Shown: in pieces, positions 1-64,000 of the stretch | How the letters are laid out: every line of letters starts with the position of its first letter | Numbering within the stretch: the first letter of the stretch is position 1 | NCBI RefSeq assembly: GCF_038443385.1 | Contig: NZ_CP151726.1 | Span: 2,914,001 to 2,978,000, forward strand | Direction: 5' to 3' | DNA from: Stieleria varia | GTDB taxonomy: Bacteria; Planctomycetota; Planctomycetia; Pirellulales; Pirellulaceae | DNA: 64,000 nt | The notes under the pieces: model-generated | Seen by the model: only the letters and a program-made list of their open reading frames with translations | Told to the model about the DNA's origin: nothing | The model's database searches: none | Program-made: the position numbers and the translations under genes

Positions 1-1
1 G

Positions 2-361
2 CCTAACTTGGCGATCTTGGAGATGAGTTTCGTCCAGTTGACGGACGAATCCGTCAACGCGATCAATCAGTGTGATGGGTTGAAGCAACTGATCATTTCG
101 GAACTCGAGGGGAGCGGAGACCGGAACATCAGCTTGGTGGGGCAATTGCAAGGCATTGAGGCATTGACGATTTGGCATGCCGATTTGACCGGTGTGGACC
201 TGTCCGGGTTTGCGGAAATGGCCAATCTGCGATCGCTGAAACTGAACTACACCGGGCTGGGACCAACACAATTGACCGCACTGTCCGAGCGTCTGCCCGA
301 TTGCGTGATCGAGACCGAAAACTGGAGTTCTGCGACGCCGTCCGATCGGCCTACTGACTAG
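2..361 (+). CDS. Leucine-rich-repeat protein, C-terminal fragment
   Basis: The reading frame is open from the first complete codon of the window and ends at TAG 359-361, so only the last ~119 residues are visible and the start lies upstream. The visible part shows leucine-rich-repeat periodicity (LVGQLQGIEALTIWHADLTG, then ANLRSLKLNYTGLGPTQL), ending in a short polar tail. Such repeats normally mediate protein-protein contact; planctomycetes have many LRR proteins of unknown partner. The stop codon lies in the palindrome CTAG (358-361), shared with the stop of the convergent ThuA-like gene. The LRR assignment is good; the function is unknown. Confidence 0.7.
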   Translation, partial: PNLAILEMSFVQLTDESVNAINQCDGLKQLIISELEGSGDRNISLVGQLQGIEALTIWHADLTGVDLSGFAEMANLRSLKLNYTGLGPTQLTALSERLPDCVIETENWSSATPSDRPTD

Positions 362-1320
362 GGTTTCTTGCCTGGCCAACGGTACTCGACCGGCTCGGCG
401 GCGGGTTGATTCAGGTCGGCGTCGGATGGTAGTGAGATGTGCTCCATCTTTCGTTTCTCGTCCAAGTTCTCGTTCAATTGGGCTTCCGTGATCGGTTCGG
501 ATTTGACGCCGCCCTCTGGGACTTCCATGCCAGCGGTCCAGATCATTGCGTTCAAGACGACACGGCGGAAATCGTCGATGGCCCAGTTGCGGTGCCAGTG
601 ACCGCCGGTGAATCCGACTCCACGTCCGCCGTCCTTGCGTTGCACCGCCCACATCAACGTTTGACGATTGCCCAGTTCTTTTTCGCCCGCCGGCGTCCAG
701 TGGATGTATCGATTGATCTTCTCACGTGTCGGTGTTGACGTCAGCACATCGGTCGCGGTCTTGGGGTCAGCCCATCTCATGTTGTAGTACCATTCGTCAT
801 TAGCTGGGAAACCGGGGACGCCGTTCGCGATCGGATGATCTGAGTTGGGGGCCAAGGGCGCGGTCCAGTGTGGATTGCATGAAAATCCACCTTCGTAGTG
901 TCCGCCGATCCAGCGTTTGAAGTAGTTGCCGCGATCCCCCGGCGGGACTTCCACGGCGTAGTGCATGCACATGATGCCGACGCCGGATGCCGCCAGTTCA
1001 TCCACCTTTTCCTCGTGGCCGTTGGTGGGATGGCGGTCGTTGCCGTCGGAGTAGATCACGACGGCTTTGGCGTTCTCGAATACCGATTCGTCGTTTGGCC
1101 ATCCGTTATGGACGACGGTGACATGCACCGGCAGCGAACTTTGTTCATTCAATGCACGTGCCAGCAGGATGCATCCGGCATTGAACTCGTGTTGTCCCGA
1201 CGGATGGCTCGGCTGACCGGCGATCAGAACGATCTTTGTTTTGGTGTCATCAGCGGCTCGTGCCTCGGGCAAACAAACCAACAGCATCAGGAATACAGGC
1301 AGCAGCATGATACGGCTCAC
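358..1320 (-). CDS. ThuA-like domain secreted protein
   Basis: About 320 residues. The start is taken as GTG at 1320 because GGAG lies 6 nt upstream of it; ATG 1308, four codons on, is the alternative. The N-terminus (MSRIMLLPVFLMLLVCLPEARA) is a signal peptide, so the protein is exported. The mature part has the glutamine-amidotransferase-like ThuA fold: KIVLIAGQPSHPSGQHEF at its start, then a conserved central GIMCMHYAVEVP and GGHWHRNWAIDDFRRVVLNA near the end. ThuA proteins are linked to trehalose and other 3-keto-sugar metabolism; the exact reaction here is not known. It lies downstream of, and on the same strand as, a sulfatase fused to a 3-keto-disaccharide hydrolase domain, with 160 bp between them, so co-transcription is possible. 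Confidence 0.8.
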   Translation of the reverse strand: MSRIMLLPVFLMLLVCLPEARAADDTKTKIVLIAGQPSHPSGQHEFNAGCILLARALNEQSSLPVHVTVVHNGWPNDESVFENAKAVVIYSDGNDRHPTNGHEEKVDELAASGVGIMCMHYAVEVPPGDRGNYFKRWIGGHYEGGFSCNPHWTAPLAPNSDHPIANGVPGFPANDEWYYNMRWADPKTATDVLTSTPTREKINRYIHWTPAGEKELGNRQTLMWAVQRKDGGRGVGFTGGHWHRNWAIDDFRRVVLNAMIWTAGMEVPEGGVKSEPITEAQLNENLDEKRKMEHISLPSDADLNQPAAEPVEYRWPGKKP

Positions 1321-1356
1321 GGGAAACTCCGCTCGGATCGTTAGGAAACAGGTAAT

Positions 1357-1375
1357 GGGATTCGCCAGAATTCCC
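1357..1375 (+). repeat. Dispersed repeat A (GGGATTCGCCAGAATTCCC), copy 1
   Basis: First of seven copies in the window of a short interspersed sequence, GGGATTCGCCAGAATTCCC or its complement. Others begin at 29022, 30202, 30230, 30270, 33135 and 33256. All lie outside genes. This copy is in the 160-bp gap between the sulfatase stop and the ThuA-like start, just upstream of the likely ribosome-binding site. Its outer bases are complementary (GGGATT/AATTCCC, imperfect), so it can form a weak hairpin. Confidence 0.75.
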
Positions 1376-1480
1376 TTCACGAGATTCCCTTGGCGAAGCC
1401 CGATGGATCATTGTTTGATGTTTCGCTCCAACGTCATTCATCTGTTCAAGTGGATGACGCTGGAGCGGCACATGAGTCAT

Positions 1481-3724
1481 TCAATTTTTTTGTTTGGCCG
1501 CTTGACGGCGGGCGACGATGCCGTCGAGTTTCTTTTTTTCTGCGGCCAAGATTTCAGGGGAGATCGTCGCGGGCTGGACGGGGGTGCGGTCGAGCTTGTC
1601 GGATTCCGAAAGCTCGCGAATTTGGATGTCACGGTACCACACTGGATCACCGTGGTCCTGCAAGCTCAATTTTGCGCCCCGTCGGTCAAGTTCGCCACCA
1701 CGCTGCCGTAGCATGTCCACATGAAATTGGTACTTGGGGTCCGCGTAGTCGAAATCAATCACTTTCTCGCCATTGAGCCAATGCTGGACGACGGTGCCTT
1801 TGCAAACGATTCGACCCTCGTTCCATTGACCAACCGGCCGTGTCGCATCGTGGGACGGCTGCATGCAAAAGTACAACGAGGCGGCGCTGGTCCGCGGGTT
1901 CTTTCCATCTGCGTGCTGTGAATTGTCCAGGATTTGGTATTCGTATTGGCCGGGACGATAGTAAACACCACTGTTACTGCCCTCGGCGACTTTCCACTGA
2001 AATCGCAATTCGAAATCGTCGGGCACCATCATCGTCTCGCAAACAAGACTGCCGCCCTTGCCACTGCGTGTGATACTGCCGTCAACCACGCTCCAGTTGC
2101 CGCTGTGACGCCATCCGTCGAGCGTCGTGCCATCAAAAAGCGAGACAAACGCTTCATCGCTTGCGGATTTCGCCTGTGCCAACATGGCTGCCGTGTGCGG
2201 CATGGAATCGACCAGTTTTGCATCGGTGCGTCGCAGTTCTTTGATCGCCAAGGCGCGCAGTCGCTCCAGCAGTGCTTTGTTCTCAGGCTTGACGGCCAAA
2301 TTGACCAGTTCCTCGGGGTCGCTGTGCAAGTCGTACACTTCCTCAACTTCGCCCTCGACGAACGTGCGAATGTATTTGTATTTGCCGTCGCGAAGCAAAG
2401 CGTACCAGGGCACATCGCCTACGATCGTCATCGCTTCGTCGCTCGGGTTTGGGATGGGGACCGTATCGTCGCCGTATTTGCGACCCGTGTGAGTCATCAG
2501 CACGGGCATGCTCCAGTCCTGGCTCTCCGGATCTTTCAGCAGCGGACGGATGTCGCGTCCGTGCATTTTCCAAGGCACCGTGACATCGGCGACGTCGCAA
2601 AACAACTGGACCACATCGGGGGCGGAAACGGGATGACGACAGACCTTGCCTTGAGGAATCGTTTGCGGGTGACGAATGATCATCGGCGACGCGATCGTGG
2701 CATCGTAGGCGGCGATCTTTTGATTGAACCCGTGCTCGCCCAACGCGAATCCTTGATCGGCCGTGTAGACGACCAACGTGTTTTCCAGTTGGCCGGTTTT
2801 GCGAAGCGTTTCGATCAAGCGTCCGACGCCCTCATCGATCGCCATCGCGCATTCGTTGGTCTGCTGCACCCAATCGTCGTAGGACTGACCGGCCGTGTTG
2901 GTGTTGAAATTGCTCGAGCGTACTTGCTTCTTTCGTCGGTACGCTTTGCCGTCGTCGCCTTTGACCCAAGCCGACGTGTTGGAAAGATACTGTGGCTTGT
3001 CCGGCCAAGGACCAAAGATGTCCGCTGGCAGCTCCGCTTCGTGGCCCGCCAGTTTTCCTTCGTGTCGCTCTGCCGGTGTCGTCGGCCCGTGGACCGCGCC
3101 GTAACAAAGCCAGAGGTACCACGGTTTGTCGGCGTCACGATGTTCGCCATTGATGTAGTCGATCGCCCAGTCGGTGTAGTTGTCGGTCGAATAACCGTCC
3201 ACCTCTCGATCGACACCGTTGAAGGTCACGATTTGGTTGGCAAAGTAGTTGCCCGCGTTGTCGGGATGACCTGGCCGATTCCAAACGATCTGATGATCCC
3301 AGTCGCGACCGTTGCCGGTATCGACGCCGGTGTGCCACTTGCCGATCTGCGCGGTGTGGTATCCGTTCTCACGAAAGGTCGCCGGCCAAAATCGGCATTG
3401 CTGTGGATCGTAGGTGCTGGCCGGATAGGTGCCCTCCATTCGCATCGTCTGAACACCGTGTTGCAAGCGTCCCGTCAGGAAACTGGCGCGGGAAGGCATG
3501 CACCAGGCGCCGAAGTAACAGCGCTCGAATCGAACACCTTCGCGAGCCAACGCGTCGATGTTCGGGGTGTTGATCCAATCGGGCGACTCCGGATAGCACG
3601 ACAGAGTCTTGTAGTTTTGGTCGTCGGCGTAAATGAACAGAATATTGGGTCGCTCGGCATGACAAGTTCTGCTGATCAGCAGAGCGGCCATGGCAACAAC
3701 AGCTACAGAAATCCAGTGGCGCAT
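1481..3724 (-). CDS. Secreted sulfatase fused to a DUF1080 (3-keto-disaccharide hydrolase) domain
   Basis: 747 residues. Residues 1-23 are a signal peptide ending at CHA. Residues 25 to ~500 are a type I sulfatase of the alkaline-phosphatase superfamily: RPNILFIYADDQ supplies metal-ligand aspartates 34-35, and CMPSR at 75-79 is the classical C-x-P-x-R site where cysteine is converted to formylglycine; VYTADQGFALGEHG (~319-332) is the second metal motif. Residues ~526-705 form a DUF1080 domain (FVSLFDGTTLDGWRHSGNWS at its start), a jelly-roll fold whose characterised members hydrolyse 3-keto-disaccharides. Together they suggest periplasmic removal of sulfate and processing of an oxidised glycan. 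The substrate cannot be read from sequence. The ThuA-like gene follows on the same strand. Confidence 0.9.
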   Translation of the reverse strand: MRHWISVAVVAMAALLISRTCHAERPNILFIYADDQNYKTLSCYPESPDWINTPNIDALAREGVRFERCYFGAWCMPSRASFLTGRLQHGVQTMRMEGTYPASTYDPQQCRFWPATFRENGYHTAQIGKWHTGVDTGNGRDWDHQIVWNRPGHPDNAGNYFANQIVTFNGVDREVDGYSTDNYTDWAIDYINGEHRDADKPWYLWLCYGAVHGPTTPAERHEGKLAGHEAELPADIFGPWPDKPQYLSNTSAWVKGDDGKAYRRKKQVRSSNFNTNTAGQSYDDWVQQTNECAMAIDEGVGRLIETLRKTGQLENTLVVYTADQGFALGEHGFNQKIAAYDATIASPMIIRHPQTIPQGKVCRHPVSAPDVVQLFCDVADVTVPWKMHGRDIRPLLKDPESQDWSMPVLMTHTGRKYGDDTVPIPNPSDEAMTIVGDVPWYALLRDGKYKYIRTFVEGEVEEVYDLHSDPEELVNLAVKPENKALLERLRALAIKELRRTDAKLVDSMPHTAAMLAQAKSASDEAFVSLFDGTTLDGWRHSGNWSVVDGSITRSGKGGSLVCETMMVPDDFELRFQWKVAEGSNSGVYYRPGQYEYQILDNSQHADGKNPRTSAASLYFCMQPSHDATRPVGQWNEGRIVCKGTVVQHWLNGEKVIDFDYADPKYQFHVDMLRQRGGELDRRGAKLSLQDHGDPVWYRDIQIRELSESDKLDRTPVQPATISPEILAAEKKKLDGIVARRQAAKQKN

Positions 3725-4363
3725 CGCGGTACTTTGGTCACGAGATGGGGGAGGGGAGTCACATCAGCGGGACGCCCATTGTACACACAGGAACGAGGGC
3801 GGTGGATTTGCAGACAGGTGGTTAGGAGCAAGGTTGACGCTACCGTCATCTTGAGATGGCGGGGTGAGATTCAAGCCTTGCCAAACACTTCAGCCCTTGG
3901 CGAAATCTCCTGACGCCTGGTAGCACGGCAAACAACAACAAGCCGCGAAGGCGGCGGAAGCATAGAGCCTGGGACGTCAGTCCCAGGTCTCGTAACACAA
4001 CGATTCCAGGCAAGCCGCGAAGGCGGCGACAGATTGTGGGTGGTGCCGTTGCGTATCTGTCGCCGCTTCGCGGCTTTTGGGTTCCGGTTAGCGCCCCATG
4101 GGGCTCACGCCCCATGCTTTATGCTGCCGTCGCATCCGCGACTGGGAAATAAAGGCGGCCGGTTCTGTTGGCGGGAATGATGCCCGCCGCGGTGAAGAAA
4201 ACGTGGCGATCCGTGGAAACTACCCCCGTCACGTTTTCTTCCTCCGTACTGGAAAATCGTCACCTCCTCCAAGTTCCTTGAGAAAGGCGACAGCCGACAT
4301 GAAAGGCCCGGCCGCTGACGCGTCGGGGCTCACTGAAGCGACCGACCGATGGCGATTCGTGCT
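3725..4363. repeat. 639-bp spacer rich in hairpin repeats
   Basis: No gene is supported here. It holds AAGCCGCGAAGGCGGCG at 3940-3956, a perfect palindrome CCTGGGACGTCAGTCCCAGG at 3968-3987, and a large hairpin whose arms are 4012-4034 and 4055-4076 (one base bulged), followed by GCCCCATGGGGC-type palindromes near 4092-4115. A stretch near 4254-4285 (CACCTCCTCCAAGTTCCTTG) resembles sequences near 33020-33050 and 43565-43590. The whole looks like accumulated non-coding repeats between two genes on the minus strand. Confidence 0.65.
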
Positions 4364-5746
4364 TCAATTCGAGCAGTCGAGTGACCGCATGATTTTGGCG
4401 AATTCGTCTCGGTACTCGTGGTCGTCCTTGGGAAAGAGTTCGCCGAAGGTGGCTTGGTCCGCGGCGCCTTGTTGGAATCTGCGTTTGGGAAAGACTGGCA
4501 TGTCCACGCCCGTGATCTGCTTCACGCCGCTTGCCACGATATCGCCTTTGAGTGCGTAGAGTCGTTCGTGGTCCCAATCGGTCAAGTCCACGAACGGGAT
4601 CGCCTCGGCGACTTCGATCACATCAGGCAACGCGTAAGGACTGAACCCGGCAAAGCCAAACTTTGTCGCCGGCGCGCTGGTGCGAATGTGCCCGCGACTT
4701 TGCCCGCCGCTGTACACCAGCGAATGCTTGACCGCGTCCACTCCCCAGCCTTCCTGGTACAGCATGCGGTTGCCCAGCACGCTGCGGATGGTCAGCTCTG
4801 GGTTGTCTTCGATGGGATAGTCTTTCAAGTTTTCGTCACCGCCGTCGCCGTCGATCAAGTAGCGCCAGTCGGGATAGCGGTGGCGGATTTCGCGGATCAA
4901 CGTCAGTGCCATCGTTGCGGACTGAACGTCCAGCGGTTTGTAGTCTTCGATCACCGCGATCGAGTCACGCCAGGAAACGCGGTCGCGTGGGACCTGGATG
5001 ACTTCCAACAGCATCTCCAAGTTCACCGCTTTGAGAAACTCAGCGGCTTGAACGCTGTCGCTCGGATTGCCGTCGACCGCCAACGTGAAGGCTTTGACAC
5101 GAGCGGAAGACTGGCCGCGGCGACGCAGCAAGAAATCCAAGACAACGAGCACACTGCCGCTGTCGATGCCACCAGAAAAGAGAACACCGATCGGTTCGTT
5201 GTCGGGCAAGCGTTCCAGCCACCGGTCGATCGACTCGGCAAGTTTACCGATGTAGGCAGCGCCGATGGCTTCGATTGACGCGGGCAAGCGATTGCGTTGG
5301 GGAGCAAAGAACCGGGTGAGTGTGGGATTGGGGTCTGGGCAGCCCACCAGTTGGAGTTCCAGCAAGTGGTGCGCGGGCACCATTCGGGTGTAGGAGGGCT
5401 GGAACTGGTCCGCGAGTCCCTCAAGTTTCAGTTGTTGGTGGATTTCGTCCATGCGTTCGGCCACGATCAACGCGGGGCCTTCGGCGCGTTTGGCCAAAAA
5501 ATACCGCATGGGACGGCCGATGGATCTGGCCATCCGCACGGTCTTTCCGGACTGCTGGCAGATCGCAAACTGGCCGCCGATCTGGCGAATGGCCGCGACG
5601 TCGCCATCGCGGACTGCCTGCTCGGCTCGCTCTTGGGTGGTGTCCAACAGAATATTCCCCGCTGGATCGAGCAAATTGACGACTCGGTCGATCAGGGCGG
5701 GTTGCTGGCCTTGGAAGGATGCGGGTGGGAGGCTGGGGGTTTGCAT
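4364..5746 (-). CDS. Asparagine-synthase-like ATP-pyrophosphatase protein with degenerate N-terminal amidotransferase domain
   Basis: 460 residues from ATG 5746, chosen because AGGAG lies 8 nt upstream; a TTG at 5767 would add seven residues. Residues 191-196 are SGGIDS, the pyrophosphate-binding loop of asparagine synthetases and relatives, and DGDGGDEN (~ residue 297) matches their second conserved acidic motif. Before this, residues ~50-105 resemble the second half of a class II glutamine-amidotransferase domain, but the catalytic N-terminal cysteine half is absent, so glutaminase activity is unlikely. The protein probably adenylates a carboxylate and joins it to an amine or ammonia. The divergent neighbour is an acyl-AMP ligase/oxoamine synthase fusion, so a role in modifying the same product is possible but unproven. 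Confidence 0.75.
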   Translation of the reverse strand: MQTPSLPPASFQGQQPALIDRVVNLLDPAGNILLDTTQERAEQAVRDGDVAAIRQIGGQFAICQQSGKTVRMARSIGRPMRYFLAKRAEGPALIVAERMDEIHQQLKLEGLADQFQPSYTRMVPAHHLLELQLVGCPDPNPTLTRFFAPQRNRLPASIEAIGAAYIGKLAESIDRWLERLPDNEPIGVLFSGGIDSGSVLVVLDFLLRRRGQSSARVKAFTLAVDGNPSDSVQAAEFLKAVNLEMLLEVIQVPRDRVSWRDSIAVIEDYKPLDVQSATMALTLIREIRHRYPDWRYLIDGDGGDENLKDYPIEDNPELTIRSVLGNRMLYQEGWGVDAVKHSLVYSGGQSRGHIRTSAPATKFGFAGFSPYALPDVIEVAEAIPFVDLTDWDHERLYALKGDIVASGVKQITGVDMPVFPKRRFQQGAADQATFGELFPKDDHEYRDEFAKIMRSLDCSN

Positions 5747-5934
5747 GGTAGGACTCCTGCCGCACAATGGGAGGCTTGAGAAAACACGTCATCGCTGGGA
5801 AAGACTCCGTTTTATCCTGTTTGGAGCCGATCGGCGAGTATCGTGGATCGGGGAGGCGTGACTCAATCGAATTGTTCGCTATCCTTAGCAGTTTGGATAA
5901 GACAGGTAAATTCGTAAGGCCGATGATCGGATGG

Positions 5935-5975
5935 CCGGTACAATCGACAGGTTTTGTACCGGACGAACGGTACAA
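5935..5975. promoter_or_regulatory. Operator-like triple CGGTACAA site in the divergent promoter region
   Basis: CCGGTACAA at 5935-5943 and TTGTACCGG at 5954-5962 form a perfect 9-bp inverted repeat with a 10-bp spacer; a third half-site CGGTACAA follows at 5968-5975. The region lies in the 431-bp gap between the asparagine-synthase-like gene (minus) and the acyl-AMP ligase fusion (plus). Dyads with an extra half-site are typical of regulator binding. No regulator gene is adjacent. Nothing else in 5747-6177 supports a gene. Confidence 0.45.
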
Positions 5976-6177
5976 CGGGTTTCGATTCAGAATCGATCAG
6001 GCAAAACAGCTCCGCGTGTCGATCGCCAACGAATGCCGATCGTTCGCAAGAGCGAAGGATACGTGGATGACGACGAAGTGTTATCCATGAGCCTCCACGG
6101 CTAGCCCAAGGATGGGGAAATTAATTGTCAGGATGGCGAAATGTCCAAACTTTCGATCCTCGGCCCCGGTTTGATCT

Positions 6178-9100
6178 GTGGATTTTCACCAGTTTTTCGG
6201 CAACGAGTCACCACCGAGTGACCATTACGTCTCCGTTCTCGAGCATTGGGCGGAGCATCGTCCTGATTCGATTGCGTTCGGGTTCACCGACGTGGAGTCG
6301 ACGGATGACTCGTTGACTTACGAGAAGTTGTGGCAAGAGGTCCGTGGCTTGGCGGGTTATCTGCAGGGACGATGCCGGGTCCGCCGCGGCGACCGCGTGT
6401 TGTTGATCTACCCGCCGGGATTGGATTTTGTCGTTGGTTTCTTGGCGTGTCACGCGGCCGGTGCCGTTGCGGTTCCCGCGTTTCCACCGCGACGCAATCG
6501 CAAGGCGTCCCGGATTCGTTCGATCGTGGTGGATGCGGAAGCCAAATGGGCGTTGACGACGACGGACGTGGTGGAGCGTTTGTCGGGACATGGTTGGCAC
6601 GAGGATTTGGTCGGCGTTCAGTTGTTGGGCACCGACGATCAGACTTGCCGAGACCAGTCGCGTTGGAGACGGCCGGAGCTGAGTGGCGATTCGCTGGCCG
6701 TGTTGCAGTACACATCGGGTTCCACGGGAACGCCCAAGGGAGTGATGCTGACCCAGCAGAACTTGATCGCCAACAGCCAACTGATCATGCACGGTTTTCA
6801 AGTCGAACCGGATACGATCGGATGCACGTGGTTGCCCACGTATCACGACATGGGGTTGGTCGGCGGTTTGTTGATGCCGCTGTACATCGGACGGACGAAC
6901 ATGATGATGAGTCCGATGACTTTCCTGCAACGTCCGGCGCGATGGTTGCAAGCGATCTCGAAATACAAAGTCACTGTCAGCGGCGGCCCCAACTTTGCCT
7001 ATCAGCTTTGCGTCGACAAGATCAGCGACGAAGAAATGGAGGGCGTCGATCTGTCATCCTTGCAGATTGCGTTCAACGGTGCCGAGCCGATTCGCGTCAA
7101 CACCTTGGACACGTTCTGTGAGCGATTTGCTCCCTACGGATTCAATCGGCAAGCGTTCTTGCCATGTTACGGGATGGCCGAGACGACTCTGATCATCACC
7201 GGCGGTCCAAAGGAAACGCGTCCCGTGGTCGAGTCGTTTGACGGACCGCAACTGGACCAAAGACGTGTCGTACACGTCGATGCACAGCAAGCCGGTACAC
7301 AACAAACCGGTGTGCGATCGCTGGTGGGCTGCGGTCGTGTCTTACCGAACGAAACGGTGTTGATCGTCGATCCGGATACGTGCGACGTTTTGCAAGAGGA
7401 TCAGATCGGAGAGATTTGGGTTCAAAGTCCATCCGTCGGCGTGGGGTACTACCAGCGGGCCAGTGCGACTCAGCGCACGTTCCACGCCAGGACGTCCGCC
7501 GGCGAGGGGCCGTTCTTGCGCACCGGCGACTTGGGTTTCATGTACGACGGGCAACTGTACATCTCCGGTCGGTTGAAGGACATGATCATCGTCCGTGGTG
7601 TGAATCGTTACCCGCAGGACATCGAAGAGACCGTCGAGCGTGCCAGCAGCATGGTGCAAGCCGGTGCGGTCGGTGCGTTTGCAATGGAGCATGACGGTCG
7701 CGAACAACTCGCGATCGTTGCCGAAACGGTCCGTGAGCGAAACGTCGACTGGGACGCACACATTCAAGCCATCCGGCGCGCGGTCACCAGTGAACACGAA
7801 CTGCCGCCCGATGCGGTCTATCTCGTTCGCAATAGCAGCGTCCCCAAGACCAGCAGCGGCAAGATCCAGCGTCACGCATGCTTGCACGCGGTTCGCGATG
7901 GCGACTTGAAATTGACGGCCAAGTGGGTGCGTTGGGAAGAATCCGCGGGTTCACGCTCTGCGGTGGCTGAGGGTGTCGGCATGCCGATGATGCAAGCCGC
8001 CGCCGCAGGAGGTCAAGCCGCAAAGCTCTCCGAAGCCGACGTGAATCCACGCGTCGTCGCTGCGGTTCAATACCACGTCCGCGCCGTGGCCGGTGAACGC
8101 GCCCAACGCCTGAGCTTGGACACCAACATCGTGTTGGACTTGGGGCTGGATTCACTGGAACGGCTAGAGATCGCACGGAATCTGGAGCGAACCTTCGGCG
8201 GACGTTTTCCCGAACAAGTCTTGGATGAGATCGAAACGATCGGCCAAACCGCGCTTGCCATCGAACGTTACTTGCCGCCTGGAGGCGAAGCCCGCGCTGA
8301 TGCGTTGTTGGACGGATCCGTGGTCATTGAGAGTTCCACGGGAACGGACACAAGTGGCAAGCGAAACGGCGCCGTCGCGCCGCCACGGCGGGTCGATGTG
8401 GTCGAGCCGGAATTCAGTGTCGAACAGTTCGCCGAGTACCGTCGTTTGAAAACAACGATGCAACAGATGGCGATGACTGGTGTCCCGAACCCCTATTTTA
8501 CCGTCCACGAATCCATCGTCCGCGACACCACCGTGATCGATGGCAAAGAACTCATCAGCTTTGCCAGTTACAACTATTTGGGGTTGAGCGGTCATCCGGC
8601 GGTCACTCAAGCGGCTGCGGACGCGGTGAAGAAATACGGCACGAGTGTGTCAGCCAGTCGGTTGGTTTCCGGTGAAAAACCGATTCACGGTGAGTTGGAG
8701 CGAAAGATCGCCGAGTGGATCGGCGTGGACAATTCGATCTTGATGGTCGGTGGTCACGCGACCAACGAAACCACGATCGGGCATCTGGTCGGACCGGACG
8801 ACTTGATCATGCACGACGCGTTGTCCCACAACAGCATTGTGCAGGGGGCGTTGTTGTCCGGTGCCAAACGTCGCCCGTTCCCGCACAATGATTTTGAATC
8901 GCTCGATCGCACCTTGACTGAAGTGCGTTCCCAGTACCGTCGCGTGTTGATCATCGTCGAAGGCGTTTACAGCATGGACGGCGATTTTTCCAATGTGCCC
9001 GCGTTTGCCGAAGTCAAAAAACGCCACAAGGCGATGTTGATGGTGGACGAGGCCCATAGTTTTGGAACGATGGGCAAGACCGGCCGAGGCATGGCTGAAC

Positions 9101-9627
9101 ACTTCGGGATGGACGCTCGGGATGTCGACATCTGGATGGGCACGTTGAGCAAATCCGGTGCGTCGTGTGGTGGATACATCGCAGGCAGCAACGCGTTGAT
9201 CGAATTGCTGCGGTACACCGCCCCCGGGTTCGTTTTCAGTGTCGGCATGCCGCCGGCTCAAGTCGCAGCGGCGTTGGCGGCGATTCAGACGTTGGAGGCC
9301 GAACCGGATCGCGTGGAGCGACTGAGGGAACGAAGCCATCTGTTCCTGACGTTGTGCCAGGAAGCCGGATTGGACACGGGAGACAGTTGCGGCACGCCGG
9401 TGATCCCGGTGATCACGGGCAACTCGATGGTCGCATTGAGGCTGTCCAACCGATTGAAGGCCGACGGGATCAACGTTCAGCCGATCCTGTATCCGGCCGT
9501 GGACGAATCTGCGGCCCGGTTGAGATTCTTTATGACCTGTGAGCACTCCGAAGAGCAAATCCGATTCACGGTCGAGCGGACGGCCGCCCACATGGCCGAT
9601 TTGGGATTTCAGAAAACGCTCGCTTGA
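6178..9627 (+). CDS. Fatty acyl-AMP ligase - acyl carrier protein - alpha-oxoamine synthase fusion
   Basis: 1149 residues from GTG 6178; an in-frame stop at 6172 rules out a longer start. Residues ~15-590 are a fatty acyl-AMP ligase: YTSGSTGTPKGVMLT (~178-192), WLPTYHDMGLVGG, FNGAEPIR and YGMAETTL are typical of that family rather than of acyl-CoA ligases. Residues ~620-700 are an acyl carrier protein with Ser659 in DLGLDSLERLEI as the phosphopantetheine site. Residues ~770-1145 are a PLP enzyme of the alpha-oxoamine synthase family (serine palmitoyltransferase, AONS, KBL, CqsA): VDEAHSFG with Asp957 and His960, and TLSKSGASCGG with Lys992 as Schiff-base lysine. The chain should activate a fatty acid, load it on its own carrier and condense it with an amino acid, releasing CO2, to give an amino-ketone. 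In Caulobacter the equivalent serine palmitoyltransferase, carrier and acyl-ACP synthetase are separate proteins. The amino acid is not determinable by eye. Confidence 0.88.
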   Translation: MDFHQFFGNESPPSDHYVSVLEHWAEHRPDSIAFGFTDVESTDDSLTYEKLWQEVRGLAGYLQGRCRVRRGDRVLLIYPPGLDFVVGFLACHAAGAVAVPAFPPRRNRKASRIRSIVVDAEAKWALTTTDVVERLSGHGWHEDLVGVQLLGTDDQTCRDQSRWRRPELSGDSLAVLQYTSGSTGTPKGVMLTQQNLIANSQLIMHGFQVEPDTIGCTWLPTYHDMGLVGGLLMPLYIGRTNMMMSPMTFLQRPARWLQAISKYKVTVSGGPNFAYQLCVDKISDEEMEGVDLSSLQIAFNGAEPIRVNTLDTFCERFAPYGFNRQAFLPCYGMAETTLIITGGPKETRPVVESFDGPQLDQRRVVHVDAQQAGTQQTGVRSLVGCGRVLPNETVLIVDPDTCDVLQEDQIGEIWVQSPSVGVGYYQRASATQRTFHARTSAGEGPFLRTGDLGFMYDGQLYISGRLKDMIIVRGVNRYPQDIEETVERASSMVQAGAVGAFAMEHDGREQLAIVAETVRERNVDWDAHIQAIRRAVTSEHELPPDAVYLVRNSSVPKTSSGKIQRHACLHAVRDGDLKLTAKWVRWEESAGSRSAVAEGVGMPMMQAAAAGGQAAKLSEADVNPRVVAAVQYHVRAVAGERAQRLSLDTNIVLDLGLDSLERLEIARNLERTFGGRFPEQVLDEIETIGQTALAIERYLPPGGEARADALLDGSVVIESSTGTDTSGKRNGAVAPPRRVDVVEPEFSVEQFAEYRRLKTTMQQMAMTGVPNPYFTVHESIVRDTTVIDGKELISFASYNYLGLSGHPAVTQAAADAVKKYGTSVSASRLVSGEKPIHGELERKIAEWIGVDNSILMVGGHATNETTIGHLVGPDDLIMHDALSHNSIVQGALLSGAKRRPFPHNDFESLDRTLTEVRSQYRRVLIIVEGVYSMDGDFSNVPAFAEVKKRHKAMLMVDEAHSFGTMGKTGRGMAEHFGMDARDVDIWMGTLSKSGASCGGYIAGSNALIELLRYTAPGFVFSVGMPPAQVAAALAAIQTLEAEPDRVERLRERSHLFLTLCQEAGLDTGDSCGTPVIPVITGNSMVALRLSNRLKADGINVQPILYPAVDESAARLRFFMTCEHSEEQIRFTVERTAAHMADLGFQKTLA

Positions 9628-9628
9628 G

Positions 9629-9717
9629 CGGAGAGTGAGGGATTCGAACCCACGGTACGCTTACGCGCACACTGGTTTTCAAAACCAGCGCCTTAAACCA
9701 GACTCGGCCAACTCTCC
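9629..9717 (-). tRNA. tRNA-Ser (anticodon UGA)
   Basis: 89 nt. The acceptor arms GGAGAGT (9717-9711) and ACTCTCC (9636-9630) pair fully, with G as discriminator. The anticodon stem-loop CTGGT-TTTGAAA-ACCAG gives anticodon TGA, reading UCA serine codons. GGTTCGAATCC is the T-loop and the long variable arm is typical of class II serine tRNAs. CCA is not encoded. The 3' end lies one base after the stop codon of the convergent acyl-AMP ligase fusion. Confidence 0.95.
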
Positions 9718-9795
9718 GGCGGTGACAGTTTACGGCCCCGGAGCAATCTGTTCCAGCAGCCAGGACGCGGAAAATTTTTGCGAGGTTCGCCAGAC

Positions 9796-10530
9796 CTACG
9801 CGGCCTTGGTGATCGGCAACTGAGGACCTGCGACGTCTCGATCCGACTTGGCTGCCGGTGACTGTGTGGATTCGACGTGGTCTTCTTGCGGTGCCGAATC
9901 CGTTTTCTCCGCGGCGACGGTGTGTTTCTCGATCGGTGTCGAGATGGAGACGACATGCGGGCGTTCCGTTTGCTCTGGCTCTGGCTCAGCGTCCGCCACG
10001 ATCTTGGTCGGGTCCAACGCGATCAGCGGCATCGGCTTCGCAGGCTCGACGGACTGTCCGGAGTGCTCAATCTCAAGCTCTGTTTCGATCGCCGTCTCGG
10101 ATTCTGACTCGATCTCCGTCGTGATTTGCGCGGCTATTTGAGGAATCTCTGGTGCCGGCTCGGCGACCACCTGCTCTGGCAACAGCGACAGATCGCCAAT
10201 TTGGTCTCCCGTGAAAACCGCGGACACGCCACCGTCATGCTGCTGGATCTTCAGCTCGTCTTCTTCCATGAACCAAGTCGCATCGAAGCGTTCGGCTTGA
10301 AATCGGCGACCGCAGTAAAAACCGTCGCGGATCAGAATGGATTCGCTTTCGATCAAGAGGTCCGTTGTGCCCGAGTCATCCGAGCCGGCGCCGTTTTCCC
10401 GAGAGGGCTCCCCCGATGCGTCGAACGGGCCCGATGCGTCGAACGGGCCCGAGGCGTCGATCGGGTTCATCCTGCTGAGCCAACGCGTAAAGTACTCGCG
10501 TACATTTGCCAAACGTTGAGAATTCGTCAT
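9796..10530 (-). CDS. Acidic low-complexity hypothetical protein
   Basis: 244 residues, not assigned to a family. The N-terminus (MTNSQRLANVREYFTRWLSR) is basic and helical, followed by a near-perfect repeat DASGPF-DASGPF-DASG (residues ~25-40) encoded by an 18-bp tandem repeat near 10417-10457. Residues ~55-115 (LIESESILIRDGFYCGRRFQ, then FMEEDELKIQQHDGGVSAVF) look like a folded domain. The last ~130 residues are rich in Glu, Pro, Thr and Ala and probably disordered. No signal peptide or membrane segment is seen. ATG 10528-10530 is the first good start. It is downstream of the divergent hpt promoter region. Confidence 0.6.
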   Translation of the reverse strand: MTNSQRLANVREYFTRWLSRMNPIDASGPFDASGPFDASGEPSRENGAGSDDSGTTDLLIESESILIRDGFYCGRRFQAERFDATWFMEEDELKIQQHDGGVSAVFTGDQIGDLSLLPEQVVAEPAPEIPQIAAQITTEIESESETAIETELEIEHSGQSVEPAKPMPLIALDPTKIVADAEPEPEQTERPHVVSISTPIEKHTVAAEKTDSAPQEDHVESTQSPAAKSDRDVAGPQLPITKAA

Positions 10531-10772
10531 CCGTGGGTCGTCTCAGGGGTCCTGGTTCCGATCGTTTGATCCGGCCGCAAATCAAGCTTTCTCAGCCACT
10601 GGACTCCCACGGCGATGGGAACCGGATAAGCTGTACGGGTAAACCATACGGGGCGAAAGATGACTCGCGGCTTATAGGGTCTTCGGCGATCATCTGATTG
10701 AATATCCGCGCGAATTGATTTGACGCGTACGAAGATCCCCGTTTACCCAAATAGCCAAAACAGAACAGTCGA

Positions 10773-11318
10773 ATGCGGACACTGTTGACCGAGCAGGAAT
10801 TGAACGAGGGCGTCGATCGCCTTGCAAAGGAAATCGACTCGCATTACGGAGCCGACCGTCCGTTGACTTTGATAGCAGTCATGACGGGCAGCTTGGTCCT
10901 GTTTGCGGATTTGATTCGGCGGCTCTCCATGCCGCAGCGGATCGGCGTGATCCAAGCCGCCAGCTACCGCGGGGGGATGCGGTCGGGTGAATTGACGGTC
11001 GATGCAGCGATGTTGATCGACGTGGCCAACCGAAACGTCTTGCTCGTCGATGACATCTTTGACACCGGCAAGACGCTCGATCACTTGACCGTGTTGATCC
11101 GGGATTTGGGGGCAAAGAGCGTGAAGTCGGCTGTACTGCTGCACAAGCAACGTGAGCATGTGGTGGATCTGCGGCCCGATTTCGCAGCCTTTCAGATTCC
11201 CGATGAATTCGTGGTCGGCTACGGATTGGACTACTTGGACATGTACCGAAACTTGCCCTATCTCGGCGTCCTGGAGCCGGCCGAAATCCAAGCCACAGCG
11301 GACCAAGCGGCATCGTGA
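10773..11318 (+). CDS. hpt: Hypoxanthine phosphoribosyltransferase
   Basis: 181 residues, the normal length for the family. It converts hypoxanthine (and often guanine) plus PRPP to IMP or GMP in purine salvage, in the cytoplasm. VLLVDDIFDTGKTL (~ residues 90-103) is the PRPP-binding signature with its acidic pair; LIAVMTGSLVLFADLIR near residue 35 and PDEFVVGYGLDY near 145 are the other conserved parts. The stop TGA 11316-11318 overlaps the GTG of the downstream glycosyltransferase, so the three genes hpt-GT-GT are probably one transcript. The upstream 240-bp spacer carries no recognised element. Confidence 0.92.
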   Translation: MRTLLTEQELNEGVDRLAKEIDSHYGADRPLTLIAVMTGSLVLFADLIRRLSMPQRIGVIQAASYRGGMRSGELTVDAAMLIDVANRNVLLVDDIFDTGKTLDHLTVLIRDLGAKSVKSAVLLHKQREHVVDLRPDFAAFQIPDEFVVGYGLDYLDMYRNLPYLGVLEPAEIQATADQAAS

Positions 11319-12682
11319 CTCGTGCGATGAGGGTATTGATCGTCACGCATCATTTTTGGCCGCACGGCTCCATCGATGTGGCCGGGCATGCGATGGAACT
11401 TGCCACTGGCCTGCATCGACGTGGCGTGCATGTCGAAGTTCTGACGCCAAAATTCTCCAGTCGTTGGGTCGAGCAACTAACGTTTCGCGAAATCGCCGTC
11501 CATCGACCGACGTCCATTGCAAAGAACGAATGGGCGTCCAATCGTTATGCCCGTCAGATGACACAGTGGATTCGTGATCGAGGCCAATCGTTTGACGTGA
11601 TCGTTTGCCAAGGCGGCCGAGACGAAGCACCCGCGGTCGTGGATGCCGCCCGTCGATTGGGCATCCCCAGCGTGATCCGGATCACGGGATTTGGAACCGC
11701 CAGCGACGTGGCTTGGTGGCAAACCGGACGTTGGGCGCGACGATGCATGACGGCTGCGAAGTCTGCGGACTGTGTGATCACGAGCCATGCCGGACAACAT
11801 CGACAGTTGCTCGGTGAAGGATTCCTGGATAGCAAGATTCAGCGTGTCGGGATCTCGGTCGGCGCCTCGCCAGCGATCACGAACAAGCAAAAGCAGCAAG
11901 TGCGTTTCGCGCTTGGCGGAATCAACAGCGACCTGTTTGCGACCATGGACACGCCGGTCGCCTTGGCCGTTTGTCCGCTGGATCGCTCGTTTCCATCTAG
12001 CCGTTTCGCGAGCGCAATGATGTCGGTTGTTTCGCGAAACCCCGCGATCAAGGTTTGGTTGGTCGGTGATGGCTCCGGTCGCGAAGCCACGCATCGAATG
12101 TTGAAAAGCGACGGTGTGCGTCACGCGGTTGCGATACCGGGCTCGTTCAGCAATTTGGAAGACGTCTACGCGGCCGCCGACATGTACATTCACGCCAGCG
12201 ATTACGGTGTGGATCATCTGCTGCCTGCGGCCATCTCCGCCCGACTGCCGTTGGTGCTCCGAGACAGCCCACTGATGCGAGAATTCATCGATGGCTCCAT
12301 GAAACAGGAAACCTCTGGCCAGTTCGACACATCCGCATCGTTATCAACACAGCATGCTCCAGTGGCGTGGTTTGATGAACGACCAGCAAGCCTACAAACC
12401 GCCAGCCAACGAGCACATGATTCCCCTGGGACACTGGGTCGTGCAGTGGAAAGCATCCTCAAGAACCGCGAGCAAGCAGACGAGAACGCCGAACAGTTGC
12501 GGCTAAAGATGCAACGTCAATGGTCGTCCAATGATTCGTTGGATCAATACATCAGCCTCTTTGGCCGTTTGTCGGGTACCGTTATCAAGTCGTCCGAAGG
12601 CATCAAGTCATCCGAAGACAGGCAGTCATCAATCCACGGCGACCGCATGCAGAACAGATCGAGATCGGAGTCAGGACAATGA
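11315..12682 (+). CDS. Glycosyltransferase, GT4-like
   Basis: 455 residues from GTG 11315, overlapping the hpt stop; ATG 11327 (MRVLIVTHHFWPHGSIDVAG) is an alternative and begins exactly at the first strand of the fold. The N-terminal half has the GT-B acceptor-domain pattern; the C-terminal half holds KVWLVGDGSGREATHRML and AADMYIHASDYGVDHLLPAA, the place where GT4 enzymes bind the nucleotide-sugar, with a somewhat unusual acidic motif. The last ~120 residues are polar and probably disordered, an addition beyond the usual ~370-400. The acceptor and sugar are unknown. The stop overlaps the next gene (ATGA). Confidence 0.78.
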   Translation: MTRAMRVLIVTHHFWPHGSIDVAGHAMELATGLHRRGVHVEVLTPKFSSRWVEQLTFREIAVHRPTSIAKNEWASNRYARQMTQWIRDRGQSFDVIVCQGGRDEAPAVVDAARRLGIPSVIRITGFGTASDVAWWQTGRWARRCMTAAKSADCVITSHAGQHRQLLGEGFLDSKIQRVGISVGASPAITNKQKQQVRFALGGINSDLFATMDTPVALAVCPLDRSFPSSRFASAMMSVVSRNPAIKVWLVGDGSGREATHRMLKSDGVRHAVAIPGSFSNLEDVYAAADMYIHASDYGVDHLLPAAISARLPLVLRDSPLMREFIDGSMKQETSGQFDTSASLSTQHAPVAWFDERPASLQTASQRAHDSPGTLGRAVESILKNREQADENAEQLRLKMQRQWSSNDSLDQYISLFGRLSGTVIKSSEGIKSSEDRQSSIHGDRMQNRSRSESGQ

Positions 12683-13773
12683 CGATTCGACTGGCGCTCG
12701 TGATCCCGACGATGGATCGAGGCGGCGCGGAAAAACAACTGTGCTTACTCGCCGAAAATCTGCCTCGCGATGAATTCGATGTTCGCGTGTTCTTGCTCAC
12801 CCGAGAAGGCCCGCTTGTCGATCGACTTCGCGACGCGGGTGTTTCCGTGACGCTGATCGGCAAACGATTCAAAGCAGACCCGACGGCGTTGTTTCGTTTG
12901 CGTCGAGAGCTGAAATCATTCGCACCGGACATCGTTCACACGTGGATCTTTGCCGCCAACAGTTTCGGTCGCTTGGCCGCCAAGTGGGCCGGCGTCCCGA
13001 CGATCCTTGCCAGCGAGCGTTGCGTCGATCCATGGAAGTCGCGAATGCATTTCATGGTCGACCGATGGTTGGCGAAATCCACCGCTGCGATCACTACCAA
13101 CAGTGAAGGCGTCCGTGATTTTTATGCGCAGCACGGGATCGATCGAGAACTATTTCGCGTGATTCCCAATGGGATCGAGCCTCGCCGTGGTGTGGCCGTT
13201 GGACGCGACGAAGTACGGCGGAGATTGCAGGTCGAGCCGGAACGCAAACTGATCTTGGCCGTCGGCCGACTGTGGCCCCAGAAACGGTATCGCGACCTCA
13301 TTTGGGCCGCCGAGTTGCTCGGGACGCTTCGTCTGGATACGACACTTGTCATCGTCGGTGACGGACCGCAGAAAGGAGAACTGTTGCGGTTTCGCGATTC
13401 GGTCACTTGTCCACAACATGTTCGATTTGCGGGGCCCAGGACGGATGTTGCCGAGTTGCTCAACGGCGCGGATCTTTTTTGGATCGGCAGCGAATACGAA
13501 GGCCAGAGCAATGCGGTGATCGAAGCGATGCAGGCGGGCGTGCCCGTCATCGGTACCGACATACCGGGCAACCGAGATCTGATCGTGCCCGGCGTCACGG
13601 GGCAGATCGTCGAGCTGGGTGACCGCGCGGGATTCGCCCGCCAGTCCCAGGAATTGCTGGAGAATCCCGCGATGGCGGCCCGATTCGGGCAAGCAGCGAT
13701 GGAACGGATCAATCGTGATTTCACGATTTCCGCCATGGTGGAGGCACACATCGGGCTCTATCGCGAGCGTTGA
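12679..13773 (+). CDS. Glycosyltransferase family 4 protein
   Basis: 364 residues, ATG 12679 overlapping the previous stop by four bases. It is a typical GT-B retaining glycosyltransferase: IPTMDRGGAEKQLCLLAENL at the start is the acceptor-side glycine motif, LILAVGRLWPQKRYRDLIWA opens the donor domain, and GSEYEGQSNAVIEAMQAGVP is the E-x7-E nucleotide-sugar motif. It has no membrane segment and probably acts at the inner face of the cytoplasmic membrane on a lipid-linked or polysaccharide acceptor. It is translationally coupled to the preceding glycosyltransferase, suggesting consecutive sugar additions in one glycan. Confidence 0.9.
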   Translation: MTIRLALVIPTMDRGGAEKQLCLLAENLPRDEFDVRVFLLTREGPLVDRLRDAGVSVTLIGKRFKADPTALFRLRRELKSFAPDIVHTWIFAANSFGRLAAKWAGVPTILASERCVDPWKSRMHFMVDRWLAKSTAAITTNSEGVRDFYAQHGIDRELFRVIPNGIEPRRGVAVGRDEVRRRLQVEPERKLILAVGRLWPQKRYRDLIWAAELLGTLRLDTTLVIVGDGPQKGELLRFRDSVTCPQHVRFAGPRTDVAELLNGADLFWIGSEYEGQSNAVIEAMQAGVPVIGTDIPGNRDLIVPGVTGQIVELGDRAGFARQSQELLENPAMAARFGQAAMERINRDFTISAMVEAHIGLYRER

Positions 13774-13784
13774 AACGGAACATT

Positions 13785-13825
13785 GTCGCTCGACTTTCCA
13801 AGTCGATAGCGTGCCCCGCCGAACG
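13785..13825 (+). repeat. Dispersed repeat B (CGACTTTCCAAGTCGATAGC), copy 1, in a 382-bp spacer
   Basis: The core CGACTTTCCAAGTCGATAGC contains a 6-bp stem (CGACTT/AAGTCG) with a 3-nt loop and is followed by GTGCCCCGCC. Other copies are at 28908-28967 (one partial and one full), 33209-33240 (inverted) and 43461-43490. This copy starts 11 bp after the glycosyltransferase stop. The rest of 13774-14155 shows only a weak GCCGG-TTTTG-CCGGC hairpin near 13892 and no gene. Confidence 0.7.
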
Positions 13826-14155
13826 TATTGTCAATCTCAAACGCATCCCGCATCGACCGGCCCACTGTGCTCACCAGGGCGTGGCAAAATAGCCGGTTTT
13901 GCCGGCATTCTCTGATAAACAGTTCGGCTCGTAACGATCACGCCAACGTCGATTCGGCTAAAAACTGGGCAAACACCCATTTTGGCTCAATTGCAAGTTG
14001 AGTCAGCCGCCCACACAGATAACATCGGAATCGTGCCTGTCGCACACGGCGGCCAATTGCGGCGGATTCCCATCGAATGTCGATCCCAGATCCGCAGCCA
14101 TTTGTCGCCCGCCTCTGAGAATCATCGGAACCGTCACCCCCCAGCCATCTGATTC

Positions 14156-14713
14156 ATGGACATGAGAGAAAGTAGCCGACAACTGATCGACGAGGTCGAA
14201 TTGCTGTTGGCCAATGCACGGTTACGTGATGAGTTGGAGCCGTATCGAGATGACTCCATCGATACGTCTCACAAACGCATGTCGCTGCAGGCCGAGAATG
14301 AATACCTCGCATCAATGTTGGCTTGGGAGCGTGCACCCGCGCTGCCGATCGCGGAATGGTTTTCGCCTCGCTTGGAATTGACTCCGCCGGAGTCACTCTC
14401 GGACGACCAGCTTCCTGTCGTCTTGCATCAGACCATCGCAAAGCTGTTCAGCAAACGGATCATCTTGCGTTGCACGGATCACCTGTCCGATCGCGAGCTG
14501 TACAAAATCATCTTCCGAGACATTTTGACCTGTTGCGAAAAGAAAGTGGAGGTGCCCGAGAAAGCGCTGGAGTGGCTGTGCGTGGAAGACACCGAGACGT
14601 GGCTTCGATACTACGCCGATGCGGTCGAGCGTCGCCGATACCAGGAAGAACACGACGTGGAGTTGCCGCCGAGCGAAACACCGCCGTTCCGACGGCAGTT
14701 GCCCGGCAACTGA
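14156..14713 (+). CDS. Hypothetical protein, helical, cytoplasmic
   Basis: 185 residues; family not recognised. It opens with an amphipathic helix (SRQLIDEVELLLANARLRDE) and continues as a charged, mostly helical protein with a central segment PIAEWFSPRLELTPPESLSD and DHLSDRELYKIIFRDILTCC; a Cys-Cys pair lies near residue 122. There is no signal peptide or membrane segment. The normal composition, codon use and compact fold-like pattern support a real gene. ATG 14156 is the first start; ATG 14162 is two codons in. It converges with the rhodanese gene. Confidence 0.65.
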   Translation: MDMRESSRQLIDEVELLLANARLRDELEPYRDDSIDTSHKRMSLQAENEYLASMLAWERAPALPIAEWFSPRLELTPPESLSDDQLPVVLHQTIAKLFSKRIILRCTDHLSDRELYKIIFRDILTCCEKKVEVPEKALEWLCVEDTETWLRYYADAVERRRYQEEHDVELPPSETPPFRRQLPGN

Positions 14714-14735
14714 TCACGATTTAATCCTACCACTG

Positions 14736-15074
14736 CTAGTAACGCGGGACGGAATCGTCGATCTCGAGACTCCACGCGTCTATCCCGCCGGCCATGTTCT
14801 GCACATTTGTGTATCCTGCCTGACGCAAGGCCTGAGTGACGTGGAGACTGCGTCCGCCGTGATGACAATGCACCACGATGTGCCGATCCTTGTGCTCCTC
14901 CAACTCGCCGATCCGTTCACCCAATTCGCCCATCGGTAGCAGCATGCTGCCATCGATTCGAGCGGTTTCGTATTCATCGGGCTGTCGGACATCGAGCAAC
15001 AAAAAATCATCGCCGTCGGATCGCAACTTGGCAACGGCGCGGACATCGATTTCTAGCGGTACAGAATCGGACAT
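14736..15074 (-). CDS. Rhodanese-like sulfurtransferase domain protein
   Basis: 112 residues from ATG 15074 (MSDSVPLEIDVRAVAKLRSD). The frame is open for 52 more codons upstream but those do not resemble the family, so the short start is preferred. It is a single rhodanese domain: LLLDVRQPDEYETARIDGS carries the conserved Asp-Arg-x-x-x-Glu, and VVHCHHGGRSLHV holds the active-site cysteine that takes up persulfide. Single-domain rhodaneses move sulfur or bind thiols in the cytoplasm; the acceptor is not known. Confidence 0.88.
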   Translation of the reverse strand: MSDSVPLEIDVRAVAKLRSDGDDFLLLDVRQPDEYETARIDGSMLLPMGELGERIGELEEHKDRHIVVHCHHGGRSLHVTQALRQAGYTNVQNMAGGIDAWSLEIDDSVPRY

Positions 15075-15305
15075 GGTCGGCACTGGTTGTGAGAGGAATC
15101 TATCGTCGGTGTGACAGACATCCATCATACGATGATCGTTGGCACGATGGCAGCACACAAAACCGTTCTCGGCACACGATTCGCATTGGCGAGACAGGAA
15201 TGCGGCTGTGCGAGCGAAAATAGCGTGCATGGTGCGGAAATGGCAACCACAATGGGGCCAGCACGCTAAACCGCGCAGGGATTACCTGTCCACAAGAGAT
15301 TTCAG

Positions 15306-18300
15306 ATGACAGACGGCCAAGACCAGAAAATCGATTTTGAAACCGTACGCAAGAATGAGATCGCCGAGATTGCGAAGCGGCGACGGGAAGCCAATGTCTA
15401 TGCCGACAAGAACTCTCCGACGGAGAGCCACGCGCCGGAAAGCGATCTCGTCGGGCTGGCGCTTTCGGGCGGCGGTGTCCGCTCCGCCAGTTTCAACCTC
15501 GGATTCATCCAGTCTCTTTACGAAAACGGTGTCCTGCGTCACATCGATTACATGGCCACGGTCTCTGGCGGTGGTTACGTCGGCAGCAGTCTGTCTTCCT
15601 TGGCATTGCATCCCGACACGGAGTTTGACTGGAAATCGGACGCCTTTGACGCTGATGCCGACGCCGACGCGTCGGATTCGACACACCAGCCGGAGCGAAA
15701 GTTTCCATTGTCGCCGCGTGGCGATGGTCGGCAGCCGCCGCGTGTGCTGGAGCTGATTCATGGCGGTCAGTATCTGCGAAAGCCGCTGATCTTTCTCAAT
15801 CGCTACTTGGTCGGCGTCCTGCTCACCAACGTGGTCGCACTCAGTTTCGTCTTTGCCCTCGCCGCGTTGGCCGCTTGGATGTTTCGATGCCTGGACTACA
15901 CCTGGTCGATCAACTGGTTGTACGCTTTGGGATTCCAAGGAGACATCGCCCGCGCTTTCTTTCCAATGACACTGTTCTTTGGCCTCTGGTTGGTGATGTG
16001 GGGGATCTCGTATTGGCGGCGGGGGGCTCAGGCAGAGGGAGCATTCGCGCGCTGGTTCATGACGTTGACGATCGCATCCCTGCTGCTCGCTGGCGCGACG
16101 CTGCTGGGAACCGGCGATGTCAGCTTGACTCATCTGCGGGACAACTACGGCATCGAACCACCGTCGGATGCGGTACGGTTTCTCGGAGGCGAACTGAAAA
16201 CGTACTTCATCATCGGGCTGGTCATCGCTTTGATCCCGTATCTGAGGATCAAGGATCTGATTCGCAGCGGCACGCGGCCTCGTACGGCCGTGGAAGGCTG
16301 GGTTTTTGGGATTGCCAGCCGGGCGTTGCTCTATGGCATCCCACTGCTTGTATTCGGTTGGCTCGCCCGCGAGAACATTTCGCACTTCAACGAAAACCGG
16401 GTGGTTCATCGCTACGGTCAAACCATCGATACACAGTATGACTTTGTGCCCCTGGAGTTTCAGAACTGGTCCAAGACTTGGCAGGAGATCGAATTGCAGG
16501 CCACGCAGCTCAGTACTTCGGAGGAAAACGGCAGGTTTGCAGTCAGCCGCCGGCTATGGAACTCCGTTGATCACGAGCAGGTCGCAAAATCCATTGAGGT
16601 GCTGGAAAAGATTTCCAAGTATGACCGCGAAACCTCCATGTTCAGACGTTGGCTGTTGTTCACCGGTTACACCATCACACGGCAACCCAATGCGGTCACG
16701 GACCAGTTCGTCCGCCGCGAAGCATACTTGCATCTACGCACCGAGATCTGCCAACAACTGACCCAGTCGGTGTTGGTCGATCCACAGTTCTACAAAGAAT
16801 TCGCGTCGGCCGAAGAAGCGTTGAAGATCGAGTTGGCAAATCTGACCGATCAACAGCGAGAGATGCGACTGAACAATATCGAAGCGTTGAGTGTCGAAGC
16901 GCAGCATTTGGAAAAGAAAGTCGAGAACGTCTCCGACGGTGAATTGACTTTTGCCAACTGGGTTTCGTTGCGTAATGAGACCTTGCGCTTGCTGGATCGG
17001 GCAACGGAAAACGAAATCACCGAAAGCACGGTTCAACTGAAGCAGCAGCTCGACAGCTTGATGAATCTGCAAGATGGCAAGTTCGCGAGTTTGGAAGTGG
17101 AAGTCAAGAACATCAATTGGCAATTGATGCTCAACTACTGGGGCGACAGGTTTGCGCCCAAGTCAACCGTTTTTGCGATGGTCTGCTTGCCGGCCGATCA
17201 AGCCACGCGATGGACCTGGTTCATGTGGTCCTTCGGTTTGTTTCTGCTATCGGCGTGCGTGGTCAACATGAACTCGACTTCGCTGCACGGATTCTATCGC
17301 AACATGTTGTCCAAGATGTGGATCACGGACTGTCCAGGTATCGGACGCGCGATTCCACTGGCGAGATTGGAGACGGCCGCGCGTGGAGCACCCTACCATA
17401 TCATCGCTGCAACGGTTCACCTATTGGGTCGTCGCCGTAGCACCGATCGCTCGACCACCGATAGTTTTATTTTTTCACAGTGCTACTGCGGCTCCAATCG
17501 GACCGGCTATGTTCGGACGGAGTCGTACATGCAGGGCCGTTTTGACCTGTCCAACGCAATGGCACTTTCGGGAGCCGCAGTCAGTCCCACCCAAGTCCAC
17601 AATCCACTGCTGGCGGTCTTGTTGATGGTGTCCAACTCACGACTGGGGCAGTGGCTGCCCAATCCCGGTCACAAGGCACTCGTCAAAGGATTGTTCTATC
17701 GGATCGTGTCGTGGTTACCCCCTGTCCCCATTCGTCTGATCGTCGGCGCAATGCAAGACGCGGAGAACAGGAATTACTGCTTTGTCTCCGATGGCGGTCA
17801 TCACGAGAACCTTGCGTTGGAACCGTTGCTGCTGAGACGATGCCGATTGATCATCGCATCGGATGTGACAGGTGACATCACCTACGAATTCAGAGACTTC
17901 ATCCGATTGATCCGCCGAATGCGGTTCGAACATGGGATCCGCATTGTTGACGTCGATGGCTTGGATTGCGACCTGGGGTTGGCTGCGTTGACACCCAAAC
18001 GGCTTCACGCCGACAGCGAAGTCTCGGAGTTGGGCCTGGAAAAACTATCCAGCCGGCTTTCCAAAACCAATCTCGCCCAGTCCCATTACTTCGTTCTCCG
18101 CATCCTTTACCCGGCTGATGGACCGACCGGCTCCCCACAGGAGGGCTTTCTGATCTACGTCAAACCCAACTTCACTGGCGATGAAGCCGCGGATCTGACA
18201 CGATATCAGCTTGAGAATCCGGCGTTCCCTCACGATCCGACCAGCGACCAGTTTTACGACCCGCAGAAATTTGAATCCTATCGGCAGCTCGGATACCACA

Positions 18301-18530
18301 TCGGAAAGACGTTGCATGCCGAACAGTTCAAGGACCCCGCGGGGGGACGGAAGTGCCGGCCGCTGAGGAAATGGTCCCCCAGTGACGGCTCGACACCAGG
18401 TGAACAGTCGCAACAGTGCGAGTCGCCACGGGATTCTCACAGCGACGTTCGCAAACCGAAAGCGTCGAACGACAGACCCGATGACGCCGCGTCAACGACG
18501 AATACAGAAAGCAAAAGGCCACCAAGGTGA
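15306..18530 (+). CDS. Membrane patatin-like phospholipase
   Basis: 1074 residues. A patatin lipase fold is split by a long membrane and coiled-coil insertion. LALSGGGVRSASFNLGFIQS gives the oxyanion loop (Gly55-57, Arg59); Ser87 in TVSGGGYVG is the expected nucleophile, although the usual G-x-S-x-G has Thr at its first position; Asp829 in VSDGGHHENLALEPLLLRR completes the dyad. About five hydrophobic segments fall at residues ~160-370 and one near 640, with a predicted coiled coil between (~480-590). The last ~90 residues are polar. It probably cleaves acyl lipids at the membrane. Its stop overlaps the start of a DUF2061 gene (GTGA). Confidence 0.82.
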   Translation: MTDGQDQKIDFETVRKNEIAEIAKRRREANVYADKNSPTESHAPESDLVGLALSGGGVRSASFNLGFIQSLYENGVLRHIDYMATVSGGGYVGSSLSSLALHPDTEFDWKSDAFDADADADASDSTHQPERKFPLSPRGDGRQPPRVLELIHGGQYLRKPLIFLNRYLVGVLLTNVVALSFVFALAALAAWMFRCLDYTWSINWLYALGFQGDIARAFFPMTLFFGLWLVMWGISYWRRGAQAEGAFARWFMTLTIASLLLAGATLLGTGDVSLTHLRDNYGIEPPSDAVRFLGGELKTYFIIGLVIALIPYLRIKDLIRSGTRPRTAVEGWVFGIASRALLYGIPLLVFGWLARENISHFNENRVVHRYGQTIDTQYDFVPLEFQNWSKTWQEIELQATQLSTSEENGRFAVSRRLWNSVDHEQVAKSIEVLEKISKYDRETSMFRRWLLFTGYTITRQPNAVTDQFVRREAYLHLRTEICQQLTQSVLVDPQFYKEFASAEEALKIELANLTDQQREMRLNNIEALSVEAQHLEKKVENVSDGELTFANWVSLRNETLRLLDRATENEITESTVQLKQQLDSLMNLQDGKFASLEVEVKNINWQLMLNYWGDRFAPKSTVFAMVCLPADQATRWTWFMWSFGLFLLSACVVNMNSTSLHGFYRNMLSKMWITDCPGIGRAIPLARLETAARGAPYHIIAATVHLLGRRRSTDRSTTDSFIFSQCYCGSNRTGYVRTESYMQGRFDLSNAMALSGAAVSPTQVHNPLLAVLLMVSNSRLGQWLPNPGHKALVKGLFYRIVSWLPPVPIRLIVGAMQDAENRNYCFVSDGGHHENLALEPLLLRRCRLIIASDVTGDITYEFRDFIRLIRRMRFEHGIRIVDVDGLDCDLGLAALTPKRLHADSEVSELGLEKLSSRLSKTNLAQSHYFVLRILYPADGPTGSPQEGFLIYVKPNFTGDEAADLTRYQLENPAFPHDPTSDQFYDPQKFESYRQLGYHIGKTLHAEQFKDPAGGRKCRPLRKWSPSDGSTPGEQSQQCESPRDSHSDVRKPKASNDRPDDAASTTNTESKRPPR

Positions 18531-18805
18531 CAGAGCCCAACCTCCATTTCCAAGAAACAAAAGCAAGGAGCTTGACCAAAACCGTTTCTTGGAGATGCGT
18601 TGCGGTTCTCAACAGTTTCCTGATTCTCACCATGAAATTCTCCGACCAAGCGTTCGTCAATGCGCTGGCAATGAATGTCACCGGATTCGTGGTGTTCTAT
18701 TTCTTTGAGCGGATCTGGAACCGTGTCAAATGGGGACGCATCCCCTCTGGCGGCCTGACAGCAGGAGGTGTGGCTGCGGGTGTGGATCAACCTCCGTCGG
18801 CCTGA
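18527..18805 (+). CDS. DUF2061 small membrane protein
   Basis: 92 residues from GTG 18527, overlapping the patatin-like stop by four bases. RSLTKTVSWRCVAVLNSFLI followed by a second hydrophobic stretch and FYFFERIWNRVKWG is the DUF2061 pattern: two membrane helices ending in a conserved E-R-x-W-N. In some bacteria this domain is found with sulfate-assimilation genes, but its biochemical role is unknown. Overlap with the patatin-like gene implies coupled translation. Confidence 0.8.
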   Translation: MTEPNLHFQETKARSLTKTVSWRCVAVLNSFLILTMKFSDQAFVNALAMNVTGFVVFYFFERIWNRVKWGRIPSGGLTAGGVAAGVDQPPSA

Positions 18806-18838
18806 ATCGACCATGAGTCCTGAATCGACCATGAGCAC
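18803..18838 (+). repeat. 18-bp tandem duplication spanning a stop and two start codons
   Basis: TGAATCGACCATGAGTCC (18803-18820) is followed by TGAATCGACCATGAGCAC (18821-18838). The first unit contains the DUF2061 stop and both contain an in-frame ATG (18813 and 18831) for the following dehydrogenase, so the duplication doubled its start codon. Confidence 0.8.
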
Positions 18839-19817
18839 TGACGACATCACCATCGAGCGTGTCGCTGTTCCTGCGATCTCGTTCGCTCAGGTGCCGGTGT
18901 TGGTAGCGCATTTGCGGTCGATTTATCCTGATGCCAGGGTCAACACCCAATGCGTGCCCAGGCATCATTCGACACGCGATACGATCGAATACTTGCGAGA
19001 TTGCGATGCGGCAATCGTTTCGTTCGAGCCGATCAACGCGGAAGTCCTTGCTGCTCTGCCTCGGCTGAAGGTGGTCTCCAAGTTGGGCGTCGGTCTGGAC
19101 ACCATTGACCCTGTCGCAATGAGAAAGCACAACGTTCGGCTCGGCTGGACTCCCGGTGTCAACAAACGTTCGGTCGCCGAGCTGGCTCTCTGCTTGACAC
19201 TCGCTGCACTCAAGCATGTTGTGGCTGCCAATGTGGACATGCGTGCCGGCAAGCGGCCGCTGCAACGCGTGGGGCGTCAATTGACCGGCAGGGTCGTGGG
19301 GATTCACGGCTGTGGCGAGATCGGCCAAGATTTCATTCGGTTGCTGAAGCCATTTGGTTGTCACGTGATCGCATGTGATTTGCGAGATCGCAGCGAGTTC
19401 TATCATGAGTTTGACGTTGAATCGGTCAGCCCGGCGGCTTTGTATGCCCGATCGGAGGTTCTATCGATTCACATGAACGTCACGCCGATGAACCGCGGGC
19501 TCTACAACGCAGATGTGTTGGACCAGTTGAGGCCTGACTGTGTGTTGGTCAATACATCGCGTGGCACACTGGTCGATGAGGTCGCACTGCGTGAGCGACT
19601 CAAACGCCGCCAGATCGCCGCAGCGGCCTTTGACGTGTTCGAACATGAGCCACCCGAGGACGATGAGTTGCTCAACCTGGACAACTTCATTGCAACGCCG
19701 CACATCGGTTCGGGGTCGATGGAAGCTCGGCTGCAAATGGGAATGGCCGCAATCCAAGGTTTGACCCATCATTTCCTGCCCCAACCGGGTGAGTACCCGT
19801 TCGAGTGCTACACCTAG
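18813..19817 (+). CDS. D-isomer-specific 2-hydroxyacid dehydrogenase (phosphoglycerate-dehydrogenase-like)
   Basis: 334 residues from ATG 18813, or 328 from ATG 18831; the frame is open further upstream inside the preceding gene but family similarity starts near VAVPAISFAQVPVLVAHLRS. GIHGCGEIGQDFIRLLKPFG is the NAD-binding Rossmann motif; Arg in VNTSRGTLVDE, Glu in FEHEPPEDDELLNL and His in TPHIGSGSMEAR are the catalytic triad of the family. It reduces a 2-keto acid or oxidises a D-2-hydroxy acid with NAD(H). It lacks the ACT domain of true SerA, so the substrate is uncertain. The stop TAG 19815-19817 lies inside the CTAG end of an E2 repeat. Confidence 0.87.
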   Translation: MSPESTMSTDDITIERVAVPAISFAQVPVLVAHLRSIYPDARVNTQCVPRHHSTRDTIEYLRDCDAAIVSFEPINAEVLAALPRLKVVSKLGVGLDTIDPVAMRKHNVRLGWTPGVNKRSVAELALCLTLAALKHVVAANVDMRAGKRPLQRVGRQLTGRVVGIHGCGEIGQDFIRLLKPFGCHVIACDLRDRSEFYHEFDVESVSPAALYARSEVLSIHMNVTPMNRGLYNADVLDQLRPDCVLVNTSRGTLVDEVALRERLKRRQIAAAAFDVFEHEPPEDDELLNLDNFIATPHIGSGSMEARLQMGMAAIQGLTHHFLPQPGEYPFECYT

Positions 19818-20050
19818 CCCGGATGATTCATGAGCCGACGCGTAAGCGAGGGATACTCGGTAAATCCCTCGCTTACGCGTCGGGTGATAAAAAACAATCT
19901 GCAAACCGTAGAGCCCGTGGCCTGACGGCAAGCGGCTCAGGGCCTATGGCACCACCCAGCGTTTGACAACACAATCATGCTAAGCGGGACGTTATCACGT
20001 GGCGGCTGGCAGACGCAGACTGTCTTCGCGACAATCCTCACAAGCTGATT
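19814..20050 (+). mobile_element. E2 non-coding element, diverged copy
   Basis: It begins at CTAG 19814-19817 (CTAGCCCGGATGATTCATGA), as does the intact copy at 43140. A perfect 20-bp stem with 9-nt loop follows (19835-19854 and 19864-19883), with arm sequence different from the other copies. The tail at ~19998-20042 (GTGGCGGCTGGCAGACGCAG and onward) matches the tail of the 43140 copy at about three bases in four. The right end is degraded. There is no coding capacity. Confidence 0.6.
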
Positions 20051-20063
20051 CGGGAGGGGGTGT

Positions 20064-20516
20064 TCAGTCGGTTTCTAAACTCGGCGTCACGTTGAATTCC
20101 AGCCAGTACGAAATGAACGCCTGAAACGTCGCGATCAGTTTTTCTGTCCCCAATGGCTTTAAGATGAATGAATTCGCACCGAGCTCATACGCTCGATTCA
20201 CGTCGCTGGGGTGTTCCGACGACGAAAACACGACGACTGGCAGTCGGGATAGTTTGGGCTGAGCACGCAGCCACTCCAAGAATTCAAACCCGTTCATCAG
20301 AGGCGTGTTGATGTCCATCAAGATGACTGCGGGTAACGGATAGATCGCTCGATCGTTGTAGGATGCTTCCCCTGTTAGATAGTGCATCGCTTGGATGCCA
20401 TCGGCGACCACTTGAATCGGTGATTTCAAATTCGCTTTCTCAAACGCTCGCAGTGCGAGTTTTCGGTCGCAGGGGTCATCTTCGACCATCAAGATTGTCT
20501 GTTGGCGCATGGTCAT
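20064..20516 (-). CDS. Response regulator, stand-alone receiver domain
   Basis: 150 residues, one receiver domain of the Rcp1/CheY-like type. ILMVEDDPCDRKLA carries the acidic pocket (Glu12, Asp13, Asp14), Asp68 in VILMDINTPLMNG is the phospho-acceptor, and Lys120 in FILKPLG is the conserved lysine. There is no output domain, so it acts by protein contact or phosphotransfer. The start lies two bases after the kinase stop, with AGGAG 7 nt upstream, so it is translated with the kinase. A second ATG is two codons in. Confidence 0.93.
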   Translation of the reverse strand: MTMRQQTILMVEDDPCDRKLALRAFEKANLKSPIQVVADGIQAMHYLTGEASYNDRAIYPLPAVILMDINTPLMNGFEFLEWLRAQPKLSRLPVVVFSSSEHPSDVNRAYELGANSFILKPLGTEKLIATFQAFISYWLEFNVTPSLETD

Positions 20517-20518
20517 CG

Positions 20519-21994
20519 CTAAGCTCCTAGGGGCAACTCGATCCAGAATCGGCTACCCTCATCTTGCTGAGGTTCCATGCCGCATGAACCGTTTAGCTTT
20601 TCACAGGCGCGAGCAACGATGGCCAAACCGATCCCCGTGCCCGGATATCTTTCCACTCCATGCAGACGGCTGAAAACGCGAAAGATACGCTCGCAATAGG
20701 CTTCGTTGACGCCGATCCCGTTGTCGTCCACCCAAATTCGTACTCTCGTGGGAGCCGCATTGTCTGCTGTCAACGACTCACCATAGACGTTGACGATCGG
20801 CTGCCGGTCCTTGGCAACAAACTTGATGGCATTGCCGATCAAATTGTAGAAGACATCGACCAATGTTGCATGATCTCCGATGACGGTCGGTAGTGGAGAT
20901 CGAACGTTGACGATCGCCTCACTTGATTGGATCTCTGCACGCAGAGCTTCCATGGCCTCGTTGACCACGGCATCGAGTCCGACCACACGCAATCGGAGGT
21001 CGCTGTACCCCAGACGACTGTATATCAACAAATCACTGATCATCGTATCCATCCGATTGGCCGCATCTTGGATGTCGCTGATGCATTCGTTGCCCGAATC
21101 ACCCAAACGGTCACCAAAGTCTTCTGCAAGGGCGTCGGCGAAACCGCAAACAGCCCTCAATGGCGCACGCAAGTCGTGAGAGACCGTGAACGCAAACGCC
21201 TTGAGGTCCTCGTTCAGTTGCTCCAGTTCGATCGTCCGCGCTCGGACTCGAATTTCCAGGTCGACAGCCAAGTCCTGAAGCTCTTTCTCGATTCGCTTTC
21301 GTTCGCGAATATCGATGACACTGCCCCTCAATGCGGGACGATCATCCAGTTCGAACGCGAGCAGCCGGACTTCACACAAGATCGGATTTCCGTCTCCGTC
21401 GATGTGGGTCCATTCAAAGACAGGTGTTTCGCCCTGTATCGCTCGCTGAATCAGTTCGCCTGCCATCTCCCCTGACTCACGGCCGTTGGGCTGAAATTGT
21501 GGGCTCAAATCTCGTACTGGATCTCGTGCATGAAGCTCAGACGCAGGCAGCTTAAAGAGAAACTCAGCCGCCCGGTTGACGACCACGAGGTGGCCACGCT
21601 CGAGGTCATACACGACCACGGCTTCCGGCGCATGCTCAATGAGTTTACGAAACCGGTCTTCACTCTTTCGCAATGCCAGCTCGGTTTCCCGGCTCGCCGA
21701 AACGCCACCCAGAAAGCCAAGGGGAGCCGTAACCCGCTTGGTTTCACCAAGGCGTGGAGGAGGCCGAAACCACAAGAAAAACAAAGGGGCGTAGAGTATG
21801 GCAATGACAGCCACGGAAACGGGCCAGGGAACAGACGCATATTGATTGAGTACGACAATCAACAACGCAATCAATGTCGCGACCCCGGCATAGCCGATCG
21901 GAATCACCGGCCGTGCAGATGCAACCTCACCCTCCCGGTTCGTCTTGCGATTCTGCGGATCGTTTTGTGAACCGGAATGAATATTGCCCATCAT
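20519..21994 (-). CDS. PAS-domain sensor histidine kinase
   Basis: 491 residues. Residues ~33-76 hold two membrane helices; residues ~108-230 are a PAS domain with the following PAC segment (VIDIRERKRIEKELQDLAVD). The HisKA region has His273 in FTVSHDLRAPLRAVCGFADA. The ATPase domain shows the N box NLIGNAIKF, the G1 box DDNGIGV and the G2 box GTGIGLAIV. The ligand for PAS is not evident. It is upstream of, and nearly contiguous with, the single-domain response regulator and the two should form one phosphorelay. ATG 21994 or ATG 21991 may be used; GGAG favours the second by spacing. Confidence 0.92.
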   Translation of the reverse strand: MMGNIHSGSQNDPQNRKTNREGEVASARPVIPIGYAGVATLIALLIVVLNQYASVPWPVSVAVIAILYAPLFFLWFRPPPRLGETKRVTAPLGFLGGVSASRETELALRKSEDRFRKLIEHAPEAVVVYDLERGHLVVVNRAAEFLFKLPASELHARDPVRDLSPQFQPNGRESGEMAGELIQRAIQGETPVFEWTHIDGDGNPILCEVRLLAFELDDRPALRGSVIDIRERKRIEKELQDLAVDLEIRVRARTIELEQLNEDLKAFAFTVSHDLRAPLRAVCGFADALAEDFGDRLGDSGNECISDIQDAANRMDTMISDLLIYSRLGYSDLRLRVVGLDAVVNEAMEALRAEIQSSEAIVNVRSPLPTVIGDHATLVDVFYNLIGNAIKFVAKDRQPIVNVYGESLTADNAAPTRVRIWVDDNGIGVNEAYCERIFRVFSRLHGVERYPGTGIGLAIVARACEKLNGSCGMEPQQDEGSRFWIELPLGA

Positions 21995-22311
21995 GTGGCT
22001 CCAGAGTGCCCAACCTCGGAAACGGCTCTGCTATCATAGTGTGATTGGACTGACCGGGGGTGCTCAGGTTGCCTTGGTCGCTCAAAATGGTTGCTTCCAT
22101 TACCCAAAACGTCAGACTAAGGATCAGAAACAGGCCGTCGTAAGATCAGGCGCATAGCGACCGCCAGTCCCTGGGTGTATTGATAACACGAACGCGAGTC
22201 AAATTGAACTCACTAAATGAGTCGCTTTGACTACATGGCTGTTTTATTCTGTTTACAGTTGTTTTCTCGCCACCCTGCGAGAGTGGCCCCGCTCCATTCT
22301 TCCCTCCATCG
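21995..22311. promoter_or_regulatory. 317-bp divergent spacer with a nested dyad
   Basis: This is the divergent promoter region for the histidine kinase (minus) and a sulfatase (plus). It contains a nested inverted repeat: GTCAAA 22198-22203 with TTTGAC 22226-22231, and inside it ACTCA 22208-22212 with TGAGT 22218-22222. The symmetry resembles a regulator site but no regulator is identified. No gene or other repeat was recognised. Confidence 0.35.
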
Positions 22312-24531
22312 ATGTTCACCATGCCGCTTTCACGGATCGCTCTTGTACTGTTGGTTGGGTTCTTCACCGCAGGCCGCGCCATGGCGGTGAATGAATCATC
22401 CAAACAGCCACCCAACATCGTGTTTTTCTTTGCCGATGATCAAACCACCAGCACCCTAGGGTGTTACGGAAATCCGATCGTTCAGACGCCAAACATCGAC
22501 TCAATGGCACGCCGAGGGGTGCGGTTTGAGAACATGTTTGTCAGTCAAGCGATTTGCTGGGTCAGTCGGACGACGATCCTCAGCGGGCTGGTCGGTCGCA
22601 GCTATGGAACTGCTCGTTCACCCGAAGACGCTCGGGCTGATGCGGTGCAGACGCTCTATTCCGACATCTTGCGTCAGAACGGCTATCGGACCGGCTATTT
22701 CGGGAAATGGCACGCCAAGATGCCGCAGGGATACAAACAACAGGATCACTTCGACGAGTTCGAGGCGATCGGCCGAAACCCTTATTACAAACGTCAGCCC
22801 GATGGCAGTCTGCGGCACGAAACGGACTTGATCGTCGATCGCGGCATCGAGTTCATTCAAAACCACCCCAAGGACAAGCCGTTTGCCTTGAACATGTGGT
22901 TCAACGCCTGCCATGCGGAGGACGGCGATCGTCGTCCCGGTATCGGTCACTTTCCTTGGCCCGAAAGCGCCAACGGAATGTACGAGGACGTCGCGATTTA
23001 TCCGCCGCCGCTGAACGATCCGGCCATTTTCGAGGCGTTGCCAGAATTCCTGAAAACGACGATCAATCGCGAGCGTTTCTTTTGGCGATGGAACACCGAT
23101 GCGAAGTATCAAACCAACATGCGGGCTTACTTTCGCATGGTCAGCGGCATCGACAACGCGATCGGTCGGTTCATCGACGAGCTGCAAAAGGCTGGCTTGG
23201 CTGACAACACCATCATCGTCTACTCCGCCGACAACGGTTACTACATGGGCAACCGAGGACTTGCCGGCAAGTGGTCCCATTACGAGGAAGCTTTGAGGGT
23301 GCCGCTGATCATCATGGATCCTCGAGTCCCCAAGTCAGAGCAGGGCAAAGTCACCGACGCATTGGCGCTGAACGTTGACTTGCCCGCGACGTTCCTCGAT
23401 TGGTCTGGGGCCAGCATCCCACAGCGTTACCAAGGGCACAGCCTGCGAGCGGTCGTCAATGGCAACACCCCGGATGATTGGCGCAAGGAGACCTTTCACG
23501 AGCACTTTGCCGTTCGCAATCGGATCCCGGCTTTCGAAGGCCTCCGCAACCAGCAATTCAAATACGTGCGATACTTTGATCATGGCAACCACGAGTTCCT
23601 GCATGATCTGCAGAATGATCCCAGCGAGTTGATCAATCTTGCGGGCGATCCAAAGTACGCGCAAACACTGGCGGAGATGCGCCAGCGAACGACGCAGCAA
23701 GTCGCAGAGTACGGAGGACCGTTGGACCCGTTGAATGCAAAGTTCTCGGCATCGACCCCGCCGCATCCGGTCGCGTCCGCCGCTGTCACGGTCTCACCGG
23801 GCAAAGACGGTTTCGTCAATCTCTTCAACGGCAAGAATCTCAATGGTTGGGAAGGCGACCCGAAATACTGGTCGGTCAAAGACGGTGCGATCACCGGTGT
23901 CACCGACGGTTCGCTGAAGATGAATCGCTTCTTGACGTGGAAGGGATCGACGATCCAAAACTTTGATCTACGCGTCAAAGTAAAAGTGTCGGCAGGCGGC
24001 AACAGTGGCCTGCAGTACCGAGGAACTTCGCGACCTGATATCGGACTGGATGTTGTCACCGGATACCAATGCGATGTCGTCGCCGATAACCCCAACTACA
24101 ACGGAATGCTTTACGAAGAGCGTGGGCGTCGAATCCTGTCGCACACGGGGGAGAAAGTCATCGTGGCTCCCAACGGACAACCGTGGATCGTCGGCCATTT
24201 TCCCGTCAAAGAATTTGAGCCGGACCAATGGCACGACTTTCGCGTGCTCGTTCAAGGAAACCATCACCAGCATTGGATCGATGGTCATCCCACCGCCGAC
24301 CTGATCGACCTGGACGCCGCCGGTCGATCCTTGGAAGGCGTGTTGGCCGTGCAAGTTCACGTCGGGCCCGCAATGCAGATTCAATACAAAGATTTTATGA
24401 TCAAGCATTTACCCGATGAACTACCCTTGAAAACAGCGGAACAACACCAGATTCCCGCTGATGCCGTGGGCGTACGTCCACAAGGTCGACTGCCCAAAGA
24501 CTGGAAGCCACCGGTTTACGGTCAGCAGTAG
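22312..24531 (+). CDS. Secreted sulfatase fused to DUF1080, with variant active-site motif
   Basis: 739 residues; ATG 22321 is a possible alternative start giving a cleaner signal peptide (MPLSRIALVLLVGFFTAGRA). Residues ~35-480 form a type I sulfatase: PNIVFFFADDQTTSTLGCYG contributes metal ligands and YSADNGYYMGNRGLAGKWSH the second metal site. The modification site reads CWVSR at 82-86, so the third position is Val where the classical C-x-P-x-R has Pro; whether formylglycine is made should be tested. Residues ~500-705 are a DUF1080 domain (GFVNLFNGKNLNGWEGDPKY). The order of domains equals that of the sulfatase at 1.5-3.7 kb, but the sequences are far apart. Confidence 0.88.
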   Translation: MFTMPLSRIALVLLVGFFTAGRAMAVNESSKQPPNIVFFFADDQTTSTLGCYGNPIVQTPNIDSMARRGVRFENMFVSQAICWVSRTTILSGLVGRSYGTARSPEDARADAVQTLYSDILRQNGYRTGYFGKWHAKMPQGYKQQDHFDEFEAIGRNPYYKRQPDGSLRHETDLIVDRGIEFIQNHPKDKPFALNMWFNACHAEDGDRRPGIGHFPWPESANGMYEDVAIYPPPLNDPAIFEALPEFLKTTINRERFFWRWNTDAKYQTNMRAYFRMVSGIDNAIGRFIDELQKAGLADNTIIVYSADNGYYMGNRGLAGKWSHYEEALRVPLIIMDPRVPKSEQGKVTDALALNVDLPATFLDWSGASIPQRYQGHSLRAVVNGNTPDDWRKETFHEHFAVRNRIPAFEGLRNQQFKYVRYFDHGNHEFLHDLQNDPSELINLAGDPKYAQTLAEMRQRTTQQVAEYGGPLDPLNAKFSASTPPHPVASAAVTVSPGKDGFVNLFNGKNLNGWEGDPKYWSVKDGAITGVTDGSLKMNRFLTWKGSTIQNFDLRVKVKVSAGGNSGLQYRGTSRPDIGLDVVTGYQCDVVADNPNYNGMLYEERGRRILSHTGEKVIVAPNGQPWIVGHFPVKEFEPDQWHDFRVLVQGNHHQHWIDGHPTADLIDLDAAGRSLEGVLAVQVHVGPAMQIQYKDFMIKHLPDELPLKTAEQHQIPADAVGVRPQGRLPKDWKPPVYGQQ

Positions 24532-24673
24532 TCGGCAAAAACAGATGCGTGGTGCGGCGCAACCGCACGTTCGCCACGCACGCGGCGTGCGTATCCGCAC
24601 TCGCCAGGCATCGCCAGACGAGTCTTCGGATGTTGTGCCAACAATCCACTCTCCATAGGAAGCTGCTTGTTTC

Positions 24674-25858
24674 ATGAGCAAGTCATCGCAGACAACGTCG
24701 ACCTCCAAGGCATCCCACAACGGAAAGGCGAAATCGCCCAAGAAAAAATCCTCGGGGCTGCGACCGAGCGCAGAAGGCGACATCGCGCCCTCGCTGCAAC
24801 AAGATTCGTTGGAGCAATTCGAGGTCGAACAGGCGATCGATGCGGCGCAGCAGTCCAAGATCACCGCAGTCGAGGACATCATCAAAAAGACTCCGCCACA
24901 CGATGTTCACACCTTGGCGAAAACGTTGGAAACGATCATCAGCGGCGCATCGCCGGAAGACGCAACGATTCTGCGAAACGCGTTGCTGCAGAAATCCGCG
25001 CCGATGGGAGCCAAACGTCACTCCGGACCCGACGAGTTGCTTTCTGACGACTGGCGAGACGGTGGGTACCCGTATCGCAATTTGATGTCGCGAAAGAACT
25101 ATGAAAAGCAGAAGTATCATTTGCAGGTCGAACTGCTGAAGCTGCAGGCTTGGGTAAAAGAGTCTCGTGCCAAACTGGTGATCTTGTTCGAGGGACGTGA
25201 CGCAGCGGGGAAAGGAGGCGCGATCAAACGCTTCATGGAGCATTTGAATCCTCGTGGTGCGCGTGTCGTCGCATTGGAGAAACCCACCGAAATCGAACGC
25301 GGTCAATGGTACTTTCAGCGATACATCCAGCACTTGCCGACCGCCGGCGAAATCGCGCTCTTCGATCGTTCCTGGTACAACCGCGCCGGTGTCGAACGCG
25401 TGATGGGATTCTGCGACGAAGAGGAGTATGCGGAGTTCATGCGTCAGGTGCCCGAGTTTGAACGCAACCTGGTCCGCAGTGGTGTGCAGTTGGTCAAGTT
25501 CTGGTTTTCGGTCAGCCGCGATGAACAGCGGCGTCGATTCAAAGAACGCGAGGCGCATCCGCTGAAGCAGTGGAAGCTGTCTCCCGTCGATTTGGCATCG
25601 CTGGACAAATGGGACGATTACACGCGAGCCAAGGAATCGATGTTCTTTTACTCGGACACCTACGATGCACCTTGGACGGTCGTCAAGTCAGACTGCAAGA
25701 AACGTGCTCGGCTCAATGCGATGCGTTATGTCTTGCACACGATTCCTTATGAGAACAAGGATCTCGAAGCGATCGGTCCGGTGGACCCTCTGCTCGTCGG
25801 ACGAGCCAATATCGTGTTCGAGCGAGGGGAGAAATCGGGCAGCAAACCATCGTTCTAG
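24674..25858 (+). CDS. ppk2: Polyphosphate kinase 2
   Basis: 394 residues, with a ~110-residue lysine/serine-rich N-terminal extension before the ~270-residue kinase core. The Walker A loop is FEGRDAAGKGGAIKRF (Glu173 to Lys180 and onward); DRSWYNRAGVERVMGFC is the Walker B/lid region, and KFWFSVSRDEQRRRFKEREA follows. PPK2 enzymes use polyphosphate to phosphorylate nucleotides (ADP or GDP, or AMP in other classes); the long-form single-domain layout fits class I, but the class is not certain. It acts in the cytoplasm in phosphate/energy storage. It stands alone between two exported proteins. In the 142-bp upstream gap only a weak GC-rich hairpin (~24550-24590) was seen. Confidence 0.93.
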   Translation: MSKSSQTTSTSKASHNGKAKSPKKKSSGLRPSAEGDIAPSLQQDSLEQFEVEQAIDAAQQSKITAVEDIIKKTPPHDVHTLAKTLETIISGASPEDATILRNALLQKSAPMGAKRHSGPDELLSDDWRDGGYPYRNLMSRKNYEKQKYHLQVELLKLQAWVKESRAKLVILFEGRDAAGKGGAIKRFMEHLNPRGARVVALEKPTEIERGQWYFQRYIQHLPTAGEIALFDRSWYNRAGVERVMGFCDEEEYAEFMRQVPEFERNLVRSGVQLVKFWFSVSRDEQRRRFKEREAHPLKQWKLSPVDLASLDKWDDYTRAKESMFFYSDTYDAPWTVVKSDCKKRARLNAMRYVLHTIPYENKDLEAIGPVDPLLVGRANIVFERGEKSGSKPSF

Positions 25859-25908
25859 TATACTCTTTCTGCCCACACATTGTTTCTCCTCCAAAGTCGA
25901 TCCTGTTC

Positions 25909-28902
25909 ATGACATCGAACGTTGCTAGTGCTGCTCCGCGACGATATCGTCTCAATCGCTACGTCTGCCTATTGGCGTTGGTTTTCGGCCAAGTGTTCCT
26001 GGGAGCTTGTGGCAAATTCACGGATAGGTCCCAGTGGGTTGCTGCGGACGAACCGGTGATCCCCAGCACACCACCAGCCCCGCCGCGAACCGACGTTCAT
26101 ATCAGCGGCGTCTATCCACACTTGACGGTCTACGGTGTCTACAGTCAGAACGGTGCCCACTACAAATCCGGGCACAACGAATGCGGCATCGGCGCGATCG
26201 TTCCTTGGGCGGGCAAATTGTGGATGGTCAACTATGCTCCCCATCAACCCACAGGCAGCGAGCACAAGCTGTACTCGATCGATCCGGATTTGACGCAACC
26301 ATTGACCATACACCCGGAAAGCGTCGGTGGGACGCCGGCGGGAAGGATGATCCATCCCGAATCGCAACAACTGTTGATTGCCCACTATGCGATCGACCAG
26401 ACAGGCAAGGTGCGGGCGATCTCTCCTGCCGACATGCCGATCCGCGTGACCGCCATCGCACGACACCTGACCGATCCGGCCAACTTGGTCTACTACATCG
26501 ATATGGAAGGCTCGATCTGGGAAGCCAACGTGCACACGTTGGCTGTGACTCGCCTGTTCAAGAAGCCGGTGCCGGGCTGGCACGGTAAAGGTGGCTACAC
26601 ATCGCAGGGGCGGTTGGTGATTTCCAACAACGGCGAACTGCACGTCGGCGACTACCGAGACGTCTTGGTCGGCGGCCCGGCAAAGAGCGAAGAAGAACGC
26701 GGAGTTCTGGCGGAATACGATGGAAAAGAATGGCGGATCATCGAACGCCGGCAGTTCACCGAAGTCACAGGTCCCAGAGATATTACCGGAGGCAGCGATG
26801 GCGACGATCCGATTTGGACCATGGGTTGGGATCGACGCAGCGTGCGACTGAAAGTCCTCGACGGCGGCAAGTGGTTCACTTATCTGTTGCCCAAGGCGGC
26901 GATGTGCAACGACGCGTCGCATGGATGGTACACCGAATGGCCGCGGATCCGGGAGATCACGGGCGGACGATGGATGATGGACATGCACGGCATGTTCTTT
27001 GACTTTCCCAAATCATTCACCCACGAAAATTCGGCCGGCATTCGCCCGATCGGCAGCCACCTCCGTTACATCCCTGACTTTTGCGGCTGGAATGGTCAAG
27101 TCGTCTTGGGCACGGATGAAACGAGCATCCAAGGAAATCCGCTTGCCGGGCAACCACAGACGAATCTCTGGTTTGGCGACTACGAGGATCTCAAGCAATG
27201 GGGACCGGCAAGCGGCATGGGCGGCCCCTGGCTGGACGACTTCGTTGCCGCCAATACTCCTTCAGAACCCTTCCTGATCGCCGGATTCGATCGTCGCGTT
27301 GTGCACCTGGGCGTGGGGCGAAAGCAAGCGACGGCACCTATCGCTCGTCAGCGTGCGACGGATCAACAACGCATCCATCAGATTCCGACCGAGTTGGAAC
27401 GGTTGCCATTGGTCACTGTACAACGAGGTGACTGGCACAAGCCTGCGGCGGGTTTCTCCTTTCAAGTCGACCAAGATGTCACCGTCTATCTTGCGGTCGA
27501 CAAACGCGGCAACCCGCAACTGGATCCCGCTTGGCAAACGACGGACATGCAACTTCACTGGGGCACCGCTGGTTATTCGGATGCCATCTACCAACGCAAG
27601 TTTGCCGCCGGAACGGTCGTTGTGCCCTCCAATTCTGTGGAACATGTGCCGGGTTCCTTTGGCATGCCCCACGCAGCGTTTGTTCTTGCCAGTGATCCAT
27701 CAACGCTAGAAATCATTCCCAGCAACGGCGCGACCGTCACGCAGTCGCAACGCGTCGATTCCGATGGCGATGCTGCTGGCAAAAACGTGACCTTTACCCT
27801 GCAAGTTGACCGGGCTGGGAACGACCACTGGACCGATCTGACGAAGATCACCGTTCCCGACGAAGGCAACGTGATCCACTATCTGCCCAATGACTTGGAC
27901 GCGGTTTGGTTGCGTTTCCAAGTCGATCGAGAATGTCTTGCGACGGCGTTTCTGTACCAGTCCACGGAATCCTTTGTTGATGGTTCTGAACGGGAGAATC
28001 AAGTTACGTTTCGCGATCTGGCCGACGTCGATGAAGCCGCCCCGCACGCGGCGGTCCTGTACGCCGCGAAACGGAATCGTGATTTGCGGGTCATCACCAG
28101 TGATGATCGATACTTTGATTTTGGCAAAGCCGACTTTGCATTCCACACCGATGAGCCGGACACAAAACTGAAAGAACTGCTGAGCATCGAACCCGAATTC
28201 ACTGTCGATGAAGCGTCCGTTGTCCTGCGATCCGAAGGACGAACGATGCGATTGCCCAAAGGCGATCCGCGATTCGACAAACCCTTTGCCTGGGGATGGC
28301 CGCGCGGCAGTCGCGAAGTGGAATCGGAGCGACATTTGGCGAACATTCATGGCACTTTTTACGAAGTCCCGTTGATTACCAACGGCCGCCCGCCCGCATT
28401 TCACCTGATGCGTCCCGTTTCAAGCCATCGCAAACAGATCAGCGACTTCTGCACATGGAATGGCTTGCTCGTGTTGGCCGGCGTAAGCGGGGATGCTCGG
28501 CAAAACGGCCTTGAACCTGGCGGCCATGTGTTTGCCGACCCAAAGCAAGACGTCGCGATTTGGTTCGGAGGCATCGATGACCTTTGGAAACTCGGTAAGC
28601 CCGTCGGACGCGGTGGCCCATGGATGAACTCGCAGGTACAAGCCGGCCAACCGTCGGATGCTTATTTGATGAAGGGTTACGATCGCAAGACACTGCGTTT
28701 GTCACACCAATCCGACACCATGGTTTCGGTGACCATCGAAGTCGATATCACGGGGGAAGGTCACTGGCATCGCTACGACAAGATCTCGGTCGCTGCCGGG
28801 GAAACGGCTGTCCATGAGTTTCCGGCAGCCTTCCAGGCGGCTTGGGTGCGTCTCGTCTCGGACACCGACACAACAGCGACCGGGCAGTTTCTCTACGAAT
28901 GA
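25909..28902 (+). CDS. Large exported protein with internal duplication, function unknown
   Basis: 997 residues, family not recognised. The N-terminus RLNRYVCLLALVFGQVFLGA precedes Cys34 in LGAC, so it may be a lipoprotein. A module of ~110 residues occurs twice: around 375-445 (RPIGSHLRYIPDFCGWNG and later GGPWLDDFV) and around 830-910 (RPVSSHRKQISDFCTWNG and later GGPWMNSQV). Between them and at the C-terminus are beta-rich segments with the repeated pattern DxTVYLxVD/EVDITGEGHWHRYDKISV. The first third (PWAGKLWMVNYAPHQPTGSE) looks like a beta-propeller. A surface carbohydrate- or protein-binding role is possible but is only inference. Confidence 0.75.
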   Translation: MTSNVASAAPRRYRLNRYVCLLALVFGQVFLGACGKFTDRSQWVAADEPVIPSTPPAPPRTDVHISGVYPHLTVYGVYSQNGAHYKSGHNECGIGAIVPWAGKLWMVNYAPHQPTGSEHKLYSIDPDLTQPLTIHPESVGGTPAGRMIHPESQQLLIAHYAIDQTGKVRAISPADMPIRVTAIARHLTDPANLVYYIDMEGSIWEANVHTLAVTRLFKKPVPGWHGKGGYTSQGRLVISNNGELHVGDYRDVLVGGPAKSEEERGVLAEYDGKEWRIIERRQFTEVTGPRDITGGSDGDDPIWTMGWDRRSVRLKVLDGGKWFTYLLPKAAMCNDASHGWYTEWPRIREITGGRWMMDMHGMFFDFPKSFTHENSAGIRPIGSHLRYIPDFCGWNGQVVLGTDETSIQGNPLAGQPQTNLWFGDYEDLKQWGPASGMGGPWLDDFVAANTPSEPFLIAGFDRRVVHLGVGRKQATAPIARQRATDQQRIHQIPTELERLPLVTVQRGDWHKPAAGFSFQVDQDVTVYLAVDKRGNPQLDPAWQTTDMQLHWGTAGYSDAIYQRKFAAGTVVVPSNSVEHVPGSFGMPHAAFVLASDPSTLEIIPSNGATVTQSQRVDSDGDAAGKNVTFTLQVDRAGNDHWTDLTKITVPDEGNVIHYLPNDLDAVWLRFQVDRECLATAFLYQSTESFVDGSERENQVTFRDLADVDEAAPHAAVLYAAKRNRDLRVITSDDRYFDFGKADFAFHTDEPDTKLKELLSIEPEFTVDEASVVLRSEGRTMRLPKGDPRFDKPFAWGWPRGSREVESERHLANIHGTFYEVPLITNGRPPAFHLMRPVSSHRKQISDFCTWNGLLVLAGVSGDARQNGLEPGGHVFADPKQDVAIWFGGIDDLWKLGKPVGRGGPWMNSQVQAGQPSDAYLMKGYDRKTLRLSHQSDTMVSVTIEVDITGEGHWHRYDKISVAAGETAVHEFPAAFQAAWVRLVSDTDTTATGQFLYE

Positions 28903-28907
28903 CAGTC

Positions 28908-28967
28908 GTCGCTCGACTTTCCAAATCAAATGTCGCTCGACTTTCCAAGTCGATAGCGTGCCCTGCG
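28908..28967 (+). repeat. Dispersed repeat B, 1.5 copies
   Basis: GTCGCTCGACTTTCCAAATC (from 28908) is a truncated copy directly followed by a full copy at 28931-28967 with core CGACTTTCCAAGTCGATAGC. It begins about six bases after the stop of the large exported protein. Confidence 0.7.
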
Positions 28968-29021
28968 GATCGCTCAACCGTTGCAAAACGTGTTGATCAT
29001 GGTTCCCCAGCAAGCGACAGA

Positions 29022-29038
29022 GAATTCTGGCGAATCCC
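29022..29038 (-). repeat. Dispersed repeat A, copy 2
   Basis: GAATTCTGGCGAATCCC, the reverse complement of the repeat A core, 70 bp upstream of a small exported protein gene. Confidence 0.7.
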
Positions 29039-29108
29039 ACCAAGAGGGGCAACGACTGGCAGGCAGATTGGTATCTTAGGGTGCCTTGATACTGCCTGGA
29101 GAAAACTG

Positions 29109-29759
29109 ATGAAATTCGATTCCGTATTGGTTTGCTGCTTCTTGCTCGTGTTCTGCTATCCCGTCTTTGCGGCGGACGACATTTCCATCTCGCAGAGTCG
29201 CATTTACGGACCGCTCTTCGTCGCCCCCGTCCAAGTCGGTAGCCATCCGCCCGTTTGCGTGAGAAAAACCGTGAGTGGGCAACTCGCATCGATCAAGCTG
29301 GAACGCAATCCGGGAGCTCCTTGGGTCGCTGTCATTTGCAAGGAACTTGAGCATGAAATGCCAGCGTTGCTGAAGGCTTTCCAGACCGCAGAGTCACTCA
29401 AGAATGTCCCTTGCCGAGTCACCGTGACGCCCGAAAAAGGAATCCTGCCGGAGAACCTATCGGACAATGTCACTTACAACACGGACGCCTACTTCACGCC
29501 CCAGCAAGCGTTGGACAAACGTGAGTCGCTGAGGCAGTATGCCAAAGAGCATTCGCTCTCTGAAATGTACATCGGCATCGCGGTCAATCCGCTCTGGCGC
29601 AGCGGTGCCGGATACACAGACGACAACGATGTCATCGTGGCTTATGTGCGAGGCAAGGTCGTCACGGTTCTTCAGTTGCAATCGGCTGGTCTGACGATAG
29701 AAGGCATTCATGACGCGGTCGAAAAAATCGCGGCATCGCATCAAGAGTCGCAACAATGA
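29109..29759 (+). CDS. Small exported protein of unknown function
   Basis: 216 residues from ATG 29109. The frame is open further upstream, but that part is made of dispersed repeats, and the signal peptide (MKFDSVLVCCFLLVFCYPVF, then AADD) starts here. The mature protein is not recognised; it contains two cysteines (PVCVRKTVSGQL, VPCRVTVTPEK) and ends with a helical segment. PWVAVICKELEHEMPALLKA and YVRGKVVTVLQLQSAGLTIE look like alternating strands and helices of a small periplasmic domain. Its stop overlaps the next gene by four bases (ATGA). Confidence 0.7.
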   Translation: MKFDSVLVCCFLLVFCYPVFAADDISISQSRIYGPLFVAPVQVGSHPPVCVRKTVSGQLASIKLERNPGAPWVAVICKELEHEMPALLKAFQTAESLKNVPCRVTVTPEKGILPENLSDNVTYNTDAYFTPQQALDKRESLRQYAKEHSLSEMYIGIAVNPLWRSGAGYTDDNDVIVAYVRGKVVTVLQLQSAGLTIEGIHDAVEKIAASHQESQQ

Positions 29760-30133
29760 AAGAAAGAAGAGTTACCTACCGTTTCGAAGCACGCCGAATC
29801 GTGCGTGGTGTCCCGCTGGAGACCCTGTTGGATGTCACCGCAAAAGTCACTGTCGTCGTAGGTTCATTCATCGTTCTTGCAGCGATTGTTGCGGTCCAAT
29901 CTCTTGAGCCGATGATCATGCTGGCCGGTTTGTTTTTTCAATGGCTTTTTCTTCGCTGTATTGCCGAGCACATTCGTCTCCAGAAGAAGATTGCAGGTAT
30001 CGATTTCGCAGGCCGCATTTCGGGGCCGCGACTGGAAACCATTTGGGCATGTGGCCACTGCAATTCGATGTTGCATTCAGAGAATCACTGCGACAATTGC
30101 GGCGCGAGGATAAAGATCGATTCAGACGACTGA
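29756..30133 (+). CDS. Membrane protein with C-terminal zinc ribbon
   Basis: 125 residues, starting within the previous stop. Two hydrophobic helices (VTVVVGSFIVLAAIVAVQSL and MIMLAGLFFQWLFL) are followed by ~25 charged residues and the motif CGHCNSMLHSENHCDNCG, four cysteines in a C-x2-C-x9-C-x2-C spacing typical of zinc ribbons. The ribbon is likely cytoplasmic. The partner may be the exported protein encoded just upstream, with which it is translationally coupled. Family not recognised. Confidence 0.75.
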   Translation: MKERRVTYRFEARRIVRGVPLETLLDVTAKVTVVVGSFIVLAAIVAVQSLEPMIMLAGLFFQWLFLRCIAEHIRLQKKIAGIDFAGRISGPRLETIWACGHCNSMLHSENHCDNCGARIKIDSDD

Positions 30134-30201
30134 TGTGTCGGGGCTGGCCTCGCCCAGTACGGACGGGCATTCAGGGACGTCTCATCAATCGGTGGCGTAG
30201 T

Positions 30202-30304
30202 GGATTTCGCCAGAAATCCCGCGCGAGGGGAATTCTGGCGAATCCCATTACGAGGAGCGCCAGCGAGAGGAATTCTGGCGAATCCCGCTACGAGGTGCTC
30301 CAGT
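30202..30304 (-). repeat. Dispersed repeat A, tandem array of three
   Basis: GGATTTCGCCAGAAATCCC at 30202-30220 (an opposite-orientation, nearly palindromic copy), then GAATTCTGGCGAATCCC at 30230-30246 and 30270-30286 within a 40-bp tandem unit (30225-30264 and 30265-30304). It occupies much of the 266-bp gap before copA. Confidence 0.75.
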
Positions 30305-30399
30305 GAATGGATCGTCGCTCCGAAGCAAAGTCAACGGCATAGGGTTTGCACGAAGTTTCGAAGCAACTGCAGAACTTGACCATATGACAGGGATACCGA

Positions 30400-32688
30400 T
30401 TGACCGATTCGAACCCCAACAACGCTGGAGGAAACGCGACCGTCGAGATTCCCATTTCGGGAATGACGTGCGTGGGTTGCTCGCGTAGCATTGAAACGGC
30501 ACTGACCGCAGAACCCGGTGTCGACACCGCCGTCGTTGACTTCGTCGGTCGCAAGGCCAAAGTCAGTTACGATTCCGGCGAAGTCTCCCTGGAACAACTC
30601 AAACGCACCGTCCGATCAGCGGGCTTCGAGGTGGTCGAGGAGTCCGATCGGCAATCGCTGAGTGAGAGCATCGCCCAGTCAGAGAGTCGTCAGCACACGC
30701 GACGCAAGTTTTTTCTGACCATCGCTGTTGTCTTTACGGTGCCGCTTTTCATTCTCAGCATGGGACGTGACTTCGGCCTCTGGGGACAGTGGTCGCACGC
30801 GGATTGGGTCAACTACCTGATGTTCGCGATGGCGATCCCCGTTCAGTTTGCCGCCGGTGCCGAGTTTTATGTTCAAGCGATGAAGTCACTGCGGCGAGGA
30901 TACGCCAGCATGGACGTGCTTGTTGCGATCAGCACCTCCGTCGCGTTCTTTTACAGTGTTTGGGTGATGGTGATGCTCAGCATGGGCGCAACCCAATGGG
31001 GACACCATGTCTACTTTGAGACCTCCGCCACCATCATCACCCTGGTCTTGGTGGGACGAATGATCGAATCACGTGCAACCTCACGCACGGGAGCGGCGAT
31101 CGAGAATCTGATGGGCATGCAAGCCAAGACGGCACGCGTGATTCGAGACCTGCAACAAGTCGATGTGCCGATCGACGAAGTTCGCGTGGGAGACCAAGTG
31201 GTGATTCGACCGGGCGAACGAATTCCCGTCGATGGTACGGTGATCGCCGGTGAGTCAGCGGTCGATGAAAGCATGATCACCGGAGAAAGTTTGCCGGTGG
31301 AAAAGTCACCTGGGATGGACGTTGTCGGGGCGACCATCAACCGCGATGGCAGCTTGACCGTTCGTGCAAAACACCTCGGCAAGGACTCCGCGCTTGCGAG
31401 GATCATCCACCAAGTCCAGCAGGCACAATCGACCAAGGCTCCCATCGCACAACTGGCCGACCGCATCTCCAACGTGTTCGTCCCCGTGGTCGCCGCCATA
31501 GCTGCCATCGCGTTTTGCGTTTGGTACTTTGCATTCGATGACTTCACGCAAGCCATGTTGCGGGCGATTTCCGTACTGATCATATCGTGCCCGTGCGCGA
31601 TGGGATTGGCAACTCCTTTGGCGGTGATGGTCGGCATGGGGCGTGGTGCGGAGAATGGGATCCTGTTCAAATCCAGCACCGCATTGCAACGGTCACGGGA
31701 CACGACGGTCGTGCTGTTGGACAAAACGGGTACGATTTCACAAGGAAAACTCGCTGTCACGGACGTGGTTGCGTCCGAAGGATTTGCAGAATCAGAGCTA
31801 TTGCGACTCGCAGCGTCCATCGAACGCGGCAGTGAGCATCCGATCGCCTCCGCGATCACCGAGCATGCCAAGATCCCGCTCGAACAATTGCCAGACGCCA
31901 GCGAGTTTCGCGGAACAGCCGGGCGAGGTGTTTCAGGTCAAATCGAGGGACAGTCCCTTCACGCGGGCAATCGAAAATGGTTGCAAGACCTGTCCGTTAC
32001 CGGTCTGGATGCGATGTCGCAGCAGGCAGTCGACTTGCAGAACACGGCCAAGACGGTCGTGTGGGTTGCAGTCGACAATCGATTGGCCGGTTTGATCGCC
32101 GTCGCAGATACCATCAAACCGAAATCCAGTGGTGCAATCGCGGCATTAAAACGCCAAGGCTTGCGTGTCGCCATGGTCACGGGTGATAACGCCGACACAG
32201 CAGCCGCGATTGCGAGCGACGTTTCATTGGATGAAGTGTACTCGGAGACTTTGCCGGCTGACAAAGCCGAGTTGGTTCGGTCGCTGCAGGCGGACGGACA
32301 AGTCGTTGCGATGGTAGGTGACGGAATCAACGACGCACCGGCGTTGGCTCAAGCCGACGTGGGGATCGCGATCGGGACCGGGACCGATGTGGCGATCGAA
32401 TCCGCCGACGTCACGTTGTTGGGCGGCGACTTGGCCGGCGTATCCAAAGCCCTGACGTTGTCCAAAGCGACCATCCGTAACATCAAGCAGAATTTGTTCT
32501 GGGCCTTTGGTTACAACGTTCTGTTGATCCCAATTGCGGCGGGTGTCTTGGCCGGCTTTTCCTCGCTGCCAATCTTTTTGCGCGAGCTGCACCCGATCAT
32601 GGCCGCCCTGGCGATGGTCTTATCGGACTTCGTGATCGTTGCCAACGCGCTGCGATTGCGAAAAACTCCGCTGGAGGATGGAGCGTAA
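30400..32688 (+). CDS. copA: Copper-translocating P-type ATPase
   Basis: 762 residues from TTG 30400; AGGGA lies 6 nt upstream, an in-frame stop at 30385 bars a longer frame, and the following residues lead straight into the metal-binding domain. Residues ~14-80 are one heavy-metal-associated domain with GMTCVGC (Cys24, Cys27). Eight membrane helices are expected; CPC (397-399, in [13 protein letters not shown]) is the ion-binding site of copper pumps. Asp441 in DKTGT is phosphorylated; GESLPVEK is the actuator and [20 protein letters not shown] the hinge. It exports Cu(I) from the cytoplasm. No copper chaperone or regulator gene is adjacent. Confidence 0.93.
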
Positions 32689-32690
32689 GT

Positions 32691-33111
32691 CTGGGCTGCC
32701 AAAAGTTTGGGGTTGTGGCATTATTGGTTTGCGCAAGGTTTCTGTTACCTCCACCGGCGCAGGAGACTGCTGATTTAGTGAGCCGCAAGGCGCTAGCCGC
32801 GGGCCTAATGGTGTTGACGGAACCCTTCGAGGCCCGTGGCTAGCGCCATCGGCTCACAGACACAATGCAACACGACTAAATCAGCAGTCTCCGCAGCAGG
32901 GGGAGGTCGGATCGAGCGAAGCAAGATCCGGGAGGGGGGCCTACACGCCGCAAACCGCATTGGATAGCCCATTGCGTTACCTTTGCCCCCTCCCTCGCAT
33001 TCGCCTAAACGGCTCTGCTCGACCTCCCCCAAGTTCCTTGGTGGAGGTGACACCTGGAACAAAAACATTGACAAGAATAGCAGTGTCAATGCCAACCTTT
33101 TGGCAGCCCAG
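32691..33111. mobile_element. E1 non-coding element with 20-bp terminal inverted repeats, intact copy
   Basis: 421 bp beginning 3 bp after the copA stop. The left end CTGGGCTGCCAAAAGTTTGG (32691-32710) and the reverse complement of the right end (33092-33111) agree at 19 of 20 bases. Inside is a two-step hairpin: outer arms 32763-32779 and 32876-32892 (17 bp, perfect) enclosing arms that begin GTGAGCC (32778) and end GGCTCAC (32857). A further segment at ~32985-33053 (CCCTCCCTCGCATTCGCC) also occurs near 43526. No open frame in it resembles a protein, so if mobile it depends on a transposase elsewhere. Confidence 0.7.
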
Positions 33112-33134
33112 CGTATGCCCATCCCTCCCGCAAT

Positions 33135-33270
33135 GGGATTCGCCAGAATTCCGTTTCCTCCACGGCAACCAATTTCAACCCGACCTACGACCGGCCAGCG
33201 TACCGCATCGCACGCTATCGACTTGGAAAGTCGAGCGACAATCATCCCTCGTAATGGGATTCGCCAGAAT
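33135..33270. repeat. Composite of dispersed repeats A-B-A
   Basis: Repeat A at 33135-33152, an inverted repeat B at 33209-33240 and repeat A again at 33256-33270 fill the rest of the spacer between the E1 element and a small membrane protein gene. With the E1 element they account for nearly all of the 613 bases after copA. Confidence 0.7.
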
Positions 33271-33301
33271 CATCCGTCTGTGGATGCTTGGGACGTGCAA
33301 T

Positions 33302-33667
33302 CTATCGTCGAACTTGGTCGTCGAGCAGCTCACGACAGTCGATGGTTGCCTGCCTCCAATCTCCTGATTTGGCCAAGGTGATGATTCCCTGGATGGCATG
33401 CTCTGCCGCTGCATGATCTGCAGCGGATGGGCCTGTGGCATCAGAAACGTTCTCGGCCAATGCGGCTTCGACCTCCTGTAGCCCACTGACGCTTCGTTGG
33501 TTGCAGACACGGTACAACGCGATGACCACATCGTATCGATGCTTGCTGAGTTCAACGCGTTGTCTGGAAATCCACCACACGAATGTCACCGTCAACACGA
33601 TTGCTGCCAACGACATCAGCAATAGCGTTGGAGGATAGCTTGATCGTTTCTTTTCTGGGTTGGGCAT
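33302..33667 (-). CDS. Small single-span membrane protein coupled to DUF1559 gene
   Basis: 121 residues from ATG 33667; its ATG overlaps the upstream stop as TGATG, which favours this start over one five codons earlier. PTLLLMSLAAIVLTVTFVWW is a membrane anchor at residues ~12-31, followed by a helical ~85-residue domain (HRYDVVIALYRVCNQRSVSG and onward). Family not recognised. The arrangement of a DUF1559 protein with a small membrane or lipoprotein partner also occurs at 43.8-45.3 kb, suggesting a functional link. Confidence 0.75.
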   Translation of the reverse strand: MPNPEKKRSSYPPTLLLMSLAAIVLTVTFVWWISRQRVELSKHRYDVVIALYRVCNQRSVSGLQEVEAALAENVSDATGPSAADHAAAEHAIQGIITLAKSGDWRQATIDCRELLDDQVRR

Positions 33668-34764
33668 CAGAACTTTTCCCAATCAATCGTTTCGCCTTCG
33701 TCCATGCTGGACAGCTCTGCCCACAGATACAGGTCGATGAAATTGGTCACAAAGTTCACGGAGCCATCGCCCATGCAGACGAACCCACCACCGGGATGCT
33801 CTGAGAACATTTGACCGACGTGATAGGTAGGGAAATTGACCGGATGGATGATGGGAGCGCCGGTGATATCCAATTCCCCGCCGGACGGTCCCGCATGAAC
33901 AAGCGTCAGTGTGGCTGCGGCGTCTGGCCCATTTTCCGGTGATGTGAACCGCGGATGCGTGAAACCGCCCGGGACCACACCCACCCAGGTTTTTTCGCTC
34001 AGGGCTGCACCATGTTCACCGAAAAAGATGGTGTTGGAGGTGCCGTCGAGGACGTCACGAAAACGTGTCGTTGAATTGCGAAAGAATGGCCCATCGGCAA
34101 CTCGGCCCGCATCGCCATCGATCTGGACGATCGCGGTCGCCGAAGTGTAGATGTTCGTGAACACTTCGCCGGTTGCCGCTGCACCGCACTCGCCCCAGCA
34201 ACTTTCCTGCCCGTGGCTTGCCACGTAGTGGCTACGCCCCAGACGCACCTGCCGTCCGGCGATCGAAAGCGGTGCTCCTGTTTCGTTCTTGACGACAAAC
34301 GGTTCGTCACCGCCCGTGCTGCTGGGGCAAAGGAACAGAGGGATCGTTGCGGAGACGGCTTCTTCGTTGACAGGAGACCAGATGGGCTGATCCGATTGCA
34401 AACTCGCCACCACCGAATTGCCTTCCGCGAAAGGCAGCAGTGCGGCAGCCCAACCCCAACCCGGACCAGCATCCCATGTGATCGGATCCATCTGGACGGA
34501 CGTCGGTGCCACACCGTTTGTCGTGGCGTAGGAAACGTAACCCGCTGGAAATCGTTTGTACGCCGAATGGTAGTTCTGTGTCGCAAGTCCGATCTGTCGC
34601 AAATGGTTGCTGCACGACATTCGCCGCGCTGCTTCACGAGCCGCCTGCACGGCCGGCATGGTCAGGGCGACCAGAATGCCGATGATTGCGATGACGACCA
34701 ACAATTCAACAAGTGTAAAACCGCTGGAGCGGTGCGGTCGTTGCCGCTGTCGCATTCGCTTCAT
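33667..34764 (-). CDS. DUF1559 prepilin-like secreted protein
   Basis: 365 residues. SSGFTLVELLVVIAIIGILV is a type IV prepilin-type leader with cleavage expected between Gly and Phe, followed by AVQAAREAARRMSCSNHLRQ, the hallmark of DUF1559, and NYHSAYKRFPAGYV. The C-terminal half (SEHPGGGFVCMGDGSVNFVTNFIDL) is the family's second conserved region. These proteins are expanded in planctomycetes; they are probably processed by prepilin peptidase and held at the envelope, but the function is unknown. It is coupled to a small membrane protein gene downstream. Confidence 0.92.
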   Translation of the reverse strand: MKRMRQRQRPHRSSGFTLVELLVVIAIIGILVALTMPAVQAAREAARRMSCSNHLRQIGLATQNYHSAYKRFPAGYVSYATTNGVAPTSVQMDPITWDAGPGWGWAAALLPFAEGNSVVASLQSDQPIWSPVNEEAVSATIPLFLCPSSTGGDEPFVVKNETGAPLSIAGRQVRLGRSHYVASHGQESCWGECGAAATGEVFTNIYTSATAIVQIDGDAGRVADGPFFRNSTTRFRDVLDGTSNTIFFGEHGAALSEKTWVGVVPGGFTHPRFTSPENGPDAAATLTLVHAGPSGGELDITGAPIIHPVNFPTYHVGQMFSEHPGGGFVCMGDGSVNFVTNFIDLYLWAELSSMDEGETIDWEKF

Positions 34765-34784
34765 TTTGTGTCCTCAAAAATGGG

Positions 34785-34968
34785 GCTGAGTCGGATGATT
34801 CACGCTGGCTCACTACAGTCTTCGCAATACGTTTGTACGAAACGGACTGCGCGGATAAGTGCGAAAACGTCTGCGCAAATCAGCCGCCACGCGATAGCGT
34901 CCGGTTCTCACGCCTAGACCCGGAAACCGGACGCTATCGCGTTACGGTTAATGGATCGTCCGGGCCCA
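34785..34968 (-). mobile_element. E2 non-coding element, inverted copy
   Basis: About 184 bp, homologous along its length to the reverse complement of the 43140-43322 copy and of the same size. The left end GCTGAGTCGGATGATTCA and the right end ATGGATCGTCCGGGCC are degraded forms of the terminal inverted repeat. The hairpin arms at 34889-34906 and 34925-34942 are an 18-bp perfect stem. It lies directly upstream of the DUF1559 gene, so it may carry or displace that gene's promoter. Confidence 0.65.
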
Positions 34969-34989
34969 AGCCTCGTCAGTTCGCCCCAC

Positions 34990-35061
34990 AAGTTAGCCTA
35001 GGCTAACTTCCAGGAGAAATAAAAACGCGTTCGTTCGCCAGAAGTTAGTGTCGGCTAACTT
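34990..35061. promoter_or_regulatory. Two MntR/DtxR-type operator palindromes
   Basis: AAGTTAGCCTAGGCTAACTT at 34990-35009 is a perfect 20-bp palindrome. AAGTTAGTGTCGGCTAACTT at 35042-35061 has the same 7-bp arms and 6-bp spacer. The centres are 52 bp apart, about five turns, so both face one side of the helix. The core GTTAGCCTAGGCTAAC resembles known DtxR/MntR boxes, and the gene 140 bp downstream encodes an MntR-type regulator. Autoregulation is likely. Confidence 0.75.
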
Positions 35062-35080
35062 TCTGGGGATGTTAGCTGCG

Positions 35081-35110
35081 TTGACAGGGTCCCGCAAGTA
35101 CCGATATGAT
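35081..35110 (+). promoter_or_regulatory. Sigma-70-like promoter for mntR
   Basis: TTGACA at 35081-35086 and TATGAT at 35105-35110 with an 18-bp spacer form a near-consensus promoter. It is 20 bp downstream of the second palindrome and 90 bp upstream of the mntR start. Transcription should begin near 35117. Confidence 0.6.
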
Positions 35111-35200
35111 TTTGTGTGTCATTTGGCTCCTTTCGTGCCGTCCCATGGAGGGCACAGGGCGGATCAAGAGCCGTACCGGACGCTGTGAGGGCCAATTTCT

Positions 35201-35623
35201 TTGCCATCCCGAATTTTCAAGAAAACTCGATCCGATCATGCCACAGAAGTGGCGGAGGATTATGTTGAAGCGATCGCAGAGATCATCGCTGCCAATGGCG
35301 TTTGCCGATCGATGGACCTCGTCGCTCACTTTGACGTCACGCACGCGACGGTCAACAATACGGTTGGTCGGCTGCAGCGTGACGGATTCGTTGATACCGA
35401 GCCCTATCAGCCGATTTCGTTGACGGCAAAGGGTCGGCGGCTGGCTGTCAAATCACAGCGGCGGCACGAGACCGTCAAAGCGTTCTTGCGTCGAATCGGA
35501 GTGAGCGAGACGGTTGCTGCGATCGACAGCGAGGGCATCGAACATCACGTCAGCGAAGAAACGCTGCGGGCGATGGAACTCGTCTTGGCCAATGGCTTGC
35601 CAATCCAGCCCGAAACTCGTTGA
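35201..35623 (+). CDS. mntR: Manganese-responsive MntR-type (DtxR family) transcriptional regulator
   Basis: 140 residues from TTG 35201, with GAGG about 10 nt upstream; no ATG fits the family start. The winged helix is at ~20-75: AEDYVEAIAEIIAANGVCRS, MDLVAHFDVTHATVNNTVGR and LQRDGFVDTEPYQPISLTAK. The dimerisation/metal domain follows (RRLAVKSQRRHETVKAFLRR, then EGIEHHVSEETLRAMEL) with the expected His and Glu ligands. There is no C-terminal SH3 domain, as in MntR. It should bind Mn(II) and repress uptake genes and perhaps itself. No Mn transporter is in the window. Confidence 0.88.
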   Translation: MPSRIFKKTRSDHATEVAEDYVEAIAEIIAANGVCRSMDLVAHFDVTHATVNNTVGRLQRDGFVDTEPYQPISLTAKGRRLAVKSQRRHETVKAFLRRIGVSETVAAIDSEGIEHHVSEETLRAMELVLANGLPIQPETR

Positions 35624-35734
35624 TCCGTTTGGATGTCAGTGCTTGTTGGATGCCTGTAATTGATTTTGGCACACCAGTTGCTCGGTGAATTGGCCCATTG
35701 CTTCTATCACGCAATGATATCAGGATTTGGACGG

Positions 35735-36160
35735 ATGACGATCAATCTCGTTTGCTCGCAATGTTTGGTTACCAATCGAGTTCCAGATTCCAGGCTGAGA
35801 GACAAGCCTGTTTGCGGCAAGTGTCACCAGGCCTTGCTGCCGACCCATCCGGTTGAACTCAGCGACGATACATTTTCCAAATTTCTGACCAAGACGGACA
35901 TTCCCGTCATCGTCGACTTCTGGGCTCCCTGGTGTGGTCCATGCCGGATGATGGCTCCTGAATTCGCAAGTGCCGCAGAACAGCTCACGCCCCAATTCAT
36001 TCTCGCCAAATTAAACACCGAATCCTCTCCCATGTCGGCCACACCGTACAACATCACGGGTATACCGACGATGATCCTGTTCAGCAGCGGCTTGGAAGTG
36101 GCGCGTCAATCCGGGATGCTCAATACAGCACAGATCGTTGGTTGGGCGCGCCAACAATAG
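35735..36160 (+). CDS. trxC: Thioredoxin 2 (zinc-binding thioredoxin)
   Basis: 141 residues from ATG 35735; the open frame reaches further upstream but only from here does it match TrxC. The N-terminal zinc site is Cys7, Cys10, Cys27 and Cys30 (CSQCLVTNRVPDSRLRDKP and CGKC). The thioredoxin fold follows with the redox pair in WCGPC (66-70) and the cis-proline in GIPTMILF. It reduces cytoplasmic disulfides, and TrxC in other bacteria is oxidative-stress induced. It lies 112 bp downstream of mntR; co-transcription is possible, and linking Mn with redox defence is sensible but unproven. Confidence 0.9.
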   Translation: MTINLVCSQCLVTNRVPDSRLRDKPVCGKCHQALLPTHPVELSDDTFSKFLTKTDIPVIVDFWAPWCGPCRMMAPEFASAAEQLTPQFILAKLNTESSPMSATPYNITGIPTMILFSSGLEVARQSGMLNTAQIVGWARQQ

Positions 36161-36219
36161 TGAACACGACGTCGACCGTGCCCAAACGCACACCGAGGTC
36201 AAGTGCAGCGTCCAGTCTC

Positions 36220-36327
36220 GATTTTTGGGATTAGCCGTTTTGGCGTTAGCCACGGTTGTGTCTTGATTTTTGGGATTAGCCGTTTTGGCGTTAGCCACGG
36301 TTGTGTCTTGAGAACCGTGGCTAACGC
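36220..36327 (+). repeat. 45-bp tandem duplication with terminal hairpin
   Basis: The unit beginning GATTTTTGGGATTAGCCG occurs at 36220-36264 and again at 36265-36309. The second unit's end GCGTTAGCCACGGTT (36288-36302) pairs with AACCGTGGCTAACGC (36313-36327), a 15-bp stem with 10-nt loop, which abuts the E1 element. It is in the 593-bp spacer after trxC and no gene is seen. Confidence 0.7.
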
Positions 36328-36667
36328 TGGGCTGTTCAAAATTTGGGGTTGTCATTGTTTTTGCAGTCCATGTTCTCGTTCCATGCATCGCAATCAAAGT
36401 GAGCCTCAGGCGCTAGCCGTGGGCCGGCACCACAATCCGCCTCAGGCCCACGGCTAGCGCCTGAGGCTCACTGGGGGCCACCAGCTGCGCCGGGAGTGAG
36501 GTGAGAGTCGATCGCGTTTTCAACCCAGGGTGGCGGTCCCGCTCGTTACCCTCGCGGGAACCTTACCCTGGGCTATGTTGTTAAACGCCCTCGGCGTATC
36601 TTCCAAATGAAGGAACAAAACTGGCGAATTGAAGTGGCATGTCAATGCCAAGTTTTGAGCAGCCCAG
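36327..36667. mobile_element. E1 non-coding element, second copy
   Basis: 341 bp. The left end CTGGGCTGTTCAAAATTTGG begins at 36327 and the right end (36648-36667) is its reverse complement at 18 of 20 bases. The interior carries a 75-bp hairpin, 36398-36472, with 28-bp perfect arms (AGTGAGCCTCAGGCGCTAGC at the left). The same hairpin, one base different, is at 43036-43110. The last ~55 bp match the right end of the 32691-33111 copy. Confidence 0.7.
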
Positions 36668-36757
36668 GATCTTTAACAAGATCCACTACCCTAAAAATAA
36701 GCCCAGGATCTTTAACAAGATCCACTACCCAAAAAATAAGTTGTCCCAGACCACTAG
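36663..36757 (-). repeat. E3 half-element with 39-bp tandem duplication
   Basis: CCCAGGATCTTTAACAAGAT starts a 39-bp unit at 36663-36701 that is repeated at 36702-36740. The rest (TAAGTTGTCCCAGACCACTA, ending CTAG 36754-36757) is the right arm of the E3 element at 43319-43439. CTAG 36754-36757 contains the stop codon of the neighbouring lipoprotein gene on the minus strand. Confidence 0.7.
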
Positions 36758-39700
36758 TGACACTCAAAAACACTCTCGTCGGTCTCGGTCACCAGATACT
36801 GGCGATTCACGGACAGGTTGCGAAAGACTTGGCGTCGTCCCGACGGCCATAGAATTTCTACTTGGTCGATCGATGGTGCGTCACTCAATCCGAAATCGAC
36901 CGTTGATTCATTGCTGCACAAGAAACCGTCGCCGCCGACGTTCCACCGACTCCAGACTTGATCACCACATTGAACAACAATCGATGCGCCGATTGCGTCA
37001 CGTTCACTGATCGTTCCGACCAAGTCAAAGCGAACAAAATTTGCCGATTGTGTTCGGTTTTCCAAGACGGCCACGGGTTTGTCCAGATGATTGGCGATGA
37101 GATCAGGTTTGTGATCGCGATTCCAGTCTGAGACGGCCATGGTTCGCCCCAAGGCAGGGCTTGACCAATACGACGGACCGATCGTGGAGCCATTGACGCG
37201 TACAAAGCCCCGCGAGTCGCCTTGAAAGAGTTGAGGTTGCATCTGAAACGCCTGTCCGCGTTTTCGATGATCGACCAAGTGGCCGTTCAGCATCGCCAAG
37301 TCAAGCCATCCATCGCGGTCAAAGTCGACGGCTTGGGCTCCCCATCCGACCGTCATCCTGGTGTCGTTGTAGAGTCCAAAACTCGTGCTCGCGTTGTCAA
37401 AAAATGCCGGCGAGTTCTGCAGGTACAAATCGGCAGGCTGATTCCAAAAATTGGTGACCAGCAGATCGAGGCTACCGTTTTGATCGAAGTCTCCGTGTGC
37501 GACCCCCATGCAACCCTGTCGTTGCCCCATGGCTCCGAGTCCACAACCGGCCACCATGGCATTCTCGTGCAGGGTGCGTTCGCCACTGTCCCTGACGGGT
37601 TCACTTTGCCAGAACTGATTCTCCTTTGTATCGTTCGCCACAAAGACATCGTTTCCGCCGGATCGATCGAAATCTGCAATGATGGCGGCAAAGCCATAGT
37701 TGGGTTTTTGATCAAGATTCTGGCAGCCTTTCCAAGTCGTCAATTGGCCTTCTTGGTTTGATTTCCAGACATGATCTACCGCTGGTTGAAAGCTGCTGGG
37801 ATTGCATAAATCGATCTCTGGTGTGCAAACGACGGCCAAGACCTTTGGATCATCGACGTAGTTGACCTCGAACACCTCTGGCAAGTGATCGCCACTCAGA
37901 TCGCCACAGGCGATGGATGTCGTCCACGCACCGTTGGTGTTCACGGAGGGCATGGCTTGCTGGCGGAAAGTTCCGTCGCCGTTGTTGAGGTACAGGACGT
38001 TCGGCCCGATGTTTGCCACCACCAAATCCGCGAAGCCATCTTGATTGATGTCTGCCACGCAAACGCCTTGCCCGTATCCTTGATCTCCGACATCGGCAGG
38101 GACCGTGATGTCTGTTGCTTGGCCAGAAACATTTCGTATCAACTGATTGGGTAGCGAACCATCAGGATCGAACGCGTCTCCGCCGCCTTGCGTCAGGTAG
38201 AGGTCGTTCCAGCCATCGCGATCGAAATCGACGACTCCGATTCCTCCACCGGTCAATTGATGCAGCAGATGCTCGTTTGCCCTCCAGTCGTTTCCCGATT
38301 GATACTGAAATGCCAGTCCGATGGACTCCGAAATGTCCTCCAGTCGAATCGGTGTCGCAGGCACCATTGCTGACGACGCGTCGGGAGGTGACGTCGTGCT
38401 AGAAACGGAGTCTGGCGGTGAAAGGGAAGGGATCGGCAACTCGTCGATCGCTATCCCGCAGCTGTCTGCCAAGTCACTTTCAAAAGCATTCACGGATGCC
38501 GCTGTGGTATTTGCGAGTTCATTGCGGCGGGCCTGCAGGCGTTGTTCGTCGATGTCGCCGGAGCCATGGGTGCGAAGCAGTACTTCTTGCCAAGCGATGG
38601 ATTCCCAAGGGCGATTGAGTTGATCGAGGATCTCCGCGATTCGACTGAGCTCCTCTGGAGTTCCTGGACGGAGGCCGATGTTACGTATCAAATTCGCCAT
38701 CTCGTTGAGCATCAGATATCGCTGGGTAACGCAGTTCGCTTGCTCGATCCGACCAAGTTGTTGCAGCGACTGGGCCAGTCCGAGGTGGGAGAAGCGATCG
38801 GTCGGGTCTCGGCGGATCGCTTCGATGTAACAGCGTGCCGATTCTTTGTGGCGTTCTTGTCGCTGCATCCAAGCTCCCAATGCGTGCCAGTACTCCGGCT
38901 CCTCTTCGATTCCCGCTGGCGTCCGCTGGCTCCATTGTTGCAGGGACAAATCATCATGCAGATCCGAATAAATGCGTCCTTGGAAAGCGTGGATCGGAGC
39001 AGACTGAGGAAAGGAGAGGCTCAACCGTTCGATCAACTCACGAGCCCGATCAAGTTCACCGTCGGAACGCAGTTGTCTGGCATCGGCCAGTTGGGCGGGT
39101 ACCAGACGGTCGCCGTAGTTGGGTTTTGGGATCGACTCATCGATGAAGGAATCGCCATAGGTGTTCATGGCGAACAGTTCCTTTTCCGTTGTATCTCCGC
39201 TCCGCACCAAAGCCCGCAGATGGGATGCGGCTTGGATCCGCAGTCCCTGATTGTTCAACAAGGAGGCCAGACGGTGGTGGACTCGATTGGTGTCACCACT
39301 TCGTTCAAGGATTCTTTGCAATCGTTGTTGCGCCGCGCTCAATTCTCCGGCATCTGCGAGCCACTGTGCAGACAGCCAGTCGGCTTCGTCCAGCAGTTCC
39401 GACTGCGGCGACCGCAGATCTTCCAGGAGCCCTGCCGCGGCCAATGCGTTGCCAAGTTGGGCTTCGCATTTCGCCATCAACAAGGTGACTTCGGCATCCT
39501 CGGGATGTTCGATCGACAGCGACAGCAGTGTCGTTCGTGACTCGCTATAGTTGCTCTTACGGAACTGCTGTTGTGCATAGGCCAATTGATCCTCAAACGA
39601 TTGCTTTTGCGTCGCATCAGCGGACTGGCGCTGCAGTTGGCGGCGGCGAAGTTCCGCTGCGGTAGAGCCGTCTTCTCCAGACCCACAGCCCAGCAGGACG

Positions 39701-39765
39701 ACGAGGGTCGGCAGTATGCCGAATGCAATCGCCATCCAGAAATGATGAGGCGACATGACGTTCAA
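36754..39765 (-). CDS. Lipoprotein with TPR, FG-GAP/VCBS and ASPIC/UnbV domains (paralogue 1)
   Basis: 1003 residues. The signal FGILPTLVVLLGCGSG has a lipobox ending in Cys near residue 27. Residues ~55-400 are TPR-like helical repeats; ~470-880 are FG-GAP/VCBS beta-propeller repeats with calcium-loop motifs such as DFDRDGWNDLYL, DINQDGFADLVV and DFDRSGGNDVFV; the end (RDAIGASIVVQCGDQVWSRW and ILWPSGRRQVF) is the ASPIC/UnbV domain. It probably sits on the envelope and binds a partner or polysaccharide. Its ATG overlaps the stop of the upstream paralogue by four bases. The TAG stop lies inside an E3 repeat end. Confidence 0.88.
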   Translation of the reverse strand: MNVMSPHHFWMAIAFGILPTLVVLLGCGSGEDGSTAAELRRRQLQRQSADATQKQSFEDQLAYAQQQFRKSNYSESRTTLLSLSIEHPEDAEVTLLMAKCEAQLGNALAAAGLLEDLRSPQSELLDEADWLSAQWLADAGELSAAQQRLQRILERSGDTNRVHHRLASLLNNQGLRIQAASHLRALVRSGDTTEKELFAMNTYGDSFIDESIPKPNYGDRLVPAQLADARQLRSDGELDRARELIERLSLSFPQSAPIHAFQGRIYSDLHDDLSLQQWSQRTPAGIEEEPEYWHALGAWMQRQERHKESARCYIEAIRRDPTDRFSHLGLAQSLQQLGRIEQANCVTQRYLMLNEMANLIRNIGLRPGTPEELSRIAEILDQLNRPWESIAWQEVLLRTHGSGDIDEQRLQARRNELANTTAASVNAFESDLADSCGIAIDELPIPSLSPPDSVSSTTSPPDASSAMVPATPIRLEDISESIGLAFQYQSGNDWRANEHLLHQLTGGGIGVVDFDRDGWNDLYLTQGGGDAFDPDGSLPNQLIRNVSGQATDITVPADVGDQGYGQGVCVADINQDGFADLVVANIGPNVLYLNNGDGTFRQQAMPSVNTNGAWTTSIACGDLSGDHLPEVFEVNYVDDPKVLAVVCTPEIDLCNPSSFQPAVDHVWKSNQEGQLTTWKGCQNLDQKPNYGFAAIIADFDRSGGNDVFVANDTKENQFWQSEPVRDSGERTLHENAMVAGCGLGAMGQRQGCMGVAHGDFDQNGSLDLLVTNFWNQPADLYLQNSPAFFDNASTSFGLYNDTRMTVGWGAQAVDFDRDGWLDLAMLNGHLVDHRKRGQAFQMQPQLFQGDSRGFVRVNGSTIGPSYWSSPALGRTMAVSDWNRDHKPDLIANHLDKPVAVLENRTQSANFVRFDLVGTISERDAIGASIVVQCGDQVWSRWNVGGDGFLCSNESTVDFGLSDAPSIDQVEILWPSGRRQVFRNLSVNRQYLVTETDESVFECH

Positions 39766-42700
39766 GACCCAGCCTCACCATCGGAGGTGGGGAATTCGAA
39801 CGCCTGTTCCTGGTCTTCGACGATCAAGTATCGTTTTCCGGAGACCATGGCACCGAGCTTTTGCTCGACACCGCTTGGCCAAATCACGGTGACGTCCTGA
39901 ACTGCTGTTTCTCCTCCTGTTCCGATCCAGATTTGCCGCTCGTTGCTGGACATGTAACCGTCTCCGGAAAACAGTTGCGACAACACCGTTCGTCCATCGA
40001 TTTTCATTCGGACCGTGGTACCAATCGCATCTCTCTGCGACCGCGTGGCTTTCAGTTCCAATGCGATGTGATGACCGTGGTTTTCGGATCGATTGACCAA
40101 GAGAGCGACCGGTTCGTACAGATTGGAAATGGATACGTCGATTCGCCCGTCACGATCGGCATCCAAGGTGACCAAGGCGCGGCCGAGGTGATCGCGGGTA
40201 AAGTACTCTCCCAATTCGGGTCGATCCAACTCACTCCAGCGTCCGTCAGGATTGCGCCGGAAGACTTGGGTGGGCATCCGATAGGCGATGTCTTCGCGAT
40301 CAACGTCGTCGACGTGCCCGTTGGTCAGAATCAATTCCAGTGCCGAGTTGTTGTCAAAATCGGCCCACTGCGTGCCAAACCCAAGCATGTTCATCGATGG
40401 TTGCAGCAGGCCGACTTGGAAACTCTTGTCGGACCAAAGGCCCGGTGCTACTTGTTCGTAATACGTATTGTGTTCGTTCGAGAAATGGGTCAAGAAGAAA
40501 TCGATATCGCCATCGCCGTCGGGATCACCCACAGCGATCCCCATGGACGCTTGCGCATTCGAGTTTGCATCGGTACCGATACCGCGAATCGCAGCCAGAT
40601 CGTTGAGCTGAAATCCTGCTGTGTCTGACTTGCCAGACCACAAGTGATTCGCTGTCATGTCATTGGCGACGTACACGTCGACGCCGGGGTGTTCATCAAA
40701 CTCACCGACGACCACGCCGAGTCCCCTGCCGAGCGATGTCGGCTGCATCCATTCTTCGCTCGCGTCAACAAACGTGCCGTCACCCACGCCACGCCAAATC
40801 GTGTCGCGGGCGGCGTCGAACTGGAGAGGCGGGCAGGTGGCGATTCCCTGGTTGTTGGAACAAGCAATCTCGTAGGGCTGATCGCCTCCGCAATAGGCGG
40901 CCGCAAAAAGATCAGCAAATCCATCACCATTCAGGTCAGCCATCGCAGAGGATGTGGTCCATGCTTGGCCTGACAGTCCAACTTGCTCGGTAACATCTTG
41001 GAATGTCCCGTCGCCGTTGTTGCGGTACAAACGATCCTGTCCGATGTTTCCGTCAAAGATGTCAGGGAACCCATCGTCGTTGTAGTCGCCGATGCAGATC
41101 CCGTGTGTGAATCCCAGGTCCTGATACTCGGCGAAACGGGATACTTCGTCAAAGCGTCCTTGGTGATTTCGGAAAAGTCGATTGGGTGACGAGTTGGATT
41201 GTCGTGGCTTTCCGTCGAGCATCGCACCAGCGAGATCAGGCCAGCCGTCCAAGTCAAAATCGATGACGCCAAGCCCACCGCCCACACTTTGATAAATCCA
41301 GTGCCCTTCGGTCTCGGCCTCCGCGGCCACCGCACATGTGTGCTCAAGTCCTCGCTGTGCTGCCTCCTCGACAAAGTGAATGGATGCATCTGAGGAATGT
41401 TTTGGCGAGTCGCTGCCAGGTTGGGCTATTCGCAATGGACCATGGGAACTTGGCGGTTTGATGTCCGGCAGATCGCTCAAGTCGATCGAATTGGCAATCG
41501 ACATCTCGGGCGATTGCCACGGAGTGGTGACGGTGAGTTGGCGGCGAATGGCGAGGTAACGTTCCCGCGAATCTATCACGGGATCATCGGACAATCCTAC
41601 CGCCAGGCGAGCCCAGCCTTCCGCTTCCCATAGGCGTCCCAACGCCGCCATCGCTTCGGCAACTTTCATAGCCGCAGCCTGGGATTGGCTGTTTCGTTCA
41701 AGAAAAACATGGAGCGAATCACGCAGCGCCGACATCTTCACGATCTGTTTGGCGACCCGCTCTGCTTCTGCGTCTCGGCCGATCTGTTTGAGACTCAGTA
41801 ACAAGGACTTCAGCATTTCCGAGTGAGTGGTTTCGTCTATGCGGAACGATTCCCAAAGGGCACGGGCTGCTTGCTCGTGTTGCCCCATTTTCTGAGACCA
41901 CAATCCCATCACAATCCAGTAGTCGGCAGATTGTTCCATGGAGTCAGGCAAAGATTGTTGCCAAGTCGCTAACTCATCCAGCCGATTAAGCTTGATCAAG
42001 GCGCGTCCGTAGAGTCCGAGCGCGGGCACGAACTGTGGGTGTTTCGCAACAACCGGCTCCAGACGCGTTGCAACCTTGTCCCATCGCAAGTAAATGGCAT
42101 CAATCAAAGCGATGCCGTATTCGGGGCGCAAGTCGCTTGGTCGTTCAGACAAGAGTTTGCGGCACAACTCCGCATCCGGCTCGACTCGACCCGTGTTGGC
42201 GAGCACAACAAGCGACTCGGGGTCGCCGTGTCCATTCTGTAGCAACCAGCGGAGCGATGCGATGCATCGATCCGGCAGGCCGATCATTGCAGCCATCCCA
42301 ACGAGGTCGTAGCGAGGCTGGACGACGTCCGGGTAAAGCTCGATCATTCGCTCTAATACCTCCAAGGCATCAAACGGTAGGCTTTGATGCATCAGCACTT
42401 GGCTTAGTTTTGACAGGATCGCTTGACTGGGAGCAGCGACATTCGCTAACGATTCGCGATACATGACAGCAGCCTGAGAGAGATCTCCCGTCAGAACGGC
42501 CACATCCCCAGCCATTTCCAGCGCAGTGGAGTCTGTCGGTTCCTGGACCAATCGAGCCTTGATCGCGGCGTCTGCGGTAGCGATGTCTCCGCGCGAGATT
42601 GCGAGTTGAACGGCTGTGGGTGAAAAAACGGACGCTGACACCGCGTGTGAGTCAGCACCGCCGCTCTGACTCTCTGATTCCGTGGTTGTTGGTGAGCCGC

Positions 42701-42770
42701 ATCCTGACAGCAACACGAAAACCATTGCGTATCCAATGATTCGGTATGCGGCGATTCGGTATGCGGCCAC
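39762..42770 (-). CDS. Lipoprotein with TPR, FG-GAP/VCBS and ASPIC/UnbV domains (paralogue 2)
   Basis: 1002 residues with the same domain order as its downstream neighbour: lipobox LSGCG (Cys ~24), TPR-like repeats to ~430, propeller motifs (DFDLDGWPDLAG, DYNDDGFPDIFD, DLNGDGFADLFA, DPDGDGDIDFFL), and a C-terminal ASPIC/UnbV domain (RDAIGTTVRMKIDGRTVLSQ, IWPSGVEQKLG). The extreme N-terminus has a 15-bp direct repeat (AAYRIAAYRI), so the true start may be a later codon such as the Met at residue 16. The two genes overlap by four bases, indicating one operon and a tandem gene duplication. Confidence 0.88.
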   Translation of the reverse strand: MAAYRIAAYRIIGYAMVFVLLSGCGSPTTTESESQSGGADSHAVSASVFSPTAVQLAISRGDIATADAAIKARLVQEPTDSTALEMAGDVAVLTGDLSQAAVMYRESLANVAAPSQAILSKLSQVLMHQSLPFDALEVLERMIELYPDVVQPRYDLVGMAAMIGLPDRCIASLRWLLQNGHGDPESLVVLANTGRVEPDAELCRKLLSERPSDLRPEYGIALIDAIYLRWDKVATRLEPVVAKHPQFVPALGLYGRALIKLNRLDELATWQQSLPDSMEQSADYWIVMGLWSQKMGQHEQAARALWESFRIDETTHSEMLKSLLLSLKQIGRDAEAERVAKQIVKMSALRDSLHVFLERNSQSQAAAMKVAEAMAALGRLWEAEGWARLAVGLSDDPVIDSRERYLAIRRQLTVTTPWQSPEMSIANSIDLSDLPDIKPPSSHGPLRIAQPGSDSPKHSSDASIHFVEEAAQRGLEHTCAVAAEAETEGHWIYQSVGGGLGVIDFDLDGWPDLAGAMLDGKPRQSNSSPNRLFRNHQGRFDEVSRFAEYQDLGFTHGICIGDYNDDGFPDIFDGNIGQDRLYRNNGDGTFQDVTEQVGLSGQAWTTSSAMADLNGDGFADLFAAAYCGGDQPYEIACSNNQGIATCPPLQFDAARDTIWRGVGDGTFVDASEEWMQPTSLGRGLGVVVGEFDEHPGVDVYVANDMTANHLWSGKSDTAGFQLNDLAAIRGIGTDANSNAQASMGIAVGDPDGDGDIDFFLTHFSNEHNTYYEQVAPGLWSDKSFQVGLLQPSMNMLGFGTQWADFDNNSALELILTNGHVDDVDREDIAYRMPTQVFRRNPDGRWSELDRPELGEYFTRDHLGRALVTLDADRDGRIDVSISNLYEPVALLVNRSENHGHHIALELKATRSQRDAIGTTVRMKIDGRTVLSQLFSGDGYMSSNERQIWIGTGGETAVQDVTVIWPSGVEQKLGAMVSGKRYLIVEDQEQAFEFPTSDGEAGS

Positions 42771-42819
42771 AATAGACTCCCGCCGGATCGAAATGCGTAC
42801 AAAGGATAGAACGGAAAAA

Positions 42820-42876
42820 GTGGGGCAGGTTTGTAACCTGCCGTTCCGCCATTGACAGGTTGCAAACCTGTCCCAC
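42820..42876. repeat. 57-bp hairpin repeat
   Basis: GTGGGGCAGGTTTGTAACCTG (split here as 42820-42840) and 42856-42876 pair at 19 of 21 bases with a 15-nt loop. It lies 50 bp upstream of the lipoprotein operon start in the 5' leader or promoter region. Confidence 0.7.
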
Positions 42877-42964
42877 GCTAAGAAGCGGCGCTGATTCTCC
42901 GTTCGCTACTCTGATGATACCGTATATCGCAATTCGGAGTTGCTTGACGGCCAGGAGGATTGTC

Positions 42965-43110
42965 CTGAGCTATTCAAAAGTTTGGTGTTGACATTGTTTT
43001 TCAGTCCATGTTTTGTTTCCATGCATCGCAATCAAAGTGAGCCTCAGGCGCTAGCCGTGGGCCGGCGCCACAATCCGCCTCAGGCCCACGGCTAGCGCCT
43101 GAGGCTCACT
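42965..43110. mobile_element. E1 non-coding element, right-truncated copy
   Basis: The left end CTGAGCTATTCAAAAGTTTG is a diverged E1 terminus, and the following 70 bp match 36345-36397. It ends with the 75-bp hairpin 43036-43110, identical to 36398-36472 but for one loop base. No right terminus was found; E2 and E3 copies follow instead. Confidence 0.6.
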
Positions 43111-43139
43111 GGGGGGACGTAGCCGTTGCGCATACAGCA

Positions 43140-43322
43140 CTAGCCAGGATGATTCATCAGCCGGCACGCGATAGCGTCCGGTTCCCGATTACAGGCGTGA
43201 GAACCGGACGCTATCGCGTGGCGGCTGATTTGCGCAGACTGTTTTCGTGCCAATCCGCGTAAGCCGTTTCGTGCAAACGTATTGCGAAGAAGTTAGGGAG
43301 TCGCGTGAATAATCTGGGCTAG
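43140..43322 (+). mobile_element. E2 non-coding element, intact copy
   Basis: 183 bp bounded by CTAG at both ends (43140-43143 and 43319-43322). The ends CTAGCCAGGATGATTCA and the reverse complement CTAGCCCAGATTATTCA agree at most positions and are terminal inverted repeats. Inside, CACGCGATAGCGTCCGGTTC (43165-43184) pairs perfectly with 43201-43220, extended by TCAGCCG/CGGCTGA around one mismatch. It is non-coding. If CTAG is a target duplication, this resembles the YTAR duplications made by IS5-group transposases; that is inference. Confidence 0.7.
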
Positions 43323-43439
43323 TGGTTTGGGACAGCTAGAAGTTGGGGCTTGCCGTAGTGGATCTTGTCAAAGATCCCACCGCTACAGGATCTTTAACAA
43401 GATCCACTACCCTAAAGATAAGTTGTCCCAGAGCACTAG
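43319..43439. mobile_element. E3 palindromic non-coding element, intact copy
   Basis: 121 bp bounded by CTAG at 43319-43322 (shared with E2) and 43436-43439. The outer ends CTAGTGGTTTGGGACAGCT and the complement of AGTTGTCCCAGAGCACTAG are inverted repeats. The inner arms GTGGATCTTGTCAAAGATCC (43358-43377) and 43388-43407 pair at 19 of 20 bases with a 10-nt loop. A half copy with a tandem duplication is at 36663-36757. Confidence 0.68.
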
Positions 43440-43460
43440 GCGGATGGTGGCGTTCGTTTT

Positions 43461-43590
43461 CGACTTTCCAAGTCGATAGCGTGCCCCGCCAAGCGTTTTG
43501 CCATTCAGAAAGGCTTTCTTGAGCAAACGGGCCCCTCCCTCGCATTCGCCTCAACGGCTAAACGCGACATCTCCCAAGTTCCTTGGGGGG
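43461..43590 (+). repeat. Repeat B copy plus E1-internal segment
   Basis: Repeat B (CGACTTTCCAAGTCGATAGC) is at 43461-43490. Then 43526-43590 (CCCTCCCTCGCATTCGCCTC) matches 32985-33053 inside the intact E1 element at most positions, including CCCAAGTTCCTTGG. With the preceding elements this explains nearly all of the 990-bp gap 42771-43760. Confidence 0.65.
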
Positions 43591-43692
43591 CGGTGACAGT
43601 GGACAAGAAATGGCTCAACAACCAACGCCGAAACACCGAGTCAACACGGACTTTTGACAGGCCAGGATTATCCTCCAAACTTGCGTCCAGAC

Positions 43693-43733
43693 AAAAAAAC
43701 GACGGCCGCAACAGAGTCTGTTGCGGCCGTCGT
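43693..43733 (-). terminator. Rho-independent terminator of the DUF1559 operon
   Basis: ACGACGGCCGCAACAGA pairs with TCTGTTGCGGCCGTCGT over 17 perfect base pairs (43699-43733), followed on the minus strand by seven T residues (43699-43693). It lies 28 bp after the DUF1559 stop. It is the clearest intrinsic terminator in the window. Confidence 0.92.
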
Positions 43734-43760
43734 CAGGATACCATTAGCTACGAAAACAGA

Positions 43761-45005
43761 TCAGTCGTCGAGGGTTTCTGTTTCTTTGCTGGCACGAGTA
43801 CCAAGTGCACCCCAGAGACCAAATGGGCTCTTCTTGCCAGCGTCGACTTTAGAGCAGGCACCGCATCCACCGGTCGCTGGATCGCTACCGATCGCATAGG
43901 ACGTTTGATCACCCGCTTCGATCGAATCGGTGACGAAGGTGACCGAACCGTCGGCCATCGTCACGTGAGCGCCACCTGCGTGGTGGCTACTTGCGGAAAT
44001 GATGCCCGTGTTTCCTTCGGCCTGCTGCACGCTGTAGCTGTTCGGCGGACGAACGGTTTGAAACGCCGAGTAAGGGATTCGCCCGTCAGCCCAACGTCGA
44101 CCTTTATGGTGACGAATGTTGGCCGTATCAACACCCACGGTGCCGCCACCGCCGGCAACTCCGAGGGACTCAAGGTAACGAGTTGGGTTCAACGGATCGA
44201 TCAGTTGAGACTCCCAGTTTCCTGGAGGCGTGTTCACTGGTCCGTCTGCGTTTCCGCCTGCGGTGTAAATCGCCGATTTGATTGCAAGGTCGCCACCGTA
44301 AACAGTGGTTTCACCAAGGGCGATCGTATGAGCCGTACCGTCTTTGATGTCCTTGAAAGACATGAAGTGACGGGCACGGAAAACACCGCGAGACCATCTG
44401 GAAACAGCACTGTCTCCCCACGTACCGCTGTTGTTTGGACGTCCTTGATCATCGACGCCACCGTGTTGCTGCTCGTAAGTTCCGTCGCCGGTACACGCCG
44501 CGTAGTTTGTGAAGGCCTGTTCCGTCGAGTTGGGACCACCGACTCGTTCCACCGGATCGCTCGGGCAGCGATACGTGGTCACTTGAGTCATCCAAGGAAG
44601 GTAATTGTCGTGCCACGGCACAGGGCCCATGGCGGGCCAGTTCTGAGTCGGGCTACCGGCTCGGTCAAGTTGACTCGGATTGCTGATCTGCTCCCACAAG
44701 CCCTGCTGTTCGAAGAACGGCAGAAGGCCAATACGCCAGCTCAACCAGTTGTTGTTTGCAACACCGCCACCCAAGTTGTTGGTGCCACCAGAAAGAGCCG
44801 GGAAGTTCTTGTAGGTCGAGTGGTAGTTCTGCAACGCCAATCCGAGTTGCTTCATGTTGTTGCTACACTGCATACGTCGGGCAGCTTCGCGAGCAGCCTG
44901 AACGGCGGGCAGCAGCAGCCCCACCAAAATACCGATGATCGCGATCACGACCAGCAGCTCGACCAAGGTAAACGCGAGTCTACCGCGAGCTTGTTTCCTA
45001 AACAT
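43761..45005 (-). CDS. DUF1559 prepilin-like secreted protein
   Basis: 414 residues. RLAFTLVELLVVIAIIGILV is the prepilin leader; the residue before Phe is Ala rather than the usual Gly, which some prepilin peptidases accept. AVQAAREAARRMQCSNNMKQ and NYHSTYKNFPAL mark DUF1559, and SSHHAGGAHVTMADGSVTFV the C-terminal conserved region. A tail with CGACSK follows (residues ~392-397), which could bind metal or form a disulfide. It is only a distant relative of the DUF1559 protein at 33.7 kb. A small lipoprotein gene lies 105 bp upstream on the same strand, and a strong terminator follows. Confidence 0.92.
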   Translation of the reverse strand: MFRKQARGRLAFTLVELLVVIAIIGILVGLLLPAVQAAREAARRMQCSNNMKQLGLALQNYHSTYKNFPALSGGTNNLGGGVANNNWLSWRIGLLPFFEQQGLWEQISNPSQLDRAGSPTQNWPAMGPVPWHDNYLPWMTQVTTYRCPSDPVERVGGPNSTEQAFTNYAACTGDGTYEQQHGGVDDQGRPNNSGTWGDSAVSRWSRGVFRARHFMSFKDIKDGTAHTIALGETTVYGGDLAIKSAIYTAGGNADGPVNTPPGNWESQLIDPLNPTRYLESLGVAGGGGTVGVDTANIRHHKGRRWADGRIPYSAFQTVRPPNSYSVQQAEGNTGIISASSHHAGGAHVTMADGSVTFVTDSIEAGDQTSYAIGSDPATGGCGACSKVDAGKKSPFGLWGALGTRASKETETLDD

Positions 45006-45110
45006 AATGTCCTCTCAATGCATGACGAAAGAAAAAGGGAACCGAAAAAGCACAGGCCTAGCAGAAGATAAAGCCTGCGCACTGAACCAATAGCTGAATC
45101 GAGATCTGCG

Positions 45111-45296
45111 TCAGTTGCCGACGGGTTGTCCCGTCTTGGGGTCAATCTGCTGTGACGCCGTGTAGTCTTCCAATGCTTTCTCTTCCTCGGGCGTCGGAGC
45201 AGTCAACCCTTGAGGGACTTCAGTGGTATTGCTACCACCACATCCGACCGAAACCAAACAAATGAACGACAAAAAGAGCATGCAAAGTCGCAGCAT
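45111..45296 (-). CDS. Small lipoprotein upstream of DUF1559 gene
   Basis: 61 residues. LRLCMLFLSFICLVSVGCGG is a lipoprotein signal with Cys near residue 19, followed by a short polar mature part (TPEEEKALEDYTASQQIDPK). Small lipoproteins like this often neighbour planctomycete DUF1559 genes. A function is unknown. The 45297-45664 spacer upstream gives a possible promoter on the minus strand (TTGACC near 45378 with an ACAATA-like hexamer), which I rate weak. Confidence 0.75.
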   Translation of the reverse strand: MLRLCMLFLSFICLVSVGCGGSNTTEVPQGLTAPTPEEEKALEDYTASQQIDPKTGQPVGN

Positions 45297-45664
45297 CGTA
45301 TTTCAACACTTTCAAAAAGAAGGAGGGCAGAATGGCGAACTAATGAACTTTATTGTCGGCTGAAGGCCCCCTCAGGTCAATAGTGCAGGTTTTCAGATGA
45401 TTACTCTGAGGTTGCACAACCCAGTTGTCGGACGCCGAACCTGCGTCAAGAGCGGGGATGGACCGAGTATGGGAAGCCAAAACTGGGGAGGAGCCGGCAG
45501 GAACTGCCTGGAAACGTAGGGGAAGGCAGGTCCAACGAGTTTAAACACCAGTATTGGGGGATTCGCTTATAAAATCTCTAAAAAAAGCGTGCTAATGACC
45601 CGAGAATCGCCGCTAGACCCACTTCACGGTGCCCAGCAGCCTCACAAAATGGGCTTGGTCCACC
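45297..45664. other. 368-bp spacer without a recognised gene
   Basis: It is downstream of the giant protein gene and upstream of the small lipoprotein gene. No hairpin followed by a T-run, dispersed repeat or conserved frame was found here. It probably holds the lipoprotein promoter, possibly with an untranslated leader. Confidence 0.5.
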
Positions 45665-48600
45665 CTAAAAGAGCGAGTTTTCAAGCAATTCCTCGATGAC
45701 CAGGGATTCTTCTTCGTCCAATTCCGTAAAGAAATCGTCCACTGTCTCGGTGAAGGTCGATAGCGGAGACTGAACGCGTCCTTCGCGAAGTTGGTTGACG
45801 ATCAGTAGAGCATCGAGCGCGGAGACTCGCCCATCACGATTGACGTCTCGCGGGTCTCGCAGGGTATCCACCACGGTCTCGCCTTCGGCCCGCAGCTCCG
45901 CCAATCCATTGATCACCTGCAATGCATCCAACGCGCTGATCACCTGGTCCTTGTTCACGTCCATCGGATGGCTGGCCATCAATGGGGCGACGTTGACGGC
46001 GTTGGTGAAGCTGAAATTCACCGTCTGGACGACATCCATTCGCCCGGCAAACTCGGACGTATTGCCATTGTTGTCTGTCACCGTCGCGGTCAAGTAATCC
46101 AACGCGTAATTCAGTTCGTTGACGTCGATTGTCAAATCCACGCTTGCGGTTCCCGCATTCAAGTCGACTTCGACGAACGTGCTGGATCCCAGGTACTGCA
46201 ATCCATGACCGTTTTCGTCGGCGACGAAGAACTCGACGGTCAATGGATACGCAGAATTCTCCACCGCCGAATCCACCGTGAAGTCCAGATGCAGCTCTGC
46301 AGTCGTCGCACCGGTCGATGTCAGTGTGGCATCGGATAGCGGCGTGATCGAGTTCTGCAGATGATTCGGACCGTCGTCGACATCGCCCGCGTCGTTGGGA
46401 TCAAGTCCGACCGGACCAAGGTCGATCCCGTTGACGTTGCCGGTCATGCTGTTCTGCGTGATCTGGTTGTTGATGCTGTCGGCATAGGCTCGCACCGCAG
46501 CACGCCAGTTGTTGGCAATCACATTGTCAGGACCGACTTGGTTGTTCGATGCTCCTCCATAGATCTCGACGCCCACGGCCAATCCAAAGATCGGATCGTC
46601 GATGTCGGGGCTGGTGCCGACGTAGTTGCCCAGCACAACGTTGTCCATCGCTTCTGCCGTTCCCAGACTGATGCCGGTGGTCGCACCCGTGATCCAGTTG
46701 GCGTCGCTCTGGGTCGTGCCGCCGACGACATTTCCTGATGCCTTTAACCAGATCGCTCGCTGCCCACCTTGCAAGACGCCGCTGCCGTCGGCAGTGAAGC
46801 CGACTTTGTTTCCCGTGATCGTGTTGCCGGAGGTCAACGCACCAAAGATAAAGATCTGGCTGGCTGTGTTGGCAGTGATCACGTTGTTGCTGATCGTGTT
46901 ACCCGACGCGTGGTTTTGCAAATGAACGCCGTGCTTGGCATTGGGCAGTGCGGCATTCCCAGCGGCGTTCAAACCGATGATGTTGTTTTGGATGGTCGTG
47001 TCGACCGAACCGTTCAGGAACACGCCCGAGTTGCCGTTGCCAGAGACCACGTTGCCTTGACCTGCCTCTGGTCCACCGATCTGCGTGCCGCTGGCCTCGC
47101 CGACGTAGATTCCGAATCCGCCATTTCCCACTGCAGCGTATCCGGACGAGTCCACGCCGATGTAGTTGCCGAAGATCTGATTGTCATTGGCGGTCGGTCC
47201 GCCGATCACGATCCCCGATTGGGAGTTGCCGGAAATCGTGTTGTTTTGGATCAAGTTCTCCGGTGAAGCGATGTAGATTCCGTAGGATGAATTCCCGATC
47301 GCTTGGCTGATGCCGGGGCCGGTTGGCTGCTTCACTCCGAGTCGGTTGTTGATGATCGAGTTGTTACTGGAAAGGGGACCGGACACTCGAATTCCCGACG
47401 AAGCATTGCCGTAGGCTTCGTTGTCGCGAATGACCACATCGGTCGTATCGGTCAAGTAGATCCCGTGTTGTCCATTGTAGGCAAACTCACTGTTGGTGAT
47501 CTCGACGCCGCTGGCACCTTGCACATCAATGCCGTCGCGTGGAAACGACGTGATCAACAGCGAGTCGACAAACACGTCGTCCGTTCGAACCCGCAGACCG
47601 TCAGCGTAGATCCCCGGAATCGACGTTCCCCTGATCTCGATCGCAGGAGTAACTCCGGCTCCCAATTGCGAGCCTCCCAGAATAGAAATCTTTTGAGTGA
47701 TCTCGGGCAACTGGACAACGGGGGTGATGACAAATCGCGAACTCGCGGCGTCCAGCTGCGAGAGTGGAATGTCGAACAGAATCACATGATCGACATAGTC
47801 CGGGCTGGCGTTGACTTCCTGCAGCACAGCTCGCAATGTGGTTCGACCTTGTGCGTCTGCCGCAATGCCGTCTCCGATGTTGGCATCCAACGCGTCGGCA
47901 GTCGTGTTGACGATGAAGGTTTCGGTACCAGAGACGATCGTGTCCGCGGTTGCGACCGAGAACGCAGTCGCGGAATCCTCGATACGAACGGAAATGGTGT
48001 ATTCTCCAGGCGCCGCATAAAGATGGCTTGTCTCAATGCTGCGTGTGTACGGATCGATCACGATCGGCTCGTACACGCCCGGCGATTCTCCCCAAGCAAC
48101 CTCGACTTGATGAACATCATTCAAATCCAGATCGGTGAAGTCCACCGACAGGACAACCGGATCGGCGGAGGAGGTCGACTCAGCGGTCCCTGCGGACGCA
48201 GTGATCGTGTCGATCACTGGATCGTCATTGGTTCCTTCGATCAGAATGGAAACAAAGACCGTCGCACTGTCATCGAGCGATACGACTTCAAAAACTTCAT
48301 CCAGTGTCTCTCCGACGCCAAGGGATTGGACCGCCGAATCATCCAACGTGTATTGCCAGGCTCCTGACGCGCTCAGCTGGAACGTTCCATAATCACCTGC
48401 GGTATCTGATTGAGGAATGAATTGGCTTTCGCTGTCATCCGGATCATCAATATCCAATTGTCCCAACGCGATCCCGACTTGGTCTTCGATCACTGTTGCG
48501 TCGAAATCGCCGGTGATATCAGGGATGTTGTTGAGCCCCGCGATTTCGATCACGACCTCCAACGAGGCGGAAGCGTCAAGCGATTCCACGACAAAAACAT

Positions 48601-51600
48601 CGGACACAACGTCGGTCGATCGCAGGGTTTGTGATGCCCCGTTGTCGACCGTGTATGACCAATCACCGTTTGCCGTGATGCTGAAACTGCCGTAGCTGCC
48701 GCTTATCAACTGTGGGACAAGGGCGGCTTCGTTTTCATCCACATCCGTCACGGTCAATGATCCGGTGACTGGGTCTGTGGCGTCCTCGTCGGTCGCCCCG
48801 GTGGTGTCGCCGCTGATCGTGGCCAAATCGTTGACGCCTGTGATCTGGATGTCGACGGTCACGATTCCAGATCCATCCAGTGAACTGACATCGAATGAAT
48901 CCGTCACGATGTCGCCCGCATTCAGAGCATAAACGGCCAGCGGATCCATGGTGTAACTCCATGCACCCGACTCCGTGACACTGAATGTGCCGTAAACACC
49001 TGCGGTGTCCGTCTGGGCGACCGCCAGCGATTCACCTTCATCGGCATCGTTGATGAGCAGCGTTCCCGTCAAGTCCGTCGTGGCGTCTTCGTTGGTCGAT
49101 CCTGAAACATCGCCAGTGATTTCCGCAATGTCGTTGTTTCCGCTGATCGTGATCACGACGTCGGCCGTGGTCCCGCCGTCGGCGGAAACGATTTGGAACG
49201 TGTCGCTAAACTCGTCGCCCGCATTGAATGCTTGCGTGGACGTAGTGTCCACCGTGTACGTCCAGTTGCCACCGGCGTCGATGCTGAAACTGCCGTAATC
49301 ACCCAGCACAGGACCGTCCGCTTGGAATCCACTTTCCCCGCTATCGGGATCGGTCACCGTCGCAGTACCCGTCACCGCCGACGTGGCATCTTCGTCCGCG
49401 TTTCCACTGAGTTCCCCGGTGATCGCAGCATCATCGTTGTTGCCCACGATGTTGATTTCAACCGCCTGAGTCGTTCCACCGTCCAGTGAAGTTACCGTGA
49501 ACTCATCCGTCACACTGCTGCCGGCAGACAGACTTTGAACGCTTGCGTTGTCGAGCGTGTAAGTCCAGTTACCAGACTCATCGACGCTGAAGGAACCATA
49601 GAGCCCCGCCGTCGATGTCTGGCTGATCAGGCCTGATTCATTTTCATCGGCATCCGTCACGACAAGTGTGCCGGTCACCGGCGCCGCGTTGTCTTCGTCG
49701 GTCTCACCGCTGGCATCACCCGTGATCGCTGCCACATCGTTCAACCCGAGCACCGTCACCGTCACGGTGTTGGTGTCCGTGCCGTCAATGGATTGGATTT
49801 CAAACTCCTCGGCGAATTCATCGCCCTCGTTGAGCGACTGAGCCGACGCGTTGTCGATCGTGTAAGTCCAGTTTCCCGTCGCGGCGATGCTAAAGGTTCC
49901 GTAGCTGCCAGCCACATCCACTTGGGCGACGACCAAGTTGTCACCCAAATCCGGATCGTTCACGTTGACCTGACCGGCAACAGCCTCAGTCGCATCCTCG
50001 CTGATTTCTCCTCTCAAATCTCCAACGATCTCGGCTGGATCGTCGAGCCCAGCGATGGTGATCTCAACAAGAGTGCTGGTGACACCGTCCAGCGAGACGA
50101 CTTCGAACGAGTCGGTCGCAAGGGATTCCGGGACAAGTAGTTGAGTCTTGGTGGTGTCAACTTGATACGACCAGTTGCCTGACGAATCGACGCTGAAGTT
50201 TCCGTAGGTGCCCGCTGTGTCGGTTTGTGAAATGAAGGATTCTTGTCCGCTATCAAGGTCCACGATGGTCAATGCTCCCGTCACCGGGACGACCGCGTCC
50301 TCGTCAGTGTTGCCTGTCACATCTCCGCCGACGACGGCAATGTCATTGACGCCGAACACGTTCACCGTGACGTAGCTGGTCGCCGTTTCTCCTTCGTTAT
50401 CAACAATCTGGTACGAAATCGTGATCGGTGACAAGCTGCCCAATGGCAAGTGGTCAAAGACACCTGTCGGATCGTAGCGGAAGTTTCCGTCACCCAGATC
50501 GGTCAAAGTGCCCACCAGCGGCGAATCCGCGGTGGTCAACGAAGCCACAATCGTACCGTCGGGATCGTAATCGACTCCGTTTCCGTTGTCGGCCAATACG
50601 TTGAACTCCACCGGATTGTCTTCGTCGGTGATGATCGAATCCGCAACTGCAACGGGGGCCGAGTTGAATCGGAAGTTCGCGATCGAATCGATCTCGGCTT
50701 GACTCAGATGGACGGCGGTTTGTCCGGTCAGTTCGGTCTCGGAAAGCAAAGCACCGGCTGCCGCAACCGCGTCGGCACGTGTATCCGCAGCTACCGTCAA
50801 AGTCATCAAACGCAAGATCACTCCGGCTGGCACGGTCAGGTCGTAAGTCCACACCACGTTGTCCCCGACGACTTGCACGTCCGTGGGCGTCAACCCACTC
50901 TTTCCGTGGACAAAATGCACCAAAGCTGGCGAGCCGCTGCCGTCCGCATCATCGGTGCCGAACCACTGATCGGTTGTCTCGACATCAGTGTCTCCGTCGG
51001 ACGATGCAAACACAGTCGTCTCGGAGTCACTACCAAGATTCCCCAGAATCGTGACTGTCGTCGTGATGTCCGCTCCCGTTGAATTGGCAAACGATTCGAT
51101 CGTACGGGCAAAACTCTCTGCACCGCTCGTTGGCACGGTGATCTCTCGAGAGACGGTCAATCCGTCGATCATTTGCGAACCCGTGACTACCGTCGCTCCC
51201 GAATCAGCAAAGACAGATGCACCTGTGGGTTCAAAATCGGTCGAGCCCACGCGCAGCCGATTCAGCCCGTCAAACGCGTTCCCGCTGCCTTGAACCAACT
51301 GGCCGGCATGCAATCCACGGATCTGCGGATCAAAGGACATGCCACTGACCGAAATCAACTCCGCCGTCGACGGCTCTAGACCGCTCAGCAACCCGTAAAC
51401 GGCACCGGGAATGTATGCACTGACCAACAGGTCCGATGTTCCATCAAGATTAAAGTCATCGACGGCGATCGCATCGAACGCCAAATAGACATCGCTTTCG
51501 CTCGGGCTCGTCAAGTAGGCGAAATCAAAGTTGCCCGTTCCATCTCCATACAGAACACTGATCGCGTCTCCACTGCCCGTATGAGCGACCGCGAGATCGG

Positions 51601-54600
51601 GAAAGCCGTCACCGTTGAAATCTCCCGTCACGGTTTGACTTGCGAATGACTTCGTGGTGGTCAAAGTCTTTGTCTCCAATAGACCGCCCGATCCGTCGCC
51701 CAGGAACACTTTCAGGTTCCCCGTCGCCACACCACTGCTCGTCACCGCGATGTCCGCGTAGCCGTCAAAGTTGAAGTCGCCCACGGCGGGCAAACCGGCG
51801 TAGTTGCCGACTGGCAGTGTATTTGTCGATTCAAACAAGTTACCACTACCGTCGTTCATCAAGAATCGCACCACCGAACCATTTGAGAACGGCGTGTAGG
51901 CGATGTCCATGTAGCCGTCCCCGTTCCAATCAAGCGGCCGGAAGCCTTGGCCGTTCGTGCCGGCAGGCGATGCATAGTAGCCTCCACTAAAGCCTCCCAG
52001 TCCATCACCCAGCACGACGTGGACGTCACCGTCGACTCCTGAGTCGTATTGCATGACGAGATCCTTGTTCCCGTCGTTATTCAAGTCCACCGCAACGACT
52101 TCGCGACTGAAGGTCCCGCCAGATATCGGGGCCACACTCGTGAACACGCCGAAACCATCGTTCAGATAGACCGCAAACCAGCTTGATCCTCGCTCACCAA
52201 CCACCAAATCGTCGTAGCCGTCACTGTTGAAATCTGCGACCGCCACGGTATTGGGCAAGGTACCGAGCGACGAAATGCTCTGAGTCGTGAAGCCGCCCTC
52301 GCCATCACCGAATCCGAGAACGATCAAGCTGTCGTCGTACCGGGTGGTGACGAAATCGAGGTACCCGTCGTAATTCAAATCCGCTGCGACGATTTGTGAA
52401 ACATCGCTGAGCGAAGATGCCACCTCAACAGGTGGCAACAGAACTTGCAGCCCCGTCGGCAAGACAACAAAATCGACCACATAGTCTCCGCCAACCACAC
52501 CGTCGGCATCGCCGTCGATCGGATCACCATACGCGTCGGTCAACACATCACTGATCGTCAGCCGAAAGACGCCTTCGGTCAGCGAATCATAATTGTTGTA
52601 GACGTAGAGATAGCTGCCAGACGCATACGAGGTGATGTCGATTACATCATCGTCTGCCGTGCCCAGCAGTCCATCTGCTCCCAGTCCTCGCAGCTCTGCG
52701 GAGTCAGCTCCCGTGTTCGAATCCAACGCCGCGCTGAACTCGATGTCAAAGTAGCTCACCCCGCTCTCGGTCGAGCCGCTATCGAGGCTCGGGAACGTGC
52801 TGACAACTGTCGCCGGGTTCAAATCCACAGGCACAAACACAAAATTCGATGCCGTGTCCAACGGATTGAATTGGTACACCGGATCACGTCCGTCAACGGA
52901 AATCTCCAAGTACAGCTCAGGGGCCTTCAGCAAGTTCATGTCCAACGGGGTCACCGACCCCAAGCCGTGCGCAAACGATCCGTAGATCCCATCGGTCACA
53001 TCGATCGTCGCCGTCTCGGAGTACACTGTGATTCCTGCATAGGCATCGTAGATCGCGAACTCAAAGGAATGCTCCCCAGTGATCGGGACTCCGGTCACTG
53101 AGTCGATCAACAGCCCGGCGACGCTGACCGTGTCCGGTCCGTAGTCCTGGCTTTCCATCAAGTCAAAACTGCGAGCAGCGTACAGCGTGTCAAAACGGAA
53201 ATTGGTTGTGTCCGCCGACAGCCCGCCGCCATCCACCTTGAACCGAGTCGGCAGCATTTCTCCTTGAACGGTCAACTCCACCCAAAGGTCTGTATTATCA
53301 CTCAGAATTTGTAGATCAAGCGGTGTGTTCTGTCCCAAGTTGATCCCGAATGAACCGCCGATCGAATCGTTGAGAATCAATTCGCCCGAGTCACTGTAGA
53401 CGGCAATTCCACCCGTTTCACTGTCAAACAGCGAAGCCTGCCATGCGACGACACCTGCCGCTGGCACATCACTCAACTCCCGCAAGTTGCCCAGCAGACG
53501 CAGCGCCCACGTCGCATTGTCCACATTGCGTGTGGCAGAGGACAGGAATGCGTTGCGGATCGTCACATCGCCTGCCGTGGTGGTGATGACGTCACCGTTG
53601 AGTTCCACCCGTTGTGCGGCAGGAACCCCATCGACACTGATCTCCAGGAACAAACCTTCGGCCGGCAGATTCAGCACACCGAGATAATCGGCCAAGTCAA
53701 ACTGATAAAAGCCTCCAGGGATGAAGGACACATCCACATCGGTCGTGATGGAGTACGCCAGCTGATTCCCAGCGGTCGCCGCATCGTACAGCGTGTATTC
53801 GAGAGTGTGTGTACCGGTCAGAACTTGATCGGTCGCATCCCGCAACTGCATGGCGACAGGAAACGCGGTGGTCAAGTCATCGGCGGCGGGGAACGTGAAA
53901 TTGGCAATCGACGCTTTCTCATTCTCCGTCAGATATAACTCGGCGTCATAGCGGAATCCCGTTTCGGTGACAAAGTCCGACGCGATGAATTCCGCGGTCG
54001 ATCTCAAGGCATCTTGAATGGTGAACGTTGCCAATCGAACCGTTTCGCCGGCGGGCACTGTGATGTCGTACGTCCAGAAAATGTTGTCGCCAACGACTTG
54101 AACATCGGTGGGCTGCAATCCATCGGCTCCATGAACCATGTGGATCAATGCCGCGGACCCATCGTCGTCTGCGTCGTCCGTCCCGATCCACTGATCGGTG
54201 ACTTCGACATCGGTGTCGCCATCGGATGTGTTGAACACAATCGTGTTTGCATCGCTGCCCAGATTGCCGATCAACTCGATGGTTGTCGTGATGTCGCTTG
54301 CGGTGGCATTCTCAAAGACGTCGATCGTTCGTGCGAATTCGTCGTAGCCGGAATACGAAACCGTGACTTCTCGACTGACACGCAGCTCGTCGCCTCCCAG
54401 TCCACTGATCGGAACTGCTTGGACCGAGGTGATGCTCGTTTCACCACCATCGTCGGTGGTTGCAAGAGTTGGATCAAAGTTGATCGAGGAACCGTCCACT
54501 TGCAAGCGGTACAATCCGTCAAAAGCAGAACCGCTGCCGCTATAGAGACCCGCATGGGTCACTTGTCCGGCCCCCGTCCCTCCAGTCTGCACTTCGTACT

Positions 54601-57600
54601 GCGATCCGTAAGTTGAGAACAGTGTCGTGGTGTCGTCGGTGACCACAAAATCATTCAAGTAAATTTGGTCGCCACTGTTGCTGACGGTCAATCGATACGA
54701 TCCGGCGACCAATGGATCAAAGGACACGGCGACACTGTCGCTGCCCGTTCCGGCAGCGGTCGTTGCTATTGCCACATCATCGGCTGTGCCAAGAAGTCGA
54801 TCTGCCCCGTCTGACGAGATGGCGATCGTGATGTCGCCAGAAGCGAAAACGGGATCTTGGTTGAACAGGACTTCCAGATCAGTGATCCCTTCGCCGATCG
54901 CTCCCTGTCCGATCGTCGGAACGGTCCCCACCACCGCCATCGGTGGCAGCACGTCGATCGAAATGGTCGCGATCGAAAACCCGCCTTCGTCATCTGTCAC
55001 ACGAAAATCGAAGGAATCTGTCCCGAAATAACCAGGTGTCGGAGTGTATGTCAGGTTCGGTACCGTTCCGGACAGCGATCCATTCGACGGTGAACTCTCG
55101 ACGGAGAAACCAAAGGAGTCGCCATCGATGTCATTGCCGGTCAGCGTGATGTTGATCGGCGTGTCGTATTGCGTTTCCAGGGTTTGTGCGTCGCCGGTTG
55201 GGAAGTGGTTGGTCGTGATGGCACTGAGCACCACATCATTCGCATCCGTTCCACCAACGTAACTGATTCGGAAAATATTGCCTCCGTATTCGACGAGTCC
55301 GTTTTCAGGCAGTCCGTCAAATGTCCCGGTGGTCGTGCCGGTGCTTGTGTTTTCCAGGATGGTAAACGAGTCGCCGACGCTGGCAAAGCTGCTTAGCAGC
55401 GTCACATCAAGATTGCCCGCCAGTTGCACGTCCCCGTTGACGATCAGTTGATCGTAACCGCTGCCAGCCGTTGTTCCGCCCAATCGAACTTCCAGGCCCG
55501 CGCGATTCTGGGAATCATTGAATGTCGCGTCACCATCGAGAGTCAGGAGTCCGGTTTCATCGCTGGTGCCAGGGCGTACCTTTCCTCCCAAGTCTGCGGG
55601 AGACGCGTTCGTCCAAGCATGGGAGCCCGTTCCGCTCAATCGGGCGCCATAGTAATGGTAGATCCTGGGCGAGATGGTGGTGTTGACCGCGCTGTTGATC
55701 TCTGCTGTGCCCCGATTGACATAAATGTAGTACGTGCTGACGGCGCCATTGATCACTGCCGTTCCAGCGTCGTTTCCGTCGATCCGGAGCAATGAACTGG
55801 TGCCGGTGGAAAGGGAGCCGTCAAGTATCAATCGGTTGTTGTAATTGGGCTTCAGAAAAATTTCTTGATTGCTGATCAAGTCACCTGACCACGTGTTATT
55901 GGTCGTCCCGAAACTTTCCAAGTAGAGATAGTTGTCGGTGGATGAATACAGCTCGTCTTGAATCGTGACTCCACCATCAAGCCGCAATTCGCCGCTGTTG
56001 CTGGTCAAGATGGTTCCGGTGGCTGCTGTGCTGTCTCCGGCACCGAGCGCATTGTCATGCGCTGCGACCAGGGTATTGCTGCCAATGGACGTGACGCCGG
56101 AATAGCTGTTGTCACCCGATAGCGTGACGATCAAATTCCCGCCCGTCGTCACGCCACCGCTGCCAGAGATCGAGCCTGATAGCGTCAGAGATCCACTGGT
56201 CGCGTTCAGGGAAATCAGGTTGCCAGCGTTATCAATGTCGCTGTCAACCGTGAAAGTGCCAAATCCGCTACTGAAACCGCCGCTGCCGCCCAGTGTCACG
56301 GGGATTGAAAACGTGTTACCACTGTCGGCACTGGAAACGGAGCCATTGAGTTCGATCGCATTGCCAGTGAACGAGTACCCGGCGCCGCTGATCAAAATCG
56401 AGCCAAACGATGTCTCCGCAGGGAAATCATTAACCGTCGATGTCTGTGCCACGGATTCGGGAAAGAGCAGATTCGCACCCGGCAAGGGAGCGACATCACC
56501 GACCCAGTTCACCGCGTTCATCCAGTTTCCATCGGTGGCTTCCCCGTCCCAGATTCCTGCCAGGACTTTGGTCAGCACAACGTCGTTGCTGTCCGTTCCG
56601 GCAGAGTAGGAGATCGAAAAGACTTCGCCGTCCACTGAAATCAAATCGCCTTCGCCCAGTCCGTCAAATGTACCTGTGGTCGTGCCGGTGCTTGTGTTTT
56701 CCAGAATGGTGAACGAGTCGCCGACGCTGGCAAAACTGCTCAGCAGCGTCACGTCGAGATCACCCGCTAATTGTACGTTCCCATTGACGATCAGTTGATC
56801 GTAGCCGCTACCGGGGGTGGTTCCGCCCAACCGAATTTCCAGGCCCGCGCGATTCTGTGAATCATTGAATGTCGCATCGCCATTGAGAGTCAGGAGTCCA
56901 GTTTCTTCGCTAGTGCCCGGACGTACCTTTCCTCCCAAGTCTGCGAAGGAGGTGTTCGTCCAAGAATGGGAACCCGCTCCGCTCAATCGGGAATCACTGT
57001 ACTGATAGATCCTGGGCGCATTGGTCGTCGTGACTGGGCTATTGATCTCTGCCGAGCCACCATTGACATAAATGTAGTAAGTGCTGACGGAGCCATTGAT
57101 CACAGCCGTGCCAGTGTTGTTGCCGTTGACCCGCAGTAGCCAACTGGTACCGGTGGAAAGGGAGCCGTCGAGCACCAATCGGTTGTTGTAGCTGGGCTTC
57201 AAAGAGATTTCTTGATTGCTGACAAGATCGCCTGACCACGTGTTGGTGGTCGTCCCGACACTTTCCAAGTAGAGATAGTTGTCGGTGGATGAATACAGCT
57301 CGTCTTGAATCGTGACTCCACCATCAAGCCGCAATTCGCCGCTGTTGCTGTTCAAGATGGTTCCGGTGGCTGCTGTGCTGTCCCCGGCACCGAGCGCATT
57401 GTCATGCGCTGCGACCAGGGTATTGCTGCCAATGGACGTGACGCCGGAATAGCTGTTGTCACCCGCGAGTGTGACGATCAGGTTTCCATTTGTCGTCACG
57501 TCACCGCTGCCAGAAATCGAACCGGAAATCGTCAGATATCCATTTGCTGCGTTCAGGCTGAGCGGGTTACCAGCGTTATCGATGTCACCATCAACCGTGA

Positions 57601-59374
57601 ACGTACCAGACCCGCTGCTGAAACCGCCGCTGCCCCCCAGTGTCACAGGAATCGAAAACGTGTTCCCACTGCCGGCGCTGGAAACGGAGCCATTGAGTTC
57701 GATCGCATTGCCCGTGAACGAGTACGCTCCTCCGCTGATCAAAATCGAGCCAAATGATGTCTCCGCAGGGAAATCATTAACCGTCGATGTCTGTGCCACG
57801 GATTCGGGAAAGAGCAGATTCGCACCCGGCAATGGAGCGACATCACCGACCCAGTTCACCGCGTTCATCCAGTTGCCATCGGAGCCTTCCCCGTCCCAGA
57901 TTCCGGCCAGGACTTTGGTCAGCACAACGTCGTTGCTGTCCGTTCCGGCAGAGTAGGAGATCGAAAAGACTTCGCCGTCCACTGAAATCAAAGCGTCTTC
58001 GCTCAGTCCGTCAAATGTACCAGCGGTCGTACCTGTGCTGGTGTTTTCCAGGATGGTGAACGAGTCGCCGACGCTGGCAAAGCTGCTCAGCAGGGTTACA
58101 TCCAGTTCGCCCGCCAGTTGTACGTCTCCGTTGACGATCAGTTGGTCGTATCCGGTTCCGGCAGTGGCTCCCCCCAACCGAATTTCTAGGCCTGATCGAT
58201 TGTAGAAGTCATTAAATATGGCATCGCCATCGAGGGTCAGGGTCCCCGTTAACGCATGGGTACCAGGTCTTACGCTACCTCCAAGGTTCGCCGAAGATGA
58301 GTTCGTCCACGAGACGGAGCCGGTGCCGCTCAACCGACCTCCGTAATATTCGTGGGCATTAGGTCGGTTCACCGTGGTGATTGCACTGTTGATCTCTGCC
58401 GTACCACGATAGATATAAACGTAGTTGGTGCTGACGGTGCCATTGATCACTACCGTGCCGGTGTCGCTTCCTTCGATCCGAAGTAGAGAGCCGGAACCGG
58501 TGAAAAGGGAGCCGTCGAGCACCAAACGATTGTTGTAGTTGGGCTTCAGAAAGATATCTTGATTGCTGATCAAGTCACTTGACCACGTGTTGCTCGTCTC
58601 CCCGTAACTTTCCAAATAGAGATAGACGTCAGTGGATGAATACAACTCGTTTTGAATTGTGACTCCCCCATCAAGCCGTAATTCGCCGCTGTTGCTGGTC
58701 AATATCGTTCCGGTGGCTGCTGTGTTGTCCCCGGCACCGAGCGCATTGTCATGCTGAACAACCAAAGTATTGCCGCCAATGGTCGTGACACCGGAATAGC
58801 TGTTATCGCCCGAAAGCGTGACGAATTGGCTCCCGCTCGTCGACACACCGCCGCTGCCCGAGATCGAACCGGAAATCGTCAGTGCTCCACTTGCCGCGTC
58901 AAGACTGAGCAGGTTGCCGGCGTTGTTGATGTCACTGTCAACCGTGAAGGTCCCCGAGGCACTGCTGAAACCACCGTTGCTGCCCAGTGTGATCGGCATC
59001 GAAAATGTGTTCCCACTGCCGGTACTGGAAACGGAACCGCTGAGCTCGATCGCATTGCCGCCCAGCGAATAACCGCTGCCGCTGATCAAAATCGACGCAA
59101 AGGATGTGTTTGCCGGGAAATCGTTCAGTGCGCTAAACGAACTCGGAGAAACCGGGAAGACCAATTCATCGTTGGCGACGGGGGCGACATCTGTCGCCCA
59201 GTTCTCAGCCGTCCTCCAATTCTGATCGCTTCCGCCGCCGTCCCAAACCACCACGGCCAGCAACCGTCGATCTTCCAGCAGTTCGGTACGCAATCGGGAC
59301 CGTTTTCGGTAGGCAGCGGTTTGGGCGCGAGGACGTCGTGAGGTACGCTTTCCGAGCAGGTTCTTGAAGATCAT
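45665..59374 (-). CDS. Giant multidomain surface protein with autotransporter-type, VCBS, FG-GAP, beta-helix and dockerin repeats
   Basis: 4569 residues from ATG 59374; a start 35 codons earlier would add residues unlike a signal. Residues 33-40 are LEDRRLLA, a motif common at the N-terminus of planctomycete exported proteins. From ~44 to 1386 are three ~448-residue blocks of autotransporter-associated beta-strand repeats (SGDNSYSGVTTIGGNTLVV). A cadherin-like segment (~1386-1480) and two copies of a long beta module (SSDGDTDVETTDQWFGTDDA) follow. FG-GAP repeats occupy ~2315-2665, seven VCBS repeats (GDASGETDEDNAAPVTG) ~3008-3711, and a parallel beta-helix introduced by FIVNTTADALDANIGDG ~3820-4360. 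A type I dockerin pair (DVNKDQVISALDALQVING, DVNRDGRVSALDALLIVNQ) lies at ~4460-4530, then an acidic tail. It is probably exported and attached through the dockerin; the ligand is unknown. Confidence 0.9.
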   Translation of the reverse strand: MIFKNLLGKRTSRRPRAQTAAYRKRSRLRTELLEDRRLLAVVVWDGGGSDQNWRTAENWATDVAPVANDELVFPVSPSSFSALNDFPANTSFASILISGSGYSLGGNAIELSGSVSSTGSGNTFSMPITLGSNGGFSSASGTFTVDSDINNAGNLLSLDAASGALTISGSISGSGGVSTSGSQFVTLSGDNSYSGVTTIGGNTLVVQHDNALGAGDNTAATGTILTSNSGELRLDGGVTIQNELYSSTDVYLYLESYGETSNTWSSDLISNQDIFLKPNYNNRLVLDGSLFTGSGSLLRIEGSDTGTVVINGTVSTNYVYIYRGTAEINSAITTVNRPNAHEYYGGRLSGTGSVSWTNSSSANLGGSVRPGTHALTGTLTLDGDAIFNDFYNRSGLEIRLGGATAGTGYDQLIVNGDVQLAGELDVTLLSSFASVGDSFTILENTSTGTTAGTFDGLSEDALISVDGEVFSISYSAGTDSNDVVLTKVLAGIWDGEGSDGNWMNAVNWVGDVAPLPGANLLFPESVAQTSTVNDFPAETSFGSILISGGAYSFTGNAIELNGSVSSAGSGNTFSIPVTLGGSGGFSSGSGTFTVDGDIDNAGNPLSLNAANGYLTISGSISGSGDVTTNGNLIVTLAGDNSYSGVTSIGSNTLVAAHDNALGAGDSTAATGTILNSNSGELRLDGGVTIQDELYSSTDNYLYLESVGTTTNTWSGDLVSNQEISLKPSYNNRLVLDGSLSTGTSWLLRVNGNNTGTAVINGSVSTYYIYVNGGSAEINSPVTTTNAPRIYQYSDSRLSGAGSHSWTNTSFADLGGKVRPGTSEETGLLTLNGDATFNDSQNRAGLEIRLGGTTPGSGYDQLIVNGNVQLAGDLDVTLLSSFASVGDSFTILENTSTGTTTGTFDGLGEGDLISVDGEVFSISYSAGTDSNDVVLTKVLAGIWDGEATDGNWMNAVNWVGDVAPLPGANLLFPESVAQTSTVNDFPAETSFGSILISGAGYSFTGNAIELNGSVSSADSGNTFSIPVTLGGSGGFSSGFGTFTVDSDIDNAGNLISLNATSGSLTLSGSISGSGGVTTGGNLIVTLSGDNSYSGVTSIGSNTLVAAHDNALGAGDSTAATGTILTSNSGELRLDGGVTIQDELYSSTDNYLYLESFGTTNNTWSGDLISNQEIFLKPNYNNRLILDGSLSTGTSSLLRIDGNDAGTAVINGAVSTYYIYVNRGTAEINSAVNTTISPRIYHYYGARLSGTGSHAWTNASPADLGGKVRPGTSDETGLLTLDGDATFNDSQNRAGLEVRLGGTTAGSGYDQLIVNGDVQLAGNLDVTLLSSFASVGDSFTILENTSTGTTTGTFDGLPENGLVEYGGNIFRISYVGGTDANDVVLSAITTNHFPTGDAQTLETQYDTPINITLTGNDIDGDSFGFSVESSPSNGSLSGTVPNLTYTPTPGYFGTDSFDFRVTDDEGGFSIATISIDVLPPMAVVGTVPTIGQGAIGEGITDLEVLFNQDPVFASGDITIAISSDGADRLLGTADDVAIATTAAGTGSDSVAVSFDPLVAGSYRLTVSNSGDQIYLNDFVVTDDTTTLFSTYGSQYEVQTGGTGAGQVTHAGLYSGSGSAFDGLYRLQVDGSSINFDPTLATTDDGGETSITSVQAVPISGLGGDELRVSREVTVSYSGYDEFARTIDVFENATASDITTTIELIGNLGSDANTIVFNTSDGDTDVEVTDQWIGTDDADDDGSAALIHMVHGADGLQPTDVQVVGDNIFWTYDITVPAGETVRLATFTIQDALRSTAEFIASDFVTETGFRYDAELYLTENEKASIANFTFPAADDLTTAFPVAMQLRDATDQVLTGTHTLEYTLYDAATAGNQLAYSITTDVDVSFIPGGFYQFDLADYLGVLNLPAEGLFLEISVDGVPAAQRVELNGDVITTTAGDVTIRNAFLSSATRNVDNATWALRLLGNLRELSDVPAAGVVAWQASLFDSETGGIAVYSDSGELILNDSIGGSFGINLGQNTPLDLQILSDNTDLWVELTVQGEMLPTRFKVDGGGLSADTTNFRFDTLYAARSFDLMESQDYGPDTVSVAGLLIDSVTGVPITGEHSFEFAIYDAYAGITVYSETATIDVTDGIYGSFAHGLGSVTPLDMNLLKAPELYLEISVDGRDPVYQFNPLDTASNFVFVPVDLNPATVVSTFPSLDSGSTESGVSYFDIEFSAALDSNTGADSAELRGLGADGLLGTADDDVIDITSYASGSYLYVYNNYDSLTEGVFRLTISDVLTDAYGDPIDGDADGVVGGDYVVDFVVLPTGLQVLLPPVEVASSLSDVSQIVAADLNYDGYLDFVTTRYDDSLIVLGFGDGEGGFTTQSISSLGTLPNTVAVADFNSDGYDDLVVGERGSSWFAVYLNDGFGVFTSVAPISGGTFSREVVAVDLNNDGNKDLVMQYDSGVDGDVHVVLGDGLGGFSGGYYASPAGTNGQGFRPLDWNGDGYMDIAYTPFSNGSVVRFLMNDGSGNLFESTNTLPVGNYAGLPAVGDFNFDGYADIAVTSSGVATGNLKVFLGDGSGGLLETKTLTTTKSFASQTVTGDFNGDGFPDLAVAHTGSGDAISVLYGDGTGNFDFAYLTSPSESDVYLAFDAIAVDDFNLDGTSDLLVSAYIPGAVYGLLSGLEPSTAELISVSGMSFDPQIRGLHAGQLVQGSGNAFDGLNRLRVGSTDFEPTGASVFADSGATVVTGSQMIDGLTVSREITVPTSGAESFARTIESFANSTGADITTTVTILGNLGSDSETTVFASSDGDTDVETTDQWFGTDDADGSGSPALVHFVHGKSGLTPTDVQVVGDNVVWTYDLTVPAGVILRLMTLTVAADTRADAVAAAGALLSETELTGQTAVHLSQAEIDSIANFRFNSAPVAVADSIITDEDNPVEFNVLADNGNGVDYDPDGTIVASLTTADSPLVGTLTDLGDGNFRYDPTGVFDHLPLGSLSPITISYQIVDNEGETATSYVTVNVFGVNDIAVVGGDVTGNTDEDAVVPVTGALTIVDLDSGQESFISQTDTAGTYGNFSVDSSGNWSYQVDTTKTQLLVPESLATDSFEVVSLDGVTSTLVEITIAGLDDPAEIVGDLRGEISEDATEAVAGQVNVNDPDLGDNLVVAQVDVAGSYGTFSIAATGNWTYTIDNASAQSLNEGDEFAEEFEIQSIDGTDTNTVTVTVLGLNDVAAITGDASGETDEDNAAPVTGTLVVTDADENESGLISQTSTAGLYGSFSVDESGNWTYTLDNASVQSLSAGSSVTDEFTVTSLDGGTTQAVEINIVGNNDDAAITGELSGNADEDATSAVTGTATVTDPDSGESGFQADGPVLGDYGSFSIDAGGNWTYTVDTTSTQAFNAGDEFSDTFQIVSADGGTTADVVITISGNNDIAEITGDVSGSTNEDATTDLTGTLLINDADEGESLAVAQTDTAGVYGTFSVTESGAWSYTMDPLAVYALNAGDIVTDSFDVSSLDGSGIVTVDIQITGVNDLATISGDTTGATDEDATDPVTGSLTVTDVDENEAALVPQLISGSYGSFSITANGDWSYTVDNGASQTLRSTDVVSDVFVVESLDASASLEVVIEIAGLNNIPDITGDFDATVIEDQVGIALGQLDIDDPDDSESQFIPQSDTAGDYGTFQLSASGAWQYTLDDSAVQSLGVGETLDEVFEVVSLDDSATVFVSILIEGTNDDPVIDTITASAGTAESTSSADPVVLSVDFTDLDLNDVHQVEVAWGESPGVYEPIVIDPYTRSIETSHLYAAPGEYTISVRIEDSATAFSVATADTIVSGTETFIVNTTADALDANIGDGIAADAQGRTTLRAVLQEVNASPDYVDHVILFDIPLSQLDAASSRFVITPVVQLPEITQKISILGGSQLGAGVTPAIEIRGTSIPGIYADGLRVRTDDVFVDSLLITSFPRDGIDVQGASGVEITNSEFAYNGQHGIYLTDTTDVVIRDNEAYGNASSGIRVSGPLSSNNSIINNRLGVKQPTGPGISQAIGNSSYGIYIASPENLIQNNTISGNSQSGIVIGGPTANDNQIFGNYIGVDSSGYAAVGNGGFGIYVGEASGTQIGGPEAGQGNVVSGNGNSGVFLNGSVDTTIQNNIIGLNAAGNAALPNAKHGVHLQNHASGNTISNNVITANTASQIFIFGALTSGNTITGNKVGFTADGSGVLQGGQRAIWLKASGNVVGGTTQSDANWITGATTGISLGTAEAMDNVVLGNYVGTSPDIDDPIFGLAVGVEIYGGASNNQVGPDNVIANNWRAAVRAYADSINNQITQNSMTGNVNGIDLGPVGLDPNDAGDVDDGPNHLQNSITPLSDATLTSTGATTAELHLDFTVDSAVENSAYPLTVEFFVADENGHGLQYLGSSTFVEVDLNAGTASVDLTIDVNELNYALDYLTATVTDNNGNTSEFAGRMDVVQTVNFSFTNAVNVAPLMASHPMDVNKDQVISALDALQVINGLAELRAEGETVVDTLRDPRDVNRDGRVSALDALLIVNQLREGRVQSPLSTFTETVDDFFTELDEEESLVIEELLENSLF
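55215..59250 (-). repeat. Three tandem ~1.35-kb repeat blocks inside the giant gene
   Basis: Blocks begin near 59250, 57900 and 56553 with WDGGGSDQNW, WDGEGSDGNW and WDGEATDGNW. Blocks 2 and 3 are nearly identical at DNA level over long runs (for instance around 56035-56110 and 57365-57440); block 1 is more diverged. This indicates recent in-frame duplication and makes the region prone to recombination and to mis-assembly. Confidence 0.85.
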
Positions 59375-59771
59375 CGGCGGGGTTCTTTTCGGTTTGAGCG
59401 GCAAACAGGGTGGGCTAAATGGGCGGGGATGGAACACGACTGCCCCATCGCAGCGATGCTGTGCAACGGCGTTGCGCATTCTCGGTCAGCGGGTTTAGGC
59501 GAAGCGTTTTTAGGTCTGTGACGCCTAAAACGATTTTTCTGGAAGAAATATGAAGAGCTGCTTGGAATCAGCCTCTTCATCGGGGTACATTGTTCCAAAT
59601 GCCATCGGCACGCTCTTCTGGGGCGGTCGTCGCGAGTAGGTGCGACCTGATCAGTGTTTTCCGGTCTTGATTTAGACGGAGGCGGTCGGCGAAATAGGTT
59701 TCCGTTACTCGTTCGCTGAATCGCAAGGCATTCCCCCCAAAAAAATCACGTCAGAGCGAACGCTTTTTTCG
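59375..59771. promoter_or_regulatory. 397-bp divergent spacer between the giant protein and sigma factor genes
   Basis: It must contain the promoters of both genes. An inverted repeat TTTAGGCG (59494-59501) with CGCCTAAA (59522-59529) lies about 120 bp upstream of the giant protein start and could be an operator or leader hairpin. No other feature is evident. Confidence 0.35.
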
Positions 59772-60395
59772 ATGATCCAATCCAGCGAGAAGGCCCAATT
59801 GATCACCCTGCTGTATGAGGCGCGATCAGGTGATGCAGATGCGCGTCACGAACTTTTATTGCGGATGCGGATGTACATCGGGAGCCTCGCGAAACGGGAT
59901 TTCCCACGTCGTTTGTCTGCGAAACTCGATGCGTCCGACATCATTCAACAATCGATGGTGGAAGCGGATCTCGGGCTGAAAGATTTCGACGGTCGTTCCA
60001 ATGCCGAGCTTCACGCCTGGTTGGAGCGATTGGTCAAGAGAAACCTGATCGATGCCAAGCGATGCTTCGCGGATGCGGGCAAGCGAACACTGACACGCGA
60101 AGTGCCCCTGGGATCAGTCAATGAAGCGTCCCCTGGGATCTGCCATTCGTTGACGGCCAGCCGAGTCTTGCGACGTCGGGAAGTCGATCGTGAGCTGGAG
60201 AATGCGATCGCGCGACTGCCGGATCGGCGACGAACCGTGGTTGAGCTTCGACATCGGCATCAATTGAGTTATGCTGAGATCGCTACGCGGATGGGAATGA
60301 CGGAGGTCGCAGCAAGGAAACTGTGGTCGCGTTCCCTGGAGCAGTTGCGTTCCCTCCTGAATCAATCAAGTGATCAGCAAAGACCCCCAGAGTGA
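59772..60395 (+). CDS. ECF-type RNA polymerase sigma factor
   Basis: 207 residues. Region 2 is LRMRMYIGSLAKRDFPRRLS through DIIQQSMVEADLGLKDFDGR and LHAWLERLVKRNLIDAKR; region 4 is ARLPDRRRTVVELRHRHQLS and YAEIATRMGMTEVAARKLWS. The linker is longer than in classical ECF factors, as in planctomycete-specific subfamilies. It overlaps the following kinase gene by 26 bases and lies divergent from the giant surface protein gene, which could be its target. No anti-sigma factor is adjacent; the kinase may play that role. Confidence 0.9.
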   Translation: MIQSSEKAQLITLLYEARSGDADARHELLLRMRMYIGSLAKRDFPRRLSAKLDASDIIQQSMVEADLGLKDFDGRSNAELHAWLERLVKRNLIDAKRCFADAGKRTLTREVPLGSVNEASPGICHSLTASRVLRRREVDRELENAIARLPDRRRTVVELRHRHQLSYAEIATRMGMTEVAARKLWSRSLEQLRSLLNQSSDQQRPPE

Positions 60396-62700
60396 TTCGT
60401 CTGCTGCAGAGCAACAGACGTCCCAAATCGACGCCGATGACCTGATCGCCCGTTTGGATCGACTACGTGAGACGCACTCGGATCTGCCCATCGACGACAA
60501 TTCCGTCATCGGGTCCGCGGGAGGACGCAACGATTTGTGGATCGGCGACCTGACGGGCAAGACACTCGGACAGTATCAAATTCAACGTGTGGTTGGCCGC
60601 GGTACCTTTGGCGTCGTCTATCAAGCAATCGATCTGGTGCTTGATCGCGCGGTCGCAATCAAGACGCCTCGATTGGAGTTTCTCGTCGACGACGACAAGC
60701 TACGTCGATTCGAAATGGAAGCGCGCGCCGCTGCGATGCTAGATCACCCCGCGATCGTCCCGGTGTTGGAAGCAAGTTTCACCAATACGATCCCATTTAT
60801 CGCGACGCGGTACATGGAAGGCCCCAACCTCGCCCAATGGTTGATCGAGCGTAACGACGAAAAGCCCGATCAGCCGCTCGATGACAAGGACATCGCAGCG
60901 TGGATGGCGGTACTGGCCGACGGCGTTCAGCACGCCCACAGCCATGGCGTCACGCACCGAGACGTCAAACCCAGCAACGTCCTGATGACGTTGAATCGCA
61001 CTGACGACTGCGACGCGTACCAGTTGGCGTCTTACGATCCCCATCTCACGGATTTTGGGCTGGCAAGGTTGGCTTCTGGAACGCTGCATGACACCGCCGC
61101 CAGCGTCATCATGGGAACTCCGCTGTACATGGCGCCAGAACAAGTCAACAGTGACGACGATGCGATCGGCCCTGCGACCGATATCTACGCGCTGGGTTGC
61201 ATTCTGTACGAACTGCTGACGGGCCAGCCGCCGCACGTCGCTGACAGTTACGCAGCCGTCCTGGACCGCTTGCAAAGCGTTGCTCCGCGTCCACCGAGAG
61301 AGATTCGCCCAGAAATCGATCGTGATTTGGAAACGATTTGTTTGAAATGTTTGGAGAAACGATCCGGGGATCGTTATGCCTCGGCCAAGGATTTGGCGGA
61401 TGACTTGAGTCGTTTTCAGCAAAGCCACCCGATTCGAGCGAAGCGGGCCGGCCTCTGGCAACGCGTTTGCCGATGGGCGGGTCATCCGGCACGGGTAGCA
61501 GAAGCCATGCTGGCGACCATTTTGTTTTCGGTGATGCGTGGCGTGACCGCAGTGCTGGGACTCGTGTTACTCAACTCGTTGAACGAGGCTCCACCCACGA
61601 GCGAGGAAGTCACCGAAGCCACCTTGGCTCACGCTTTCTTTACGTTCCCTATGGAATGCTGTTTCATTTGGGCCGCCGTCCGTCAGCGGGCGAACCGCTT
61701 GCCGTCGGTATTCTCCTGGATCGCGTTTTCAGCATCGCTGGCCATGTGTGTTTTCACAATGTACTCGGCGATCGGTCTGCTGCCATCGGTCCAGTGGTAC
61801 GAGCGTCATCCCGGAGCTCGGACAGTCGCCTATTCATTCGTCAGCCTGTCCTTTGCCTGCCAGGCGCTCTGCTGGCTGGTCACGCAATCCGGACAGGTGG
61901 CGTCCAATTCACTAGCGAAGTCTCGCTCGGTCGTTCGAAATTCTTTGCTGGCCGTCGCTATCGTTTTGATTGTGCTTGGATTCTTCATCGACCAGGATTC
62001 CTTTCGGTTAACACGTACCTCCCACGATGTTCCCACTCAGTCCATGCTGTTTGACGGCGAGGACGACTACGCAGAAATTCTCGACGTCGGATTTCGACCC
62101 GGCAGACCGGTCACGATCGAAGCCTGGTTGCTACCGATGGATACTCGCAAATCGATTGCGGTCTCGTACCAACCGCTGTCGATCGGAACAACGGCGGCGA
62201 TGGACGGCCTCCGTATCCAGATCGACATCCCATTGGGCAACGACGGCACGTACATGTTGGATAGTCGCACCGTGGTTCCGATCAACCAGTGGGTTCACGT
62301 GGCCGTGACGTACGACACTCAGAATGTCCGACTGTTCATCAATGGCAGGGAATCGGGCTACGACGTTTCGACTTATTGGTACGATGAGACCACAGACGAA
62401 GACTACACGGAGACGGCGCTTCGCTTGCCTCGTCCCTTCCATCTGATCGACGTATGGCCGGGCGCTAAGGTGGCCTTGGGTGCGAACAACCCTGGGCAGT
62501 TTCCCTTCCACGGTCGAATCGCCGACGTTCGCCTCTCACGCTCGGTCTTCTATGAAGGAACATTCACGCCGCTGCCACGATTGGCGGTGGCGGCCGATAC
62601 GCAGCTCCTGCTGCACCTCTCAGACGACGAATCGGAAATCCGCGACGAAACCGATCAATACACTCTGAGTGTCACGCGAGGCGACGTTCAGCTCCCGTAG
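60370..62700 (+). CDS. Membrane Ser/Thr protein kinase with extracytoplasmic LamG-like domain
   Basis: 776 residues from GTG 60370, overlapping the sigma factor. Residues ~68-360 are a Hanks-type kinase with all key residues: GRGTFG loop, Lys98 in AVAIK, HRD (195-197) in HRDVKPSN, DFG (227-229) and MGTPLYMAPEQ. Five membrane helices follow (~375-400, ~420-445, ~450-475, ~490-515, ~525-545). Residues ~557-760 are a concanavalin-like LamG domain (MLFDGEDDYAEILDVGFRPG; INQWVHVAVTYDTQNVRLFI), probably outside, to bind a glycan or other ligand. The layout is that of a receptor kinase which may control the sigma factor. The stop TAG lies in the 62696 hairpin repeat. Confidence 0.9.
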   Translation: MISKDPQSDSSAAEQQTSQIDADDLIARLDRLRETHSDLPIDDNSVIGSAGGRNDLWIGDLTGKTLGQYQIQRVVGRGTFGVVYQAIDLVLDRAVAIKTPRLEFLVDDDKLRRFEMEARAAAMLDHPAIVPVLEASFTNTIPFIATRYMEGPNLAQWLIERNDEKPDQPLDDKDIAAWMAVLADGVQHAHSHGVTHRDVKPSNVLMTLNRTDDCDAYQLASYDPHLTDFGLARLASGTLHDTAASVIMGTPLYMAPEQVNSDDDAIGPATDIYALGCILYELLTGQPPHVADSYAAVLDRLQSVAPRPPREIRPEIDRDLETICLKCLEKRSGDRYASAKDLADDLSRFQQSHPIRAKRAGLWQRVCRWAGHPARVAEAMLATILFSVMRGVTAVLGLVLLNSLNEAPPTSEEVTEATLAHAFFTFPMECCFIWAAVRQRANRLPSVFSWIAFSASLAMCVFTMYSAIGLLPSVQWYERHPGARTVAYSFVSLSFACQALCWLVTQSGQVASNSLAKSRSVVRNSLLAVAIVLIVLGFFIDQDSFRLTRTSHDVPTQSMLFDGEDDYAEILDVGFRPGRPVTIEAWLLPMDTRKSIAVSYQPLSIGTTAAMDGLRIQIDIPLGNDGTYMLDSRTVVPINQWVHVAVTYDTQNVRLFINGRESGYDVSTYWYDETTDEDYTETALRLPRPFHLIDVWPGAKVALGANNPGQFPFHGRIADVRLSRSVFYEGTFTPLPRLAVAADTQLLLHLSDDESEIRDETDQYTLSVTRGDVQLP

Positions 62701-62865
62701 GTCATGCTCTGCATGACGCAATCCGCTCCACACAAGCGATAGCGCCAGCCAAGAGCAAATGGTGCCCGCGTGACGCGACGATGTGACCTTCCTTGTTGGC
62801 AAGCCGTATTTTGTCATGCACAGCATGACCTACGGTTAAGAACGTCATGCAGAGCATGACCTACG
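62696..62865. repeat. Inverted pair of GTCATGCTCTGCATGAC hairpin repeats between convergent genes
   Basis: The repeat CGTAGGTCATGCTCTGCATG begins at 62696 in plus orientation. A diverged copy occurs at 62813-62834 and an exact one at 62843-62865, both in minus orientation. The first contains the kinase stop TAG (62698-62700) and the last contains the argJ stop (62861-62863 on the minus strand), so both genes end in the same element. It spans the whole 160-bp gap. Confidence 0.85.
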
Positions 62866-64000
62866 TGGTGTACTCTGAATTGAAGGTGACGTAGGTGGTG
62901 GTCAGGTCGCTTGCCCAGTGGACTCCTGCGCCGCTGCCTGATCCGACGATCAGCTCCACCAATACTTCCGGCGATTGAGACATCGTTTTGCTCAAAGACG
63001 CCGCGTCGTAGGGTAGCGGGCGTCCGTTTTCGTAAATCAATACGCCGCAAAGTGTCAAACATGTCTTCGTCGGCTCGATCGGTGGTCCCGCGTAGCCGAC
63101 CGCGGAAACGATTCGTCCCCAGTTGGGGTCCGCGCCCGTGATCGCGGTCTTGACCAGTGGGCTTGCGCCGACGGTGCGTGCGATGAGTTCGGCATCACGG
63201 TCGCATTGGGCGCCGCTGACACAGATCTTCATCCAGTGCGTGGCACCTTCGCCATCGGCAACCAGTTCGCGAGCGATCTCGACGCACAGTTCGTTGAGGC
63301 AATTAGCGAACGTGGTTTCATCTTTGCCGGACAACAACTCACCGACTTGTCCACTGGCTAGCAGCAGCAGGGTGTCGTTGGTGCTGGCATGCCCGTCGAC
63401 GCTGACTCGGTTGTAGCTGCCGTCGGCGGCTTGTTTCAGCAACCGCGTTGCTTGCTCCGGCGTCAGCTTGGCGTCCGTCGTCACCACCGACAGCATCGTG
63501 GCCATATTGGGAGCGATCATTCCGGCGCCCTTGGCCATCGCCGTGATCGTGATCGTTTGGTCGGCAATCTGCAACTGACGCGAACACGTCTTTCGGCTTT
63601 TGTCGGTGGTCATGATCGCTTGTGCGGCAGAGACAAACGCATCCACGCCGGTGTCGAGTTTTTGCAGCACGTCGTCGATGCCGGAACGGACTTTCTCCAT
63701 CGGCAGCAAGTTTCCGATCACGCCGGTGCTCATCACCAGCACGTCCGACGCGTCGCATCCCAAAGCGTCGGCGACACGTTGGCACATTTCGGCCGTGTCC
63801 GCGTCTCCTTGTTCGCCGGTGCACGCGTTGGCGTTGCCGCTGTTGGCGATCACGGCGCGAACGGACTGGGAGGGTGTGTTGCGTCGGCACCAGACGACCG
63901 GGGCGGCGACGATCTGGTTGGTGGTGTAGACTCCGGCGGCGACCAGTGGCTGGTCTCCGACGATGAGCGAAATGTCGGGTTTACCACTTTTCTTGATCCC
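62861..64000 (-). CDS. argJ: Bifunctional ornithine acetyltransferase/N-acetylglutamate synthase, 5' end beyond window
   Basis: About 379 residues are visible; the frame is open to base 64000 (reading GIKKSGKPDISLIVGDQPLV), so the start lies outside the window. Arginine biosynthesis: it moves the acetyl group from N-acetylornithine to glutamate in the cytoplasm. VIANSGNANACTGEQGD and KGAGMIAPNMATMLS are signature motifs; in the second, ArgJ precursors cleave themselves before Thr to give the two chains. GADPNWGRIVSAVGYAG is the C-terminal conserved part. The stop lies in a hairpin repeat. Whether it has the acetylglutamate synthase activity cannot be judged by eye. Confidence 0.93.
   Translation of the reverse strand, partial: GIKKSGKPDISLIVGDQPLVAAGVYTTNQIVAAPVVWCRRNTPSQSVRAVIANSGNANACTGEQGDADTAEMCQRVADALGCDASDVLVMSTGVIGNLLPMEKVRSGIDDVLQKLDTGVDAFVSAAQAIMTTDKSRKTCSRQLQIADQTITITAMAKGAGMIAPNMATMLSVVTTDAKLTPEQATRLLKQAADGSYNRVSVDGHASTNDTLLLLASGQVGELLSGKDETTFANCLNELCVEIARELVADGEGATHWMKICVSGAQCDRDAELIARTVGASPLVKTAITGADPNWGRIVSAVGYAGPPIEPTKTCLTLCGVLIYENGRPLPYDAASLSKTMSQSPEVLVELIVGSGSGAGVHWASDLTTTYVTFNSEYTT

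Follow-up and report, generated by a model that had tools for sequence, protein, structure and literature searches.

A one-chain acyl-AMP ligase, carrier protein and alpha-oxoamine synthase that probably stands in for serine palmitoyltransferase in the Pirellulaceae

The stretch of DNA analyzed here, referred to as the window, comprises 64,000 nucleotides of Stieleria varia. ORF analysis of the window identified a single unbroken frame, far beyond chance, in which a fatty acyl-AMP ligase (FAAL), a carrier protein and an alpha-oxoamine synthase (AOS) follow one another (Table 1). The FAAL class is supported by PF00501 and PF23024, both over cut-off, and by the best PDB matches, which are FAALs by sequence and by fold. 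The middle part belongs to the carrier proteins by its PP-binding domain with the serine in DSL, and the last part is a fold-type I PLP domain of the AOS superfamily, in which K992, H884 and R1116 are constant in the marker-site rows and in an alignment of 31 sequences. Among these 31 sequences, the window protein included, T179, S180, G181, T183, D658, S659 and K992 are invariant. An earlier note on this DNA had described the three activities as fused in one frame with their key residues, and the frame, the Pfam domains and the invariant residues confirm this description.

Table 1. Features of the fusion gene and of its upstream neighbor in the window.
Feature	Position	Strand	Details
Whole gene, FAAL - carrier protein - AOS	6178..9627	+	1,149 aa, GTG start
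FAAL core, AMP-binding, aa 21-425	6238..7452	+	Pfam 239.7 bits, over cut-off
FAAL motif TSGSTGTPKG, aa 179-188	6712-6741	+	in AMP-binding core
FAAL C-terminal subdomain, AMP-dom_DIP2-like, aa 468-580	7579..7917	+	Pfam 40.0 bits, over cut-off
Carrier protein, PP-binding, aa 634-692	8077..8253	+	PF00550 41.2 bits, cut-off 20.8
Phosphopantetheine Ser659 (in LGLDSLE)	8152-8154	+	carrier domain
AOS domain, Aminotran_1_2, aa 791-1133	8548..9576	+	Pfam 158 bits, over cut-off
PLP lysine Lys992 (in GTLSKS)	9151-9153	+	AOS domain
Divergent upstream gene, Asn_synthase domain	4364..5767	-	Pfam; homologue near fusion in 4/36 loci

The nearest solved relative of the FAAL domain, by sequence and by fold, is the FAAL of the Synechococcus olefin synthase (7r7e/f/g), whose structures contain palmitoyl- and stearoyl-adenylate (C16-C18). 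The predicted structure of the chain, an analysis suggested in the earlier note, was weak (mean pLDDT 71, pTM 0.50); its FAAL fold match was usable and is the only part used here, while the AOS domain lay partly below a pLDDT of 50. Two ACPS-family transferases are encoded in the genome.

Both genes flanking the fusion are oppositely oriented, so that it lies outside any operon in the window, and the Asn_synthase-domain gene is probably not part of the system. The fusion was compared across 37 loci, namely the window and 36 others from its family and order. The gene was called in 36 of them; at L128 the greedy longest-frame caller missed it and picked a frame on the opposite strand. In 34 of the 36 called loci, the alignment to the window protein spans the full chain; the frame called at L122 begins at query residue 112, and the chain at L107 is split into two overlapping frames. 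Neighbors recurring in at least four of the 36 loci encode a BBP7-type porin (10), an EF-hand protein (8), an AP_endonuc_2 protein (6), an Asn-synthase-domain protein (4) and a lumazine-binding protein (4), and no recurring lipid or polysaccharide gene was found beside the fusion in these loci. Partners defined by operon or neighborhood were therefore rejected, the commonest neighbor being present in only 10 of 36 loci.

To place the AOS domain, a tree proposed in the earlier note was built, in which the domain falls outside the SPT (serine palmitoyltransferase), BioF and KBL branches; CqsA was judged by scores. The domain is separated from the 23-row SPT branch with a support of 100/99, and it reached 326, 289 and 221 bits on SPT models with cut-offs of 640, 500 and 670, respectively, compared to 599 bits (cut-off 500) for E. 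coli B Spt. A KBL or glycine C-acetyltransferase role is out by both scores (311 and 265 bits at cut-offs of 460 and 493) and tree. Instead, the domain belongs to a 32-row branch (100/100; rows without PfSgaB) of SgaB/RkpG-like AOSs that lie beside or are fused to polyketide synthases (PKS). A member of this branch (100/100), L094, is 55% identical to the window's domain and has the same marker residues; it is a plasmid locus with a PKS, an AOS and, five genes on, an SDR. In the genome of S. varia itself, the AOS search gave three matches: the fusion, a PKS-linked AOS and a BioF-like protein.

The same genome encodes a single homologue of the ceramide N-acyltransferase CerS (G000:C1:3047542-3048747; 222 bits, E 2.7e-65), which is 36% identical over 368 of 374 residues. 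The candidate for a CerR-like reductase, a member of a large superfamily, is G000:C1:2416124-2417074 with 94.6 bits, the next match reaching 46. Fusion, acyltransferase and reductase candidate are mutually unlinked in this genome. Among the 26 family and order loci in which the acyltransferase was called, a CerR-like gene is near it in only three (L210 and L246, of the same genus, and L216), and L217 and L249 have a weaker epimerase-like gene there, with 45-55 bits to E. coli epi. Passages on Stieleria mannarensis give PC, PE and four unidentified lipids as polar lipids and name no sphingolipid (PMC12254169).

We analyzed the distribution of these genes in the family and in the phylum. The AOS domain is present in 181 of 199 Pirellulaceae genomes (65 of 68 genera) and the N-acyltransferase homologue in 196, that of S. 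varia included. The acyltransferase is kept in 18 of the 199 genomes with the AOS below threshold, and five of these 18 are at least 90% complete. No SPT-branch enzyme was found in the 199 genomes with a query at whose threshold of about 330 bits proteobacterial-type SPTs (299-304) would be missed; six borderline matches were placed outside the SPT branch. Likewise, no SPT was found at 28 fetched acyltransferase loci of the family and order (15 covered in one search, 26 by ORF calls). Sixteen sampled class-mates, family f3, have neither the acyltransferase nor the AOS domain.

In the phylum sample of 294 genomes, the acyltransferase occurs in 105, SPT in 97 and both together in 92, while SPT and a fusion-type AOS were found together in none. 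All five genomes of this sample with acyltransferase and fusion-type AOS are without SPT, eight acyltransferase carriers have neither of the two enzymes, and six carriers of a fusion-type AOS outside the order are without the acyltransferase. The Fisher value for co-occurrence carries no correction for the relatedness of the genomes. A stand-alone SPT is present in 92 of the 100 acyltransferase carriers sampled outside the order and lies within 2 kb of the acyltransferase in 64 of the 92, and 25 acyltransferase loci fetched from outside the family and order contain SPT in 19 cases and additionally a CerR-like gene in 13. The planctomycete SPTs used here score 527-594 bits against a curated cut-off of 640, and their status as SPT is based on branch and gene order. 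At 13 of 53 loci (2 of 28 in the family and order, 11 of 25 elsewhere), the N-acyltransferase escaped the ORF caller but is recovered by tblastn; for the 13 loci outside the tblastn set (L245-L257) it was ORF-called in every case.

We consider it probable that the one-chain enzyme has replaced SPT and on its own provides the entry step to a ceramide-like lipid of the sphingolipid type. Its FAAL domain would activate a free long-chain fatty acid as acyl-AMP and transfer it in cis to the phosphopantetheine arm of the carrier domain in the same chain. The PLP domain would then condense the carrier-bound acyl chain with an amino acid, L-serine being the most likely one, under loss of CO2 to 3-oxo-sphinganine, which is the favored one among the products offered by the earlier note. 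N-acylation of this compound could be carried out by the separately encoded acyltransferase homologue and the reduction step by the CerR-like candidate. Within the family, the chain would stand where other Planctomycetota keep a stand-alone SPT with the N-acyltransferase. A wider reading, to which we give nearly even chances, is that Pirellulaceae make ceramide-type lipids as a core trait, that SPT was lost from a <reductase >SPT >N-acyltransferase locus, and that the one-chain FAAL-carrier-AOS from the polyketide-linked branch took its place, with free fatty acids being channelled to long-chain bases and no diffusible acyl-CoA or acyl-ACP involved.

In Caulobacter crescentus and E. coli B, AasR, AcpR and SPT are separate proteins (PMC9386255). 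As in the pathway proposed for the window protein, an acyl-ACP synthetase, a dedicated carrier and an AOS serve the first ceramide step in these bacteria, and their N-acyltransferase partner has a homologue in the genome of S. varia. However, three proteins correspond to one chain here, the AOS belongs to another branch, and the E. coli B proteins are 34% (AOS) and 32% (FAAL) identical to the window protein. The parallel to Caulobacter drawn in the earlier note is supported at the level of function, with the N-acyltransferase homologue in genome and family and no SPT-branch enzyme found there. Since the third domain lies outside the SPT branch, however, the chain looks like a functional replacement rather than a fusion of Caulobacter-type genes.

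The same chemistry followed by N-acylation could start from alanine, glycine, cysteate or another amino acid and yield a 1-deoxy-ceramide, a sulfonolipid or another amino lipid, which we regard as unlikely. His884 and Arg1116 are retained as in SPT, but branch marker sites near the active center differ from the SPT rows (3a2b numbering: Asn51 to Tyr798, Ala138 to Asn885, Ser/Ala274 to Gly1023 and Ser368 to Phe1118), and the use of other amino acids by Spt has been hypothesized (PMC11334938). Ser827 and Ser991 are common to the AOS domain, SPT and most BioF rows, so that serine cannot be read from these sites and the pocket residues are not decisive for naming the amino acid. On the other hand, elsewhere in the phylum the acyltransferase that the chain apparently serves is paired with enzymes of the SPT branch. 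Furthermore, PfSgaB of Pseudomonas fluorescens MYb115, which is encoded next to an iterative PKS, is an AOS with SPT activity that takes L-serine almost to the exclusion of alanine and glycine (PMC12134224). The tie between the window protein and PfSgaAB, which makes PKS-derived sphinganines with a PKS-linked AOS, is L094, which has the layout of PfSgaAB and belongs to the window's AOS branch. In PfSgaAB the chain is built by a polyketide synthase, whereas here a ready-made fatty acid would be activated by the FAAL, all within one chain.

Less likely still is the reading that the product is a lipid anchoring or carrying a surface polysaccharide, a function suggested for the rhizobial rkp loci with their polyketide synthase, AOS and SDR. 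Capsule-type loci of Pseudomonas and Sinorhizobium encode named relatives of the AOS, and another such relative adjoins polysaccharide genes in Paraburkholderia; the AOS copy on pSymB of S. meliloti, which presumably corresponds to RkpG, is 51.8% identical to the window's AOS. The related AOS of the Rkp loci is PKS-fed and adjoins capsule genes. A published passage attributes to the rkp-1 region the synthesis of a lipid carrier used in exporting the capsule (PMC4881576). Two glycosyltransferase genes begin 1.7 kb downstream of the fusion. However, no polysaccharide gene is among the recurring neighbors of the fusion, and its near-universal presence is unlike that of a variable capsule locus. 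With a sphinganine-like anchor, the anchor and ceramide readings would coincide in part.

A CqsA-like synthase with an alpha-amino or hydroxy ketone as its signal, another product considered in the earlier note, shares the enzyme superfamily but is very improbable, and it is out by scores only, with 163 bits on the autoinducer synthase model (cut-off 428) and 88 bits to the remote CqsA structures in the PDB. A biotin-type 8-amino-7-oxononanoate synthase joining pimeloyl and alanine is the least probable, as BioF is the best-scoring AOS model (358 bits) but remains below its curated cut-off of 426, the domain lies outside the BioF rows, the separate BioF-like protein scores higher (405 bits, just below the cut-off), the nearest solved FAALs bind C16-C18 adenylates, and none of the scanned window neighbors was identified as a biotin gene, whereas the earlier note had named a bio operon as the context that would speak for this role.

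Bacteria that make sphingolipids were recently surveyed by counting members of the SPT clade, with the remaining AOS enzymes left aside (PMC11334938). If the replacement of SPT proposed here is correct, SPT-based surveys overlook a widespread planctomycete family, and two exchangeable sphingolipid entry enzymes exist within one phylum. It would also offer a single expressible polypeptide for the conversion of fatty acid and serine to a long-chain base, and a direct way to test for ceramide-like lipids in the membranes of these planctomycetes.

The FAAL-carrier-AOS layout is already in print, and its genomic context is the new part. No account of the protein as an SPT replacement was found among the titles listed in searches of the open-licence PMC literature, and a search from the FAAL side was also empty. 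The three-domain order of the window protein is shared by a protein of Blastopirellula marina, which we take to be a member of the Pirellulaceae. The A-CP-PLP2 proteins of Milano 2013 (PMC3870968), all of this order, include that protein (A3ZWL3) and A1ZVW4 of Microscilla marina; the B. marina protein is only listed there, with specificity, cluster type and product marked as unknown. Carrier-linked AOSs, some with an adenylation domain, are also known from PigH and the A-CP-KS-AT-AOS chains of Streptomyces (PMC3870968), but PigH serves a pyrrole pigment, and KS-AT or tandem carriers are part of these chains, unlike the window protein.

The fusion is a real and conserved enzyme. Its uninterrupted open reading frame begins with GTG and encodes 1,149 aa, in which Pfam detects a fatty acyl-AMP ligase (FAAL)-type ligase, a carrier domain and an Aminotran_1_2 domain, each above cut-off, bearing out the earlier note's three activities in a single frame. 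The key residues named there were all found, and T179, S180, G181, T183, S659 and K992 did not vary across 31 aligned sequences, the window included. The nearest relative of the first domain, by sequence and by fold, is the Synechococcus olefin synthase FAAL, structures of which contain palmitoyl- and stearoyl-adenylate. The flanking genes on both sides run in the opposite orientation, and no general neighbour was found across 36 loci of the family (Pirellulaceae) and order (Pirellulales), the commonest being a BBP7-type porin (10/36).

Coordinates of the fusion gene and of further features in the window and in loci fetched from genomes
Feature	Position	Strand	Description
FAAL-carrier-AOS fusion	window 6178-9627	+	
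Patatin-domain protein	window 15306-18530	+	1,074 aa, patatin domain at N-terminus
Large protein	window 45665-59479	-	4,604 aa; cadherin, FG-GAP, beta-helix, dockerin domains
Apparent split fusion	L107:7814-11273		one family genome; FAAL and carrier-AOS in two overlapping frames instead of one chain, by a true split or an assembly error
PKS-AOS fusions	L051:2419-10086; L053:3019-10722; L055:2713-10305		single chains, 2,530-2,567 aa; KS-AT-DH-ER-KR-ACP-AOS in L053
Plasmid AOS protein	L095:8308-13131		Streptomyces anthocyanicus; 1,607 aa, fusion-type AOS (59% identity), adjoins MMPL transporter gene
Ketoacyl-synthase-like gene	L139:10518-11903		near N-acyltransferase homologue
Tandem N-acyltransferase homologues	L204:9008-11549		two copies, genome of same order
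Second carrier-linked AOS and PKS	L045:9475-10800; 10866-17234	-; -	own genome near 5.58 Mb; PKS is KS-AT-DH-KR-ACP

With the alpha-oxoamine synthase (AOS) domain of the fusion as query (E ≤ 1e-120), matches were obtained in 181 of the family's 199 genomes, covering 65 of its 68 genera, a count of the domain and not of proven whole fusions; at completeness ≥ 90% and contamination ≤ 5% the figure was 139/144. Among the matches listed, most were open frames of ~1,100-1,340 aa, the remainder being shorter frames or polyketide synthase (PKS) fusions of 2,560-2,650 aa. The domain was matched in 11 of 294 genomes sampled across the phylum. Five belong to the order, each with a fused locus (the window, L049, L050, L052 and L057), and in the six outside it the AOS is part of a remote fusion or a PKS fusion or stands alone. 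Two family genomes, those with the PKS-AOS chains of L051 and L053, also possess the FAAL fusion.

The novelty of the fusion is its proposed replacement of serine palmitoyltransferase (SPT), not its architecture, since the A-CP-AOS layout, including a Blastopirellula marina protein, already appears in Milano 2013, where it is listed with no product (PMC3870968). SPTs were sought with a planctomycete SPT (L187, E ≤ 1e-98), against which other planctomycete SPTs score at least 428 bits, a Sphingobacterium SPT 424 and other AOSs at most 313; proteobacterial SPTs reach only 299-304 bits and would therefore escape this search. SPT was matched in 97/294 phylum genomes and the N-acyltransferase, a homologue of bacterial ceramide N-acyltransferase, in 105/294 (E ≤ 1e-30). 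Both were present in 92 genomes, the N-acyltransferase alone in 13, SPT alone in 5 and neither in 184 (Fisher p 6e-55, relatedness of genomes ignored). The 13 comprise the order's five fusion carriers and eight genomes with neither SPT nor fusion-type AOS; no genome among the 294 combined SPT with a fusion-type AOS. Outside the order, the two genes lie at most 2 kb apart in 64/92 genomes. There, SPT was present in 19 of 25 fetched loci, 13 of which also held a gene like the ceramide-pathway reductase CerR, and the usual order is a reverse-oriented reductase followed by forward SPT and acyltransferase. Six of the 199 family genomes passed the SPT threshold (331-351 bits); these matches were rejected as SPTs because they form their own branch outside SPT. 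In the source genome (9.72 Mb, single contig), an AOS search sensitive to proteobacterial-type SPT (about 200 bits) returned three hits: the fusion and two further AOSs, one PKS-linked and one BioF-like. A survey of the Black Sea reports Spt-like proteins in 138 Planctomycetota MAGs (PMC11334938).

Partner genes were searched for with a K. michiganensis plasmid set, whose gene order is like that of E. coli BL21(DE3), where yghO, FAAL, an epimerase-like reductase, ACP and spt are adjacent (aca, aasR, epi, acpR and spt as described in PMC9386255). The source genome holds a single homologue of the N-acyltransferase, with 36% identity across 368 aa (E 2.7e-65), and a reductase candidate at 94.6 bits (runner-up 46). 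The former falls in no Pfam or NCBIfam family, so its identity is based on sequence likeness and gene order; it occurs in 196/199 family genomes (E ≤ 1e-40). A CerR-like gene accompanies it without SPT in 3 of 26 called family and order loci (L210 and L246, from one genus, and L216), with a weaker epimerase-like gene in L217 and L249. A ketoacyl-synthase-like gene lies within three genes of it in 8 of the 26.

The AOS domain scored below every NCBIfam equivalog cut-off. In a 61-row tree built without CqsA, ALAS and SulA, it grouped with AOSs that are fused to a PKS, adjacent to one or located in capsule loci, in a branch of 32 rows (100/100); SPT has its own branch of 23 rows (100/99), and the BioF and KBL rows also lie elsewhere. 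The comparison suggested earlier was carried through for SPT, BioF and KBL, with the domain outside all three. Every row compared has His884, Lys992 and Arg1116. The branch of the fusion is distinguished by Tyr798, Asn885, Gly1023 and Phe1118, with a few exceptions among its outer members; the corresponding SPT residues are Asn, Ala, Ser or Ala, and Ser. Another AOS branch outside SPT (L231-L236) consists of open frames of 533-585 aa from six family genomes.

Taken together, comparative genomics leads us to propose that the fusion is linked to ceramide synthesis, with a predicted amino acid and product. A fatty acid and ATP would give acyl-AMP, the acyl group would be loaded in cis on the fusion's own carrier, which two ACPS-family transferases present in the source genome could arm, and decarboxylative condensation with serine would yield 3-oxo-sphinganine. 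This may be N-acylated first and then reduced, the order described as favoured in Caulobacter (PMC11087976). As for AOSs beyond the Spt clade, the Black Sea survey judged them likely not to be sphingolipid enzymes (PMC11334938), and a Nostoc study warns that SPT-like residues in an AOS need not mean long-chain base synthesis. PfSgaB, an AOS of P. fluorescens MYb115 beside an iterative PKS, is reported to make 3-ketodihydrosphinganines, using L-serine almost exclusively (PMC12134224). In a Pseudomonas plasmid locus (L094), a PKS and an AOS are followed five genes on by an SDR, the spacing of sgaA, sgaB and sgaC by locus tag. This AOS shares 55% identity with the AOS domain of the fusion and belongs to the same branch; we infer that it is an SgaB homologue. 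The polar lipids described for Stieleria mannarensis include four unidentified ones (PMC12254169). The second AOS locus of the source genome (L045), which also holds dehydrogenase, beta-lactamase-fold and HlyD genes, resembles sgaAB/rkp loci.
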